Assembly: GCA_028753945.1 (NCBI GenBank)
Contig: JAPNXP010000001.1
Location: forward strand, 9,662,501 to 9,726,500
From: Hexactinellida sp. DTS-2022
Lineage: Eukaryota; Porifera; Hexactinellida
Reading direction: 5' to 3'
DNA length: 64,000 nt
In this document: positions 1-64,000 of the stretch, one piece after another
Numbering within the stretch: position 1 is the stretch's first letter
Layout of the letters: every line of letters starts with the position of its first letter
Notes under the pieces: model-generated
What the model was told of the DNA's origin: nothing
What the model saw: only the letters and a program-made list of their open reading frames with translations
The model's database searches: none
Translations under genes and position numbers: made by a program

Positions 1-930
1 TTTTTGCACCTGTTTAATATTAGAAAAAGAACAATAAATAGTGCACAAATATTTAATTTATATGCATTCGATAGAGAATTAAATTCTACACCTTTTCACA
101 GTGCACGAATTTTTAAATTGAGTTTCGTTTGTGCCACAATTGAGTTGCAAGTTTCCTTTGTTTACTAACACTTCAGTTCAATTGAAGTGTTAAATCGAAT
201 TCTATTGTTTCAACTTGTGATAATTATATTGATTCAACTTGTGAGATCGAGTAGGCTTCTATTTTCTAATTGAAAACTAAGATTTTACATTCCATAACAA
301 CAACAGATTATGTGATTATATTTATTTCTGCTCAGAATATTCTTGAACAATGGATACATGAGATATTTAATTCTAATTAATTCGCTCTGTGTTTAACTTA
401 GAGAAACGGTTCCAATTAGATTATTAGGGTATCGAGTGCGCTGAATTCAAATATGATAATGAAATTAAATTTAAATTAATTATTATAGCAAATAATTGAA
501 CTTAATTTATTTTGATGTAAATAATATTGGTGTTAAATTATCTTAGATTAATTAAATATTTATACTAATTATCTAAATTTCATTAATCTCAGAAATGATA
601 CAAGATAGAAACAAACTTTAAATTTATCAATTGGTCCTTATGGCACGTACCACCTATACAAGTGGATCTTGACACCTTGAGGTGATGATGACATCGTCAA
701 AAGAATGTATTTTTACAATTTTGTGAATTAAATAATCCGCATGGGTTGGTTGGAGTTGGGTAAATACCCAACACGCACCTAAAAAATGCTGACTCAGCAA
801 CATATTATATTCTATTGAAACTTGAATATCTCTCAAATGAAGTGAGCTAAATGGAAACTTCCACCACTCTAAGGGTCTATGCCTTCTGAAACACCTAATT
901 TAACACCTTCATAGTGATGATGACATGGCG
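1..930 (+). repeat. Hairpin-bounded repeat, body copy 1 (truncated by window edge)
   Basis: Non-coding, AT-rich copy of the dominant 1.3-1.7 kb repeat. Landmarks in order are the tract TTCTATTGTTTCAACTTG, a TTATCGAGTGCGCTGAATTC-like segment, TATCAATTGGTCCTTATG, and the tail TAGTGATGATGACATGGCG that leads into the hairpin. The same landmarks recur in order at 1.1-2.6, 2.7-4.2, 10.0-11.3, 11.5-12.6, 13.0-14.2 and 22.8-25.0 kb. No long ORF is shared between copies. Confidence 0.85.
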
Positions 931-1060
931 AAAAAAAATCCAAAATTGCAGCCTGTGCCGACAGCATGTTCCTTTGGAGGCACTATCAATAAACCACCAC
1001 CAAAATATAGTGCCACCAAGGAATATGCGTCGGCACAGGCTGCAATTTTGGATTTTTTTT
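931..1060. repeat. ~130-bp terminal hairpin of the dominant repeat
   Basis: Imperfect palindrome. The left arm begins AAAATCCAAAATTGCAGCC then TGTGCCGACAGCATG; the right arm ends CATGCGTCGGCACAGG then CTGCAATTTTGGATTTT. The loop is rich in CCACCACCAAAATATAG. The left arm carries an extra A (GACAGCATG against GACGCATG), a bulge kept in most copies in the window. Confidence 0.9.
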
Positions 1061-1070
1061 TATTATTATT

Positions 1071-2604
1071 ATTTTTTTCTCCGTAGACGGTGCCCTGGCC
1101 AGAGCTTTATAGTTGATGGGCTTAAACTTTGCATGTAGGTGCGATGGGACCGTCTAATTTGCACCTGGGGTCACGATTTTTGATTAAGAAATTTTTGACA
1201 CATCTTTAACACCTTTCAAATTTTGTCTGGTCCATAACTCAAAAATTGTTTTACTAAACCCCCAAATTTTATTTCATATTTGGATTCACCATAAAATTCT
1301 GCGTCTGATAGGTGAAGAAGGTTTTCAATGAATGGTTTAATTTCTGCCATAAATGGGGGTTGAAATTTCTTTGTTTACTCACACTTCAATTTCAGTAAAG
1401 TGTTAAATCTAATTCTATTGTTTCAACTTGTAATAATTATATTGATTTAACTTGTTAAATCCTACTCTAGTGATTCAACTTGCGATAATTATATTGATTT
1501 AACTTGTTAAATCCTACTCTAGTGATTCAACTTGCGATAATTATATTGATTTAACTTATAAATTCCAGCTGGCTTCTATTTAATTCTAGCATTACTATAC
1601 AATGGATTAAATTAAGAGCATCCTTATATGTAGACGGTCTATTTCTAGACGGTCTATAAAAGCCCATACAAATAAGGCAAAAATTTGTAGACCGTCTATA
1701 AATTCTGTAGACCACTTGCCCTGCTTTTTATGGGTAATACTAATGCATAGGAAATAAAACCTGGTCTATTTCTAGACGGTCTACATATAAGATATCTCTT
1801 AAATTAAATTAATTTATATAAGGAATTTGTTGACTTTACTCAACTCACCGTGGATAACATTGCTAAAATAAATAACTAATAATTTAATTTATTATCAATA
1901 AGTAATGAATGGCATTAAACTAAAGATGGTTTATGATAGAACCGTTAACATTTTACATTCCACAACAACGACAGATAAAGTGATTATATTTATTTCGCGA
2001 GAATATTCTTGCACAATTAATGTACTGACGTAATTTATTATAATTAATTCCTTTTGTATTTAACTTATAGACGGTTCCAATTGGATTATTGGGGTTATCG
2101 AGTGCGCTGAATTCAAATATGATAGTGAAATCGATTTAAATTAATAATAAGTGCAAATAATTGAACTTTATTTATTTTGCTGTACATAATAATGGTGTTA
2201 AATTATTAATTTATTAATTAAATATTTATACTAATTAGCTAAATTTCATTAATCTCAGAGATGATACAAGATAGAAACAAACTTTCAATTTATCAATTGG
2301 TCCTTATGCCACGTACCACCTATACAAGTGAGTATTGACACCTTGAAGTGAATTTGACATCGTCAAAAAAATGTATTTTTACAATTTTGTGAATTAAATA
2401 ATTCGCATGGGTTGGTTGGAGTTGGGTGAATACCCAATACGCACTTTAAAAATGCTGAGTCATCACAGATTATATTCTACTGAAAACTGAATATCTCTGA
2501 AATGAAGTGAGCTAAATGGAAACTTGCACCACTCTAAGGGTCGTTGCCTACTGAAGCACCTTTCTGAAATAATTTAACACCTTCATAGTGATGATGACTA
2601 GGCG
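1071..2604 (+). repeat. Hairpin-bounded repeat, body copy 2
   Basis: Begins with CTCCGTAGACGGTGCCCTGG and ends with GTGATGATGACTAGGCG just before the next hairpin. It is interrupted by a 183-bp MITE at 1616-1798. A ~57-bp sub-repeat (TGATTTAACTTGTTAAATCC type) is tandemly repeated near 1430-1560. No coding potential seen. Confidence 0.85.
1616..1798. mobile_element. PIF/Harbinger-like MITE with TTAA duplication
   Basis: Inverted ends GAGCATCCTTATATGTAGAC and GTCTACATATAAGATATCTC, each next to the internal motif TAGACGGTCTA. TTAA flanks both sides (1612-1615 and 1799-1802). Sister repeats near 3370 and 10505 show the unoccupied site (GGATTAAATTAAATTAATTT). The superfamily is inferred from the GAGCATCC-type end; the target duplication is direct observation. 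Confidence 0.7.
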
Positions 2605-2732
2605 AAAAAAAATCCAAAATTGCAGCTTGTGCCGACAGCATGTTCCTTTGGAGGCACTATCAATAAATCACCACCAAAATATAGTGCCACCAAAGGAATA
2701 TGCGTCGGTACAGGCTGCAATTTTGGATTTTC
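2605..2732. repeat. ~130-bp terminal hairpin
   Basis: Same family as 931-1060, with arms AAATCCAAAATTGCAGC and GCAATTTTGGATTTT and the shared TGTGCCGAC near each end. It is followed directly by TTTTCTCCGTAGACGG of the next body. Confidence 0.9.
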
Positions 2733-2734
2733 TT

Positions 2735-4180
2735 TTCTCCGTAGACGGTACCCTGGCCAGAGCTCTATAGTTGATGGGCTGAAACTTGGCATGTAGGTGC
2801 GGTAGGACCGTCTAATTTGCACCTGGGGTTACGATTTTTTATTAAGAAATTTTTGACACATCTTTAACACCTTTCAGATTTTGTCTGGTCCATAACTCAA
2901 AATATGTTTTACTAAACCCGAAAATTTTATTTCATATTTGGATTCCCCATAAAATTCTGCGTCTGATGGGAGAAGAAAACCTTCAAAAAAGGTTTTATTC
3001 CTGCCATTAATGGGGGTTGAAATTTCTTTGTTTACTCACACTTCAGTTTCAATAAAACTGTTAAATCTAATTCCATTGTTTCAACTTGCGATTATTATAT
3101 TGATTTAACTTGTTAAATCCTACTCTAGTGATTCAACTTGTAATAATTATATTGATTCATCTTATAAATTACAGCTGGCTTCTATTTAATTGTAGTATTA
3201 CTATACAATGGATTAAATTAAATAATATAATATAAGGAATTTGTTGACTCAACTCAACCAACCGTGGATAACATTGCTAAAATAAATAACGAATAATATA
3301 ATTTAATAGCAATACACAATGAATGCAGCTGGCTTCTATTTAATTGTAGCATTACTATACAATGGATTAAATTAAATTAATTTATATAAGGAATTTGTTG
3401 ACTTTACTCAACACACCGTGGATAACATTGCTAAAATATATAACTAATAATATAATTTATTATCAATACATAATGAATGAATGGCATTAAACTAAAGATG
3501 GTTTATGATAGAACCGTTAAGATTTTACATTCCACAACAACGACAGATTAAGTGATTATATTTATTTCAGCGAGAATATTCTTGCACAATTAATGTACTG
3601 ACATATTTAATTCTAATTAATTCGCTCTGTGTTTACCGTATAGAGATGGTTCCAAATAGATTATTGGGGTTATCGAGTGCGTGGAATTCAAATATTATAG
3701 TGAAATTCAATTTAAATAAATAATAATTGCAAATAATTGAACTTAATTTATTTTGCTGTATATAATAATGGTGTTAAATAATAAATAAATAAATTAAATA
3801 TTTATACTAATTAGATAAATTTCATTAATCTCAGAGATGATACAAGATAGAAACAAACTTTCAATTTATCAATTGGTCCTTATGCCAGGTACCACCTATA
3901 CAAGTGGGTCTTGACAACTTGAGGTGATTATGACATCGTAAAAAAAATGTATTTTTACAATTTTGTTAATTCGATATTTAAAATGGGTTAGTTGATGTTG
4001 GGTGATGACCCAACACACACATAAAAAATGCTGAGTCATCAGCTATTATATTCTACTCAAACTTGAATATCTCTAAAATTATATGAACTAAATGGAAACT
4101 TCCACCACTCTAAGGGTCGATGCCTTCTGTAACACCTTTTTGAAATAATTTAACACCTTCATAGTGATGATGACATGGCG
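2735..4180 (+). repeat. Hairpin-bounded repeat, body copy 3
   Basis: Starts CTCCGTAGACGGTACCCTGG and ends TGATGATGACATGGCG. It contains an internal duplication of the GCTGGCTTCTATTTAATTGT to CCGTGGATAACATTGC segment (3175-3290 and 3328-3440). No ORF supported. Confidence 0.85.
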
Positions 4181-4311
4181 AAAAAAAAATCCAAAATTGC
4201 AGCCTGCGCCGACAGCATGTTCTTTTGGAGGCACTATAAATAAACAACCAACAAAATATAGTGCCACCAAAGGAACATGCGTCGGCACAGGCTGCAATTT
4301 TGGATTTTTTT
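4181..4311. repeat. ~130-bp terminal hairpin
   Basis: Hairpin family member. It is followed immediately by AGCAATGTTATCCACGG, an internal part of the body in reverse orientation, so the right neighbour is a truncated inverted copy. Confidence 0.9.
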
Positions 4312-4848
4312 AGCAATGTTATCCACGGTTGAGTTGAATTAAGTCAACAATTCCTTATAATATATTATTTTATTTAATCCATTGTCTAGTAATACTACAA
4401 TTAAATAGAAGCCAGCTGGAATTTCTAAGTTAAATCAATATATTTATCGCAAGTTGAAACAATAGAATAAGATTTAACAAGTCAAATCAATATAATTATT
4501 ACAAGTTGAACAATAGAATTAGATTTAACACTTTCAATGGAACTGAAGTGTTAGTAAAGAAAGGAAACTTGCAACTCTATTGTGGCACTAACGAAACCCA
4601 ATTTAAAAATTCGTGCACTGTGAAAAGGTGTAGAATTTAATTCTCTATCCGTACATGTAAATTTTATCAAGCTCAATATTAATTATTTCATGTTATGAGC
4701 TATAATTAGTTTAAATAGGTGTTTAAATCATTTGATAAAAAATCGTAACCCCAGGTGCAAATTAGACGGTCCCTCCGCAACTACATGCCAAGTTTCAGCC
4801 CATCAACTATAAAGCTCTGGCCAGGGCACCGTCTACGGAGAAAAAATA
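4312..4848 (-). repeat. Inverted, truncated body copy
   Basis: Reverse-complement body. It ends with AGGGCACCGTCTACGGAG, the complement of the usual CTCCGTAGACGGTGCCCT start. The middle of the unit is missing. Confidence 0.8.
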
Positions 4849-4860
4849 ATAAAAATAAAG

Positions 4861-4909
4861 GCAGTGATTCTAATACTGGGCCACTATACTAGTATAGTCG
4901 GCACAGTAA
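4861..4909. repeat. Near-palindromic module, single copy
   Basis: GGCAGTGATTC, then ACTGGGCCACTATACTAGTA, then TAGTCGGCACAGTA. The core is two bases shorter than the usual 18-bp palindrome. It sits exactly between an inverted body start and an inverted hairpin. Confidence 0.85.
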
Positions 4910-5039
4910 AAAAAATCCAAAATTGCAGCCTGTGCCGACGCATGTTCCTTTGGTGGCACTATATTTTGGTGGTGGTTTATTGATAGTGCCTCCAAAGGAA
5001 CATGCTGTCGGCACTAGCTGCAATTTTGGATTTTTTTTC
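4909..5039. repeat. ~130-bp terminal hairpin, reverse orientation
   Basis: The arm lacking the bulge (CTGTGCCGACGCATG) now comes first and GACAGCATG-type sequence is on the right, so the copy is the reverse complement of 11323-11447. It is followed by CGCCTAGTCATCATCACTAT, the inverted body tail. Confidence 0.9.
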
Positions 5040-6100
5040 GCCTAGTCATCATCACTATGAAGGTGTTAAATTATTTCAGAAAGGTGTTTCAGTATGCAAC
5101 GACCCTTAGAGTGGTGGAAGTTTCCATTTAGCTCACTTCATTTGAGAGATATTCAAGTTTCAGTAGAATATAATCTGTGATGACTCAGCATTTTTAAAGT
5201 GCGTGTTGGGTATTCACCCAACTCCAACCAACCCATGCGAATTATTTAATTCACAAAATAGTAAAAATACATTTTTTTGACGATGTCATCATCACCTCAA
5301 GGTGTCAAGACCCACTTGTATAGGTGGTACCTGGCATAAGGACTAATTGATAAATTGAAAGTTTGTTTCTATCTTGTATCATCTCTGAGATTAATGAAAT
5401 TTACCTAATTAGTATAAATATTTAATTAATAAATTAATAATTTAACACCAATTTCAATGTCAACTTATATTTATTAAGTTTAATTATTTTGTCGTAAATA
5501 ATTAATTAATTAATTTGGCTATCAAATTTCAATTCCTCACACTCGATAACCCCTAATAAACAAATTGGGAGCATCTATATAAGTCATATACTGACTGAAT
5601 TAATTATAATTAATTACGTCAGTATATTAACAGTGCAATAATATTCTCGCAGAAGTAAATATAATCACATAATCTGTCGTTGTTATGGAATGTAGAATCT
5701 TAGTTTTCAATTATATAATAGAAGCCTACTCGATCTCACAAGTTGAATCAATATAATAATAACGAGTTGAAACAATAGAATTAGATTTAACACTTTCAAT
5801 TGAACTGAAGTGTTAGTAAACAAAGGAAACTTGCAATTCAATTGTGGCACAAACTAAGTACAATTTGAAAATTCGTGCACTGTGAAAAGGTGTAGAATTT
5901 AATTCTCTATCGAATGCATATAAATGTAATTTTCGGGTACCATTTATTGTTCCTGTTTCAATATTAAACAGGTGCAAAAATGTGTCCAAAAAAATGTGAT
6001 AAAAAATCGTGACTCCAGGTGCACATCTGTAACCCATCAGACACCTGTCCTGAAATTTAAGTTCTTAGTTAATTAAACTCTGTTCTGTGGAGTGGCTACG
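5040..6100 (-). repeat. Inverted body copy, variant B start
   Basis: Reverse body whose outer end is not CTCCGTAGACGG but CTCTGTTCTGTGGAGTGGCTACGG (read in two overlapping parts), a second start variant also seen near 21690, 22760, 23940 and 26400. Two subfamilies therefore share tails and hairpins but differ at the outer start. Confidence 0.8.
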
Positions 6101-6105
6101 GAAGA

Positions 6106-6977
6106 ATAATAACCAAGGCAGTAAGACCAATACTGGGCCACTATACTATAGTATAGTCGGCACAGTAAAAATAATATACCAAAGCACTAAGACCAATACT
6201 GGGCCACTATACTATAGTATAGTCGGCACAGTAATAATAAAGGCAGAGATTCCAATACTGGGCCACTATACTATAGTATAGTCGGCACAGTAATAATAAA
6301 GGCAGAGATTCCAATACTGGGCCACTATACTATAGTATAGTCGGCACAGTAATAATAACTAACCAAGGCACTAAGACCAATACTGGGCCACTATACTATA
6401 GTATAGTCGGCACAGTAACAAAGGCAGTGATTCCAATACTGGGCCACTATACTATAGTATAGTCGGCACAGTAATAATAAAAATAAAAATAATTAAGGCA
6501 GTGATTCCAATACTGGGCCACTATACTATAGTATAGTCGGCACAGTAATAACCAAGGCACTAAGACCAATACTGGGCCACTATACTATAGTATAGTCGGC
6601 ACAGTAATAATAACCAAGGCACTAAGACCAATACTGGGCCACTATACTATAGTATAGTCGGCACAGTAATAATATACCAAAGCAAAGATTAGAACTGGGC
6701 CACTATACTATAGTATAGTCGGCACAGTAATAATAACCAAGGCAGTAAGATTAGAACTGGGCCACTATACTATAGTATAGTCGGCACAGTAATAATAACC
6801 AAGGCACTAAGACCAATACTGGGCCACTATACTATAGTATAGTCGGCACAGTAATAATATACCAAAGCAAAGATTAGAACTGGGCCACTATACTATAGTA
6901 TAGTCGGCACAGTAATAATAACCAAGGCAGTAAGATTAGAACTGGGCCACTATACTATAGTATAGTCGGCACAGTAA
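6106..6977. repeat. Array of 14 near-palindromic modules
   Basis: Fourteen copies of a ~34-bp repeat running from CTGGGCC through ACTATACTATAGTATAGT to CGGCACAGTA. Joining segments of ~20-40 bp come from a small set: ACTAAGACCAATA, AGTGATTCCAATA or AGAGATTCCAATA, AAAGATTAGAA and AGTAAGATTAGAA, each after TAATAATAA- or TAATATACC-type linkers. The core is a perfect 18-bp palindrome; the whole repeat is palindromic apart from one bulge and one mismatch. Confidence 0.92.
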
Positions 6978-6978
6978 T

Positions 6979-7882
6979 AAGAGATATAACCGTTTAATTA
7001 TACTTAACCAAAAATATAAATGAATGTTGTATTACTTGTATTTAATAACTACGATAAAATAATAGTGTGTTATCAGTCTGTTCCTATGTTGAAATGATGT
7101 GCTACACCTCTTAAAAATTCTAATCTGGACGGTGTAGGTAACTCCCAACTAGGTCCCTTAGAGCTTTTTCATTAGCTTGGACTTTCTTCCTCTTGGATGG
7201 CTTATTCCTAGCAATATATTTGGCCTTCCTTAATTCTACTAGACACTGTTCGCGCTTTAGTGCAGATAGAAATTTCCATACGTTAGGATGATGACACCCG
7301 ACTGTAGCATTGAAACTACGATGCCATGCTTCAACTGCATTCGTTGTACGTGGTAATCCGAAAGCTGTGTCAAAATGGTAGTTCCACATGCTGATGGGGA
7401 ACAGCGCCTGTTGGTATGCTGCCGTATGCACCACCTGGGAGTGTACGCCCGATATATGTCCTCTCAAAATACTGTATTATATTGTCTGCTTCTGGCGTAG
7501 GAAGATGCGCAGCCACTTCATTAAATAGGTTAGGTACCTCGAAGGGAGCAGCAAACGCAAGAGCTGGAATCATACGGATACGGATAGCAATCTGCACTAA
7601 AGCGCGAACAGTGTCTAGTAGAATTAAGGCAGGCCAAATATATTGCTAGGAATAAGCCATCCAAGAGGAAGAAAGTCCAAGCTAATGAAAAAGCTCTAAG
7701 GGGCCTAGTTGGGAGTTACCTACACCGTCCCAGATTAGAATTTTTAAGAGGTGTCGCACATCATTTCAACATAGGAACAGACTGATAACACACTATTATT
7801 TTATCGTAGTTATTATATACAAGTAATACAACATTCAATTATATTTTTGGTTAAGTATAATTAAACGGTTATATCTCTTATT
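6979..7882. mobile_element. Foldback element carrying a MULE transposase remnant
   Basis: The left arm (about 6979-7255) and right arm (about 7617-7882) are near-exact reverse complements, from AAGAGATATAACCG inward. Both arms contain the same transposase C-terminus (AKYIARNKPSKRKK). The left arm joins the module array with no intervening sequence. Confidence 0.8.
7120..7597 (-). pseudogene. MULE transposase C-terminal fragment, frameshifted
   Basis: Two overlapping minus-strand frames together read like the C-terminal half of a MULE transposase. The upstream frame (to about 7400) has FEVPNLFNEVAAHLP and IIQYFERTYIG; the downstream frame has MWNYHFDTAFGLPRTTNAVE, then AWHRSFN, HPNVWKFLSALKREQ and a basic tail. 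The R-T-x-N-A-V-E-x-W-H motif with its catalytic-type Glu is characteristic of MULEs. A frame change near 7400-7430 and the lack of the N-terminal DD part make it non-functional. The 3' part is duplicated in inverted form at 7617-7740. Confidence 0.8.
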
Positions 7883-9155
7883 TTCTTTTACTATTATTGT
7901 ATGGTTTTCTTAAGAAAAATGGAAGAATAAACCTGTGGTTATGATCTAAAAAAATGAAATAGAATTGACCAATCAGATTAGTTGCGAATTGTCGTGTTGC
8001 GATTTGTCGGTGTTGCGAATTGTCTGTTGCGAGTTGTCGTGATGCGAACTGTCGTGCTTCCGTATTTATTAGAATCTGAATTTTATAATTACAAGCAATA
8101 TATTTAGAAGTCTTCACTTAAATAATTTATGATAATAACCCCAGAAACAAATTTGTCTATTTTCAAATACCATAATTCTGTATATTATCGTGTATTTCCA
8201 ATTTTCCATTCTGACACATCATTTAGGAAATTTTACAACACATCATTTAGGAAATTTTTATTTATTTAAATATTTTATAATAATAAAAAAATGCTCACTG
8301 CTACCTTATATTTCAATATGAGAGGGTAGATACTAATTGATAGGTAGAGAAATGTTTTTATAATGCATTTTATTCAGGTATTCTTGCTAATTTAACTAAA
8401 ATACTGACCTCCCGCTTTTTCTCCCGCTTTTAGAGTATCAACCTCCCGCTTTTAGATGAAACTCCCGCCACAGGTCCCACTTTTGGGATATTTTAGGTTG
8501 GCAGCACTGCAGGCTTCCCTAAAGGTGACAAAACTTTAGCCTATTAAATTCGAGGGTTTTCCAGTATGGATTAGCAGCTAGCATTCAATTCATATAAAAG
8601 GATTTTAGTGTCTCTATCAATTGTTAAGTGTGCGTTATAGAATGCCAAACAGAGACTGTAATTTAATTGGTCGAGAGGAAGTTCATTCATCCAATCAGTT
8701 ATTGTGTTCCCTCTGTCTAGTATCTACCCATACATTTCTAAGTTGTACAGTTCCTTAGTGATATTTAATTAAATTTCTATTTGGAGTTGGTATATTATTA
8801 TACACGGACATGCGTTAATATCTAGAAAATTGTCTGTTCTTATTAGCATAAATATTCAACAATCAGGCGCTGATTAGTATTTCCCAATTTATTTTTTATG
8901 TACTTATACGTATATACCTATGGCTAGGGCCCATGGATAAATAGACAGCTTAGGGGGGCACAGCCCTACTCTGAAACAATAGCATTACTGTTTTGTGGGT
9001 CACTAGCGGTCACCTAAATATTACCCATATGATTCTCCGTAATATAATCGACCTGTGTATAGGGCCTTTGACATTTTTTTATAGGCGACTAAATTCAGTT
9101 TGAGCTCAATCATGCACATACATTACTTAATTTGCATTAAGTCTATTGGAGTATG
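7883..9155. other. No gene seen; low-complexity intergenic stretch
   Basis: AT-rich. Contains a degenerate 13-16 bp tandem of TTGCGAATTGTCG-type units (7978-8064) and a short series of CTCCCGCTTTTAGA units (8408-8470). No conserved protein, tRNA or rRNA recognised. Confidence 0.5.
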
Positions 9156-9159
9156 TATA

Positions 9160-9320
9160 TAAATACAACCGGCATTGATTTTGAAAAGGCATGTGTTAGA
9201 ATACAAGCGAGGGCCGCAGGCCCGAGTACAAGTTGTAAGAACGCGCGTAGCGCGGACGAGAAGCTTGTATATATAAAGTAGTAGGTTTGTGTGTCTGTCT
9301 GTCTGTCCTCACATCTCCTC
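9160..9320. mobile_element. Helitron-like termini, back to back
   Basis: GGGCCGCAGGCCC and CGCGCGTAGCGCG are GC hairpins. Read on the minus strand each is followed by CTTG then T. They are followed on the plus strand by ATATATAAAGTAGTAGG and a GTCTGTCTGTCTGTCC tract typical of animal Helitron 5' ends. The CGCGCGTAGCGCG hairpin recurs at about 60567. No Rep/helicase gene is present. Confidence 0.55.
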
Positions 9321-9579
9321 CGAGAGTTCACAACAGATCTTAACCAAAATCTGTATGCCATCTAGGAGTTACCCCACAACCCTGAATAAGGAATTTTTAA
9401 GAGATATTTACATTCCTCGCGAAGTTAAACTCAAAATATGTGATTTTTTTGGCACCTTCCCATACATTTCAATGGGAATTATCAAAAGTTCACAGTGCTG
9501 CTAGAAAAACATTTCAAACGTGCAATCTAGGTTTTAGTGTATGAGGAATCCAAATATGATATTTTTAAAGTCAATAGAA

Positions 9580-9815
9580 TGCATAATTTGCAATTTACCA
9601 CATGCATATTTTTCACACTTAGCGAGGGTACCGACCTTGACCTATTAGATTCAGAATTTTCACATTATTCTGACTCGAGTTTAATTGGTCATAATTCAAT
9701 GGGTCAATTGTGTATGAAAGAAAACAACAATTGAATGTCCCTTGCTATATGCATAATTTGCAATTTACCATATGCATTTTTTTCGCACTTTGCGAGGGTA
9801 CCGACCTTGACCTAT
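9580..9815 (+). repeat. Direct repeat pair, ~65 bp
   Basis: GCATAATTTGCAATTTACCA, then TTTTTC[AG]CACTT and GCGAGGGTACCGACCTTGAC, occurs at about 9581-9644 and 9750-9813. Function unknown; probably part of the Helitron-like element to its left. Confidence 0.6.
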
Positions 9816-9882
9816 GAGCTTGCATTGAGTTGTCAATAGTCTCATTCCTATGGTCCCCGTAATATTAATACAACTGTTTATT

Positions 9883-9985
9883 ACTGTGCCGACTATACTA
9901 TAGTATAGTGGCCCAGTATTAGAATCACTGCCTTTATTATTACTGTGCCGACTATACTATAGTATAGTGGCCCAGTATTGGAATC
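9883..9985. repeat. Two near-palindromic modules, reverse orientation
   Basis: Two copies of TACTGTGCCGACTATACTAT-type modules, each followed by the AGTATT[AG]GAATCACTGCC spacer and a TTATTATT tract, immediately before a CTCCGTAGACGGTGCCCTGG body start. Confidence 0.9.
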
Positions 9986-10027
9986 ACTGCCTTTATTATT
10001 ATTATTATTATTATTTATATTATTATT

Positions 10028-11322
10028 TTTTCTCCGTAGACGGTGCCCTGGCCAGAGCTTTATGGTTGATGGGCTGAAACTTGGCATGTAGGTTCGGAGT
10101 CGACGTCTAATTTGCACCTGGGGTTACGATTTTTTATTAACAAATTTTTGACACATCTTTAACACCTTTCAAATTTTGTCTGGTCCATAACTCAAAAGTT
10201 GTTTTACTAAACCCCCAAATTTTATTTCACATTTGGACTCGCCATAGAATTCTGCGTCTGATGGGACAAGAAAGTTTCGCATAAAGGGGTCAATTTCTGC
10301 CATAAATGGGCGTTGAAATTTCTTTGTTTACTCACACTTCAATTTCAGTAAAACTGTGAAATCTAATTCCATTGTTTCAACTTGTAATAATTATATTGAT
10401 TTAACTTGTTAAATCCTACTCTATTGATTCAACTTGCGATAATTATATTGATTCAACTTATAAATTCCAGCTGGCTTCTATTTAATTGTAGCATTACTAT
10501 ACAATGGATTAAATTAAATTAATTTATATAAGGAATTTGTTGACTTTACTCAACTAACCGTGGATAACATTGCTAAAATAAATAACTAATAATTTAATTT
10601 ATTATCATTAAGTAATGAATGAATGGCATTAAACTAAAGATGGTTTATGATAGAACCGTTAAGATTTTACATTCCACAACAACGACAGATTAAGTGATTA
10701 TATTTATTTCGGCGAGAATATTCTTTTTGCACAATTAATGTACTGACGTAATTTATTATAATTAATTCCTTTTGTATTTAACTTATAGAATTTTCCAATT
10801 GGATTATTGGGGTTATCGAGTGCGCTGAATTCAAATATGATAGTGAAATTCGATTTAAATTAATAATAAGTGCAAATAATTGAACTGTATTTATTTTGCT
10901 GTACATAATAATGGTGTTAAATTATTAATTTATTAATTAAATATTTATACTAATTAGGTAAATTTCATTAATCTCAGAGATGATACAAGATAGAAACAAA
11001 CTTTCAATTTATCAATTGGTCCTTATGCCAGGTACCACCTATACAAGTGGGTCTTGACACCTTGAGGTGATGATGACATCGTTAAAAAAATGTATTTTTA
11101 CAATTTTGTGAATTAAATAATTCGCATGGGTTGGTTGGAGTTGGGTGAATACCCAACACGCACTTAAAAAATGCTGAGTCATCACAGATTATATTCTACT
11201 GAAACTTGAATATCTCTCAAATGAATTGAGCTAAATGGAAACTTCCACCACTCTAAGGGTCGTTGCATACTGAAACACCTTTCTGAAATAATTTAACACC
11301 TTCATAGTGATGATGACTAGGC
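10028..11322 (+). repeat. Hairpin-bounded repeat, body copy
   Basis: CTCCGTAGACGGTGCCCTGG start and GATGATGACTAGGCG tail, with all internal landmarks in order. It is close in sequence to 1071-2604 but lacks its MITE, and so serves as the empty-site copy. Confidence 0.85.
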
Positions 11323-11447
11323 GAAAAAAAATCCAAAATTGCAGCTAGTGCTGACAGCATGTTCCTTTGGAGGCACTATCAATAAACCACCACCAAAATA
11401 TAGTGCCACCAAAGGAACATGCGTCGGCACAGCTGCAATTTTGGATT
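11323..11447. repeat. ~130-bp terminal hairpin
   Basis: Arms AAATCCAAAATTGCAGC and GCTGCAATTTTGGATTTT, with GTCGGCACAG on the right. It is followed with no gap by a near-palindromic module. Confidence 0.9.
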
Positions 11448-11500
11448 TTATTACTGTGCCGACTATACTATAGTATAGTGGCCCAGTATTAGAATCACTG
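11448..11500. repeat. Near-palindromic module fused to hairpin
   Basis: TTACTGTGCCGAC, the 18-bp core, then GTGGCCCAGTATTAGAATCACTGCC. It directly abuts hairpin 11323-11447 on the left and the body start on the right. Confidence 0.9.
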
Positions 11501-11516
11501 CCTTTATTATTATTTT

Positions 11517-12645
11517 TTCTCCGTAGACGGTGCCCTGGCCAGAGCTTTATAGTTGATGGGCTTAAACTTTGCATGTAGGTGCGATGGGACCGTCTAATTT
11601 GCACCTGGGGTTACGATTTTTGATTAACAAATTTTGGACACATCTTTAACACCTTTCAAAATTTGTCTGGTCCATAACTCAAAATATTTTTACTAAACCC
11701 CCAAATTTTATTTCATATTTGGATTCGCCATAAAATTCTGCGTCTGATGGGAGAATAAATTTTCCAATAAAGGGGTCAATTTCTGCCATAAATGGGGGTT
11801 GAAATTTGTTTGTTTACTCACACTTCAATTTCAGTAAAGTGTTAAATCTAATTCCATTGTTTCAACTTGTAATAATTATATTGATTTAACTTGTTAAATC
11901 CTACTCTAGTGATTCAACTTGCTATAATTATATTGATTTAACTTGTGAATTCAAGCTGGCTTCTATTTTGCAATTGAAAATTAAGATTATATATTTCATA
12001 ACAACGACATATTATGTGATTATATTTACTTCTGCGAGAATATAATTGCACTGTTAATATACTGACGTAATTAATTATAAATAATTCAGTTTGTATTTAA
12101 CTTATATAGAAGCTTCCAATTTGTATATTAGAGGTTATCGAGTGTGCGGAATTGAAATTTGATAGATAAATTAATTAATTAATTATTTATGACAAAATAA
12201 TTGAACTTAATAATTGTATGTTGACATTGAAATTGGTGTCATATTATAAATAATATGAATAATTATTTATACTAATTAATTAAATATCATAAATCTCAGA
12301 GATCATAGAAGATAGAAACAAACTTTCAATATATCAATTGGTCCTTATGACACGTGCCACCTATACAAGTGGGTCTTGACACCTTGAGGTGATGATGACA
12401 TCGTTAAAAAAACGTGTTTTTACAATTTTGTTAATTCGATATTCAAAATGGGTTAGTTAATGTTGGTTGATGACCCAACACCCACTTAAAAAATGCTGAG
12501 TCATTACAGATTATATTCTACTGAAACTTGAATATCTCTTTAATGAAGTGAGCTGAATGGAAACTTCCACCACTCTAAAGGGTCGTTGCCTTCTGAAACA
12601 CCTTTCTGAAATAATTTAACACCTTCATAGTGATGATGACATGGC
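11517..12645 (+). repeat. Hairpin-bounded repeat, body copy
   Basis: CTCCGTAGACGGTGCCCTGG start and TGATGATGACATGGCG tail. The middle switches to another subfamily around 11955, where a GGAATTGAAATTTGATAG-type segment replaces GAATTCAAATATGATAG. It looks like a mosaic of two subfamilies. Confidence 0.8.
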
Positions 12646-12775
12646 GAAAAAAAAATCCAAAATTGCAGGCTGTGCCGACAGCATGTTCCTTTGGAGGCAC
12701 TATCAATAAACCAACAACAAAATATAGTGCCACCAAAGGATCATGCGTCGGCACAGGGTGCAATTTTGGATTTTT
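12646..12775. repeat. ~130-bp terminal hairpin
   Basis: Standard hairpin, followed by a (TTTTTA)n tract and a body start. Confidence 0.9.
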
Positions 12776-12789
12776 ATTTTTATTTTTAT

Positions 12790-14246
12790 TTTTTCTCCGT
12801 AGACGGTACCCTGGCTACACCTTTATACATTGAGGGCTGAAACTTGCCATGTAGATGCGAAGTGCCCTTCTAATTTGCACCTGGGGTTACGATTTTTGAT
12901 TACGAAATTTTGCACACATCTTTAACACCTTTCATTATTATTATTATTTTTTTTCTCCGTAGACGGTGCCCTGGCCTGAGCTTTATAGTTGATGGGCTGA
13001 AACTTGGCATGTAGGTGCGATGGGACCGTCTAATTTGCACCTGGGGTTACGATTTTAGATTAACAAATTTTTGACACCTCTTTAACACCTTTCAAATTTT
13101 GTCTGGTCCATAACTTAAAAATTGTTTTACTAAACCCCCAAATTTTATTTCACATTTGGATTCGCCATAAAATTCTGCGTCTGATGGGAGAAGAAAACCT
13201 TCAATAAAGGGTTTAATTTCTGCAATAAATGGGGGTTGAAATTTCTTTGTTTACTCACACTTCATTTTCAGTAAAACTGTGAAATCTAATTCCATTGTTT
13301 CAACTTGTAATAATTATATTGATTTAACTTGTTAAATCCTACTCTATTGTCTCAACTTGCAATAATTAAATTGATTTAACTTATAAATTCCAGCTGGCTT
13401 CTATTTAATTGTAGTATTACTATACAATGGATTAAATAAAATATAATGATATAAGGAATTTGTTGACTAAACTCAAATCACCGTGAATAACATTGCTAAA
13501 ATAAATAACTAATAATTTAATTTATTATCAATAAGTAATGAATGAATGGCATTAAACTAAAGATGGTTTATGATAGAACCGTTAAGATTTTACATACCAC
13601 AACAACGACAGATTATGTGATTATATTTACTTCTGCGTTAATATTATTGCACTGTTAATATACTGACGTAATTAATTATAATTAATTCAGTCAGTATATG
13701 ACTTATATAGATGCTTCCAATTTGTTTATTAGGGGTTATCGAGTGTGCGGAATTGAAATTTGATGGACAAATTAATTTATTTATTATTTATGACAAAATA
13801 ATTAAACTTAATAAATATAAGTTGACATTGAAATTGGTGTTAAATTATTAATTTATTAATTAAATATTTATACTAATTAGGTAAATTTCATTAATCTCAG
13901 AGATGATACAAGATAGAAACAAACTTTCAATTTATCAATTGGTCCTTATGGCACGTGCCACCTATACAAGTGGGTCTTGACACCTTGAGGTGATGATGAC
14001 ATCGTTAAAAAAATGTGTTTTTACAATTTTGTTAATTCGATATTAAAAATGGGTTAGTTCATGTTGGGTGATGACCCAACACTCACATAAAAAATGCTGA
14101 GTCATCAGTTGTTATATTCTACTCAAACTTGAATATCGCTAAAAGGAAGTGAACTAAAACGAAACTTCCACCACTCTAAGGGTCGATGCCTTCTGTAACA
14201 CCTTTTTGAAATGATTTAACACCTTTATAGTGATGATGACTTGGCG
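12790..14246 (+). repeat. Two body starts in tandem, then a full body copy
   Basis: A short truncated start (12795-12940, CTCCGTAGACGGTACCCTGG) is followed after a TTATTATTATT tract by a second start at 12955 and a full body ending TGATGATGACTTGGCGG. Confidence 0.8.
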
Positions 14247-14378
14247 GAAAAAAAATCCAAAATTGCATCCTGTGCCGACAGCATGTTCCATTGGAGGCAC
14301 TATCAATAAACCACCAACAAAATATAGTGCCATCCAAGGAACATGCGTCGGCACAGGATGCAATTTTGGATTTTTTTT
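14247..14378. repeat. ~130-bp terminal hairpin
   Basis: Arms AAAATCCAAAATTGCATCC and GGATGCAATTTTGGATTTT. The inner C-to-T change in one arm (GCATCC) is matched by GGATGC in the other, so the stem stays paired. Confidence 0.9.
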
Positions 14379-14379
14379 T

Positions 14380-14521
14380 AACTTCTGTCATATCCGTCAT
14401 ATTACACATCCGTCATATTACACATCCCTCATATTACATATCCGTCATATTTCAAATCATAAACTCATTATCAGACATCCCGTGAATTTGAATACCGCGG
14501 CGAAGCGCGGGCACCCGGCTA
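14380..14521 (+). mobile_element. Helitron 3' terminus (CTAG|T) with short tandem repeats
   Basis: GCGGCGAAGCGC forms a stem-loop, followed by GGGCACCCGGCTAG then T. This is the classical Helitron 3' end: a hairpin ~10 bp before CTRR with T following. Upstream are ~17-bp units CATATTACACATCCGT (14388-14450). The 5' end was not found, so this is a remnant. Confidence 0.6.
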
Positions 14522-14576
14522 GTTATTATATAACATTAATTTAAAATTTACTATACAAAGGATTCTACCAGAGAAT

Positions 14577-14645
14577 TGGGTAGTTATCAATGCAATGTTA
14601 ATGCATATTAAAGTTAGTACTAACTATATTGAAAGGGGCAATGAT
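14577..14645. repeat. Dispersed repeat shared with 28932-28995
   Basis: GGGTAGTTATCAATGC, then ATGTTA and AGTTAGTACTAACTA, occurs here and at 28932-28995. In both places it is followed within 20-60 bp by an unrelated long hairpin. The family is unrecognised. Confidence 0.6.
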
Positions 14646-14654
14646 TTACTTTTT

Positions 14655-14770
14655 TTGATATAGTGTTTACTTTTCACACTACTGGAGTGACTATTCGGAA
14701 TTTTCTGAAAATATAGAAAATTCCGAATTGTCACTCCAGTAGTGTGAAAAGTAAACACTATATCAAAAAA
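14655..14770. repeat. Near-perfect ~115-bp hairpin
   Basis: The left arm from TTTGATATAGTGTTTACTTT through CACACTACTGGAGTGAC to GAATTTTCT pairs with the right arm AGAAAATTCCGAATTGTCACT to ATATCAAA. The loop is only a few bases. It abuts a dominant-family hairpin with no gap. Confidence 0.85.
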
Positions 14771-14892
14771 ATCCAAAATTTCAGCCTGTGCCGACGCATG
14801 TACCTTTGGTAGCACTATATTTTGGTGGTGGTTTATTGATAGTACCTCTAAAACAACATGCTGTCTGCACAGCTACAATTTTGGATTTTTTA
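14771..14892. repeat. ~130-bp terminal hairpin, reverse orientation, diverged
   Basis: ATCCAAAATTTCAGCCTGTG through TGCACAGCTACAATTTTGGAT. The right arm has several changes (AACAACATGCTGTCTGC), so it is one of the older copies. Confidence 0.8.
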
Positions 14893-14988
14893 CGCCAAGT
14901 CATCAACGCCTCAAGGTCACAAGAACCATTTGTTAATTGGTCCGAGTCACAAGGAACGGTAGATAAATTTGAAGTTTGTTTCTATCAT

Positions 14989-16484
14989 CAGGGACTTCTT
15001 TAATATAGGGACTGTAAACTTCGTTTTACGGTAAAATTAGCGTAGGCCTAAAACAGTATGGTTACTTATTGATATCCCGTAATCCGCTAATGCTAGACAC
15101 AGGAAATGTATTATTGTCGTATAGGAAGTCATATTTTGGGAGTCCAACGGTCATATTGGTTTATCGAAAATATTTGTAGAATGTAAGTTATGCGATTTTC
15201 ACACCCTTCCATATATGGTAATATTGTTAAAATCTCGAGATTACTTAACTTTATACATATGAAATGTATCATTTTCGCACAGGAAATCATATTTTTGGAG
15301 TCCAACGGTCATATTGGTTTATCGAAAATATTTATGGAATGTAAGTTATGCGATTTTCACACCTTTCCATATATGGTAATGTTGTTAAAATCTCGAGATT
15401 ACTTAACTTTATACATATGAAATGTATCATTTTCGTACAGGAAATCATATTTTGGGAGTCCAACGGTCATATTGGTATATCGAAATATTTGTGGAATGTA
15501 AGTTATGCGATTTTAATACCTTTCCATGTATGGTAATATTGTAAAAATCTCGAGATTAGTTATTTTAAAACATATGAAATTTATTATTGGCGAATAGCAA
15601 ATGGGAATTCATATTTAGGGACTCAGTAGATCACATTGATTTACCTAAAGCGTTCCCATTAGCCTATATTATTATTTTGGCACTCTCCACAGGAGGATTG
15701 CGCCGACCCTGTTTTGTAGTTTAGCTAATTCTTACCTATCAGATATCTGTCATTATGTTGTTTATTGAAAAACAACAAGGCTGGATTCGGTTAACCGGTG
15801 ACCGTTGCTGACATCGGTTAACGGTTAGAGATTTTATTAGCCAGTTAGCCGGTCTGTTGAATAACATCAGAGTTATTGGGAAATTGATGTATAAAGTATT
15901 AAATTTTTTTGAATTTTATCAGAATATGTAGTCCTAAATCCATTTCTCATCACCACTTAATAAATTTTATTGGACAACATTGATTTAAATATAGATTTGA
16001 AAGAACTTATCAAGATTTTTTAATGAACAACATAATGACAGATATCTGATAGGTAAGAATTAGCTAAACTACAAAACAGGGTCGGGGCAGTCCTCCTGTG
16101 GAGAGTGCCAAAATAATAATATAGGCTAAGGGGAACGCCTTAAGTAAATCAATGTGATCTACTGAGTCCCTAAATATGAATTCCCATTTCCTATTCGCCA
16201 ATAATAAATTTCATATGTTTTAAACTAACTAATCTCGAGATTTTAACAATATTACCATATATAGAAAGGTGTGAGAATCGCATAACTTACATTCCACAAA
16301 TATTTTCGATAAAGCAATATTACCGTTGGACTCCCAAAATATGACTTCCTATACGACAATAATACATTTCCTGTGTCTAGCATTAGCGGATTACGGGATA
16401 TCAATAAGTAACCATACTGTTTTAGGCCTACGCTAATTTTACCGTACAACGAAGTTTACAGTCCCTATATTAAAGAAGTCCCTG
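14989..16484. mobile_element. 1.5-kb foldback element with CTATCAT duplication
   Basis: Terminal inverted repeats start CAGGGACTTCTTTAATATAG. The arms extend for several hundred bases (right arm about 16030-16484). CTATCAT flanks both ends (14982-14988 and 16485-16491). The left arm contains three ~118-bp tandem units with the landmark TCCAACGGTCATATTGG, while the right arm has one, so the palindrome is lopsided. No ORF resembles a transposase. The CAGGG end and 7-8 bp duplication suggest hAT. Confidence 0.8.
15120..15560 (+). repeat. Three ~118-bp tandem units inside the foldback
   Basis: Each unit runs AGTCCAACGGTCATATTGGT, ATCGAAA, AATGTAAGTTATGCGATTTT, CCATATATGGTAAT, AAAATCTCGAGATTA. 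The translated ORFs here are shadows of the repeat. Confidence 0.8.
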
Positions 16485-16491
16485 CTATCAT

Positions 16492-17110
16492 AAACCATCT
16501 TGAGTTTAATGCCATTCATTCATTTTGTATTGATAATAAAATATATTATTAGTTATTTATTTTCGCAATGTTATCCACGGTGAATGAGTTAAGTCAACAA
16601 ATTCCTTATATTATATTATATTATTTAATCCATTGTATAGTAATACTACAATTAAATAGAAGCCATCTGGAATTTATTAGTTAAATCAATATAATTATCG
16701 CAAGTTGAAACAATAGTGAAAGATTTAACAAGTTAAATCAATATAATTATTACAAGTGAAACAATGGAATTAGATTTCACAGTTTTATTGAAATTGAAGT
16801 GTTGAGTAAACAAAGGAATTTCAACTCCCATTTATGGCAGAAATTAAACCAATTTTAACAAATTTTCTTCTCCCATCAGACGCAGAATTTTAAGATGAAT
16901 CTAAATATGAAATAAAATTTTGGGGTTTATTAAAACATATTTTGAGTTATGGACCAGACAAATTTTGAAAGGTGTTAAAGATGTGTCAAAAATTTCTTAA
17001 TCAAAGATCGTAACCCCAGTTGCAAATTAGACGTCGACTCCGAACCTACATGCCAAGTTTCAGCCCATCAACTATAAAGCTCTGGCCAGGGCACCGTCTA
17101 CGGAGAAAAA
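16492..17110 (-). repeat. Inverted, truncated body copy
   Basis: Begins AAACCATCTTGAGTTTAATG and ends with the inverted start CAGGGCACCGTCTACGGAG. It continues the copy that the foldback element interrupted. Confidence 0.8.
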
Positions 17111-17126
17111 ATAATAAAATAAATAA

Positions 17127-17262
17127 TAATAAAAAATCCAAAATTGCAGCCTGTGCCGACGCATGTTCCTTTTGGTGGCACTATATTTTGGTGGTGGTTT
17201 ATTGATAGTGCCTCCAAAGGAAGATGGGTTCGGCACAGGCTGCAATTTTGGATTTTTTTTCC
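17127..17262. repeat. ~130-bp terminal hairpin, reverse orientation
   Basis: AAAAATCCAAAATTGCAGCC through GGCTGCAATTTTGGATTTT, then CCGCCATGTCATCATCACTA. The inverted body resumes and is split at 17437 by the hAT element. Confidence 0.88.
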
Positions 17263-17949
17263 GCCATGTCATCATCACTATGAAGGTGTTAAATAATTTC
17301 AAAAAGGTGTTTCAGAAGGCATCGACCCTTAGAGTGGTGGAAGTTTCGTTTTAGTTCACTTCATTTCAAAGATATTCAAATTTGAGTAGAATAATAGCTG
17401 ATGACTCATCATTTTTATGTGAGTGTTGGGTCATCACCAGGGGCGTCAGGTTCCGGGGGGGCGGGGGGGCTCGCCTCCCGGGGTTTGAAATGAGCTAAAA
17501 ATCCGGGGGGCCGCCCCCCCCGTTTCTTTTCAAAGATTATGCTCATTTTAAAAGGGTATTTTGATCCTAGTTTACTCTTTGTGTTGTGAATAAATATGCA
17601 GTGCGTGATTGCAATACTAGATACTACTGATTATTTATAATTTATTTATGAATTTGAAATGTATACGTGTAATATAAGACAACTAATATTATCATAAACA
17701 AATTAATGTCATTACTTATTTTAAGAATTCCTCAAGCAATCTTCACTTAGCACAAATCGATTCATCCTGACCTCACTCCTATTAATCCATTCTCAGTGAT
17801 TTTGCCAATATCCAATTGGTCCAACATTCACGGTTGCCGTGGGAATCGAATTTCCGTTCCCATTCCCATCCCACTCCCATAGGAATTGCGGGAATTCCCA
17901 TAATGAATCCCATAGGGGAGTATAATCTATATTATTAAATCTCGATTGT

Positions 17950-17953
<4 letters not shown>

Positions 17954-18031
<78 letters not shown>
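17954..18031 (+). repeat. (GT)n microsatellite
   Basis: About 39 uninterrupted GT repeats just inside the Helitron-like 5' end. Shorter GT or GTTT tracts occupy the same position in the copies at 27150, 37617, 42290 and 50780. Confidence 0.95.
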
Positions 18032-18035
<4 letters not shown>

Positions 18036-18107
18036 TCCGGATTGTATAAAAGTGATTGGGGGAATAGAAACCGCAATTAATATTGAGATATAAACTAACT
18101 TTCAAAT

Positions 18108-19205
18108 GTTATAATAGGTAAACAAGTATGCTGAACACGAATTTCGCGTTTATAAATTTCTCATATGAATATTTGTTGTTGTTGTTTACACAAAATAGGT
18201 AAACAAATCAATGAAAATTCAAAATCAACCTAGAAGTTAGCTTTCAACGGATATTATAGGTAAACAAGTATGCTGAACACGAATTTCGCGTTTATAAATT
18301 TCTCATATGAATATTTGTTGTTGTTGTTTACACAAAATAGGTAAACAAATCAATGAAAATTCAAAATCAACCTAGAAGTTAGCTTTCAACGAGTATTATA
18401 GGTAAACAAGTATGCTGAACACGAATTTCGCGTTTATAAATTTCTCATATGAATATTTGTTGTTGTTGTTTACACAAAATAGGTAAACAAATCAATGAAA
18501 ATTCAAAATCAACCTAGAAGTTAGCTTTCAACGGGTATTATAGGTAAACAAGTATGCTGAACACGAATTTCGCGTTTAAAATTTTCTCATATGAATATTT
18601 GTTGTTGTTGTTTACACAAAATAGGTAAACAAATCAATGAAAATTCAAAATCAACCTAGAAGTTAGCTTTCAACGAGTATTATAGGTAAACAAGTATGCT
18701 GAACACGAATTTCGCGTTTAAAAATTTCTCATATGAATATTTGTTGTTGTTGTTACACAAATAGGTAAACAAATTAATGAAAATTTAAAATCAACCTAGA
18801 AGTTAGCTTCAACGAGTATTATAGGTAAACAAGTATGCTGAACACGATTTTCGCGTTAAAAATTTCTCATATGAATTTTGTTGTTGTTGTTACACAAATA
18901 GGTAAACAAATTAATGAAAATTCAAAATCAACCTAGAAGTTAGCTTTCAACGAGTATTATAGGTAAACAAGTATGCTGAACACGAATTTCGCGTTTAAAA
19001 ATTTCTCATATGAATATTTGTTGTTGTTGTTACACAAATAGGTAAACAAATTAATGAAAATTTAAAATCAACCTAGAAGTTAGCTTCAACGAGTATTATA
19101 GGTAAACAAGATGATGAACACGATTTTCGCATTTATAAAATTCTAATATGAGTATTTGTTGTTGTTGTTGTTTACACAAATAGGTAAACAAATTAATAAA
19201 AAATT
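18108..19205 (+). repeat. Minisatellite, ~8 units of ~140 bp
   Basis: Unit: TATAGGTAAACAAGTATGCT, GAACACGAATTTCGCGTTT, ATATGAATATTTGTTGTTG, ACAAAATAGGTAAACAAAT, CAACCTAGAAGTTAGCTTTC. The motif TAGGTAAACAA occurs twice per unit. The first four units are nearly identical and the later ones shorter and more diverged. Confidence 0.92.
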
Positions 19206-19660
19206 CAAAATCATAACGTCCCTTTCTACCATTTCCATGGTAGAAAGTGTGAGGAGTAAGGCCGCACAGCGGCCGTTAACTTGAGGTGCGTAGCACCGAT
19301 CTGTCGCAAAGCGACCGAGACCGAAGGGCTCGTATATACATAAAAGCGAATTTATTTACTAAAGCAGATTCGTATCAATAGTATAACCTATATTAATTAA
19401 GGATGACCTAATGAAACCATATTCGAATATCCCATGGGGATCCCCACACGGAAAAATTTGATTATTCGTGTTCTGACTCTAATAATTCTTGAAAATAATA
19501 AATGTCTTATTCTGAGCGTTCCGCTAAAAAACCTAAGATTTCCCAGCCGCTATTTTATAAAATTTTCCAGCACAAACATCGCAGGGGGGGTCAATCGACA
19601 GATACTTGACCCATAGCCAGGTGGTGGGTCCCATTTAAAAAAATATTTCATGAAGTACCT

Positions 19661-19807
19661 CAGGGGCGTAGCCAGGGTGGTCACTAGGGGGGTTTCCAAA
19701 CAGCTTACTAGTACAGTCGACTCTGTACACTTAGACTACTGTTACGTATATCTAAGAGGTTTAGGGGGGTTTCCGGGCAACGGGAAACCCCCCTGCCTAC
19801 GCCCCTG
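19661..19807. mobile_element. 147-bp MITE with 5-bp TSD
   Basis: Ends CAGGGGCGTAGCCAGG and CCTGCCTACGCCCCTG, with TACCT on both sides (19656-19660, 19808-19812). The ends are hAT-like but the duplication is five bases, as for 20719-20988. Confidence 0.7.
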
Positions 19808-20138
19808 TACCTGGTACTTCATGGATGGTAAGAATCAATATTATTGCGAAATTTTGCAGCAAATTATCAAGAATTTACACTAAGGGTATTTTTTTTTAAT
19901 TTTATCACACCTAAAGGTGAGAATTGCTGACTAATTAAAATTGTAAAAATGCTCATAGGACAGCATAGGAGGACTTCAGGGACTAGATGTGATTAACTTC
20001 GTATCAATTTATGCTAATCTGACACAGGTGACAACTCCAGAGTGTCACTTGTGGCAAATACTGAATGGGTGTAGGGGTCCAAAAGCAATAAATTCGTTAA
20101 GTACTTGGCCTGGTACTTCGTGAGGAGGGGTGGGTGGC

Positions 20139-20478
20139 ACGGTTGCCGTGGGAATGGAATTTCCATTCCCATTCCCATCCCATTCCCATAGGAATCCTGT
20201 GGGAATCCCCATGGGAATTCCCATAGGGGAGTATAATATACATACGTATACATAAAAAACAATTTAATTACTAAAGCAGATTCGTATCAATAGAAAGCCT
20301 ATATTAATTAAGGATGGCCTAATGAAACCATATTCGAATATCCCATGGGAATTCCCATGGGAATTCCCACAGGATTCCCATGGGGATCCCCACAGGGGAA
20401 AATCTGATTCCCATTCCCATCCCATTCCCATGGGTATGGGGATCCCCATGGGAATTCCCATACCCATGGCAACTCTGG
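20139..20478. repeat. Palindrome-rich repeat of GGAATTCCCAT units
   Basis: GGTTGCCGTGGGAAT at the left and CCATACCCATGGCAAC at the right bracket iterated CCCATGGGAATTCCCAT units. A second copy, split by the Helitron-like element, lies at 17830-17925 plus 19333-19460. ORFs rich in M, G, I and P are by-products. Confidence 0.75.
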
Positions 20479-20560
20479 TGGGTGGGTATTTGACATATTG
20501 AATGAACTAGTACAACGGCCCCCCCGATTTTTTGGTCAACCCGACGCCCCTGGTCATCAC

Positions 20561-22254
20561 CCAACACCAACTAACCCATTTTAAATGTCGAATTAAAAAA
20601 ATTTTAAAAACACATTTTTTTAACGATGTCACCATCACCTCAAGGTGTCAAGACCCACTTGTATAGGTGGCACTTGCCATAAGGACCAATTGATAAATTG
20701 AAATTTTGTTTCTATCTTCAGGGTGTGATACAGAGGGGGGGCCCCCTGGGATCCCCCCCCCCCCAGGAAAGATGCCCCCATCCCAGGAATTGCTTAACTT
20801 TGCCTCATAGTTATTAAATAAAGGATAAGTAATTGCAAATATAAACAGGATTAAAGCATAGAATGATTATGCCAACTAAATACATTAGTTTTGGCCTATA
20901 CATGTATATGCTGCTCCTTTATCCAAGGGAACAGTCATTTTTGAGGAAAGTTTCCCCCCCCCAGGAAAAATCTCTGTATCAATCCCTGATCTTGTAACAT
21001 CTCTGAGATTAATGAAATTTGCTAATTAGTAAAAATATTAATAAATTTATTAATTATTTAACACGATTATTATGTACAGCAAAATAAATTAAGTTCAATT
21101 ATTTGTAATAATTATTAATCTAACTGAATTTCACTATCATATTTGAATTCAGCGCACTCGATAACCCCAATAATCTATTTGGAACCATCTCTATAAGTTA
21201 AACACAGAGCGAATTATTTAGAATTAACTTCGTCATGTATCCATGGTGCAAGAATATTATAAGCAGAAATAAATTAATCACATAATCTGTCGTTGTTATG
21301 GAATGTAGAATCTTAGTTTTCAATTATAAAATAGAAGCCTACTCGATCTCACAAGTTGAATCACTAGAATTATCGCAAGGTGAAACAATAGAATTAGATT
21401 TAACACTTTCAATTGGACTGAAGTGTTAGTAAACAAAAGAAACATGCAACTCAATTGTGGCACAAACGAAACCCAATTTAAAAATTCGTGCACTGTGAAA
21501 AGGTGTAGAATTAAATTCTCTATCGAATGCACATAAATTAAATATTCGCGCACTATTTATTGTTCTGTTTCTAATATTAAACAGGTGCAAAAATGTGTCC
21601 AAAGAAATTTAATCAAAAATCGTGACCCCAGGTGCAAATCTGTGACCCATGAGATACCTATCCTGAAAATTTGGGCTCTTAGTTAATTAAACTCTGTTCT
21701 GGGGAGAGGCTACGGACTAATAAAAAATCCAAAATTGCAGCCTGTGCCGACGCATGATCCTTTGGTGGCACTATATTTTGGATGTGGTTTCATTTGAGAG
21801 ATATTCAAGTTTCAGTAGAATATAATAGCTGATGACTCATCATTTTTATGTGAGTGTTGGGTCATCACCCAACATCAACTAACCCATTTTAAATATCGAA
21901 TTAACAAAATTGTATAAACACATTTTTTTGACGATGTCATCAATACTCATCATCACCTCAAGGTGTCAAGACCCATCTGTAGAGGTGTTACGTGGCATAA
22001 GGATCAATTGATAAATTGGAAGTTTGTTTCTATCTTCTATGATCTCTGAGATTTATGATATTTAATTAATTAGTATAAATTAATATTATTTATAATTTAA
22101 CACCAATTTCAATGTCAACTTACAATTATTAAGTTAAATTATTTTGTCATGAATATTTAATTAATTATTTGGTTATCAAATTTCAATTCCGCACTCCCGA
22201 TAACCCCTAATAAACAAATTATAAGCATTTATATAAGTAATATACTGACTGAAT
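20561..22254 (-). repeat. Inverted body copies, rearranged
   Basis: The body resumes after the hAT element (CCAACACCAACTAACCC). It is interrupted by the MITE at 20719-20988, reaches a variant-B start near 21700 and a half-hairpin at 21720-21780, then a second partial inverted body to 22254. No gene seen. Confidence 0.75.
20719..20988. mobile_element. 270-bp MITE with 5-bp TSD
   Basis: Ends CAGGGTGTGATACAGAG and CTCTGTATCAATCCCTG. ATCTT lies on both sides (20714-20718, 20989-20993). The interior has C- and G-runs (GGGGGGGCCCCCTGGGATCC) that pair across the element. Confidence 0.75.
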
Positions 22255-22720
22255 GAATTACTGTGCCTACTATACTATAGTATAGTGGCCCAGTATTGGT
22301 CTTAGTGCTGTTGTATGACAGTTTACTTACCATGACAGTTTACTTACCTCTATTACTATTACAATAGTTAACCATGGATACTTTCTATCCATGACGGTTT
22401 ACTTACCGTCTTTGCAATGGCTTCACACTTTATAGCCATAATGACATTTTTTTTTTGCCATAATGACATTTTCCAATTAGAATTTGAGATGTGAATCCTT
22501 ACAAGTGCAGAAGTGTAATAGGAAGTATAAAGTGTGAAGCCATTGCAATAACGGTAAGTAAACCGTCATGGATAGAAAGTATCCATGGTTAATTATTGTA
22601 ATAGTAATAGAGGTAAGTAAACTGTCATGGTAAGTAAACTGTCATACAACAGTGCTTTGGTATATTATTATATACTGTGCCGACTATACTATAGTATAGT
22701 GGCCCAGTTCTAATCTTACT
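22255..22720. repeat. Two near-palindromic modules, one split by a foldback element
   Basis: Module CTGTGCCTACTATACTATAG at 22260 with its spacer ATTGGTCTTAGTGC is interrupted at 22309 and its spacer resumes (GTGCTTTGG) at 22652. A second module follows at 22677. The modules predate the foldback insertion. Confidence 0.88.
22309..22651. mobile_element. 343-bp foldback with GTGC duplication
   Basis: Ends TGTTGTATGACAGTTTACTT and AAGTAAACTGTCATACAACA. GTGC is duplicated at 22305-22308 and 22652-22655. The arms (~130 bp) contain CATGACGGTTTACTTACCGT. Same family as 31207-31959, which has a GTAC duplication at homologous borders. Confidence 0.82.
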
Positions 22721-22759
22721 GCCTTGGTTAGTTATTATTATTATTATTATTATTTTTTT

Positions 22760-23785
22760 TGGTCCGTAGATCGTCCACAGAACAGAGTTTTATAAACTAA
22801 GGACTGAAATTTTTTGGACAGGTGTTCTATGGGTTACAGTGTGCACTTGGGGTCACAATTTTTTATTACATTCCTCTGGACACATTTTCACACCTGTTTA
22901 ATGTTACAACAGGTACAATAAATAGAGCCCGATAATTAAAATTATATGCATTCGATGGAGAATTAAATTCTACACCTTGTCACAGTACACTAATTTTCAA
23001 ATTGTGCTTAGTTTGTGCCACAATTGAGTTGCAAGTTTCATTTGTTTACTAACACTTCAGTTCAATTGAAAGTGTTGAATCAAATTCTATTGTTTCAACT
23101 TGTGATAATTATATTGGTTCAACTTGTGAGATCGAGTAGGCTTCTATTTTCCAAATGAAAACTAAGATTTTACATTCCATAACTACGACAGAATATGTGA
23201 TTAAATTTACTTCTCCGAGAATATTCTTGCACAATGGATACATGACATATTTATTTCTAATTAATTCTCTCTGTGTTTAACTTATAGAGACGCTTCCAAT
23301 TATATTATTGGGATTATCGAGTGCGCTGAATTCAAATATGATAGTGAAATTCGATTTAAATTAATAATAAGTGCAAATAATTGAATATATATTTATTAAT
23401 TAAATATTTATACTAATTAGCAAAATTTCATTAATCTTAGAGATGATACAAGATAGAAACAAACTTTCAATTTATCAATTGGTCCTTAAGCCACGTACCA
23501 CCTATACAAGTGGGTCTTGACACCTTGAGGTGATGATGACATCGTTAAAAAAATGTGTTCTTACAATTTTGTTAACTCGATATATAAAATGGGTTAGTTG
23601 ATGTTGAGTGATGACCCAACACTCACATAAAAAATGCTGAGTCATCAGCTATTATATTCTACTCAAACTTGAATATCTCTAAAATGAAGTGAGCTAAATG
23701 GAAACTTTCACCACTCTAGGGGTCGATGCCTTCTGTAACACCTTTTTGAAATAATTTAACACCTTCATAGTGATGATGACTTCGC
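22760..23785 (+). repeat. Body copy, variant B start
   Basis: Starts GGTCCGTAGATCGTCCACAG and runs to TGATGATGACTTCGCG before the hairpin. Non-coding. Confidence 0.8.
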
Positions 23786-23915
23786 GAAAAAAAATCCAAA
23801 ATTGGAGCCTGTGCCGCCAGCATGTTCCTTTGGAGGCACTATCAATAAACCACCAACAAAATATAGTGCCACCAAAGGAACATGCGTCGGCACAGGCTGC
23901 AATTTTGGATTTTTT
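23786..23915. repeat. ~130-bp terminal hairpin
   Basis: Standard arms and loop; followed by a (TTA)n tract and the variant B start at about 23937. Confidence 0.9.
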
Positions 23916-23936
23916 TATTATTATTATTATTATTAT

Positions 23937-25008
23937 TTATCCGTAGCCACTCCACAGAACAGAGTTTTATCAACTAAGAGCCCAAATTTTAGGATGGGTG
24001 TCTCATGGGTTACAGATGTGCACTTGGGGTTACGATTTTTGATTAACAAATTTTGGACACATGTTTAACACCTTTCAAAATTTGTCTGGACCATAACTCA
24101 AGAACTGTTATATGAAAGCCAAAAATTTTTAACCAATGGATTCACGATAAAATTCTGCGTCTGATGGGAAAAAATGCAGATTTTTAAAATTGGTAATTCA
24201 TGCCATAAATGGGGGTTGAAATTTCTTTGTTTACTGACACTTCAGTTCAACTGGAAGTGTTAAATCTAATTCTATTGTTTCAACTTGTGATTATTATATT
24301 GATTCAACTTGTGAGATCGAGTAGGCTTCTATTTTCCAAATGAAAACTAAGATTCTACTTCCATAACAACGACAGATTATGTGATTATATTTATTTCTGC
24401 TTAGAATCTTATTGCACAATGGATACATGACATATTTAATTCTAATTAATTCGCTCTGTGTTTAACGTATAGAGACGGTTCCAAATAGATTATTGGGGGT
24501 ATCGAGTGCGCTGAATTCAAATATGATAATGAAATTCAATTTAAATTAATAATAATTGCAAATAATTGAACTTAATTTAATTTGATGTACATAATATTGG
24601 TGTTAAATTATTAATAGATTAATTAAGTATACATACTAATTAATTAAATATCATAAATCTCAGAGATTATACGAGATAGAAACAAAATTCCAATTTATCA
24701 ATTGATCCTTATGCCACGCAACACCTCTACCAATGGATCTTGACACCTTGAGGTGTTGATGACATCGTAAAAAAAATGAGTTTTCACAATTTTGTGAATT
24801 ATATAATTCAAATGGGTCGGTTGGTTTTGGGTAGTCACCCAACATGCACATAAAAAATGCTAACTCATCACTTATTATATTCTACTAAAACTTGAATATC
24901 TTTGAAATGAAATGAGCTAAAACGAAATTTCCTACTCACTAATGTCGTAACCATTTGAAACACCTTTCTGAAATAATTTAACACCTTCATAGTGATGATG
25001 ACATGGCG
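23937..25008 (+). repeat. Body copy, variant B start
   Basis: TATCCGTAGCCACTCCACAG through TGATGATGACATGGCGG. Another mosaic of the two body subfamilies. Confidence 0.8.
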
Positions 25009-25136
25009 GAAAAAAATCCAAAATTGCAGCTGTACCGACAGCATGTTCCTATGGAGGCACTATCAATAAACCACTACCAAAATATAGTGCCACCAAAGGA
25101 ACATGCGTCGGCACTGCTGCAATTTTGGATTTTTTT
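25009..25136. repeat. ~130-bp terminal hairpin
   Basis: AAAAATCCAAAATTGCAGC through GCTGCAATTTTGGATTTT. It abuts an inverted, truncated body on its right. Confidence 0.9.
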
Positions 25137-25596
25137 ATAATTAATTACGTCAGTATATATTAACAGTGCAATTATATTCTCGCAGAAGTAAATATAATCA
25201 CATAATCTGTCGTTGTTGTGAAATATATAATCTTTTTTTTCAATTGGAAAATAGAAGCCTACTCGATCTCACAAGTTGAATCAATATAATAATAACGAGT
25301 TGAAACAATAGAATTTGACTTAACACTTTCAATTGAACTGAAGTGTTAGTAAACATTAAACAAAGGAAACTTGCAACTCAATTGTGGCACAAACTAAGTA
25401 CAATTTGAAAATTCGTGCACTGTGAAAAGGTGTAGAATTTAATTCTCTATCGAATGCATATAAATTAAATATTCGCGCACTAATTATTGTTCTTGTTTCA
25501 ATATTAAACAGGTGCAAAAATGTGTCCAAAAAAATGTAAGCAAAAATCCTGACCCCAGGTGCACATCTGTAACCCATGAGACACATATCCTAAAAA
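25137..25596 (-). repeat. Inverted, truncated body copy
   Basis: Begins within the body (TAATTAATTACGTCAGTATA) and ends at the variant-B start region (CATGAGACACATATCC), where the module array begins. Confidence 0.8.
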
Positions 25597-25830
25597 TTAG
25601 AACTGGGCCACTATACTATAGTATAGTCGGCACAGTAATAACTAACCAAGGCACTGAGATTAGAACTGGGCCACTATACTGTAGTATAGTCGGCACAGTA
25701 ATAATAACTAACCAAGGCACTGAGATTAGAACTGGGCCACTATACTATAGTATAGTCGGCACAGTAATAATAATAAAGGCAGTGATTCCAATACTGGGCC
25801 ACTATACTATACTATAGTCGGCACAGTAAT
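25597..25830. repeat. Array of 4 near-palindromic modules
   Basis: Four modules with spacers of the AGATTAGAA and GTGATTCCAATA types. One core reads ACTATACTGTAGTATAGT and the last ACTATACTATACTATAGT, so both point change and slippage occur in the core. Confidence 0.92.
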
Positions 25831-26430
25831 TATATTATTAGTTATTTATTTTAGCAATGTTATCCACGGTTAAGTTGAACTAAGTCAACAAATTCCTTAT
25901 TTAATTTAATTTGTTTTAATTCATTAAATAGTAATACTACAATTAAATAGAAGCCAGCTGCAATTTATAAGTTAAATCATAGCCTACTAGTAGGCTATGG
26001 TTAAATCAATTTAATTATCGCAAGTTGAATCAATAGAGTAGGATTTAACAAGTTAAATCAATATAATTATTACAAGTTGAAACAATGGAATTAGATTTCA
26101 CAGTTTTACAGAAATTGAAGTTTGAGTAAACAAAGAAATTTCAACCCCAATTTATGGCAGAAATTAAACCCTTTATTGAAAACTTTCTTCTCCCATCAGA
26201 CGCAGAATTTTATGGTGAATCCAAATATGAAATAATATTTGGGGGTTTAGTAAAACATCTTTTGAGTTATGGACCAGACAAATTTTGAAAGGTGTTAAAG
26301 ATGTGTCCAAAATTTGTTAATCAACAATCGTAACCCCAGCCCCAGGTGCACATCTGTAACCCATGAGACACCCATCCTAAAAATTTGGGCTCTTAGTTGA
26401 TAAAACTCTGTTCTGTGGAGTGGCTAGATA
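25831..26430 (-). repeat. Inverted body copy
   Basis: AGCAATGTTATCCACGG through the variant-B start GTTCTGTGGAGTGGCTAG. It contains a small insertion CATAGCCTACTAGTAGGCTATG (a 22-bp palindrome at about 25978-25999). Right border of the repeat district. Confidence 0.8.
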
Positions 26431-26566
26431 ACTCCTAGATAATTCCTTGATTTAGTGTATTATAAAATGATTCATCACATAAAACTAATGCGAGTTAATA
26501 ACTTAATATATTAACTGTATTTTTAATGAATCGGGTTCCACAGACGGCAGTAGGTGACCATGGGGC

Positions 26567-27100
26567 GCAGCATTTGTTAGAATTTTGAAGCATGCATTTG
26601 TTAAATTTCAACTGATTGCATTTGTTAGAATGAGTTTTATGACTAACTTGCATTTGTTAGAATAATATTATGGCTAACTTGCATTTGTTAGAATAGTTTT
26701 ATGACTAACTTGCATTTGTTAGAATAGTTTTATAAGACTAACTTGCATTTGTTAGAATAGTTGTATGGCTAACTTGCATTTGTTTGAATAATTTTATGGC
26801 TAACTTGCATTTGTTAGAATAGTTGTATGACTAACTTGCATTTGTTAGAATAGTTGTATGACTAACTTGCATTTGTTAGAATAGTTTTATGGCTAACTTG
26901 CATTTGTTAGAATAGTTTTATGACTAACTTGCATTTGTTAGAATAGTTTTATGACTAACTTGCATTTGTTAGAATAGTTGTATGACTAACTTGCATTTGT
27001 TAGAATAGTTTTATGGCTAACTTGCATTTGTTAGAATAGTTTTATGACTAACTTGCATTTGTTAGAATAATTTTATGGCTAACTTGCATTTCTTAGGATA
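26567..27100 (+). repeat. 31-bp satellite, ~17 units
   Basis: Unit: GCATTTGTTAGAATAGTTTT then ATGACTAACTT. Variation is confined to TTTTAT/TTGTAT and GACT/GGCT positions. No gene. The last unit runs into a Helitron-like 3' end (GACCGAAGGGCTCG, then T). Confidence 0.95.
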
Positions 27101-27107
27101 ATTTTAT

Positions 27108-27478
27108 GGCACCGAGACCGAAGGGCTCGTATATTAAAAGCGGAATTGTTGTCTGTGTGTGTGTTTGTGTGTTTGTCCAGAATTGATTGGAAAGACTACG
27201 AGTCCCAGAAAGCTGAAATTTTATATCCTAGGGTAATTTTGTACTGCGACAACGATCTATTGGTTTTTGAAACAAAATAACGGGAGGAGACAAAATAAAG
27301 GCACTTATTTGGGAATAACTCTGTCAGTTCTTATCCGATTCACCCACAATTTTAGATGGCAAGACAACATGAAATGAGACACAGGCAAAGGCGCCCACAG
27401 ACCCCTAAAAAAGAAACGCACATTGTTGTCAGGAAATATTGTTAACAGTGTGGATGCAAGCGGAGCGAGCATCCCTAC
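27108..27478. mobile_element. Helitron-like termini and fragment
   Basis: ACCGAGACCGAAGGGCTCG then T (a 3' end) is followed by a second 5'-like end: TATATTAAAAGCGGAATTG, a GTGTGTGTGTTTGTCC tract, and at 27450 the hairpin GGATGCAAGCGGAGCGAGCATCC in two halves. Remnant only. Confidence 0.5.
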
Positions 27479-28575
27479 TGAATTTTGATCTTAGGAAGCA
27501 TTGAGCTATATAAGAACGAGACTCAACTGATGTTCACAGAAGCTATATACTATTATGTTACATCTTCACAACTATTTTGAAAGAAATGTTTGATTCCAAA
27601 GAATATACCATATAATTGTACAATTAACACAATGCATTAACAATGAACATGGCTCACAATTATAGCACTATACTAATTATTAGCATGATTGTGCATTACA
27701 GTCAGCGTTCGGTCCTAAAGCTAATTTGACCAGCCAGTGGCCAGTCAAATCGACCCTGCACCTGCTCAAATTACTTCCATAATTTGTTCTGCACCCATCA
27801 AAATAGAAAGCAAGACCATTTAGCTGGGATGGAGAATGGTTTCCTATCTATTCGAAGGTTGCAGGTAGTAAGTAAGCCTAGTATACGCACTCAATTTAGA
27901 GATTTTGCGTGACACCGAAGTTATACTATTGTATTTATCTGTTGAAACAGTGTCCTATTCTCTCCCGCCAGTGTATTGCCATATTCTGAAATTTGTCGGT
28001 CGATGACGCCGGCACGAGGCCTGCCGAATGTGGCCCGTATCTTGGAATCGGGGAACACTGATTACAGTGGTCTTAATTATTGTTTGAGAGCAGTGAAATT
28101 CTTCGATGTACAAGATGCAAATTATAAAAATTACTTAAGATTATATATACGCGTGTTGCGTATAATACGTATCATACATTATACGCTATCCATCAGTATG
28201 TATTTTGCGTTAAATATATGATCAACCAGGGATGTTTTCAAAGTAAATTCAGTAGTATATGTTGAAATCTTATTGTAAAACAAGATGCTAGAAAGTAATC
28301 AAATTTATACTATACAGACTATACTATAGGTCGATTAACATTTAAAGAATAACGATTAAACCGAACGTTGTTCATTAAAATTCTAATAAATCGATATAAT
28401 AAGTAAGATATACGAATAATACTGAAAAACATTATTCCAATTATACGTAAAAAGTATCAATAGAATAAGTATTAAACAACCAAGAAAATTACACAGTTAA
28501 ATTTGTATACGCACGTGCTTATACTGCGTACCCCTGTGGGCGCCACTGGACACAGGTATTCCGATTTATGGGTTT
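27479..28575. other. Intergenic stretch, no gene supported
   Basis: AT-rich. Contains diverged copies of the 31742-type hAT MITE ends (TATACGCACGTGCTTATACTG, CTGTGGGCGCC near 28510-28550). Short ORFs here have no recognisable features. Confidence 0.45.
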
Positions 28576-28821
28576 ATGACGTCACTTGGGAATTTATTAT
28601 TATTATTTAATATTATTTTTATTATTGCTTTAAATTCACTGCACAAATTGAGGTTTGGTTATTACCTGCTGTCTCCACCTGTATACAGTTTAGTTAGTTC
28701 TATTAGTGATTTATTAAGGCCAAGTATCCCCTGGAAATCTAAAGTATACTTGGGCACGTTAGTCTGTCTCATAATACCCCTTCCAATTATCTATTGTTTA
28801 AGACAAAGTTTGACTCTCTAG
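28576..28821 (+). CDS. Possible small two-membrane-segment protein (Yos1/IER3IP1-like layout)
   Basis: An 81-residue ATG-to-stop ORF in an otherwise stop-rich region. It shows a hydrophobic segment at about residues 6-20, an LHKLRF motif at about 22-27, a polar linker with SPPVYSLVSSISDLLRP, and a second hydrophobic segment with IPLPIIYCL near the C-terminus. The length (~80 aa), LHxxRF after the first segment and a proline-containing second segment resemble Yos1/IER3IP1, ER-Golgi trafficking proteins, but the similarity is weak and only by eye. It sits 0.8 kb upstream of PARP3 on the same strand. It could be a chance ORF. Confidence 0.3.
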   Translation: MTSLGNLLLLFNIIFIIALNSLHKLRFGYYLLSPPVYSLVSSISDLLRPSIPWKSKVYLGTLVCLIIPLPIIYCLRQSLTL

Positions 28822-29034
28822 CTTATATACTTCCCGACTTACAGCAAGGTATGTGGATATGGAACTAAAAGACAAATGATTGACCTCAACATTAATTGAA
28901 ATTTTTCTATAAACAGAGTCAGATCTGAAATTTGGGTAGTTATCAATGCGATGTTAGTGCCTATATAGTTAGTACTAACTACTAGCACGGGGGCGACAGA
29001 GAGCTTTAAGCAATTACGTGATTGATTAAAAATA

Positions 29035-29107
29035 TTTCTCGAGTGACTAATCATAATTTTCTGGAATGTTTCATCATTCTGAAAATTATGATTAGTCACT
29101 CGAGATG
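29035..29107. repeat. ~72-bp hairpin
   Basis: CTCGAGTGACTAATCATAAT and ATTATGATTAGTCACTCGAG form a perfect 20-bp outer stem extended by TTTTC/GAAAA; the loop is ~20 bases. Followed by ATGACGTCATAACTTG, a motif also at about 46262. Confidence 0.85.
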
Positions 29108-29616
29108 ACGTCATAACTTGTCGAGGTGTGAGAAATTTTGAGTGTAAACTTCAAATTGTTGACGGGTGCCAAAAGTTACCCCTATATGCCAAAAATCACA
29201 TTTGGAAACCGGAAACCTAATGCTTTTCATTTTTTATAATTGGAGCCTCTCAGACTCAAGTTAAAAACCCCGAGATCGCGACGTTCCAGTCCTTATCTAA
29301 AGGAGTCTATGATTTGGATAGATAATTAATTTATATATCTTTTGGGTAATCACAAATGTTCAATTTAGCTAGGGTTTATGCTATAATTGGGGTGCCAATC
29401 AGAATCTCCTCTATTTCCTCGCATTTCAGATTCAGTAAAACTGTTAAATCAATTAAATCAATTTCCATTGTTTCAACTTGTAATAATTATATTGAATTAT
29501 TAACTTGTACATACGTACACTCGGAAAATACATACTTATTTTCCATTCCCAAGAGAGACTTATTACCAAGTTCTAATGTATTATTTTGATTAGAAAGTTA
29601 TTATTGTTTACTAACC

Positions 29617-32600
29617 ATGCCACCTCGGAGAAAAGCCGCCACTAAAAGTGTCGCCACAAAGACAACAAAAGGAGCAACCACTGCAATGGAAGAGGAACAA
29701 GATGATCTTTCTAAACTAACTCTTTCAAAGATAAAGCAAGCACTTGAGGAGAGATGTAAGATTAACCATTTCCAACTCTAGCTTTTCACGAAATCTTGGA
29801 TTCTTTTTTATGAAATACAGTCAACTCCGCTTAATTAATGGGGTCATTTTCCAGAGCAGTATCATGCCACTATAAGCTGATACAAATATTTTCGGTTAAT
29901 TTGGTCAAATTTCGATTAACCAGGTCAAAGATTATCAAAAATGAGTCCAAATTTGGTTATTCTGGTTAAATTTTGGTAATAAAATTGGGTAATATTTTCT
30001 TTATTTTCTACATCATGATTTATATCGACTGTACATTACTATTAGGGTTGGAGACTACAGGTCAGAAGGCTGAGTTAATAGAGCATCTCAAAAAGGCTCT
30101 GGAAGTGGAAGATGGAGACACTGCTCCTAAGCCTAAGAAAGTAAAGAAAGAACCTGAACAGACTGAATTCCAGAAAGCAAAGGAATTATTACAGGAGCAT
30201 GGTATATATACAGTAGTGTTCGCCTAATAGCAATTGCTCTATTAGCAAGTTACTTTTTGTCCCCAAGTGAGCATTTAATGTTAAATTTGTTCTTATAATA
30301 GCAAGTTCGCCTATTAGCAAGGAAATTTCGTGCAAAATGCGACTTGCTATTAGGCAAACACCACTGTACTATTATACAGTGTTGTTATCGTAATAATAAC
30401 TGCTCTAATAGCAAGTTATTTTCAGTCCCCAAGCGAGCATTTAATATTAATTCTGTTCCTCTAATAGCAATTCGCATTTTGAATAGAGGAACAGAATTAA
30501 CATTAAATGCTCGCTTGGGGACTAATTTAACTTGCTAATAGGGCAAGATTTATTGCTATTAAAGAATTGCTATTTATAATAGGGGAACACCCCTGTAAAT
30601 AATCTATTATGAAGGAACTTTCTCTTACTTTAATAGAAAATATCTAACTTGTATAATACGTTAATTTTCCCTCCCGAATACCGTATTATAAGTACAGTAA
30701 AACCTCGTTAGTATGCATGAACACCAGGGCCCGTTGAAATTCGTTCGCCTTATCCGGAATTCGTATTAACCAATATCAATGGTATTGAAAGGCTTTGAAG
30801 GGGACTGAAATAGTGATCGTATTAACCGGAATTTCGTATTAACCGTTTTCGTATTATCGAGGTTCTACTATACGTGATATTCAATATGCGTATTATACAC
30901 CTAAAAAATTCAACTTTTTATCTTCTTTTTAATAAATTAGCTACCAAGAAGAAAAAATGTCTTTCACAACGAAAAGTTGACAAGAAAGTTCCATTCCCGA
31001 ACTCCTATACGGTTGTTGAGGACTGGGATTGTATGTTGAATCAGACAAATGTAGGAGACAACAACAACAAGTATTACGTCATACAAGTTCTGCAGAGTGG
31101 ACTTCGATACTACGTGTGGAACAGATGGGGTCGAGTTGTAAGGGATTATGCGTGCAGTTAATTCCCGTTAACAGTAGAACTCGGTTATAACGTACTGGGT
31201 TAGTACTGTTATATAACAGTTCACCTACCTCTATTACTCTAACCATAATTAATCAGGGGTACTCTCTATCGATGACGGTTTACTTACCGTCTTTGTTATG
31301 GCTACTCACTTTACACTTCCTATAGTCGAAATCAGGTGCAGGGGTTTTCATACCGGTTATTTTGGCGCATTGTTCTTCAATCCTTGTATAAATTGTTTTA
31401 GTTTTCGTACAATTTCCATTATAAAAAATCTTTAATTACACCTACGCCCACAGCATGTTCTTTTGGAGGCACTATCAATCCACCAACCACCAAAGATAGT
31501 GCCTCGGACTTCCTCCTAGGAAAATGCTGTCGGCACAGGTGAATTTAGATTTTATAATGGAATTATACGAAAACTAAAACAATTTATACAAGGATTGAAG
31601 AAGACAAAAATAACCGGTATCACAACCCCTATTTCGACTATAAGAAGTATAAAGCGAGGAGCCATAACAAATACGGTAAGTAAACCGTCATCGATAGAGA
31701 GTACCCCTGATTAATTATGGTTAGAGTAATATAGGTAGGTACAGGGGCGCCCGCAGGTTAAAAATTAATGTACGCACAATATGTTTTTTCAGGAAGTTTC
31801 TGTATCCAATTTCCAAACTCAGGAGTTTTGTGACTAATTTCAAAAAATCTTAGCACAAAAGAGTGCTAAAATTAATTAACAGATAAAATTTACTATACGC
31901 ACGTGCGTATAGTGCGTATGCCTGCGGGCGCCCCTGGGTAGGTAAACTGTTATACAACAGTACTAATCCAGGTACGTTATACTCGAGTTCTATTGTAATT
32001 TATTTTATCCCATTTTGCAAAATTCCTTTCTGACAAACAATACTGTTAGAAGGAAATCTACTGAATACCATAGCTACAGTTCTGTTTCTAGGGAGAAGAC
32101 GGACAGAATAATATGAAAGGTCCATTCGTCAAACAGGACGCAGCAGAGAAGGAATTTGCTAAGAAATTCAAAGAAAAGACTAGGAATAATTGGGACAATC
32201 GAGTTAACTTTACAGCTGTAGCTGGGAAGTATACGCTGCTAGATTTGGTAGATTATGATGATGAGGAGGTGGGTTGTTATAAATGTTATATCTTTGTTAT
32301 GGGAATTCTCATTCGATCGGAATTACCATATTATTTGCTTAGGAATTGCTATGTACAGTGAACTCTCGTTATAACGAAGTGCTTGGGACCTGTATATTCC
32401 TTTGTTATATCCAATTATTCGTTATAAGCGGATAATAATAAAGCATTTAGTACTCGGGGGGATATATCCATTAAATTATAAGCGATTATTTCGTTATATC
32501 ACACTTCGTTATAACGTGAGTTCACTCTAATTTCCATAGAATTATCATAGAATTCCGGAAAATATTTCCGTATACAATTGTGTTTAATGTTAATTAAACA

Positions 32601-35600
32601 CATTTAATGTTAATTTTGCTAGTCTAATGGCAAGTTCAACTATTAGCAAGCAAATTTTGTGAAAAATGCGAATTGCTAATACGCGAACACCACTGTAATT
32701 TCCACCGAATTCCCCTGGGAATTGCCACCACAACCCTGTCAAATATTTAATAAATTAATATCGATTTAGTTTTGTAGCTTGTGTTTATGGCGTTACAACA
32801 AATGCTCGCTTGGGGACTGAAATAACTTGTTAATAGAGCAGTATAGCTATTAGAGCAATTGCTATTAGGCGAACACCACTGAATATAATATATTTTTATC
32901 TTTTCTTAAGATAATTGCGCTTATGGACACACAAACAGATGCTAAACCAAAAAAGGTGAAAGCTTGTTGCTTAGACAAAACAACACAAGAGTTGGTAAAA
33001 CTCATCTTTGACAACGATATGTTCAACAACGCGATGAAGAGCTTTGACATAGGTAGAGACTTGTATATCGAAAGACTTATTACCTGAAAAGAAATTGGAA
33101 TTACAGTCGACTCCGTTTAATAGAGCCACCGGTTACCTTATTATAGGAAATTAACGCGCCATGAAATTAACGCGAAGGAAATTAACGCGAATTGGAGCTG
33201 AACATTTTCAAATACATGAAATTAACGCGAATATATTTTAGAAAAAATTCAGGATTATTAATCTCCTGATTTAATACTATTATTGTGCCCAAATAGGCTT
33301 CCATTCTACTTGATAAACATGGTATATCCTTTCAACCTAGTTGCATATCTGAAATATGTAGCTCGGAAGTTTGTCCAGCTATTGTGTAATTTTGCTAAAT
33401 AGCAGGAAATTTAAGGTCATGGAAATTAACGCGCCATGAAATTATCGCGAAGGAAATTAACGCGATTTGGAGAAATTCGCGTTAATTTCCTATAATAAGG
33501 TAATATATTTTTCCGCTTAATGGGTCACAATTTCACAGTTTTTTGGACGGAATTGCATTTTTTTCCTCTAATTCGTTCAATTTTGGATGAATTCCTTATT
33601 TGTCGGTAGCAGACATATATGTAAACCGAAATAAATTTTATTCATGGAATTACCATATTTCTCCGAATAAGCGTCGGGTCTATATAAATGGCATTTGTAC
33701 AGAGGTGGGCACAGTAAATCAAAAAGTTAACTTCGTTAATTGTTAATCCGTTAACCAAAAAGTTAACTCCGTTAACCGTTAATCCGTTAATTCGTTAACA
33801 ATGTAACGGAAGTTAACGATAATCTATATTATTCAAACAACAACAAAATCACTTTTTTCTCTCTAAAACACCTAAAAGTGCAAAAACTATAAAATGAGCC
33901 TTTGTTGGGTCTTTTTAAGCTAGAATTTCTGCTAGCACAACTTTGATATACATTGATTCTGTTCAATAGATTCACCTCGGGACCAGATTATCTTGACCGG
34001 ATTAAGCGGAGAGATCATTTAACCGAAAATAGTCAAACTGTAATTCGTCCTAAAATTATGTGAAATTTTGATCCCACTAAATAACCGGTGGCTCAACATC
34101 TGTTGCAGTCAAAGTGCGTTTTCAGTCAAAACTTGTTTTGGCTAGTCAGTTCGCGTTTTGACTGAAAACGCACATTGACTGCAACATACACAAAGTAAAT
34201 AATCCACAATTTATGGTGGATTAGTTTAGCGACCAAAGGCAAAATTTCGTGTCTTTACAAAGATTTTGGTGGCTACCCCACCAAACCACCTAATTTGTCG
34301 AGCACTGCTGTATATTAGTGAAGAAACAGCATTAAACTAAATGTTTTTTTCTTCACTTCAGCATTGAGGAGCCTTGTCCTATATAGAGGGGCTTTAACGG
34401 ACTTGAAACCAGGCACGTAGCTAGAGTATATAATTCTGGGGGGCAAGTGCAGGGAGTTGGGGGGCAAGTGCAGGAAGTCGGGGGGCAAGTGGGGGACGAA
34501 TCACTCTATTTACTATAACGAACACCTCCTAAATTCTCTTGGGAGGGGGGGCGAGAAGTACTTTTGGGGGGCAGTCGCCCCCCCCCGCCCCCCCGTAGCT
34601 ACGTGCCTGCTTGAAACGGAAGTTAATTACTAGTCCGCTAATGATGTTTATCGGATTAACGGTTTATAATGCCCAGCTTTGCATTTGTATGACAAAAATT
34701 ACGGTACAGTCGGTACTTATATATCTGTCACGTCATTTCGCCCAAGTGGCACCTCAAAAATATGCGTCTTGTATATGACTACCTTTATCAAAAACAATTA
34801 CATAAGTAGAAGCACCCTGGATTACTTATTTCGAAGAATACAGTGGATGCCGGTTATAAGCACATCGTCGGGAACTGCACTTAAGGTGCTTATAACCGGC
34901 ATGTTCTTATAACCGACATAGTATATTATACAGGGTATATGGCAACCGTTTTCCAACATAGTGTGCTTATATCCGATATGTTCTTATAACCGGTGTGCTT
35001 ATATCCGACATCTACTGTAATTGAATTGCATCTATTTAGTTGACTATACTAATTAATCCCAGGTCCAGAAATTTGAGTGCGTATCATTGCCTTATGTATA
35101 GAATGCTATGGTTTTGTCTTTACGATGAAGATATATTCACTATACAGATTTATGTGCAATGGGTGATTAAAACCTCAATTAATAAAGCCACATAACGAGA
35201 GTTCACTGTAAGTAGGTCTTTACTTTATACTCATTAATTTAGATGTAAAGAAAATACCGTTAGGAAAACTGAGTAGGGGACAGATTGCTAAAGGTTTTGA
35301 TATTTTGGAGAAAATTGAAGCCGAACTGAACGCAAATAAAACCGGTAAACTCGCCGAGTTTAGCTCTAACTTTTTTACAATTATTCCTCACGATTTTGGT
35401 CGTCAGCGACCTCCCTCTATAAGCAATGCCGAAGCACTCCAACAGAAGAAAGATATGCTAATGGTCAGTTGAAATCAGTGTATTATTGTCTGTTAAACTA
35501 CAGTAGATTCTCGTTAATAGGAACAGTGTTGTTCTGATTCAATTATTTCTAATCCGCTTAGTGAATTCGTTCGGATTAGTGAAGTAATACATTTATTTTG

Positions 35601-38600
35601 GGATCATTAATATGAGAACCTCGATAATCCCTAACAAAGTAATTTAAACTTTTTTAATCCGAACACAACATCTAGTGTATTACTTAAAATACTTTCGCCT
35701 TATCAGTGTTCCTATTAACGAGAGTCTAAAGTACAGTAGAACTTCGTTTGACGAACACGGTTAATACGAACACTACCGTATTTATTCGAATAGTAGCCTC
35801 TATTCGAATAATCGCCTACCTCCAATAATCGCCCCCCTAAAGTAGCAAATAAAAATTTATTACTGCTACCCGGAAAAACATTTATATCTAATATAACTCA
35901 CAATACGATTGATTATCAACCGATTATCATAAATAAATTGTAATAAAATGTGATATTCTAGAAAATTGCTCAAAATTATTGGTCCAAAAATGGAGTAAAA
36001 AACAATAATCGCCTAGGCTACTATTCGAGTAAATACGGTATTTTAGTCCCCTTCAAACTTCAAAGTTCAAAGCCTTTTCATACAGTTTTCAGTACATACG
36101 AAGTCCCGGATAAGGCTAACACATTTTGGCGATTCTTCGTGTTCCTATTAACAAAGTTCTACTGTATGTAGTTTGCTATATACGATAGATGCCGGATATA
36201 AGAACATCGTCTGGAATTGCATATTATGTTATTATATCCAGCATGTTCTTATATCCGGCATCTACTGTAATACTCAATTCCTATACAGGTACTTGGAGAT
36301 ATTGAACGGGCCCTAACTTTGCAAAAAGATAAAGACAAGGCTTACGAGAGCCTAGACGAGGTTCCACATCCATTTGATGTTCATTACGGACTTTTGAATA
36401 CCGACTTAGAATTGTTAGATGCGTCTTCAGATGTGTACAAAGTGAGTTAATCGATTTCTGCACAAATATTCCTGTTAATTAAAAGCTGTTCAAACGTTAC
36501 GTAACTCAAATTCCATGTAAATTATACACCCCCTTCCATATGTCAGACTTTTTGGACCATTTGTAATACAAAAATAAATAATGAATAATATTGGCATCCA
36601 GCGAAAATTTATTTTTATTTAATTTGACGTGCACACAAGTTACTTGCTCACAATTAGTCAACTTGTATAACTCTATGGAGTATATCTCAATTTCCGCACG
36701 CATAGAAAAATTTCCTTCAAATTTACACGCCTTGATGAAACCCTGATTAAGCACATTTTAATATACAGTCGACTCCGCTTAATAGAGTCACCTGTTAATA
36801 GATTTCTCCGCTTTATCGGGTTAAACCTGGTCCCGAGGTGACTCTATCAAGCGGAGTCGAATGTAATTAGAGACGTCCTAGATATAATTACATATATCGA
36901 ATCAAACACAAAATACAACTACTGAATACAGAATTTGCCTACTATATAATTATTATATTACGTCCTTACTCAATTAATTTACAATGAATTCCTCTGTTCG
37001 ATTTGGTATTATTAAAATTCTTACTATACAATGTGTTACCAACTTCTTATAGATCCTAGAGACTTATATAAACAATACAAAGTATTCAAGTAGTATCTTC
37101 GGTAGTGGCCCCCCTGTTCTTCAGAATATCTGGAAAGTTAACAGACACTCTGCTTTTGCGCGCTTTAAACTACACGACAAATTAGAGAATAGGAAATTGT
37201 TATGGCACGGTACTAATGTTGCTGTGGTGGCAGCTATTCTCAAAGACGGACTCAGAATTATGCCACATTCAGGCGGCTGGGTTGGAAAGGGAATATACTT
37301 TGCTTCTGAACATAAGAAATCTGCTGAGTTTGGTATGGATTGCAGTGTTTCATACAGGATTTGCATGCAAGGAGGGCATAAATTATACTTCGTTGTGTAA
37401 GTGGTTTTTACCACCCCTACCACTCCCTGTATGAACCCTGAATTGTATACTACAGTGTACAGTAGAACCTGCATAATCCGACCCTCTATAATCCGGAATT
37501 CAGCAGAACCGACTATTTTCCCTATCCCAACGGTGTCGGATTATGCAGATTCTACTGTATAATAACGAAGTTTAGATAAACCCCTGTGTGTCACCAATAT
37601 AATTGTGTGTTTTATGTGTGTGTGTGTGTGTTTGTTTGTCCGGATTTTATTTATATGATGGGGAAATAGAAACCGCATTTATAATTGAGATGGAAACTAA
37701 ATTATATAAATGTTATAATTGGTAAACACGTATGTTGAACACGAATTTCGCATTTATATATTTATAATATGAATATTTGTGTTGTTGTTTACACAAATAG
37801 CCTGAAATAGGTAAACAAATTAATGAAAATTCAAAATCAACCTAGAAATTAGCTTTCAACGCAGGGTTGTTTGATTTAAATCAAGTGATTTGAATCAAAA
37901 AAGTCTGATTTAAATCAAAAAAATCGGATTATTTTGATTTAAATCAGACTTTTTTGATTTTGATCAGATTTTTTCTGTCTATTGTTTTTTGCGAAAAGAA
38001 AAGAAATACATTGATAATGAGTAAAATTACAATGATAATGAGTCATTATCAATGTAATTAATCTATTAGCCAAATAATATACGCCATTGTGAGATAGATT
38101 GCAAAAAAACAATTAAAATCAAAATCTGATTTAAATAAAAAAAATCGGATTTTTTTATTTTTTTAAAAAAATCATGATTTTTATCAACCCTGTTAAATTC
38201 AACGGGTATTTAGGTAAACATGTTAAAACTAGGGGAAATGGTAGAAAGGGATGTATATAACCTACATGGAGGAAAAGGTGAGGAGTAAGGCCACATAGCG
38301 GCCATTAACTTTAGGTGTGTAGCACCGATCCGTCGCAAAGCGACCAAGACCGATGACTTGTTATATTGAATTTATGTTTATTTAGCTCACCCTTCAAGTA
38401 ATAATATTGGGATAATGTTCTTAAACGAAGTTGCTCTCGGGAAAGAGCATACTATTATAAAAGACAATCGTAGTCTCACGAGAGCACCAGATGGGTATGA
38501 CAGTATAGTAGCTAGAGGAAGAATTGAGCCAGGTGAGTTATGGTGGATACTTTCCTCTAGGGCTGAAATGAGCATTCGAAATGTAACGAACGAATAATCG

Positions 38601-39136
38601 AAAATTCGTTCGTTTTGATGATTAAACATTTAATCAAATTTAGGCTCGAAATATGGAAATAGTGTTTTGTTCATGTTAAAATAATTTAATCATAGTTACA
38701 AAATGTGTATTAGTCACAAGTTAGCTATTCAGCTAGTTTAAGTAGGAATAAATTCTATACAGTGGATTCTCCGAATAACGGACACATTGGGGCATGGATT
38801 TTGTCCGTTGTAGAGAGATGTCCGCTTCTCGGAGTGTCCGTTTTGGGAGATTCTACTGTATTACGATTTTTTCAATCTTCACAAAGATCATGTTGTTGTC
38901 CAAGAGGGTAAACGAATATTATTTTCGATCTAATATTGTACAAGTTTTTGCATATTGACTTCTTAGATATAAAACAAGATATAAAGATACAACTTGATGG
39001 TCGAGATGTGACTGTACCCCAGGGAAAGGCAATCAATCAAAGTAATTACTCGAATTCGAGTTTCCCTCAGAGCGAATACCTGATCTACGAAGAGAGCCAG
39101 AACAGAATTCGATACCTACTAACATTCCAATTCTAA
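29617..39136 (+). CDS. PARP3: PARP3-like mono-ADP-ribosyltransferase with N-terminal SAP domain
   Basis: Ten exons: 29617-29755, 30046-30201, 30941-31137, 32092-32268, 32911-33052, 35243-35463, 36289-36441, 37053-37396, 38399-38532, 38967-39136. All junctions are GT-AG and keep frame, giving 610 aa. Domains: basic N-terminus; SAP DNA-binding fold at about 31-66 (LTLSKIKQALEER, TTGQKAELIEHL); WGR at about 119-205 (WNRWGRV ending exon 3); helical regulatory domain about 245-370; ADP-ribosyltransferase domain about 385-610. The H-Y-E triad is present: His447 (LWHGTN), Tyr477 (GKGIYFAS), Glu591 (SEYLIYEES). Motifs VALGKEH, GYDSIVARG and the C-terminus RIRYLLTFQF match PARP3 rather than PARP1/2. 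Human PARP3 lacks a SAP domain. Between SAEF and NNIGIMFLNEVALG lies a stretch ~14 residues longer than in human PARP3. The ATG (AACCATGCC) precedes no upstream in-frame alternative I would prefer. Role: DNA strand-break response in the nucleus (family knowledge). Confidence 0.93.
30211..30366. mobile_element. pogo-like MITE, 156 bp, TA-flanked
   Basis: CAGTAGTGTTCGCCTAATAG and CTATTAGGCAAACACCACTG as ends, TA on both sides. It lies nine bases downstream of the exon 2 donor (GT at 30202). Related fragments occur near 32600-32700 and 32790-32880. Confidence 0.75.
30377..30595. mobile_element. pogo-like MITE, 219 bp, TA-flanked
   Basis: CAGTGTTGTTATCG start and GGGGAACACCCCTG end, with internal CTCTAATAGCAAGTTA inverted copies. 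TA on both sides. Same broad family as 30211-30366. Confidence 0.65.
30695..30868. mobile_element. pogo-like MITE, ~174 bp
   Basis: CAGTAAAACCTCGTTAGTAT and CGTATTATCGAGGTTCTACT as ends, flanked by TA. The CCTCGTT motif recalls Tigger/pogo termini. It lies 70 bp upstream of exon 3. Confidence 0.7.
31430..31556. repeat. Diverged ~130-bp hairpin at foldback centre
   Basis: CCCACAGCATGTTCTTTTGG with GGCACTATCAATCCACCAACC and GCTGTCGGCACAGG mark the dominant hairpin family. The arms have diverged more than in the 1-26 kb copies. Confidence 0.7.
31742..31936. mobile_element. 195-bp hAT MITE with perfect 8-bp TSD
   Basis: Ends CAGGGGCGCCCGCAGG and CCTGCGGGCGCCCCTG are perfect inverted repeats. 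GGTAGGTA is duplicated at 31734-31741 and 31937-31944. The interior has ACGCACGTGCGTATAGTGCG. Confidence 0.88.
32356..32527. mobile_element. pogo-like MITE, 172 bp, TA-flanked
   Basis: CAGTGAACTCTCGTTATAAC and GTTATAACGTGAGTTCACTC as ends, TA on both sides. A fragment (AACGAGAGTTCACTG) lies at about 35196-35210. Confidence 0.75.
33136..33500. mobile_element. MITE, 365 bp, TA-flanked, AATTAACGCG repeats
   Basis: CCTTATTATAGGAAATTAAC and GTTAATTTCCTATAATAAGG as ends; TA at 33134-33135 and 33501-33502. The motif GAAATTAACGCG recurs in both arms. It sits inside an older CAGTCGACTCCG-type element beginning at 33104. Confidence 0.78.
34111..34189. repeat. ~79-bp hairpin
   Basis: GTTGCAGTCAAAGTGCGTTT and AAACGCACATTGACTGCAAC pair, with a further TCAGTCAAAAC/GTTTTGACTGA inner stem. 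Confidence 0.85.
34410..34609. mobile_element. 200-bp hAT MITE with perfect 8-bp TSD
   Basis: Ends CAGGCACGTAGCTA and TAGCTACGTGCCTG. CTTGAAAC at 34402-34409 and 34610-34617. The interior has G- and C-runs (GGGGGGCAAGTG direct repeats). Confidence 0.88.
34841..35017. mobile_element. pogo-like MITE, 177 bp, with empty-site proof
   Basis: CAGTGGATGCCGGTTATAAG and CTTATATCCGACATCTACTG as ends; TA at 34839-34840 and 35018-35019. The host repeat (34734-35110) has a second copy at 40864-41070 that reads GAAGAATAATTGAG across the same point. Confidence 0.9.
35501..35731. mobile_element. pogo-like MITE, 231 bp
   Basis: CAGTAGATTCTCGTTAATAG and CTATTAACGAGAGTCTAAAG as ends. It shares the TA at 35732-35733 with the next element. 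Confidence 0.75.
35734..36164. mobile_element. pogo-like MITE, 431 bp, containing a nested MITE
   Basis: CAGTAGAACTTCGTTTGACG and CCTATTAACAAAGTTCTACTG-type ends. It contains 35776-36038 as an insertion. Confidence 0.75.
35776..36038. mobile_element. Nested MITE, 263 bp, TA-flanked
   Basis: CCGTATTTATTCGAATAGTA and TACTATTCGAGTAAATACGG as ends; TA at 35774-35775 and 36039-36040. Confidence 0.78.
36183..36267. mobile_element. pogo-like MITE, 85 bp
   Basis: CGATAGATGCCGGATATAAG and CTTATATCCGGCATCTACTG as ends, TA-flanked. Short relative of 34841-35017. Ends 21 bp before exon 7. Confidence 0.78.
36766..36863. mobile_element. pogo-like MITE, 98 bp, TA-flanked
   Basis: CAGTCGACTCCGCTTAATAG and ATCAAGCGGAGTCGAATG as ends. 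Relatives begin at 33104 and about 62611. Confidence 0.8.
37460..37557. mobile_element. pogo-like MITE, 98 bp, TA-flanked
   Basis: CAGTAGAACCTGCATAATCC and GGATTATGCAGATTCTACTG as ends; TA on both sides. It begins 63 bp after the exon 8 donor. Confidence 0.82.
37590..38357 (+). mobile_element. Helitron-like element in PARP3 intron
   Basis: A GTGTGTGTGTTTGTTTGTCC tract, one minisatellite unit (GTTGAACACGAATTTCGC, CAACCTAGAAATTAGC), then the three 3' hairpins (GGCCACATAGCGGCC, GGTGTGTAGCACC, GTCGCAAAGCGAC) and GACCGATGACTTG followed by T. It has one unit where 17926-19332 has about eight. It contains a MITE at 37863-38189. Confidence 0.7.
37863..38189. mobile_element. AT-rich hAT-like MITE
   Basis: CAGGGTTGTTTGATTTAAAT start and TTTTTATCAACCCTG end, filled with alternating TTTGATTTAAATCA units. 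TTCAACG occurs at both flanks, five bases offset on the right, so the exact duplication is uncertain. Confidence 0.6.
38561..38935. mobile_element. AGGGCTGAAA-type MITE in PARP3 intron
   Basis: AGGGCTGAAATGAGCATTCG start followed by GAAATGTAACGAACGAA; same family as 63156-63515 and 63640-64000. The right end is degraded near exon 10. A younger pogo-like MITE (38760-38858) is inserted in it. Confidence 0.65.
38760..38858. mobile_element. pogo-like MITE, 99 bp, nested
   Basis: CAGTGGATTCTCCGAATAAC and GTTTTGGGAGATTCTACTG as ends; TA at 38758-38759 and 38859-38860. Inserted in the preceding MITE. Confidence 0.8.
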
Positions 39137-39319
39137 CTACATTCTGTCTACTTAGATGGCATGCTTCTCAAGTAGTTTTCTGACAACTAACTATTACAAC
39201 TATTGCAATCACTATTTGGAATTAGTACAATTAGATCTGTAATTTTTTTGCATGTTTTTCATAAAATGGACAATATTTTATATTAATCTTTATAATCTAT
39301 TTCGTTACTTATATCCACA

Positions 39320-40305
39320 ACAAGGTGATCCATGGCTTACTATATATACGGCTGTGTATGTTCCCGACTTGGCTTTCAAACTTGAAGGCCAGTTTTAAAT
39401 TTCATTCAAAGTTAAACCATGCCTTCTATTATGGTTTATTGTATATGGATGGGGTAATCAACCATTGTGAATCCATTGGAACCACTTTTGAGAATCTCAG
39501 ATTTGTGGTTAAGCTATTTAGGCGCCATTTAATGATGACGGTAACAATTTTTGGTAAATGAAAAAAAAAATTCAAATATCATAAATTTCAGTTACTTCCT
39601 ACTTTCTAATAATTTTATAACAGAATACTAAAATCGGAATATATTTAATACACCAAGGCTACTACTAATTCACAAAATGGCGACATTCTAAAAATTTTAA
39701 AAATTATAAAGCAACCACATGCTAAAATACAAGTGGTATCCGAGTTACAACTTACTTTTTTCGTCCATAAAACGATTTAATTGCTGGTTTATATATATTC
39801 ATACTCATTATATATTCGGAAAATGTATTCTAGTATATTAGCAAATTATTTTCATTTTCTTGTAGTTCTTTAGACTCGAATTGTATATTTTGTATATTTG
39901 TGATGTCATCATTAAATGGCGCCTAATAGCTTAACCACAAATATGAGATTCTCAAAAGTGATTCCATTGGACTCGCAATGGTTGATTACCCCATATACAA
40001 TCCAATAAACCACAATAGAAGGCATGGTTTAGCTTTGAATGAAATTTAAAACTGGCTTTCTTGTTTGAAAGCCAAGTCGGGAACATACACAGCCGTATAT
40101 ATAGTAAGCAGGGCCGGATTATCCAATAGGCACAGTAGGCACTGTGCCTAGGGCCTACGAAAAATTTGTGGCCTACGAACGAAAAATTTGGCGCCTCCAA
40201 AAAATTGGGGCCTAAATGCTGCCTGATATCCTCAAAGTGCCTAGGGCCTACGAAGACCTTAATCCGGCCCTGATAGTAAGCCATGGGTGATCATAGTATT
40301 TTTCA
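39320..40305. mobile_element. ~1-kb foldback element downstream of PARP3
   Basis: The left arm (39325-39545, GGTGATCCATGGCTTACTAT to GGCGCCATTTAATGATGAC) is repeated inverted at 39900-40300. The right arm is interrupted by the MITE at 40109-40272. ORFs of up to 110 codons inside are mirror images of each other and not convincing genes. Confidence 0.78.
40109..40272. mobile_element. 164-bp hAT MITE with perfect 8-bp TSD
   Basis: Ends CAGGGCCGGATTA and TAATCCGGCCCTG. ATAGTAAG at 40101-40108 and 40273-40280. The interior repeats GTGCCTAGGGCCTACGAA. Confidence 0.9.
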
Positions 40306-41070
40306 ATCAACTAGTTCTGCTATTACACATTATCTAATTCCTACTCCAAAAAAAACCTGTACCAGCCATTAGAACGACAGAAGAAATGGACAGTTAATGA
40401 CCCTAGAGCTATGGAAATTCACTTTATATCGGAGAGATAGTTATTCTTTAATTCATACACAAATACAATTGGGACCATTATCCGGCCGGATAGTTGTTCA
40501 TATCCGGTTCTGAGAATTGTGATTATTGTAATGTACATTCAAACGGTTATACCCATTTTGCGCAAAATTGGTTGGAGATGGAGCATCGAAATGTATTATC
40601 ATTGAATAGGAAGTTGAGGACGGGCTATCAATTGGATCCATTGACTAAGCTGTAACTATATTCCTTCTCGAGATATAACCTCAAGGCTTGAAATCACGTT
40701 TCCATAGCAACAGAGGAATGTGTCAACATTCCATAATTGATTCTGAGATATTTTATGTAAAATGACTCCTAGATGGGTTAGTCACAGCGATTTGTTTTAA
40801 AAAGCGAAATTGAACATTTTACAAGCGTTCAAAGTTTTGGCATATTTGGACTATTAGACAATACAGTGACGTCATTTCGCCCAAGTGGCATCTCAAAAAT
40901 ATGCGTCTTGTATATGACTACCTTTATAAAAAACAATTACATAAGTAGAAGCACCCTGGATTAGTTATTTCGAAGAATAATTGAGTTGTATCTATTTAGT
41001 TGACTATACTAGTTAATCCCTGGTCCAGAAATTTGAGTGCGTACCATTGCCTTATGTATAGAATGCTATG
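40306..41070. other. Intergenic; second copy of the 34734-35110 repeat at 40864-41070
   Basis: GTGACGTCATTTCGCCCAAG, TATGCGTCTTGTATATGACT and CCAGAAATTTGAGTGCGTA are shared with the PARP3 intron 5 repeat, here without the MITE. No gene seen in the rest. Confidence 0.7.
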
Positions 41071-41072
41071 GG

Positions 41073-42680
41073 AGAGCTGTTGTATCGTATTTTGAGGCGC
41101 TATTGTATATTGAGGCGCTGTATGATACACTAGTATAAACCATGGATATGCTATTACAAATTATACAGTGGTAATTGAGGCGCTCTGATAGATTGAGAAG
41201 CTACTATAAATGTGATTTCCTATCATTTTACGAGATAACGAGCCCTTCGGTCTCGGTCGCTTTGCGACAGATCGGTGCTACGCACCTCAAGTTAACGGCC
41301 GCTGAGCGGCCTTACTCCTCACATTTTCTACCATGGAAATGGTAGATAGCTATCTAATTTTCATTAATTTGTTTACCTATTTGTGTAAACAACAACAACA
41401 ACAAATACTCATATTAGAATTTTATAAATGCGAAATTCGTGTTCAGCACACTTGTTTACTTATAATACCTATTGAAAGTTAACTTCTAGGTTGATTTTGA
41501 ATTTTCATTAAATTGTTTAGCTATTTTGAGTAAACAACAACAACAACAACAACAACAAATATTCATATTAGAAAATTTAAACGCGAAATTCGTGTTCAGC
41601 ATACTTGTTTACCTATAATACCCGTTGAAAACTAACTTCTAGGTTGATTCTGAATTTTCATTAATTTGTTTACCTATTTTGTGTAAACAACAACAATAAA
41701 TATTCATATTAGAAAATTTTAACCGCGGAAATTTTGTTCAGCATACTTGTTTACCTATAGTACCCGTTGGAAGCTAACTTCTAGGTTGATTTTGAATTTT
41801 CATTAATTTGTTTACCTATTTTGTGTAAACAACAACAACAAATATTCATATTATAAATATATAAATGCGAAATTCGAAATCAGCATACTTGTTTACCTAT
41901 GAAACCCGTTGAAAGCTAACTTCTAGGTTGATTTTGAATTTTCACTAATTTGTTTACCTATTTTGTGTAAACAACAACAACAAATATTCATATTATAAAT
42001 ATATAAATGCGAAATTCGAAATCAGCATACTTGTTTACCTATAAAACCCGTTGAAAGCTAACTTCTAGGTTGATTTTGAATTTTCATTAATTTGTTTACC
42101 TATTTTGTGTAAACAACAACAACAAATATTAATATGAGTAATTTTTAAACGCGAAATTCGTGTTCAGCATACTTGTTTACCTATTATAACATTTGTTTAC
42201 CTATTATAACATTTGAAAGTTAGTTTATCTCTCATATATTAATGCGGTTTCTATTCCCCCCGCACTTTAATACAATCCGGACAAACAAACACACACACAC
42301 ACACACACACAAACATACACACAACAATCGAGATTTAATAATATAGATTTATCGTAGTTAGTCGCAAATTTAAGGAACTAATCAATTTTACATTAAATTA
42401 ACTGAATCTCGAAATGGAAAATTGTTTACTACGCGCCTCAAAATATTACAGTATAATTATAATAGCGCATCCATGGTTCACTTATACAGAGTCTAGAGTT
42501 CATGATATAATGCAAAATGATAGGAAATCACATTTATAGTCGCTTCTCAATCTATCAGAGCGCCTCAAAATACCACTGTATAATTTGTAATAGCATTATT
42601 AGCATATCCATGGTTTATACTAGTGTATCATACAGCGCCTCAATATACGATAGCGCCTCAAAATAGGATACAACAGAGCT
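41073..42680. mobile_element. Foldback element split by a Helitron-like insertion
   Basis: CTGTTGTATCGTATTTTGAG near the left end and CTCAAAATAGGATACAACAG at the right are inverted, with arms sharing GATTTCCTATCATTTT, GGTTTATACTAGTGTATCAT and repeated GAGGCGCT. The region 41239-42347 is a separate element. Confidence 0.72.
41239..42347 (-). mobile_element. Non-autonomous Helitron-like element, complete, minus strand
   Basis: Read on the minus strand: 5' TCTATATTATTAAATCTCG preceded by A, a GT tract, six to seven ~140-bp minisatellite units, the hairpins GTCGCTTTGCGAC, GGTGCTACGCACC and GGCCGCTGAGCGGCC (as written on plus), and a 3' end GACCGAAGGGCTCG followed by T. The ends match 17926-19332 exactly at both borders. 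Confidence 0.78.
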
Positions 42681-42906
42681 TATAAGTTATATATGGGTGG
42701 CCTTCGGTGTGTCCCTATATCTCTGAATTGATCCCTAAATCGCTAGCGTTTTTGGGATCCATGGGGTCCCTAAATCGCTGGATACCCAAAACGCGCTCAC
42801 ACCGGAATAATTTTGGTACACCGACCTAGTATTTTGCATCTGGTATTTCCAGTTAGTATACATTATGTTTGCAACATCAGTTATTTTGAGCAGTCTGACC
42901 GTATAG
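42681..42906 (+). promoter_or_regulatory. Upstream region of the HECTD3-like gene
   Basis: 226 bp between the foldback and the start codon. Contains ATCCCTAAATCGCTAGCG and CCCTAAATCGCTGGATAC direct repeats (42730-42786). No TATA box placed convincingly. Confidence 0.35.
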
Positions 42907-45651
42907 ATGAGTAAGGCCCACAAACGTCTCGCACAGATCCGCTGCTTAGTGAGGGCAGTGGAGTGCATGGAGAAGGGCGAGAGTCTCCCAGAGCCGCTCT
43001 GCTACGTGCCTTCTATCGTGCCCTACACACACAGCGGCAAGGGAGCCATAACGGTGTACGCAGAGCCTAAAGTCGCATCTCCCGCAGTGGGGAAGATTTC
43101 GGAAAAAGTCAAGCAAGTGAGCGCTACCAGCCACGTGGAGACGAACCCGGAGGGATTCTGGCTGAAGCTGGCTCCTTGCGAAAAAGATAAGTTCTTCCCG
43201 GGGAGCGAGAGCGGGTGGGTAATGCTGGACACTGTATCGGGGCACTCCCCCAAGGCCACGCTCAAGGCTCAGTCTAAGAGCGACGCGTCCGCTGTCTCGA
43301 AGGACTGGATGGAGAGCGTGATAACGGGGTTCTCTCTGGGCCCGGGGGATAAGGGCGGACTGCCTCCTCCCGACGCAGAGATGGGCAGTCAGCTGAGACA
43401 GCCTCACCCCAACTGGAGCATCGAGCTGGACTCGGACCTGGCGGAGTTCCTGTTCAAGAACGACACTCCGTTCGTAGCGAAGTCCCTCTCTGAGCCGGTC
43501 GGCTCGGACTACAGCAACGAGTGGTTCTCCTTCATCAGAGCCAGCCACAGCGACGACCTGCTGCCGGAGATCGCGGGCGTGAAGGAGTGGGACGACGGAA
43601 GCTGCTCCTGGGACGGCGCGCCGCGGGCCGGGGAGACCGAGGACGTGTACATCCGAGTCCAGCTGAGACAGGGCGTGGTGATGAAGCAGCTCTCCCTGCT
43701 GGTGGAACCAGATGACGACTGTCCGAAACACCTGCAGGTATGGTGTAGTACAGTGGTTCCCAACCTAGGGTACGGACGGCATTAATGGGCCCACAAAATC
43801 TCAATTCTTTTATTTAAAAATAAAATAAAAGAACGAGTTCAGGGGTGGGACGAATACCCATTGATCCTCCAGAACGTCCGAGAGGATCTAATTAGCTAAT
43901 CTTGATATGACAGGTCTATGTACTTTGTCGATAAATGCCTAATATCATACTCCCTATTGCTGTAGATATACGCCACTCTGACGGGAACAGAAATGCAGCT
44001 GGTCTCCGACCGCACATTCGACAAGACCGACATAGACCCCGCCTCCCACAAGCTGCATCTGCTAGACGCGCCCTTCAGCAGCTACGTGCAGGAGCTGGAG
44101 ATACGATTCCTGAGCAACATGGAGGGCAAGCGCCGCTTCTCGGTGTTCGGCTTCCATGTGGAGAAGGGCATCCCTCTCGACGACATAGACTCCGGGTCTC
44201 TGGACACGAACATATTCAATCAGGGTACACTCACGGACTTCCCACGCCTCCAGCCCTTCGAGAAGGCCTGTCTCTTCTACCGCTCTCTGCTGCTGAAGCG
44301 AGTGGTCTGGCTGCTGGACACAGTGCTCTATCTGATCATTCCCAAGTGCGGGAACGACTCCTTCATCCTGAACAAGATGCAGTCCGTGCGGTTCTTGTTC
44401 CCGCTGCTGGCGGACCGCAAGGAGCTGATCGACAAGTACCTGTCTCTGACGGAGAGCAAGAGGCCCTCCCGGCCGCACATCGCTGTCAACCGCCACCTGG
44501 CAGTGGAGCACCGGAGCAATCCCGCGAAGGACCGCAGCAACAAGAACACCGTGTTCTGTCAGCTGTTCGAGAAGCTGGCGCTCAAGACGAGCAGCAGCTT
44601 CGACTACCGCTGGCCGCTTTCTTTCGATCAGTGGTGGGAGTGCAACTTTGTGGGGGAGGGGGTCATAGACCAAGGGGGCGGGTTCCGAGACACCATAGCG
44701 GATATGGCAGAGGAGCTGACCCCCTCCAGCTCGAACTCCCCCATGCCTCTCTCCCTGTTCATCCGCTCCCCCAACCAGACCCAGGACACGGAGAGTCTGC
44801 ACAGAGACGCGTACACACTGAACCCCGGCTGTCGCGACTGGGACAAGTACGTGTGGCTGGGGAGGCTGATGGGCGCCATGTTCCGCGGGAAGGAGAAGCT
44901 CCCTCTGGCCGTCTCCCCGTTCATTTGGAAGCGACTGGTGGACCAGCCGGTCTGCTGGAAGGACTTCATCTCGATTCACTCCTCGGAGGTGACATTCATA
45001 GACATGCTGCAGGGCCTGGGGCGAGAGCAGTTCGCGGCTGCCTACGCGGAATCTCTCACCTTCGACACCGCGCTAAGCAACGGTGTCCCGGTGTGCTACA
45101 ACGCAGGGGAGGCCCCGGGGTCAGCCCCGGTGGGCTACGAGGGCGTGGCCGCCTTCTGCCGGTGGGTGAGGGAGGTGCGCCTCAATGAGTGCGACAAACA
45201 GATCCGAGAGATCCGGCGGGGACTCTCCAAGGTGATCACAGAGGTGGTGCTGTCGCTGCTGACCTGGCAGGAGCTGGAGGAGAAGGTCTGCGGGAACCCT
45301 GTCATAACCATGGACGACATGAGGAAGAACCTGCACTTCTGCGACATGAAGTCAGACGACGCTAACTACCTATGGGCAGCGTTGGAAACCTTCTCGAGCG
45401 AGGAGCGATCCAAGTTCCTGCGATTCGTAACAGGCAGACGCCGACTGCCCGCCTCGGTGACGGTGTACCCCGCCTCCGAGCCGGTGGACTCCCTCCCCAC
45501 CTCTGCGACCTGCGGTTCCGCTATATACCTGCCTGTGTACAGCTCCGCGGAAAAATGCCGCGAACGCATACTCTACGCCATCACAACTTGTGTGGCTATA
45601 GACGCAGACAGGTCTCCTTACGACTCGGACGATAGCTACAGTAGCGAGTAG
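42907..45651 (+). CDS. HECTD3: HECTD3-like HECT-type E3 ubiquitin ligase
   Basis: Two exons, 42907-43737 and 43966-45651, joined in phase 0 across a 228-bp GT-AG intron; 838 aa, against about 860 for human HECTD3. The N-terminal region is followed by an APC10/DOC-type segment at about 210-380 (EWFSFIRASHSDDLLPEI, VYIRVQLRQGVVMKQLSLL, spanning the intron) and the HECT domain from about 489 (WPLSFDQWWECNFVGEGVID, RLMGAMFRGKEKLPLAVSPF). Cys793 in SATCGSAIYLPVYSS, 45 residues from the end, is the expected catalytic thioester Cys. Role: HECT ligases pass ubiquitin from E2 through this Cys to substrate; the DOC domain is expected to bind substrates. It is far more GC-rich than everything around it, with G/C-ending codons, so antisense and +1 frames also stay open by chance. 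Confidence 0.93.
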
Positions 45652-46260
45652 CGACTCGGGCCATTGGTGATAAATACTTGCATTGTTGCACAGGCTATTG
45701 ATAATCCTTGTGTTTTCCTGTCAATACTCTTCGTGCCTATACTCTTGGTTAGAATACTGTCAAAGCTGCATGTGTAATTTGCATGTAGCGAATGTGAGAC
45801 ATTTCATCCTCCAGACTGCCTCTACTAAGCGTATACACCAGTGAGATTAGCAAGTGTTCAACAAATTGTTGTTGATTTCCTTCACTACACACTGTTCTCT
45901 CTAATAGTCCACCAGTGGGCAATTGGCCCAAAGTGGACTATTGGAGAATATGGACTATTACAGATATTAAATAATTGATTTGGACAAGTAAATAAGTGGA
46001 CTATTAGAGAGAACAGACTGTACTCTGATAATTTGAAACTTTAGAACTTACAGTTTGTCGCTTCCATTTAGATTAGACACAATGACTGTGTTGCAGTGTA
46101 TACCTACACTGTTGTGCCTGGTAAGCTGTAACATGCTGTTAGATGATGAAATTAAAAGTCCATTACTTGAGATGGAATAGAATGGATTCAAAAGCAAAAC
46201 ACGTGCAAGAAAAGGGAATGGAGGTGTATTAGTGAATTTTCACGCTTCTCAAAATGTGAC
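45652..46260. other. HECTD3 3' flank with one TA-flanked MITE
   Basis: No canonical AATAAA seen just after the stop. A 133-bp element at 45888-46020 has ends CACACTGTTCTCTCTAATAG and CTATTAGAGAGAACAGACTG with TA on both sides. The rest is unremarkable. Confidence 0.6.
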
Positions 46261-46493
46261 TGACGTCATAACTTGGCGATAAGTGATAAATTTTGGGTGG
46301 AAACCTCTACTTTTGTGGGGGGCCAAATTTATCACTATATACCAAGAAACCCGTCCAGTTTGTTCAAACAACTCGGAACATACAAACAAACGAGCAGTTT
46401 ATTCTCGGTCGCTTCGCGACGGATCACTCACAAACAAAGACTACTTCGCGTTCTTTGTTCGTTCGTTCGTTTGATTCGATCAACATCTGATTT

Positions 46494-46625
46494 AAAAAGT
46501 CCAAAATTGCAGCTGTGCCGACGCATTTCCCTTTGGTGGCACTATCTTTTGGTGGATACCGGTTGGGTAACTGATAGTCCTCCAAGGAAATGGTGTCGGC
46601 ACAGCTGCAAATTTGGAAAAAAAAA
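46494..46625. repeat. ~130-bp terminal hairpin, covarying subfamily
   Basis: Arms read CAGCTGTGCCGACGCATTTC and GTCGGCACAGCTG. Compared with the usual GCATGTTCC/GGAACATGC, both arms have changed together (GCATTTCC/GGAAATGG), and CAGCCTG/CAGGCTG have both shortened to CAGCTG. Confidence 0.85.
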
Positions 46626-47645
46626 TTGACATGTCATCATCACTATGAATGTGTTATAATCCTTCAGAAGGCAACGACCCTTAGAGTGGTAGAAGTTTCC
46701 ATCTAGCTCACTTAATTTTAGAGATATTCAAGTTTCAGTTGAATATAATAGTTGATGACTCAGCATTTTTTATGTCCGCGTTGGGTGATCACCCAACACC
46801 AACCAACCCATTTGAAATATATAATTCACAAAATTGTAAAACACGTCATCATCACCTCAAGGTGTCAATACCCATTTGTAGAGGTGTTACGTGGCACAAG
46901 CATCAATCTGATATAATTTCTGAGATTAATGAAATTTGGCTAATTAGTATAAATATTTAATTATTCATTGATAATTTAACATCAATATTATGTACAGCAA
47001 AATTAATTAAGTTCAATCATTTGCAATAATTATTGATCTAAATTGAATTTCATTATCATATTTGAATTCAGCGCACTCGATAACCCAAATAATCTAATCG
47101 GAACCGCTCTATAAGTAAACACAGAGCGAATTAATTATGTCAATGTATCCATTGTGCAAGAATATTCACGCAGAAATAAATATAATCACACAATCTGTTG
47201 TTGTTATGGAATGTAAAATCGTGTTTTCAATTGGGAAATAGAATCTCACAAGTTAAATCAATATAATTATCGCAAGTTGAAACAATAGAGTAAGATTTAA
47301 CAAGTTAAATCAATATATTTATTACAAGTTGAAACAATTAAAATTGATTTAACAGGTTTACTCAATCTGAAGTGTGAGGTACACAGGAGATTGGCACCCC
47401 AATTATCATACAAACTACACTCAATTGAATATTTGTGGAAAAGGTGTAGAATTGAATTAGCTATCCAAATATGAAAATTTTATCAAGTTCACAAGGTATT
47501 CTTTCATGCTAATGAGCCATATTTTGCTAAATAGGTGTTAAAATTATTTGATCAAGAATCGTAACCCCAGGTATAAATTTGACGGTCACTCCGCACCTAA
47601 ATGCCATGTTTCAGCCCTCTATGTGTAAAGCTCTGGCGAAGAAAA
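46626..47645 (-). repeat. Inverted body copy, diverged
   Basis: GACATGTCATCATCACTATG through a degraded start at about 47590 (GCACCTAAATGCCATG). Landmarks are in order but more diverged than the 1-26 kb copies. Confidence 0.78.
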
Positions 47646-47647
47646 CA

Positions 47648-47770
47648 AAAAAATCCAAAATTGCAACTGTGCCGACGCATATTCCTTTGGTGGCTACTGA
47701 TTGGTAAATTGAATAGTGCCTCCAAAGGAACATGTTGTCGGCACAGCTTCAATTTGGGATTTTTTCGCCA
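47648..47770. repeat. ~120-bp terminal hairpin
   Basis: AAAATCCAAAATTGCAACTG through CAGCTTCAATTTGGGATTTT with a shortened loop (GGCTACTGATTGGTAAATTG). Confidence 0.82.
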
Positions 47771-47965
47771 TGTCACCATCACGTCAGGGTGTTATGACAC
47801 ATTTGTCAAGTGGTCATGAGCTACAAGGAACGGTTGGTAAATTGGAAGTTTGTTTCTATCTTAAACCATCTTGAGTTTAATGCCATTAATTAATTATGTA
47901 TTAATAATATGAATTAAATTAATAGTGGATGAGCTACGGATAAATAGTAATAATAATAATAATAA

Positions 47966-48085
47966 TAAAATCTAAAATTACAGCTGTGCCGACAGCATTT
48001 CTTTTGGAGGCACTATCAATCAACCAACCACCAAAAGATAAGTGTCTTCTTAGGAACATGCTGTCGGCACAGCTGTAATTTTAGA
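47966..48085. repeat. ~120-bp hairpin, diverged
   Basis: AAATCTAAAATTACAGCTGT and ACAGCTGTAATTTTAGATTT are paired with matched changes relative to the consensus CCAAAATTGCAGC, another case of arms changing together. A lone half-arm of this subtype lies at 62875-62903. Confidence 0.82.
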
Positions 48086-48700
48086 TTTTGTTGTAAATAT
48101 ACATGCTTTTAACACCTCTTTAGAATATTCTACGAATCTCAAGTCTTTAATTACTTTTGAAGGTTCAAGATTTTAACCTTTCGTACTCGCATATTTGTGG
48201 CATAATCTTTGTGGTTCTACTGTGCTTTAATCACCCAATAGGACAATAGAGTTAATTCATAATTCTACTTTACTTAGCAACTATATAACAGCTGAGGAAT
48301 GTTAGAATTGGAACACAGAATATATTTTATCTTTATACTGACACTAATACAGATTGGATATACTCGTATATACGCTGGTGAGATATTATTGTGTGTCCAA
48401 TATGTAGGCATACAGAAGACCCGTTAATAGAAACACGGATAAGAGAAATACCGGTGCATGCTAGTTAGTGACTCGGGTTAATACGAACACATCATCCTTT
48501 CAAAATTGGTACGGCGAAAGGGACCAGCTACACTTTTCGGGGACTAATTATTGTTCCTCTATAGTCTATTCCTCCTAGTACAACGTTGGTGTTAGCTGAG
48601 CAAAACTAGCAGGTGGATCAGATCCGTTGAATGAGAAAAAAGCCGTGGTTGTTATAAACGTAGTACTGGGAGGAGCCACAATGTAGCAAACCATCTGTAG
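48086..48700. other. Intergenic, no gene supported
   Basis: AT-rich. Includes traces of a pogo-like MITE (ACCCGTTAATAGAAACACGG at 48419-48438). ORFs entering from the satellite at right are repeat translations. Confidence 0.45.
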
Positions 48701-48705
48701 CTCCT

Positions 48706-50072
48706 CTCTCAAAACCGGTTTGACTTGTTTCAAAACCTGTTTGTCTGATTTCAAAACCGGTTTGTCTGGAACATAAACCGGTTTTTCTGCGTTCAAAACC
48801 GGTTTACTTGTTTCAAAACCTGTTTGTCTGATTTCAAAACCGGGTTGACAATTTTCAAAACCGATTTGACTTGTTTCAAAACCGGTTTGTCTGATTTCAA
48901 TACCGGTATATCAAGATTTAAACTGGTTTGACAAGTTTCAAAACCGGTTTGATTTATTTCTAAACCTGTTTGTCTAAATTCAAAACCGGTTTGTCCAGAT
49001 ATAAACCGGTTTGCCTGGCTTCAAAACCGGTTTGTCTGATTTCAAAACCGGTTTATCGAGATTTAAACTGGTTTGACAAGTTTCAAAACCGGTTTGATTT
49101 ATTTCTAAACCTGTTTGACTGATTTCAAAACCGGTTTGTCCAGATATAAACCGGTTTACCTGCTTTCAAAACCGGTTTGCCTGGGATCAATACCGGTTTG
49201 TCTGGAACATAAACCGGTTTGTCTGATTTCAAAACCGGTTTGACTTGTTTCAAAACCGGTTTGTCTGATTTCAAAACCGGTTTGTCCAGATATAAACCGG
49301 TTTGACTGATTTCAAAACCGGTTTGACAATTTTCAAAACCGGTTTGACTTGTTTCAAAACCTGTTTGTCTGATTTCAAAACCGGTTTGTCCAGATATAAA
49401 CCGGTTTGACTGATTTCAAAACCGGTTTGACCATTTTCAAAACCGGTTTGACTTGTTTCAAAACCGGTTTGTCCAGATATAAACCGGTTTGTCTGATTAC
49501 AAAACCGGTTTATCAAGATTTAAACTGGTTTTACTTGTTTCAAAACCGGTTTGTCTGATTTCAAAACCGGTTTATCCAGATTTAAACTGGTTTACAAGTT
49601 TCAAAACCGGTTTGATTTATTTCTAAACCTGTTTGTCTGATTTCAAAACCGGTTTGTCCAGATATAAACCGGTTTGCCTGCTTTCAAAACCGGTTTGCCT
49701 GGGATCAATACCGGTTTGTCTGGAACATAAACCGGTTTGTCTGATTTCAAAACCGGTTTGACAATTTTCAAAACCGGTTTGACTTATTTCAAAACCGGTT
49801 TATCCAGATGTAAATTGGTTTGACAAGTTTCAAAACCTGTTCGACTTGTTTCAAAACCAGTTTGTCTTATTTCAAAACCGGTTTGTCCAGATATAAACCG
49901 GTTTGCCTGCTTTCAAAACCGGTTTGCCTGGGATCAATACCGGTTTGTCTGGAACATAAACCGGTTTGTCTGATTTCAGAACCGGTTTATCCAGATTTAC
50001 ACCGGTTTGACAAGTTTCATATACGGATTGTCCGGATCTAAACCGGTTTGTCTGATTTCAAACCGGTTCTAA
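48706..50072. repeat. AAACCGGTTT satellite, ~20-bp units
   Basis: About 60-70 units of the form TTTCAAAACCGGTTTGTCTG with variants (CCAGATATAAACCGGTTTG, GGGATCAATACCGG, GAACATAAACCGG). The palindromic core AAACCGGTTT is nearly invariant while the inter-core bases vary among a handful of types. There is higher-order structure of ~200-bp blocks. Translated repeats (KPVLKSDKQVLKQ on minus) have no gene context. Confidence 0.95.
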
Positions 50073-50149
50073 CCATAGAGACGAAGGCCTAGACATGACC
50101 AAACTATTCTCAGATTAGAGATTAGTAGAGATTAACCCAGCGATTCTCA

Positions 50150-50600
50150 ACCTTTTTCAACCGTGGACCTTCTATAGCTTTGCGACGATGGGTGCTACGC
50201 ACCTCAAGTTAACAGGACGCTATGCGGCCTTACTCCTTACTAAACCGGTTATTATATAGTTGGTAAATTTTGTCAATGTTATATACATCCTTTTCATCTA
50301 TTTTCCATACTTTTAACTCGTTTCCTTTAATTCCCGTTGGAAGCTGGCTTCTGGGTTCATTTTTATATTTGAATAATCTGTTTCCCTATTTTTGAAAACA
50401 ACAACAACAAATATTCATATTAGAAATTTTTAAATGCGAAATTCGAAATCAGCTTACTTGTTTACTTATTACAACATTTGGTAGTTAGTTTATATCTTAT
50501 GTTAATTATAAATTGGTTTATATACCCCCATCACTTTAATACAATCCGGACAACAAACAAACAGTGTCAAACACACAACAATCGAGTTTTAATATATAGA
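50150..50600 (-). mobile_element. Helitron-like element, degraded, minus strand
   Basis: On minus: A then TCTATATATTAAAACTCG at 50600, a GT-rich stretch, one minisatellite unit, then the hairpins GGTGCTACGCACC and a damaged GGACGCTATGCGGCC (plus-strand form), ending in degraded sequence near 50160. Confidence 0.65.
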
Positions 50601-50704
50601 TTTGGTGAGGGCAAATAAATTATACACCGGGACGAAAACTACATTAATCACATATTTTGTGATATGCTTAAACAAACAAACAAACAAACAAAGCCCAGGG
50701 AAGC

Positions 50705-50860
50705 AGCCTTGTGAGAGATCGATCCTTCACGAAGCGACCGACACCGAAAGGCTCGTACATAAAAACAAAATTGTTGTATGTATGTTTGTTTGTGTATTTG
50801 TGGGGTGTGTTTGTTCCGGAGTTAATTGGGAAGACATTACGAAACATTGAAATTAAACTT
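50705..50860 (+). mobile_element. Helitron-like terminus fragment
   Basis: CACGAAGCGACCGACACCGA then AAGGCTCG and T, followed by AACAAAATTGTTGTATG and a GTTTGTTTGTG tract. Matches the borders of the complete copies. ORFs here are not genes. Confidence 0.5.
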
Positions 50861-51582
50861 GAAGTTGATCTCATTGAACTTCATAAACCTTTTTCCTTTG
50901 TAACTTTTGCATAATAAACTTGATTAGTTTTAAATTTATATGTAACAAACAATGCAACACATTTGTAAAAATTATCACTTAATTAATTAAACACATATTC
51001 TCAGAATGTTATTAGCTAAAATTTGTCCTATCATTTTCAACACTACGTGGTGATCTGATTAATTTGGAGTAACTAAATTCTCTGATAGGGTTTAATTCCC
51101 GGCTTACAGTAACAGTGATATACCTTATAACATGTCTGTAGACAGTTCATATTACCACGTTTACCACGAGTAGTTTTTAATTGTTATTAATTATTAATTT
51201 ATACTAAATATTAAACTCGTAATTATACCTATAATTATTTGTTAAACGTTATCGTCATATATATTTCGCAATTGGTCAGTTCTGCTAGAAAAATTAATTA
51301 ATACTATAGAATTGTGTCTATAATATAAATAATGCCTCGCTAATTAGCTGAATGACTTAATATGAAAAGCTCCTCTATTGATTCTCATCACAGGGTAAAA
51401 GCCTTGATTTCCTAAGCATTATTATTCAAACCACTCCACAGAAATACGTATTTAATTTGATTTTCTACTAATTAATTATTTCAACATTCAAATTCATGGA
51501 AAGTGTGTAAAACTAAAAGCCCTGATTAATATTGGAACCACTCAACAGATATACGTAATTTAATTTTCAACAAATTAATTAT
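50861..51582. other. Intergenic, 3' flank of the minus-strand gene
   Basis: AT-rich, with an imperfect ~100-bp direct repeat (51470-51500 and 51570-51603, each ATTCAAATTCATGGAAAGT), so the stop region of the gene at 51583-53127 is partly duplicated downstream. No other gene seen. Confidence 0.55.
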
Positions 51583-53127
51583 TCAACATTCAAATTCATG
51601 GAAAGTAACTGGAAAATCATTTACATGATTATCATAGTAATAAGAGTACAGAGACCGGGATCTTGATCTCCTGCTTAATATTATTGTAGTACCACTATAC
51701 CGCACCAAGTTGACATCCACGAGAAAGTATAGTCCAAAATCTTTAATTCCGGGGAATAAATCATCATGTGAGGATACCATAGGGGAGTATCCATGGGAGA
51801 ACTTGTCCCATATCAACTCGAATAGACTGTTCTTAGAATAATTGTCAAACTCTAGGGAGAATGGGTGAAAAGCATTTGTTATTATGATTCTATTATGAGA
51901 AGATCCATGGTTTATATAACGTATATTATTGTAAAGTTTGTCAATACAAATATTGAATTCGTGTGTGGATAGAACAAGTTTCATATCAAGCAATGTTTTC
52001 AAATCAATAACAGCTGATAAATATGAATAGTATGGATACCAAAGTGCGCTTAGGAATTTATCCGTTGCCTGGTTTATCAAGTCGGAGAATGGTATGATAA
52101 GAATATGATCATGAATGTGTTGGCTTAAAGTTAATTTCGGTTCCAATTTGGTTTGTGTGGTGTCCTGGTAACCTCTCCAATTTACGAATACAATTGTATT
52201 GCCATTATTCCCCAGCTTCAGTTCTTTGAAGAAGTTCTCCAATGTGCTTGGTCGCATAGCATCAACGCACAAAACCTGCGAAGTTTGATATTCAATAGCA
52301 TTCAATCCAGTCAACTGATTTGAAATACAACCTGACAAATCTTTCAAATAATAACTACAGTCTGTTGCATAGGAATGTTTGAAAATGGTGCTTCTATGGT
52401 AATACGAATATTCCTGATACAACTTGCTATTATTCGTTCTAGTAAATACATTTTTTGTTGGTGTATTAGGAACTTCGACTATATCTTCATCATACGCAAA
52501 GAATACAATTGTAAGAGCGGGGAAAATTCTATTTTTAGCAAGCTCAGGTGATATGAATGGCATGAGATTATATGACATCATAATATGCTGTAACTTCGCA
52601 ATATTAAAATATTTGTTAATAGATAGGTTGGCACGAGCACGTGCACTCTTATAGGTACAGTTTAAAGTGAAATAATACCCATTATCTACTTGTGGTAACA
52701 CTGTTAGTAGTCCCATTGAGGAAACCAATCTTTGTAGACTCACGAACCGACGAAACCCTTCGATTGGGTCAGATAGAAACGAACTTTCGAGTATATATAT
52801 AATTCCTTTCGCATCTTGTATATTTTCAGAAATAGAATTCTTTATTTGTGTCTCTAATTCTAATTTATGTGGGATATCAATAAAACTCGCGGAATCCTTA
52901 ATAAGAGTATCTGATGATACGTATTCTTGAGCTGAAAATAAGTGGAGGCCTTGGTTAATAAAGTATTTCATTTCCTTTTGTGTCCGTTGTTCTCGATGAA
53001 AATTCAGGTTAGTTAGAGTAGTCACCAGAAAAGAAACAACAACAAAAGCAAACAGACATTTAACACATCTTCGTTTGATTAAGCGTATACAAAATAATTT
53101 GCAAGTTTCTCTGGTATAACTCCGCAT
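51583..53127 (-). CDS. Type II membrane protein, possible Golgi glycosyltransferase
   Basis: Single-exon ORF of 514 aa, by far the longest AT-rich ORF in the window. There is a short basic cytoplasmic start (residues 1-22, with KRRCVKC), one hydrophobic segment at about 23-41 (CLFAFVVVSFLVTTLTNL), then a luminal-type domain with several N-glycosylation sequons (NCT, NLS, NNS) and spaced cysteines. TIVFVNWRGYQ near residue 320 recalls the N/H-W-[RK]-G motif of some fucosyltransferase-fold enzymes, but I cannot assign a family. The topology of a signal anchor plus a large lumenal domain is what Golgi glycosyltransferases have. The start Met is the first in frame. An intronless gene of this kind could also be a retrocopy. 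Confidence 0.72.
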   Translation of the reverse strand: MRSYTRETCKLFCIRLIKRRCVKCLFAFVVVSFLVTTLTNLNFHREQRTQKEMKYFINQGLHLFSAQEYVSSDTLIKDSASFIDIPHKLELETQIKNSISENIQDAKGIIYILESSFLSDPIEGFRRFVSLQRLVSSMGLLTVLPQVDNGYYFTLNCTYKSARARANLSINKYFNIAKLQHIMMSYNLMPFISPELAKNRIFPALTIVFFAYDEDIVEVPNTPTKNVFTRTNNSKLYQEYSYYHRSTIFKHSYATDCSYYLKDLSGCISNQLTGLNAIEYQTSQVLCVDAMRPSTLENFFKELKLGNNGNTIVFVNWRGYQDTTQTKLEPKLTLSQHIHDHILIIPFSDLINQATDKFLSALWYPYYSYLSAVIDLKTLLDMKLVLSTHEFNICIDKLYNNIRYINHGSSHNRIIITNAFHPFSLEFDNYSKNSLFELIWDKFSHGYSPMVSSHDDLFPGIKDFGLYFLVDVNLVRYSGTTIILSRRSRSRSLYSYYYDNHVNDFPVTFHEFEC

Positions 53128-53311
53128 TTTACAAAGTTTAGATTTTGTGATGGTGAATTTGTTTTTAATAGCATTGTGATACGGCTATAGAGTTTGGAAT
53201 CAATATAAATTGTGAGTGGAATTAATATTTAATTCGATTTACTATAGATTCTGTAACGAGTGGGGTTCTTCTGGAGAGGAAATTAATTGTTTGTAGATAT
53301 CTTTATTAGAT

Positions 53312-53770
53312 TGCCAGTCAACTCGTACCTATTTCAACTCGTACCATACATCAACTCGCCCCAAATATCAACTCGTCCCAGTCAACTCGTACCTAATCAA
53401 CTCGTTCTAAATATCAACTCGTACCTAATCAACTCGTTCTAAATATCAACTCGTACCTAATCAACTCGTTCTAAATATCAACTCGTCCCAGTCAACTCGT
53501 ACCTAATCAACTCGTACCTAATCAACTCGTCCCAAATATCAACTCGTACCTAATCAACTCGTTCTAAATATCAACTCGTCCCAGTCAACTCGTTCCAAAT
53601 ATCAACTCGTACCTAATCAACTCGTTCCAAATATCAACTCGTACCTAATCAACTCGTCCCAAATATCAACTCGTACCTAATCAACTCGTCCCAAATATCA
53701 ACTCGTCCCAGTCAACTCGTACCTAATCAACTCGTTCCAAATATCAACTCGTCCCAAATACCAACTTTTA
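53312..53770. repeat. Tandem array of CAACTCGTACC / CAACTCGTTCTAAATAT units
   Basis: Units of ~11-32 bp built from TCAACTCGTACCTAA, TCAACTCGTTCTAAATA, TCAACTCGTCCCAG. Preceded by GATTGCCAGTCAACTCGTAC, which recurs at 54532. Lies ~190 bp upstream of the start of the minus-strand gene. Confidence 0.92.
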
Positions 53771-54355
53771 TTTGTACTATGTCAATGGTCAACAGGGGCT
53801 TGACTAGTTAACCTAATTTGGGGGATGGTTAAAAACTTGGATATATAAGAGGAGTAAATTAATATCAAGCCATAGTGTTCTATACATATATAATGCAATG
53901 ATCAAGCCTTCTTTTTTATATAAATTTAAGTTTACCTCTCAAAATCTTTAGAACAATGAATAATTTGTGGGAAACAACACCATTCGGTTAATCGATGAAA
54001 TTTTATGATACACGTACTTGAGATTAAAATGGAGCTTCCCTAATTCACGGAACCGAACGGACAAGTTTTCGAGAAGAAATTTCAAATTTGTTGCTTCTTG
54101 ATTTGCACATTTGGCCTTATTAATCACGGAATATTGTATCATGACGGTTTTCAAGCATTTGTTATGACATTTCACGTCGATGGTAAAACACTAAAAGCAA
54201 TTTAGTTTGGGTTCAGAAGAAATATATTTATAACTACCATAAAGTTTTGACCGTGTACCATTTGTAAAAACGTCGTATACATTAGATATACTCCAGAAAA
54301 CTAAAGGTCATTAAGGATTAAACAGATGTGCTCAACTACTCATCTAGCTAGATAT
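53771..54355. other. Intergenic, no gene supported
   Basis: AT-rich unique sequence between two related tandem arrays. A 75-codon minus ORF has no recognisable features. Confidence 0.4.
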
Positions 54356-54443
54356 CAGAGACGGAACCGGTCGGGTCTGACCGGCACCGGTCGACTGGTC
54401 GGGTCGGGTCGGGTCATGAAAATCCTGACCGGTTCCATCTCTG
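54356..54443. mobile_element. 88-bp hAT MITE with perfect 8-bp TSD
   Basis: Ends CAGAGACGGAACCGGTC and GACCGGTTCCATCTCTG. CTAGATAT at 54348-54355 and 54444-54451. The interior is GGTCGGGTC repeats. Confidence 0.88.
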
Positions 54444-54529
54444 CTAGATATCATAATATATGATAAATATGTTATTGTTTCTCATCATTATATAAAAACG
54501 ATCTCATTATTTTATATTAATATCAAGGA

Positions 54530-54675
54530 TTGCCAGTCAACTCGTACCACATACCAACTCGTACTATATACCAACTCGTACTAGATGCCAACTCGTACCA
54601 GGTCGACTCGTACTAAGTCAACTCGTACCAGGTCGACTCGTACTAAGTCAACTCGTACCAGATCTGACTTCATAC
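54530..54675. repeat. Second CAACTCGTACC tandem array
   Basis: Begins GGATTGCCAGTCAACTCGTA, then units CCAACTCGTACTA and GGTCGACTCGTACTAAGT. Related to 53312-53770 but with a different spacer set. Confidence 0.88.
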
Positions 54676-54725
54676 TCAAGTCAATCCATACTAAGCAGAT
54701 AATCCAATTGATCAAATCATAAATA

Positions 54726-54826
54726 CATTCAACATCTGGTAACTCGAATGCCCGTTAACTCGAACATTCGTTATCTCGAACGGATTTTTCATTCCCCTGA
54801 GGGTTCGAGTTACCGGATGTTGACTG
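54726..54826. mobile_element. pogo-like MITE, ~101 bp, TA-flanked
   Basis: CATTCAACATCTGGTAACTC and GAGTTACCGGATGTTGACTG as ends with TA on both sides; internal GTTAACTCGAACATTCG repeats. Confidence 0.72.
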
Positions 54827-55032
54827 TATATTGATAGATGCTGTTTGGATGGGTAAAAGTTTGGGCTCTATGAAACCTGTTAAATATTAATTATCCATTG
54901 ATATATTCGAATTGGTTTACCTGTTTTCAAATATCACGTCTATTGATGAAGCCAGCTTTGGATATTCTTATTGCTATTAAATTCTATATATTTTCAAATT
55001 CTCAATTAATTTATTATTTCGCTTACAAATAC

Positions 55033-57320
55033 ATGTCAGAATTATGCATCAACTGTGGAAAACGTGTGACACCGAGACAACAAGGTTTACAATGTGAACC
55101 TTGTGGACGTTGGATTCATAGAATTTGCGGAACTGGCGTTTCTCAAAATGTATATCGCCAGGCTGTTCGCGAAGAAAGGAATATTGATTGGTATTGCACT
55201 TCTTGTCACTCAGATATATCCCCTAACGAAAATGAACAGATATCAGTTGCTGAAGTAGACAGTATTAATATTAATAACAATACTTTTATGCCATTCGCAA
55301 TAGTACACCAGTACATTCTCCTCATACTACCTTATCCCCGGGCGTTCCAACATTTGAGTTGAATATTTCTAACTTTACACATTTCAATACTGACTGTATA
55401 AATGCCAACAGCACTTTCAGTATTGATGATATAGGTTCTTTTGAATTAGATGATGAAACAAACTTCACAGTGCATGATTTAAATCCTGAAGGTAATCTCG
55501 AATTAAATTTAGAATCGATTCTTTCATCTGGTGATTCTTTTGAAATGGACACACTTCAAACACCAGTGCACACAAAAGAAGAGTCTTTAGAAGATATTGA
55601 TCCCTCTAATACAATTACTTCAATGCACCCATTAATTGATTTTGAAATTGTGAGGACTGGAAGTGAAAGAGGTCATTCATTATTAATTGACAGCCGTGGT
55701 TTCAAGTACACTGTTAAATTTAAGGGAAAAATTATTACCCGCTGGACTTGTAGTAAACGAAGCAAACTACATACTTGCAGAGCCACTGTTATTCAAATAG
55801 GCAGCACCTTCAAACCTGGTATGTTATTTAATTTATGTATTAATATGATCCCTGACAAACGATATTACTATTTTTAAATCCTTCTAGGCCCACAGCCACT
55901 ACTCACCCATCCTCTTCAGGACTCTTAACAAGTACAAAAGTTAGAGTAGAAATAAAAGAGAAGGCTGTTTCTCAAGTATTTAGATCTGCACAAGCAATTG
56001 CCAATGATGTACTTATAAATACAATTGGATCTAGTATGTCAGTTGAGTCATTACCACAACCTATAGCTTTAGCCAGATCAGCAAATCGCCACCGCCAACG
56101 ATTCCGTCCCAAAGACCCTTCCACGTTGGATTTTGCTATCTCTTAAGACCATGTACCAGCTGGATTCCTACAAAGAGATCTTGTGGGCATTGATTATAGA
56201 AATATTATATTTGCTACTGCTTCTATGCTTGAACTTCTTGCTCGTGCTAAAGTTTGGTATTTAGATGCTACTTTTAAGGTAGTTAAGTATCCTTTTAGTC
56301 AATTGTTTTCAATTCACGCATTTGTAAAACATGGAGCAGCATGTAAACAGGTGCCCCTGATCTTTATTCTTATGTCAAGACGAAGGAATAGCGACTATCA
56401 ATTGGTTCTACGTGAAATTGAGAATATTCTACCTACTTATCCATCTGTTACAAGAATAGTTTTGGATTTTGAATTAGCTATGTGGGCCTCAATTCCAATT
56501 GTATTTCCTGAGGTATGTTTAATGGGGTGTGCGTTTCATTGGAACCAGGCTGTATGGAGAAAAATACAGGAATTGGGACTCGTGATAGCATACAGGTAAT
56601 TCATTTTTGTATGTTTGTTGACAAAAGCAACATTCTATAATCTATATTTAGACAAGATGATTCCCATCGGAAATACATTAAACGGTTGATGTCACTGCCT
56701 TATCTACCTGCTGAACACATCGTAGAAACCTTCAGGTAATTCATTCGTCTCAAAAACATGTGAACTTATTATAATTTACTGACATTTAGTATCTAATAGT
56801 GAATTGATTTATTGCTTACATTATTAGGCGATTGCGCCAAAAGGCGAATACACCACAATTATCACACTTAACTAACTACATTTATCAAACTTGGATAATA
56901 AACAGCATGTGGAAACCAAATTGCTGGAGTGTCTACAACCAGTTAATAAGAACAAACAATGATGTCGAAGGTTGGCACTCCAGTTTGAATCGAGCCGCAG
57001 CAAGAAGTAATTTGGAATTTTATTTGCTTGTAGAGTTGCTCTCAAGAGAGGTAAATTGGCGAGTATTCTATTTATTTAAATATATATAATCTAATTATTG
57101 CTCATAAGATTATTGTAAGTTTTTTTAGGCTAAATTGGTTGATCTCCAACTCAGGCTTGTACATGATGAAAAACTCACCAGACGCCAAAGGCGGCGTTAT
57201 CGATGGTGCCAAGGAATGATATGTAAAGCATGGGAAAACTATAGGGCAACACCAATGACTCTGAGAGACTCAAAACGCCTACTAGACAAATGTGGTCAAA
57301 TGATATGTCCAACAGAATGA
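55033..57320 (+). pseudogene. MULE transposase gene with PHD-like and FLYWCH-like fingers, damaged
   Basis: Starts MSELCINCGKRVTPRQQGLQ; Cys/His spacing over residues 4-58 fits a PHD-type finger. Then an acidic linker (55359-55590) and a FLYWCH-like domain (FKYTVKFKGKIITRWTC, SKLHTCRATV). The core lies at 56183-56597 (VWYLDATFKVVKYPFSQLF, then TRIVLDFELAMW, CAFHWNQAVWRKI), and the Glu-containing RTNNDVEGWHSSLN in a later exon. Introns 56598-56651, 56735-56826 and about 57050-57128 are short GT-AG introns that keep frame. Lesions: a frame change near 55280-55320, an unresolved one at the end of the FLYWCH segment (about 55818-55890), and an in-frame TAA at about 56144 (LDFAIS-stop-DHVPAGF). 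No terminal inverted repeats identified. Would cut and paste DNA through its D-D-E centre if intact. Confidence 0.8.
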
Positions 57321-57465
57321 CTAATCATTGTTTCTCTCAAAATTTCTTATGATAAATCACTAGTGATACTTAATACTTAACTTAATAGATAATATTCTTT
57401 TTATAAGTTATAATATTTATAATCTTTATTGGTTGAGTATTATTGGATGTTATTAAACAAGATTA
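57321..57465. other. 3' flank of the MULE gene
   Basis: AT-rich, no feature beyond the stop; ends at a near-palindromic module. Confidence 0.4.
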
Positions 57466-57803
57466 GTATTACTGTGCCGACTATACTATAGTATAGTGGC
57501 CCAGTATTGGTCTTAGTGCCTTGGATGTTTTTTTTTTTTTTTTTTTTCTCCGTGTCGCCTCCCCAGGCTAAACCATAAGTGCTAGAGCTCTGAGATTTTC
57601 AGAATAGGTGTCTGGTTGTTGATTAATGTGCACTTCGTGGCCTGATTTTTAATTTCGACTTGTGAAACTATCCTGAAAATCTCAGAGCTCTAGCACTTAT
57701 GGTTTAGCCTGGGGAGGCGACACGGAGAAAAAAAAAAACAAACAAACCAAAGCACTAAGACCAATACTGGGCCACTATACTATAGTATAGTCGGCACAGT
57801 AAT
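57466..57803. repeat. Composite palindrome: module - hairpin - inverted module
   Basis: The module at 57471 (TACTGTGCCGACTATACTAT, spacer ATTGGTCTTAGTGCC) and its mirror at 57748-57803 flank a T-run/A-run and an internal ~185-bp palindrome whose arms begin CTCCGTGTCGCCTCCCCAGG and contain GCTAGAGCTCTGAGATTTTC. Here the modules sit as outermost terminal inverted repeats. Confidence 0.9.
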
Positions 57804-57934
57804 TAAAAAAAATCCAAAATTGCAGCCTGTGCCGACAGCATGTTCCATTGGAGGCACTATCAATAAACCAACCAACAAAATATAGTGCCACCAAAGGAAC
57901 ATGCGTCGGCACAGGCTGCAATTTTGGATTTTTA
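57804..57934. repeat. ~130-bp terminal hairpin
   Basis: Standard hairpin with the GACAGCATG bulge arm on the left. It follows the module with only AATT between them. Confidence 0.9.
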
Positions 57935-58438
57935 TGATTATTCTTTTTTACTATGTGTCAGAATTGAGTATTTATTACTAATGAATTGCTCAGTAAAGTA
58001 AGTTACGATGTAGTAGATGATACCGCAAGACTTGATATATCTTGATATTGATATAGATATAGTATACTTGATATAGTATCATGATGATGATACTGCAAGA
58101 CTTGATATATTATCTTCTCGTGGGTTTTTGGGGGGTCGATTTGAAAAAGCAATCTATGATATAAGGATATAAGGATCCCGCCGACTATCCAAGGTTTCTA
58201 GATCTCAAGAGCTAGAGAAGCGTAGAAAATATCAACAACGGTGTTGAAGTTGAAAAGTCATCTTTCACACCTTTAGTATTCTCTGCTTGTGGCGGAATGG
58301 GACATACAGCAAACATTTTCAACAATTGTCTAGACAGCCGGACAGTTTGTTGGCTGCGCACAAACCTCCCTTTTGCACTACTCCGCTCTGCAATTTTATG
58401 CATACAGGGCAAACATATTAGAAGGACAAAGAATCCGA
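57935..58438. other. Intergenic, no gene supported
   Basis: Short TTGATATAGATATAG and GATGATACTGCAAGACTTG repeats at 58020-58110. The 265-codon ORF starting at 58297 depends on the satellite to its right and is not accepted. Confidence 0.45.
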
Positions 58439-59457
58439 TGCAAGACCAAGAAATTCAATTTCAAGAACAAGAAATCCAATTCAAGACCAAGAAATCCAAT
58501 TTCACGAACAAGAAATCCAATTTCACGAACAAGAAATCCAATTTCACGAACAAGAAATCCAATTTCTCGAACAAGAAATCCAATTTCACGAACAAGAAAT
58601 GCAATTTCTCGAACAAGAAATCCAATTTAACGAACAAGAAATCCAATTTCGTGAACAAGAAATCCAATTTCTCGAATAAGAAATCCAATTTCACGAACAA
58701 TAAATCCAATTTCACGAACAAGAAATCCAATTTCATGAACAAGAAAACCAATTTCTCGAACAAGAAATCCAATTTTCGAACAAGAAATCCAATTTCACGA
58801 ATAAGAAATCGAATTTCTCGAACAAGAAATCCAATTTCACGAACAAGAAATCCAATTTCTCGAACAAGAAATCCAATTTCACGAACAAGAAATCCAATTT
58901 CACGAACAAGAAATGCAATTTCTCGAACAAGAAATGCAATTTCACGAACAAGAAATCCAATTTCTCGAACAAGAAATCCAATTTCACGAACAAGAAATCC
59001 AATTTCACGAATAAGAAATCCAATTTCACGAACAAGAAATCCAATTTCTCGAACAAGAAATCCAATTTCACGAACAATAAATCCAATTTCGTGAACAAGA
59101 AATCCAATTTCACGAATAAGAAATCCAATTTCACGAATAAGAAATCCAATTTCACGAACAATAAATCCAATTTCGTGAACAAGAAATCCAATTTCACGAA
59201 TAAGAAATCCAATTTCACGAATAAGAAATCCAATTTCACGAACAAGAAATCCAATTTCTCGAACAAGAAATCCAATTTCACGAACAAGAAATGCAATTTC
59301 GTGAACAAGAAATCCAATTTCACGAACAAGAAATGCAATTTCGTGAACAAGAAATCCAATTTCACGAACAAGAAATCCAATTTCACGAATAAGAAATCCA
59401 ATTTCACGAACAAGAAATCCAATTTCACGAACAAGAAATCCAATTTCACGAATAATA
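58439..59457 (+). repeat. 21-bp satellite, ~48 units, open in several frames
   Basis: Unit: AACAAGAAATCCAATTTCAC and G, with limited variants (CTCG, GTG, AATAAG, GCAATT). The unit length is divisible by three and free of stops in several frames, so ORFs of 85-265 codons appear on both strands (NKKSNFT and KLDFLFV heptads). No start context, splice sites or conserved flanks support a gene. Confidence 0.95.
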
Positions 59458-59912
59458 AAGGCAGTGATTCCAATACTGGGCCACTATACTATAGTATAGT
59501 CGGCACAGTAATAATAATATACCAAAGCACTAAGACCAATACTGGGCCACTATACTATAGTATAGTCGGCACAGTAATAATAATATACCAAAGCACTAAG
59601 ACCAATACTGGGCCACTATACTATAGTATAGTCGGCACAGTAATAATAATATACCAAAGCACTAAGACCAATACTGGGCCACTATACTATAGTATAGTCG
59701 GCACAGTAATAATAATATACCAAAGCACTAAGACCAATACTGGGCCACTATACTATAGTATAGTCGGCACAGTAATAATAATATACCAAAGCACTAAGAC
59801 CAATACTGGGCCACTATACTATAGTATAGTCGGCACAGTATACAATAATAACCAAGGCAGTAAGATTAGAACTGGGCCACTATACTATAGTATAGTCGGC
59901 ATAGTAATAAGT
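59458..59912. repeat. Array of 7 near-palindromic modules, 63-bp period
   Basis: Seven modules. Five consecutive ones have an identical spacer (AATAATATACCAAAGCACTA, AGACCAATA), giving an exact 63-bp period that also reads open as GPLYYSIVGTV repeats. The array abuts the satellite on the left and truncates the small gene on the right. Confidence 0.92.
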
Positions 59913-59962
59913 ATAACAAATAGGAAATAATTGTTTGTGGTTAAATTTGTTATACGAATTAC

Positions 59963-60302
59963 CTGCATTGATGTTATCACTGCAATTAATCGAGACTTTT
60001 TTAGTTTGTTCGGGATCCAATGTGATATCCTTCGGCCATCTCTCTGGAGTTTGGGAATGCCAAATGCATTTCCCCACACTTGATCCTGCTGAATATATTA
60101 TATAATCATCAAATAGAATTGGAATAAATGCTTGGGTATTTAATTCTAATATGGGCATATTTAGTTTATCAGTCAAAAATTAATTAAGTAGTTTTAATTG
60201 AATTATTTTAAAGAATTGATGAATTAAATTAATGAACTTACTTTGAGAAATGCACACAAGTTCCCTCAAATGACGCCGCAGTTCTTTCACTGTAGTAAAC
60301 AT
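59963..60302 (-). pseudogene. Small unrecognised gene, copy A, 3' end lost
   Basis: Exon 1 (60302-60242) encodes MFTTVKELRRHLRELVCISQ; a GT-AG intron follows; exon 2 (60145-59963) encodes LNTQAFIPILFDDYIIYSAG, SSVGKCIWHSQTPERWPKDI and a polar tail, ending at a GT donor in phase 1. The last exon present in copy B is missing because the module array begins inside the final intron at 59912. TATA box at 60341-60349. No domain recognised. Probably a truncated paralogue. Confidence 0.6.
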
Positions 60303-60340
60303 GTGACTTTAATTGATTTGATTTGACTTACACACTCGTC

Positions 60341-60349
60341 CTATTTATA
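60341..60349 (-). promoter_or_regulatory. TATA box of copy A
   Basis: TATAAATAG on the minus strand, ~40-50 bp before a plausible start and identical in context to the TATA box of copy B. Confidence 0.6.
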
Positions 60350-60427
60350 GTTTTCTTGAAGGTAACTTGTCAATCGTTCGTTTGGTATAAATAGAGGCTC
60401 TGCTTTAACTTTTTTAGAAATCTAGCT

Positions 60428-60476
60428 TTGTCTTTGCAATACTGCGAATACTGATGAGTATTGAGGTATTGCAAAG
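60428..60476. promoter_or_regulatory. Promoter hairpin TTTGCAATAC...GTATTGCAAA, copy A
   Basis: TCTTTGCAATACTGCGAATA and GAGTATTGAGGTATTGCAAA pair with a small loop. The same hairpin lies at the matching position upstream of copy B (61395-61440), ~85 bp before its TATA box. Confidence 0.6.
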
Positions 60477-60547
60477 GCTAACTATGTGGGAATGCCGCTG
60501 TATTGCAATTGCTAATGTGATGCATTGTCAATGCAGCTGTACTGCCC

Positions 60548-60948
60548 TTTGCTGGCTGAGTTGTAAGAACGCGCGTAGCGCGGGCAAGCAGTTTGTATTT
60601 TAAATGTGACTAAATTTTGTAACGACTGAATCAAAATTGTGAGAGATCATTCCAAATTAGTTCCTACGTGACGCCATAAACCCATAAATAGGTCGCGTGT
60701 CTCATTTCATGAAGTCTTGCCATCTAAAATTGTCAGCGAATCGGATACAAACTGAGAGTTATTCCCAATATACGTATGCCTTTATGAACTCATAATCCCG
60801 TTATTTCGTTTAGAAAACAATAAGAACGTTGTCAGCGTGTAAAATTATCCCCGCTTGCAAATTTCAGATTTCTAGAGCATATGGTATTTCCTATTAGTTC
60901 AGGACAAACAAACAGACAACAATTGTGCTCTTAATTAATATATAGAGA
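60548..60948 (-). mobile_element. Helitron-like element between the gene copies
   Basis: On minus: A then TCTCTATATATTAATTAAG at 60948, a TTGTCTGTTTGTTTGTCC tract, ending in the hairpin CGCGCTACGCGCG then TTCTTACAACTC near 60550. Shares its 3' hairpin with 9160-9320. It widens the space between the two inverted gene copies. Confidence 0.65.
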
Positions 60949-61314
60949 TAAATATAAAATCGAAACAGAATAATATTATACATGCACTAAATTATCTGCT
61001 CCATTACTGTCGAATCTTTCAGCTAGATGTCACAAATTTGTGTTAACTTGACTCCACTTCAGCTACCGAATATATTGCATAAAAGTAGTATAAATATAAC
61101 AATTATATGTGAAAAATTCTAGCAAAAATCCTTATTTTCAGTACTATTATTGTGCCAACTTAGATTACTGAATTGAGTTACTGGTACAGTAACTTGTATT
61201 TCCTATTAATATTAACTTGATTTCAACAAGAAAATATAACAACAAGAAACAATAAACAAAAAGAACAACATTGCAATAAGGCAGCATTTGCACACAAAGT
61301 ATCTGCGATATAGC
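60949..61314. other. Spacer between inverted gene copies
   Basis: AT-rich unique sequence; nothing recognised. Confidence 0.4.
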
Positions 61315-61394
61315 AACATTCTCAGTACAGCTGCATTGACAATGCATCACATTAGCAATTGCAATACAGCCGCATTCCCACATAGTTAGCCTTT

Positions 61395-61440
61395 GCAATA
61401 CCTCAATACTCATCAGTATTCGTAGTATTGCAAAGACAAA
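61395..61440. promoter_or_regulatory. Promoter hairpin, copy B
   Basis: TTTGCAATACCTCAATACTC and AGTATTCGTAGTATTGCAAA, mirror of the copy A hairpin, with one base changed in the stem. Confidence 0.6.
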
Positions 61441-61517
61441 GCTAGATTTCTAAAACTGTTAAAGCAGAGCCTCTATTTATACCAAACGAACGATTGACAA
61501 GTTACCTTCAAGAAAAC

Positions 61518-61526
61518 TATAAATAG
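61518..61526 (+). promoter_or_regulatory. TATA box of copy B
   Basis: TATAAATAG in the context AACTATAAATAGGACG, 108 bp before the ATG at 61634. Confidence 0.62.
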
Positions 61527-61633
61527 GACGTGAGTGTAAGTCAAATCAATTACACTACAGTCTACGACAGCATCAATCAGTAAAGTCAAATCAATCAAAC
61601 TACAGTCTACAGCAAGATCCAGTAAAGTAAATC

Positions 61634-62238
61634 ATGCCTACTACCGTGAAAGATCAAACCAGTGAAAGTGGAATCATGTTTATTATCGTGAAAGATCAAA
61701 TCATGCCTACTACAGTGGAAGATCAAATTAGTGAAAGTCACATCATGTGTACCACTGTAAAAGATCTCAGGAGACATCTGAGGGAACTTGTCTGCATTTC
61801 TCAAAGTAAGTTCATTAATTTAATTCATCAATTCTTTAATAATTCAATTCAATTATTAAAGAATTGATAATTAAATTTTTGACTGATAAACTAAATATGC
61901 CCATATTATTAGAATTAAATACCCAGGCATTTATTCCAAATTCTATCTGAGGATTATATAATATATTCAGCAGGATCAAGTGTGGGGAAATGCATTTGGC
62001 ATGCCGAATCTCCCAAGAGATGGCCGAAAGACGTGGGATTTGAGGATCCGAACAAACTGAAGAAGGCTATATTAATAAAAGTTATAGCCTCAATGTTAAC
62101 AGGTAATTTGTATTACAATTTTAACCACAAACAATTATTTACTATTTGTTATACTTAGTCTCGTCAGTTAACATTATTTTCTTTTATCTTCTAGATCTAG
62201 ATCCAAATATCATTATAATAAAAGACGAAATAATTTAA
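61634..62238 (+). pseudogene. Small unrecognised gene, copy B, one-base frameshift in exon 2
   Basis: Exons 61634-61805, 61913-62102 and 62195-62238 with GT-AG introns in phase 1. Exon 1 has three tandem copies of a TTVKDQ-SES-type N-terminus before TTVKDLRRHLRELVCISQ. Exon 2 aligns to copy A (LNTQAFIP, YSAGSSVGKCIWHAESPKRW, PKDVGFEDPNKLKKAILIKV) but has an extra A at about 61937 (CCAAATTCT against CCAATTCT) that gives an early TGA. Exon 3 ends DLDPNIIIIKDEII. The extra base lies in an A-run, so a sequencing error is possible; then this would be an intact ~134-aa gene. Function unknown. Confidence 0.58.
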
Positions 62239-62355
62239 TTAATAGATGTATGTATATTATTTTACTTGTTTGTTGTGTGTTCAGTTCTTTATTTATTAAA
62301 TTAATTAGAAAAACTGCTTTAAATTATTTCGTATGACACTCCCGAGAGATAGCTA

Positions 62356-62540
62356 TAGTAGAACCTCGTTAGTTACGAACACGGTTAATACGAATTTCCG
62401 GATAAGACGAACAAATAGTTCCACAAAATCAGGTCCTTACAATGGCTATTCAATGGGTATTACTCCGGTTAATACGAACTCCGGATAAAGCGAACAAATT
62501 TTTACCGTCCGTTGGTATTCGTACAAACGAGGTTATACTG
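62356..62540. mobile_element. pogo-like MITE, 185 bp, TA-flanked
   Basis: TAGTAGAACCTCGTTAGTTA and CAAACGAGGTTATACTG as ends; internal GGTTAATACGAA repeats. A fragment of the same family (TAACGAGGTTCTACT) ends at 63149. Confidence 0.7.
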
Positions 62541-63145
62541 TATGTGTTATCGAGTATGGTACAAAAGCACGGCAAGATAATCAATTCAGAGTTCTATTGG
62601 TTATAATGAAATATAGTCGACACCGCTTAATACAGGGTTACGAAAACTTTCATTTATATCAGGCCACAAAATTTTAACAAAATTTCCTCAGGCCGCAAAC
62701 AATATCGAGAAATTTTTCGAAATTTCCAACAAAACTATTATGTTGTTGTAATACTAGAACTATACTAATTACTAAGCATAAAGTGCATAAAGGCCTCTAG
62801 TCAAAGGTACTACAGTTATGATAAAAGTAATGACAATAATATTTAGTGAGAAGGGTGGATTTGTCATTATGTTGTCTGCACAGCTGTAATTTTAGATTTT
62901 ATTTATATACTTTAACAAATCCTTCAATTGACTATGTTCAATAGATGCGAACCTTTCTCAATTGCTTTAGGAGCTAACTATATATACTGACTCCTTGTAT
63001 TATTCCTCGTGGGTTCTTTCCCTTGTTTGTTATAATGCTCGTATGAAAAAAGTATAAAACTGTTCCCCAATATATTTAATACGAATTTCAGGCTAATACG
63101 AACATATTTAGACGGTCCCTTGGTGTTCGTACTAACGAGGTTCTA
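62541..63145. other. Intergenic, MITE fragments only
   Basis: Contains a CGACACCGCTTAATACAGGG-type end (62611-62630), a lone dominant-hairpin half-arm (62875-62903) and a pogo-like fragment (63070-63149). No gene seen. Confidence 0.5.
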
Positions 63146-63149
63146 CTTA

Positions 63150-63516
63150 GGGCTGAAACGAATATTCGAAATGTAACGAACGAACCTTTTTCTAAGCGAA
63201 CGAATATTCGAATATTCGTTCGTTTGGATGACTAAGCATTAAATCAATTTCTAGAGACAAAATACATTGGAAAAAAAGGTTTTTGATAATGTTACAGTAG
63301 TATAATAATAGTTCCAAAGTGTATTTATACACAAGTTCACTAATAATCAGCTAGTTTAAGTTGGAATTTATATTCACAATATCTCTAAGCTATACAAAAG
63401 TATTGTTGTTGTCCAAAATTAGTCAACGAATATCCGTTTCAATCTAATATTCGTCCAAACGCAAACGAACGAATATTCGTTCAATCATTTCGAACGAATA
63501 TTCGTTTCAGCCCTAA
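63150..63516. mobile_element. AGGGCTGAAACG-type MITE, complete
   Basis: AGGGCTGAAACGAATATTCG and CGAATATTCGTTTCAGCCCT are perfect 20-bp inverted ends; the interior is a near-palindrome of GAACGAATATTCG motifs. The second copy starts at 63640. Confidence 0.82.
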
Positions 63517-63639
63517 GTTACTTCTACTATACGTATATTGATAACTTTTATGTTTATTTTTTATGTTACTATTAACTAGAGCAGATTTTATAACAGATAA
63601 TAATAATTGTCAATTTACTGGTAATTACTATAATAACTA

Positions 63640-64000
63640 GGGCTGAAACGAATATTCGAAATGTAACGAACGAACCTTTTTCTAAACGAACGAATATTCG
63701 AATATTCGTTCGTTTGGATGACTAAGCATTAAATCAATTTCTAGGGACAAAATACATTGGAAAATAGGTTTTTGATAATGTTACAATGGTATAATAACAG
63801 TTACGAAGTGTATTATATACAAGTTAACTAATAATCAGCTAGTTTAAGTGGGAATTTATAATTACGATATCTCTAACCTATACAAAAGTCTTGTTCTTGC
63901 CCAAAACTAGTCAACGAATATACGTTTCAATCTAATATTCGTCCAAACGAATATTCGTTTCGTAACGAATATTCGTTTGCAAACGAACGAATATTCGTTC
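63640..64000. mobile_element. AGGGCTGAAACG-type MITE, cut by window end
   Basis: Same 5' end and nearly identical interior as 63150-63516; the right inverted end lies beyond the window. Confidence 0.8.

Follow-up and report, generated by a model that had tools for sequence, protein, structure and literature searches.

The near-palindromic module arrayed in a glass sponge genome is the 5' terminus of a Helentron family

Introduction

Helentrons and their HINE or DINE-1 relatives are characterized, in the portions of PMC4067079 used here, by a Rep-helicase-endonuclease protein, sub-terminal inverted repeats, a 3' palindrome, insertion into T-rich targets without target modification, and abundant non-coding derivatives; the left end of DINE-1 carries, according to the same portions, an inverted repeat and a microsatellite. 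FoHeli Helitrons of Fusarium oxysporum have several 5' termini and one 3' terminus, for which self-insertion was proposed (PMC5148889, legend of Fig. 7), and 17.6% of the helA elements among maize Helitrons have multiple 5' termini, with nested insertion as the explanation proposed in the excerpts of PMC3288121 considered. In the Pacific oyster, Cg_HINE elements, which are non-autonomous Helentrons, scatter satellite-like tandem arrays through the genome (PMC7492417, in excerpt).

Here we describe a 64,000-nucleotide stretch of the genome of Hexactinellida sp. DTS-2022 (the window) and related loci, in which all of the Helentron and HINE features listed above from PMC4067079 are found. The inverted repeat common to both ends is 10 bp long, compared with 12-15 bp in mite HINEs, the 3' palindrome measures 125 bp, compared with 5-10 bp in the Helentrons and HINEs covered by those portions, and the left end, unlike theirs, is stacked up to 40 times. 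In the available part of PMC5148889 the first 31-85 nt of FoHeli are repeated once or in small combinations, whereas here 2-40 termini occur and the order of their types fits nesting. The maize elements are canonical Helitrons with CTAG ends, and the excerpts of PMC3288121 describe no long arrays of termini; the Cg_HINE arrays in the excerpted text of PMC7492417 are central repeats between flanks, whereas the unit repeated here is the left flank itself. Multiple 5' termini are already known from Fusarium and maize Helitrons, and what is new here is their scale and readable order. The literature searches made, which drew on partial texts, returned no description of long arrays of Helentron 5' termini.

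Results and Discussion

Copies of the module in the window and in the genome

An earlier note on the window had described fourteen copies of a near-palindromic module, with further copies in arrays, in inverted pairs and singly. Pattern search recovered exactly fourteen exact copies, head to tail at 6132-6976, with a start-to-start spacing of 56-74 bp and an 18-bp perfect palindrome, ACTATACTATAGTATAGT, as the core. The other groups are also present (Table 1), namely the four-copy array, the seven copies at 59475-59906, the single copy, and an outward-facing pair at 57470(-)/57766(+). The copies at 22259 and 22673, on inspection, are the two units of a single array into which a foldback element has been inserted. 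A further group of two copies was found, as well as a copy with a 2-bp deletion in its core (~4876-4907, one gapped full-length match).

The 36-bp module pattern occurs 32 times in the window with at most three mismatches (28/32 exact; chance expectation 0) and at 3,401 + 3,398 = 6,799 places in the 112.4 Mb genome at the same threshold; a reversed-pattern control in the same genome-wide search returned 0 places. In the 118 kb that were read, 154/174 copies are exact, 20/174 have one to three mismatches and none has four to six, in a tally that leaves out copies with insertions or deletions; in contrast, matching stretches of the neighboring bodies are only ~70-97% identical between loci. Along contig C1, the first 100 exact matches form 49 groups of 1-6 copies. 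Larger arrays were located by searching with the array itself as the query, and the sample is therefore tilted toward long arrays. Overall, the loci studied are a non-random sample, drawn from the best arrays, from the places that come first on contig C1 and from regions adjoining Rep ORFs.

Table 1. Helentron termini, bodies and adjoining features in the window.
Feature	Position	Strand	Basis or remarks
Array of 14 Helentron 5' termini (LTSs)	6106..6975	-	14 exact modules; outermost LTS at 6975
Unit types of the 14-unit array	6106..6975	-	CC CC T1 T1 CC T1 T1 CC x7; adjoins X3 body end 6078-6105
Body of non-autonomous Helentron (HINE, X3), owner of the 14-unit array, ending in RTS	4908..6105	-	RTS at genome 9667415/9667498, X3 body end 9668578
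RTS (3' terminus), 125-bp palindrome with flanking A/T tracts	4908..5038	-	Self-inverted match
Single LTS with 2-bp core deletion, beside X1 body end (4824)	4876..4907	-	Gapped match
Right flank of the 14-unit array, MULE-type fragment	6976..7267	.	Inverted paralogue 7590-7882 without array
Two LTS units of X1 HINE, RTS ~11325-11449	9882..9976	+	Module on - strand
Single LTS of X1 HINE	11452..11487	+	Module search, body-end match
Two LTSs (22259-22294, 22673-22708) and two stacked X3 bodies	22259..25136	+	One insertion in older body, no target duplication
Four LTS units, module on + strand; first deletion-fused to X3-like body	25602..25828	-	Outermost T1 type
Two X2 elements in opposite orientation, one LTS at each outer end	57470..57801	.	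Module and body matches
Body-less array of seven LTS units beside 21-bp satellite	59470..59910	-	5/7 with same inner segment, 66-bp period

The module is the left end of a larger element

The module is the 5' (left) terminus, here called LTS, of a family of Helentrons, which are rolling-circle transposons, and is not free-living. Along the module strand, a 125-bp palindrome that starts with A7-TCCAAAATTGCAG is followed by a body of ~0.7-1.4 kb, a conserved body end, an A/AAT tract, one or more LTS units and an A/T-rich target. Body ends define three subfamilies (X1, X2 and X3), and the X3 body that owns the 14-unit array is 82-87% identical to other X3 bodies. An LTS unit spans ~53 bp plus an A/AAT tract, and the module is its outer part. 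It consists, in this order, of a T-tract, a terminal sub-TIR that forms an imperfect hairpin of 34 bp by folding back, a stretch specific to the subfamily and a TTA microsatellite. The predicted fold of the module, as DNA, is an imperfect hairpin at -8.0 kcal/mol (z -4.1), and the opposite (3') terminus, the RTS, is the 125-bp palindrome, for which the L025 family copy has a predicted fold at -51.8 kcal/mol (z -14.8). Such a palindrome at the 3' end fits Helentrons, with an unusually large size. A 10-mer, CTGTGCCGAC in the LTS and GTCGGCACAG in the arm of the RTS, is common to both termini in inverted orientation, as expected of Helentrons; it is shorter than the 11 bp by which families have been defined. 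By inspection, the canonical Helitron (Helitron1) ends 5'-TC and CTRR-3' are not present, and the ends in coding orientation read ACTGTG... and ...GGAT(T)n.

The complete non-coding copy L025 has no ORF longer than 70 aa. Rfam searches gave 18 matches in 5901-10100 of the window, mostly microRNA look-alikes, and three in L025, all below gathering scores; a tRNA search of four loci found none.

A coding partner with a Helentron protein plan

The genome contains at least 151 Helitron_like_N matches, among which one Rep class (~103-105 bits) includes, among the copies listed, 20 whose open frames measure 1,652-1,709 aa. In the one copy of this class whose domains were scanned (the L049 ORF), PF14214 (100.9 bits), PF05970 (87.3), PF03372 (30.7) and PF14529 (29.3) all score above cut-off, and Rep, PIF1-type helicase and endonuclease thus lie in a single ORF, as in Helentrons. 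An OTU-like match in the adjoining 3' piece of this copy, at C2:901.6 kb, scores 21.3 bits, below the cut-off of 23.3.

The C2 copy joins this protein to the module directly: a 40-unit array at 895612-898075 is followed, in reverse orientation, by the body end and, 3.5 kb on, by the Rep-helicase-endonuclease ORF. The copy at C1:5540 kb (L058/L059) has three reverse LTSs with the same body end and layout and palindromes downstream. In 14 more stretches, 2.9-4.6 kb upstream of ORFs of the class and representing 14/18 other listed copies with 1,652-1,709 aa, a reverse LTS is found in 5/14, a forward one in 0/14 and a reversed body end in 12/14; 9/14 contain no LTS. This layout, with reverse LTSs and body ends upstream of the ORFs, makes the module the 5' end of the element in coding orientation and the palindrome its 3' end. 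Protein plan and termini together fit Helentrons as set out in the portions of PMC4067079 used here.

A second Helitron-like class (class A, with loci L050, L060, L061 and others) has a higher PF14214 score and ORFs of up to 1,930 aa with Rep, PIF1 and OTU domains and no endonuclease match at E 0.01; two of its copies, when compared, agree at 98.2 and 99.9% next to the ORF. Neither module nor RTS motif was found in L050, L060 and L061, and the module is absent from 10/10 class A Rep loci of 3.5 kb, whose short flanks end before the element ends.

Insertion sites

Two copies of the target, L052 and L053, are empty where L025 has its element and read GAATG-A6-TGGG, and the filled site reads GAATG-A8-TCC...CACAGT-A5-TGGG. 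The target is therefore A6, with no other duplication; a duplication of A's alone is possible. L025 lies within an ORF which we take to be RT-like from its motifs, and a Pfam search of this ORF gave no match. The ORF is the target of the insertion rather than a coding partner of L025, since its L052 and L053 copies lack the element.

In the window, a nest of two stacked bodies and two LTSs (22.26/25.14 kb) lies in an older body, where it is flanked by ...AATTAATTAT and AATTCATTCAG; the paralogue near 5590 reads AATTAATTATAATTAATTCAG, and the comparison reveals no target duplication other than A's. The foldback element at 22303-22662 (GTTGTATGACAG...CTGTCATACAAC), with a 6-bp duplication AGCACT, is situated within the inner part of an LTS unit of this nest. 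For two arrays, of 14 and 15 units, one side alone was seen: the outer border of the former is in an A5 tract in 3/3 paralogues, and the outer border of the latter is in A5 in 2/3 and in A3 in the third. Two two-sided and two one-sided empty sites thus agree with the T-rich, duplication-free target of Helentrons. For the 14-unit element of the window, the left boundary in its target was not found, and only one side could be located when its right flank was compared with the array-less paralogue at 7590-7882 (AGAAAATAAGAG versus CACAGTAATAAGAG).

Origin of the arrays

We consider it very probable that the arrays of this Helentron terminus arose mainly through new copies entering the left ends of older copies. 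Autonomous copies encode Rep, PIF1 helicase, endonuclease and OTU-like domains, and many short non-coding copies have the same ends; Rep may recognize the LTS hairpin, with nicking presumably at the outermost LTS, and new copies would insert in the T/TTA tracts at the left end of an older copy. Insertion between the old LTS and its body would place, on one side, the old LTS beside the new one and, on the other, the old body, now without its LTS, behind the new RTS, so that LTSs would stack in mirror order to the bodies. Several LTSs could travel together on composite copies that start at the outermost LTS, and blocks of LTSs would be multiplied locally by slippage or unequal exchange.

Body ends lead to an LTS in 33 cases, to the RTS of another element without an LTS in 28, and to something else in four. 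Body ends that lack an LTS and abut an RTS follow if the new element enters the tract between the old body and its LTS. The segments joining successive modules, earlier described as about four exchangeable types, belong to two main classes and some hybrids. They make up the inner portion of the terminus, and next to a body they are not exchangeable, being subfamily-specific. The LTS next to the body is of type T1 in 21/23 cases on X1 compared with 0/10 on X2/X3 (p = 7e-7), so that this unit fits the subfamily in 31/33 arrays with a body (21/23 for X1, 10/10 for X2/X3). For outer LTSs the corresponding fractions are 53/108 on X1 and 11/28 on X2/X3 (p = 0.40).

The mirror order is supported by order statistics. 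A bracket parse of 172 kb yielded 37 immediate and 22 deep body-LTS pairs, and 18/21 typed deep pairs agree with mirror order while 3/21 disagree (null 10.4, p = 5e-4 by a permutation that assumes neighboring units to be independent, an assumption that holds only in part). The 172 kb include the exploratory data behind the model, along with two later prediction stretches, and the parse is therefore no independent test; each strand of the window was parsed as a single string, so that some pairs may join unrelated elements. Two predictions on LTS number were written before two new stretches were fetched. In one (B), at least two LTSs were expected and two were found; in the other (A), at least three were expected after the third body, and a fourth body came first, followed by six LTSs, so that the number held and the named body did not. 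In the latter chain, as was noted afterwards, bodies X1 X1 X3 X3 face LTSs CC CC T1 T1 T1 and a hybrid. Eight more chains were pre-registered; two of them were reached, both in agreement, and six lie beyond the shorter stretches. Chain L067 has bodies X1, X3 and LTSs CC, T1, then no further feature, and chain L064 has bodies X3, X3 and LTSs CC CC CC; in the chain at C1:676541-680146, the third unit is truncated and its type is the wrong one, a unit which the parse missed.

The parse left 141/200 LTSs without a partner body at their own locus, and 13/36 closed chains keep one or two unpaired bodies. Nesting at the locus therefore accounts for a minority of the extra units, and the others must come via composite elements, truncated copies or block duplication. 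Block duplication is directly visible inside arrays, where blocks of 224-514 bp recur at 99.0-100% identity; in the window array, block 6571-6794 recurs at 100% as 6756-6979, with a period of 185 bp. At C1:1405004-1405153, a short insertion next to an LTS comprises 35 bp of a body end and a further LTS, and points to truncated copies as another possible source of units. Among 28 multi-unit arrays no long multi-LTS haplotype is common to different loci (best 239 bp at 98%, ungapped), and a direct sign of whole-array transposition is therefore absent. At the level of sequence comparison, type association, mirror order and duplicated blocks support nested self-insertion combined with block duplication as the probable origin of the arrays.

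Alternative explanations

The arrays could instead have grown purely by local tandem duplication of an element's own LTS, with the AAT tracts as sites of slippage or unequal exchange, in the manner of a minisatellite. The nearly identical blocks within arrays, the excess of LTSs without a partner body and the 7-unit array at 59470, five of whose units have one inner segment, all speak for such duplication. As a sole cause it is nonetheless disfavored, and we regard it as improbable, since duplication of the own LTS alone would yield a single type per array, whereas outer units carry the type of the other subfamily about half the time, independently of the body, and the order of units tends to mirror that of stacked bodies. 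A retroposon origin, with the unit as the 3' tail of a SINE- or LINE-like element repeated through template jumping of reverse transcriptase, would suit the A/AAT tracts, which resemble retroposon tails, and a copy truncated to ~95 bp that still has its module end. It was dropped as highly implausible after the two two-sided empty sites revealed no duplication beyond A's, the other terminus proved to be a large palindrome with the common inverted 10-mer, and the coding copies turned out to encode Rep and helicase.

The earlier note had favored a module moving on its own, and a near-palindromic mini-transposon or MITE that makes TA duplications and invades Helentrons would explain why many units are bordered by TA on both sides. 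Among the 37 arrays examined, however, 33 adjoin a body end of the one larger element family (26/30 without the seven arrays picked beside Rep ORFs). By inspection, two of the remaining four are body-less, which is what an independent unit would predict, one is fused to a body through a deletion, and one represents the outer half of an array that has been split. The fit of the body-next unit to its subfamily and the position of the module as the outer border at empty sites also argue against independence, which we judge to have almost no chance of being correct; the free 34-bp mobile unit was accordingly abandoned in favor of a part of a larger element. What survives of the earlier reading is a mobile-element-like unit of varying copy number with mixed flanks; permanent embedding in a larger element, which the note itself had named as evidence against its view, nearly holds, because so few arrays lie away from a body end. 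The target duplication it had proposed to look for was not seen beyond A's at the two two-sided sites, and the fixed-length duplication that, together with terminal inverted repeats, defines MITEs is likewise lacking there. The arrays also differ from satellite DNA, which has no enclosing mobile element. The note was right to exclude a MITE or an ordinary satellite, but the family does have a name, Helentron or Helitron2.

In the papers considered, the attribution of multiple 5' termini in Helitrons to self-insertion was based on limited examples; here thousands of copies, in which both termini and bodies are typed, would make it possible to test that model by order alone. The arrays represent one route from a transposon terminus to a dispersed satellite-like array, and they are best annotated as Helentron ends. 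It is conceivable, if rather doubtful, that nested rolling-circle insertions are recorded in LTS stacks in the manner of brackets and can be read from them, that starts with multiple LTSs are favored because more start sites raise the transposition rate, and that the family is evolving toward satellite-like terminus arrays, with the 40-LTS autonomous copy as the extreme case.

Other sequence features of the window

MULE-type transposase remnants occupy 54874-57320, with a PHD/C1-like finger and a MULE domain, and the inverted repeat at 7081-7882, beside the 14-unit array, is presumably also MULE-like, judging from its translated motifs. A gene for a HECT-domain ubiquitin ligase at 42907-45651 lies in an island where GC reaches 0.57, compared with ~0.35 around it. 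The 21-bp satellite at 58447-59459 (48 copies) is open in several frames on both strands and abuts the body-less seven-LTS array, and another array of a 21-bp unit, at 48709-50068 (65 copies), contains the palindrome AAACCGGTTT. The consensus units of the 142-bp tandem arrays at 18110-19213 and 41545-42184 look like reverse complements of each other. Copies of the RTS palindrome are also present outside complete elements, standing alone or differently joined, at 57805-57933, 46493-46617 and 47957-48089.
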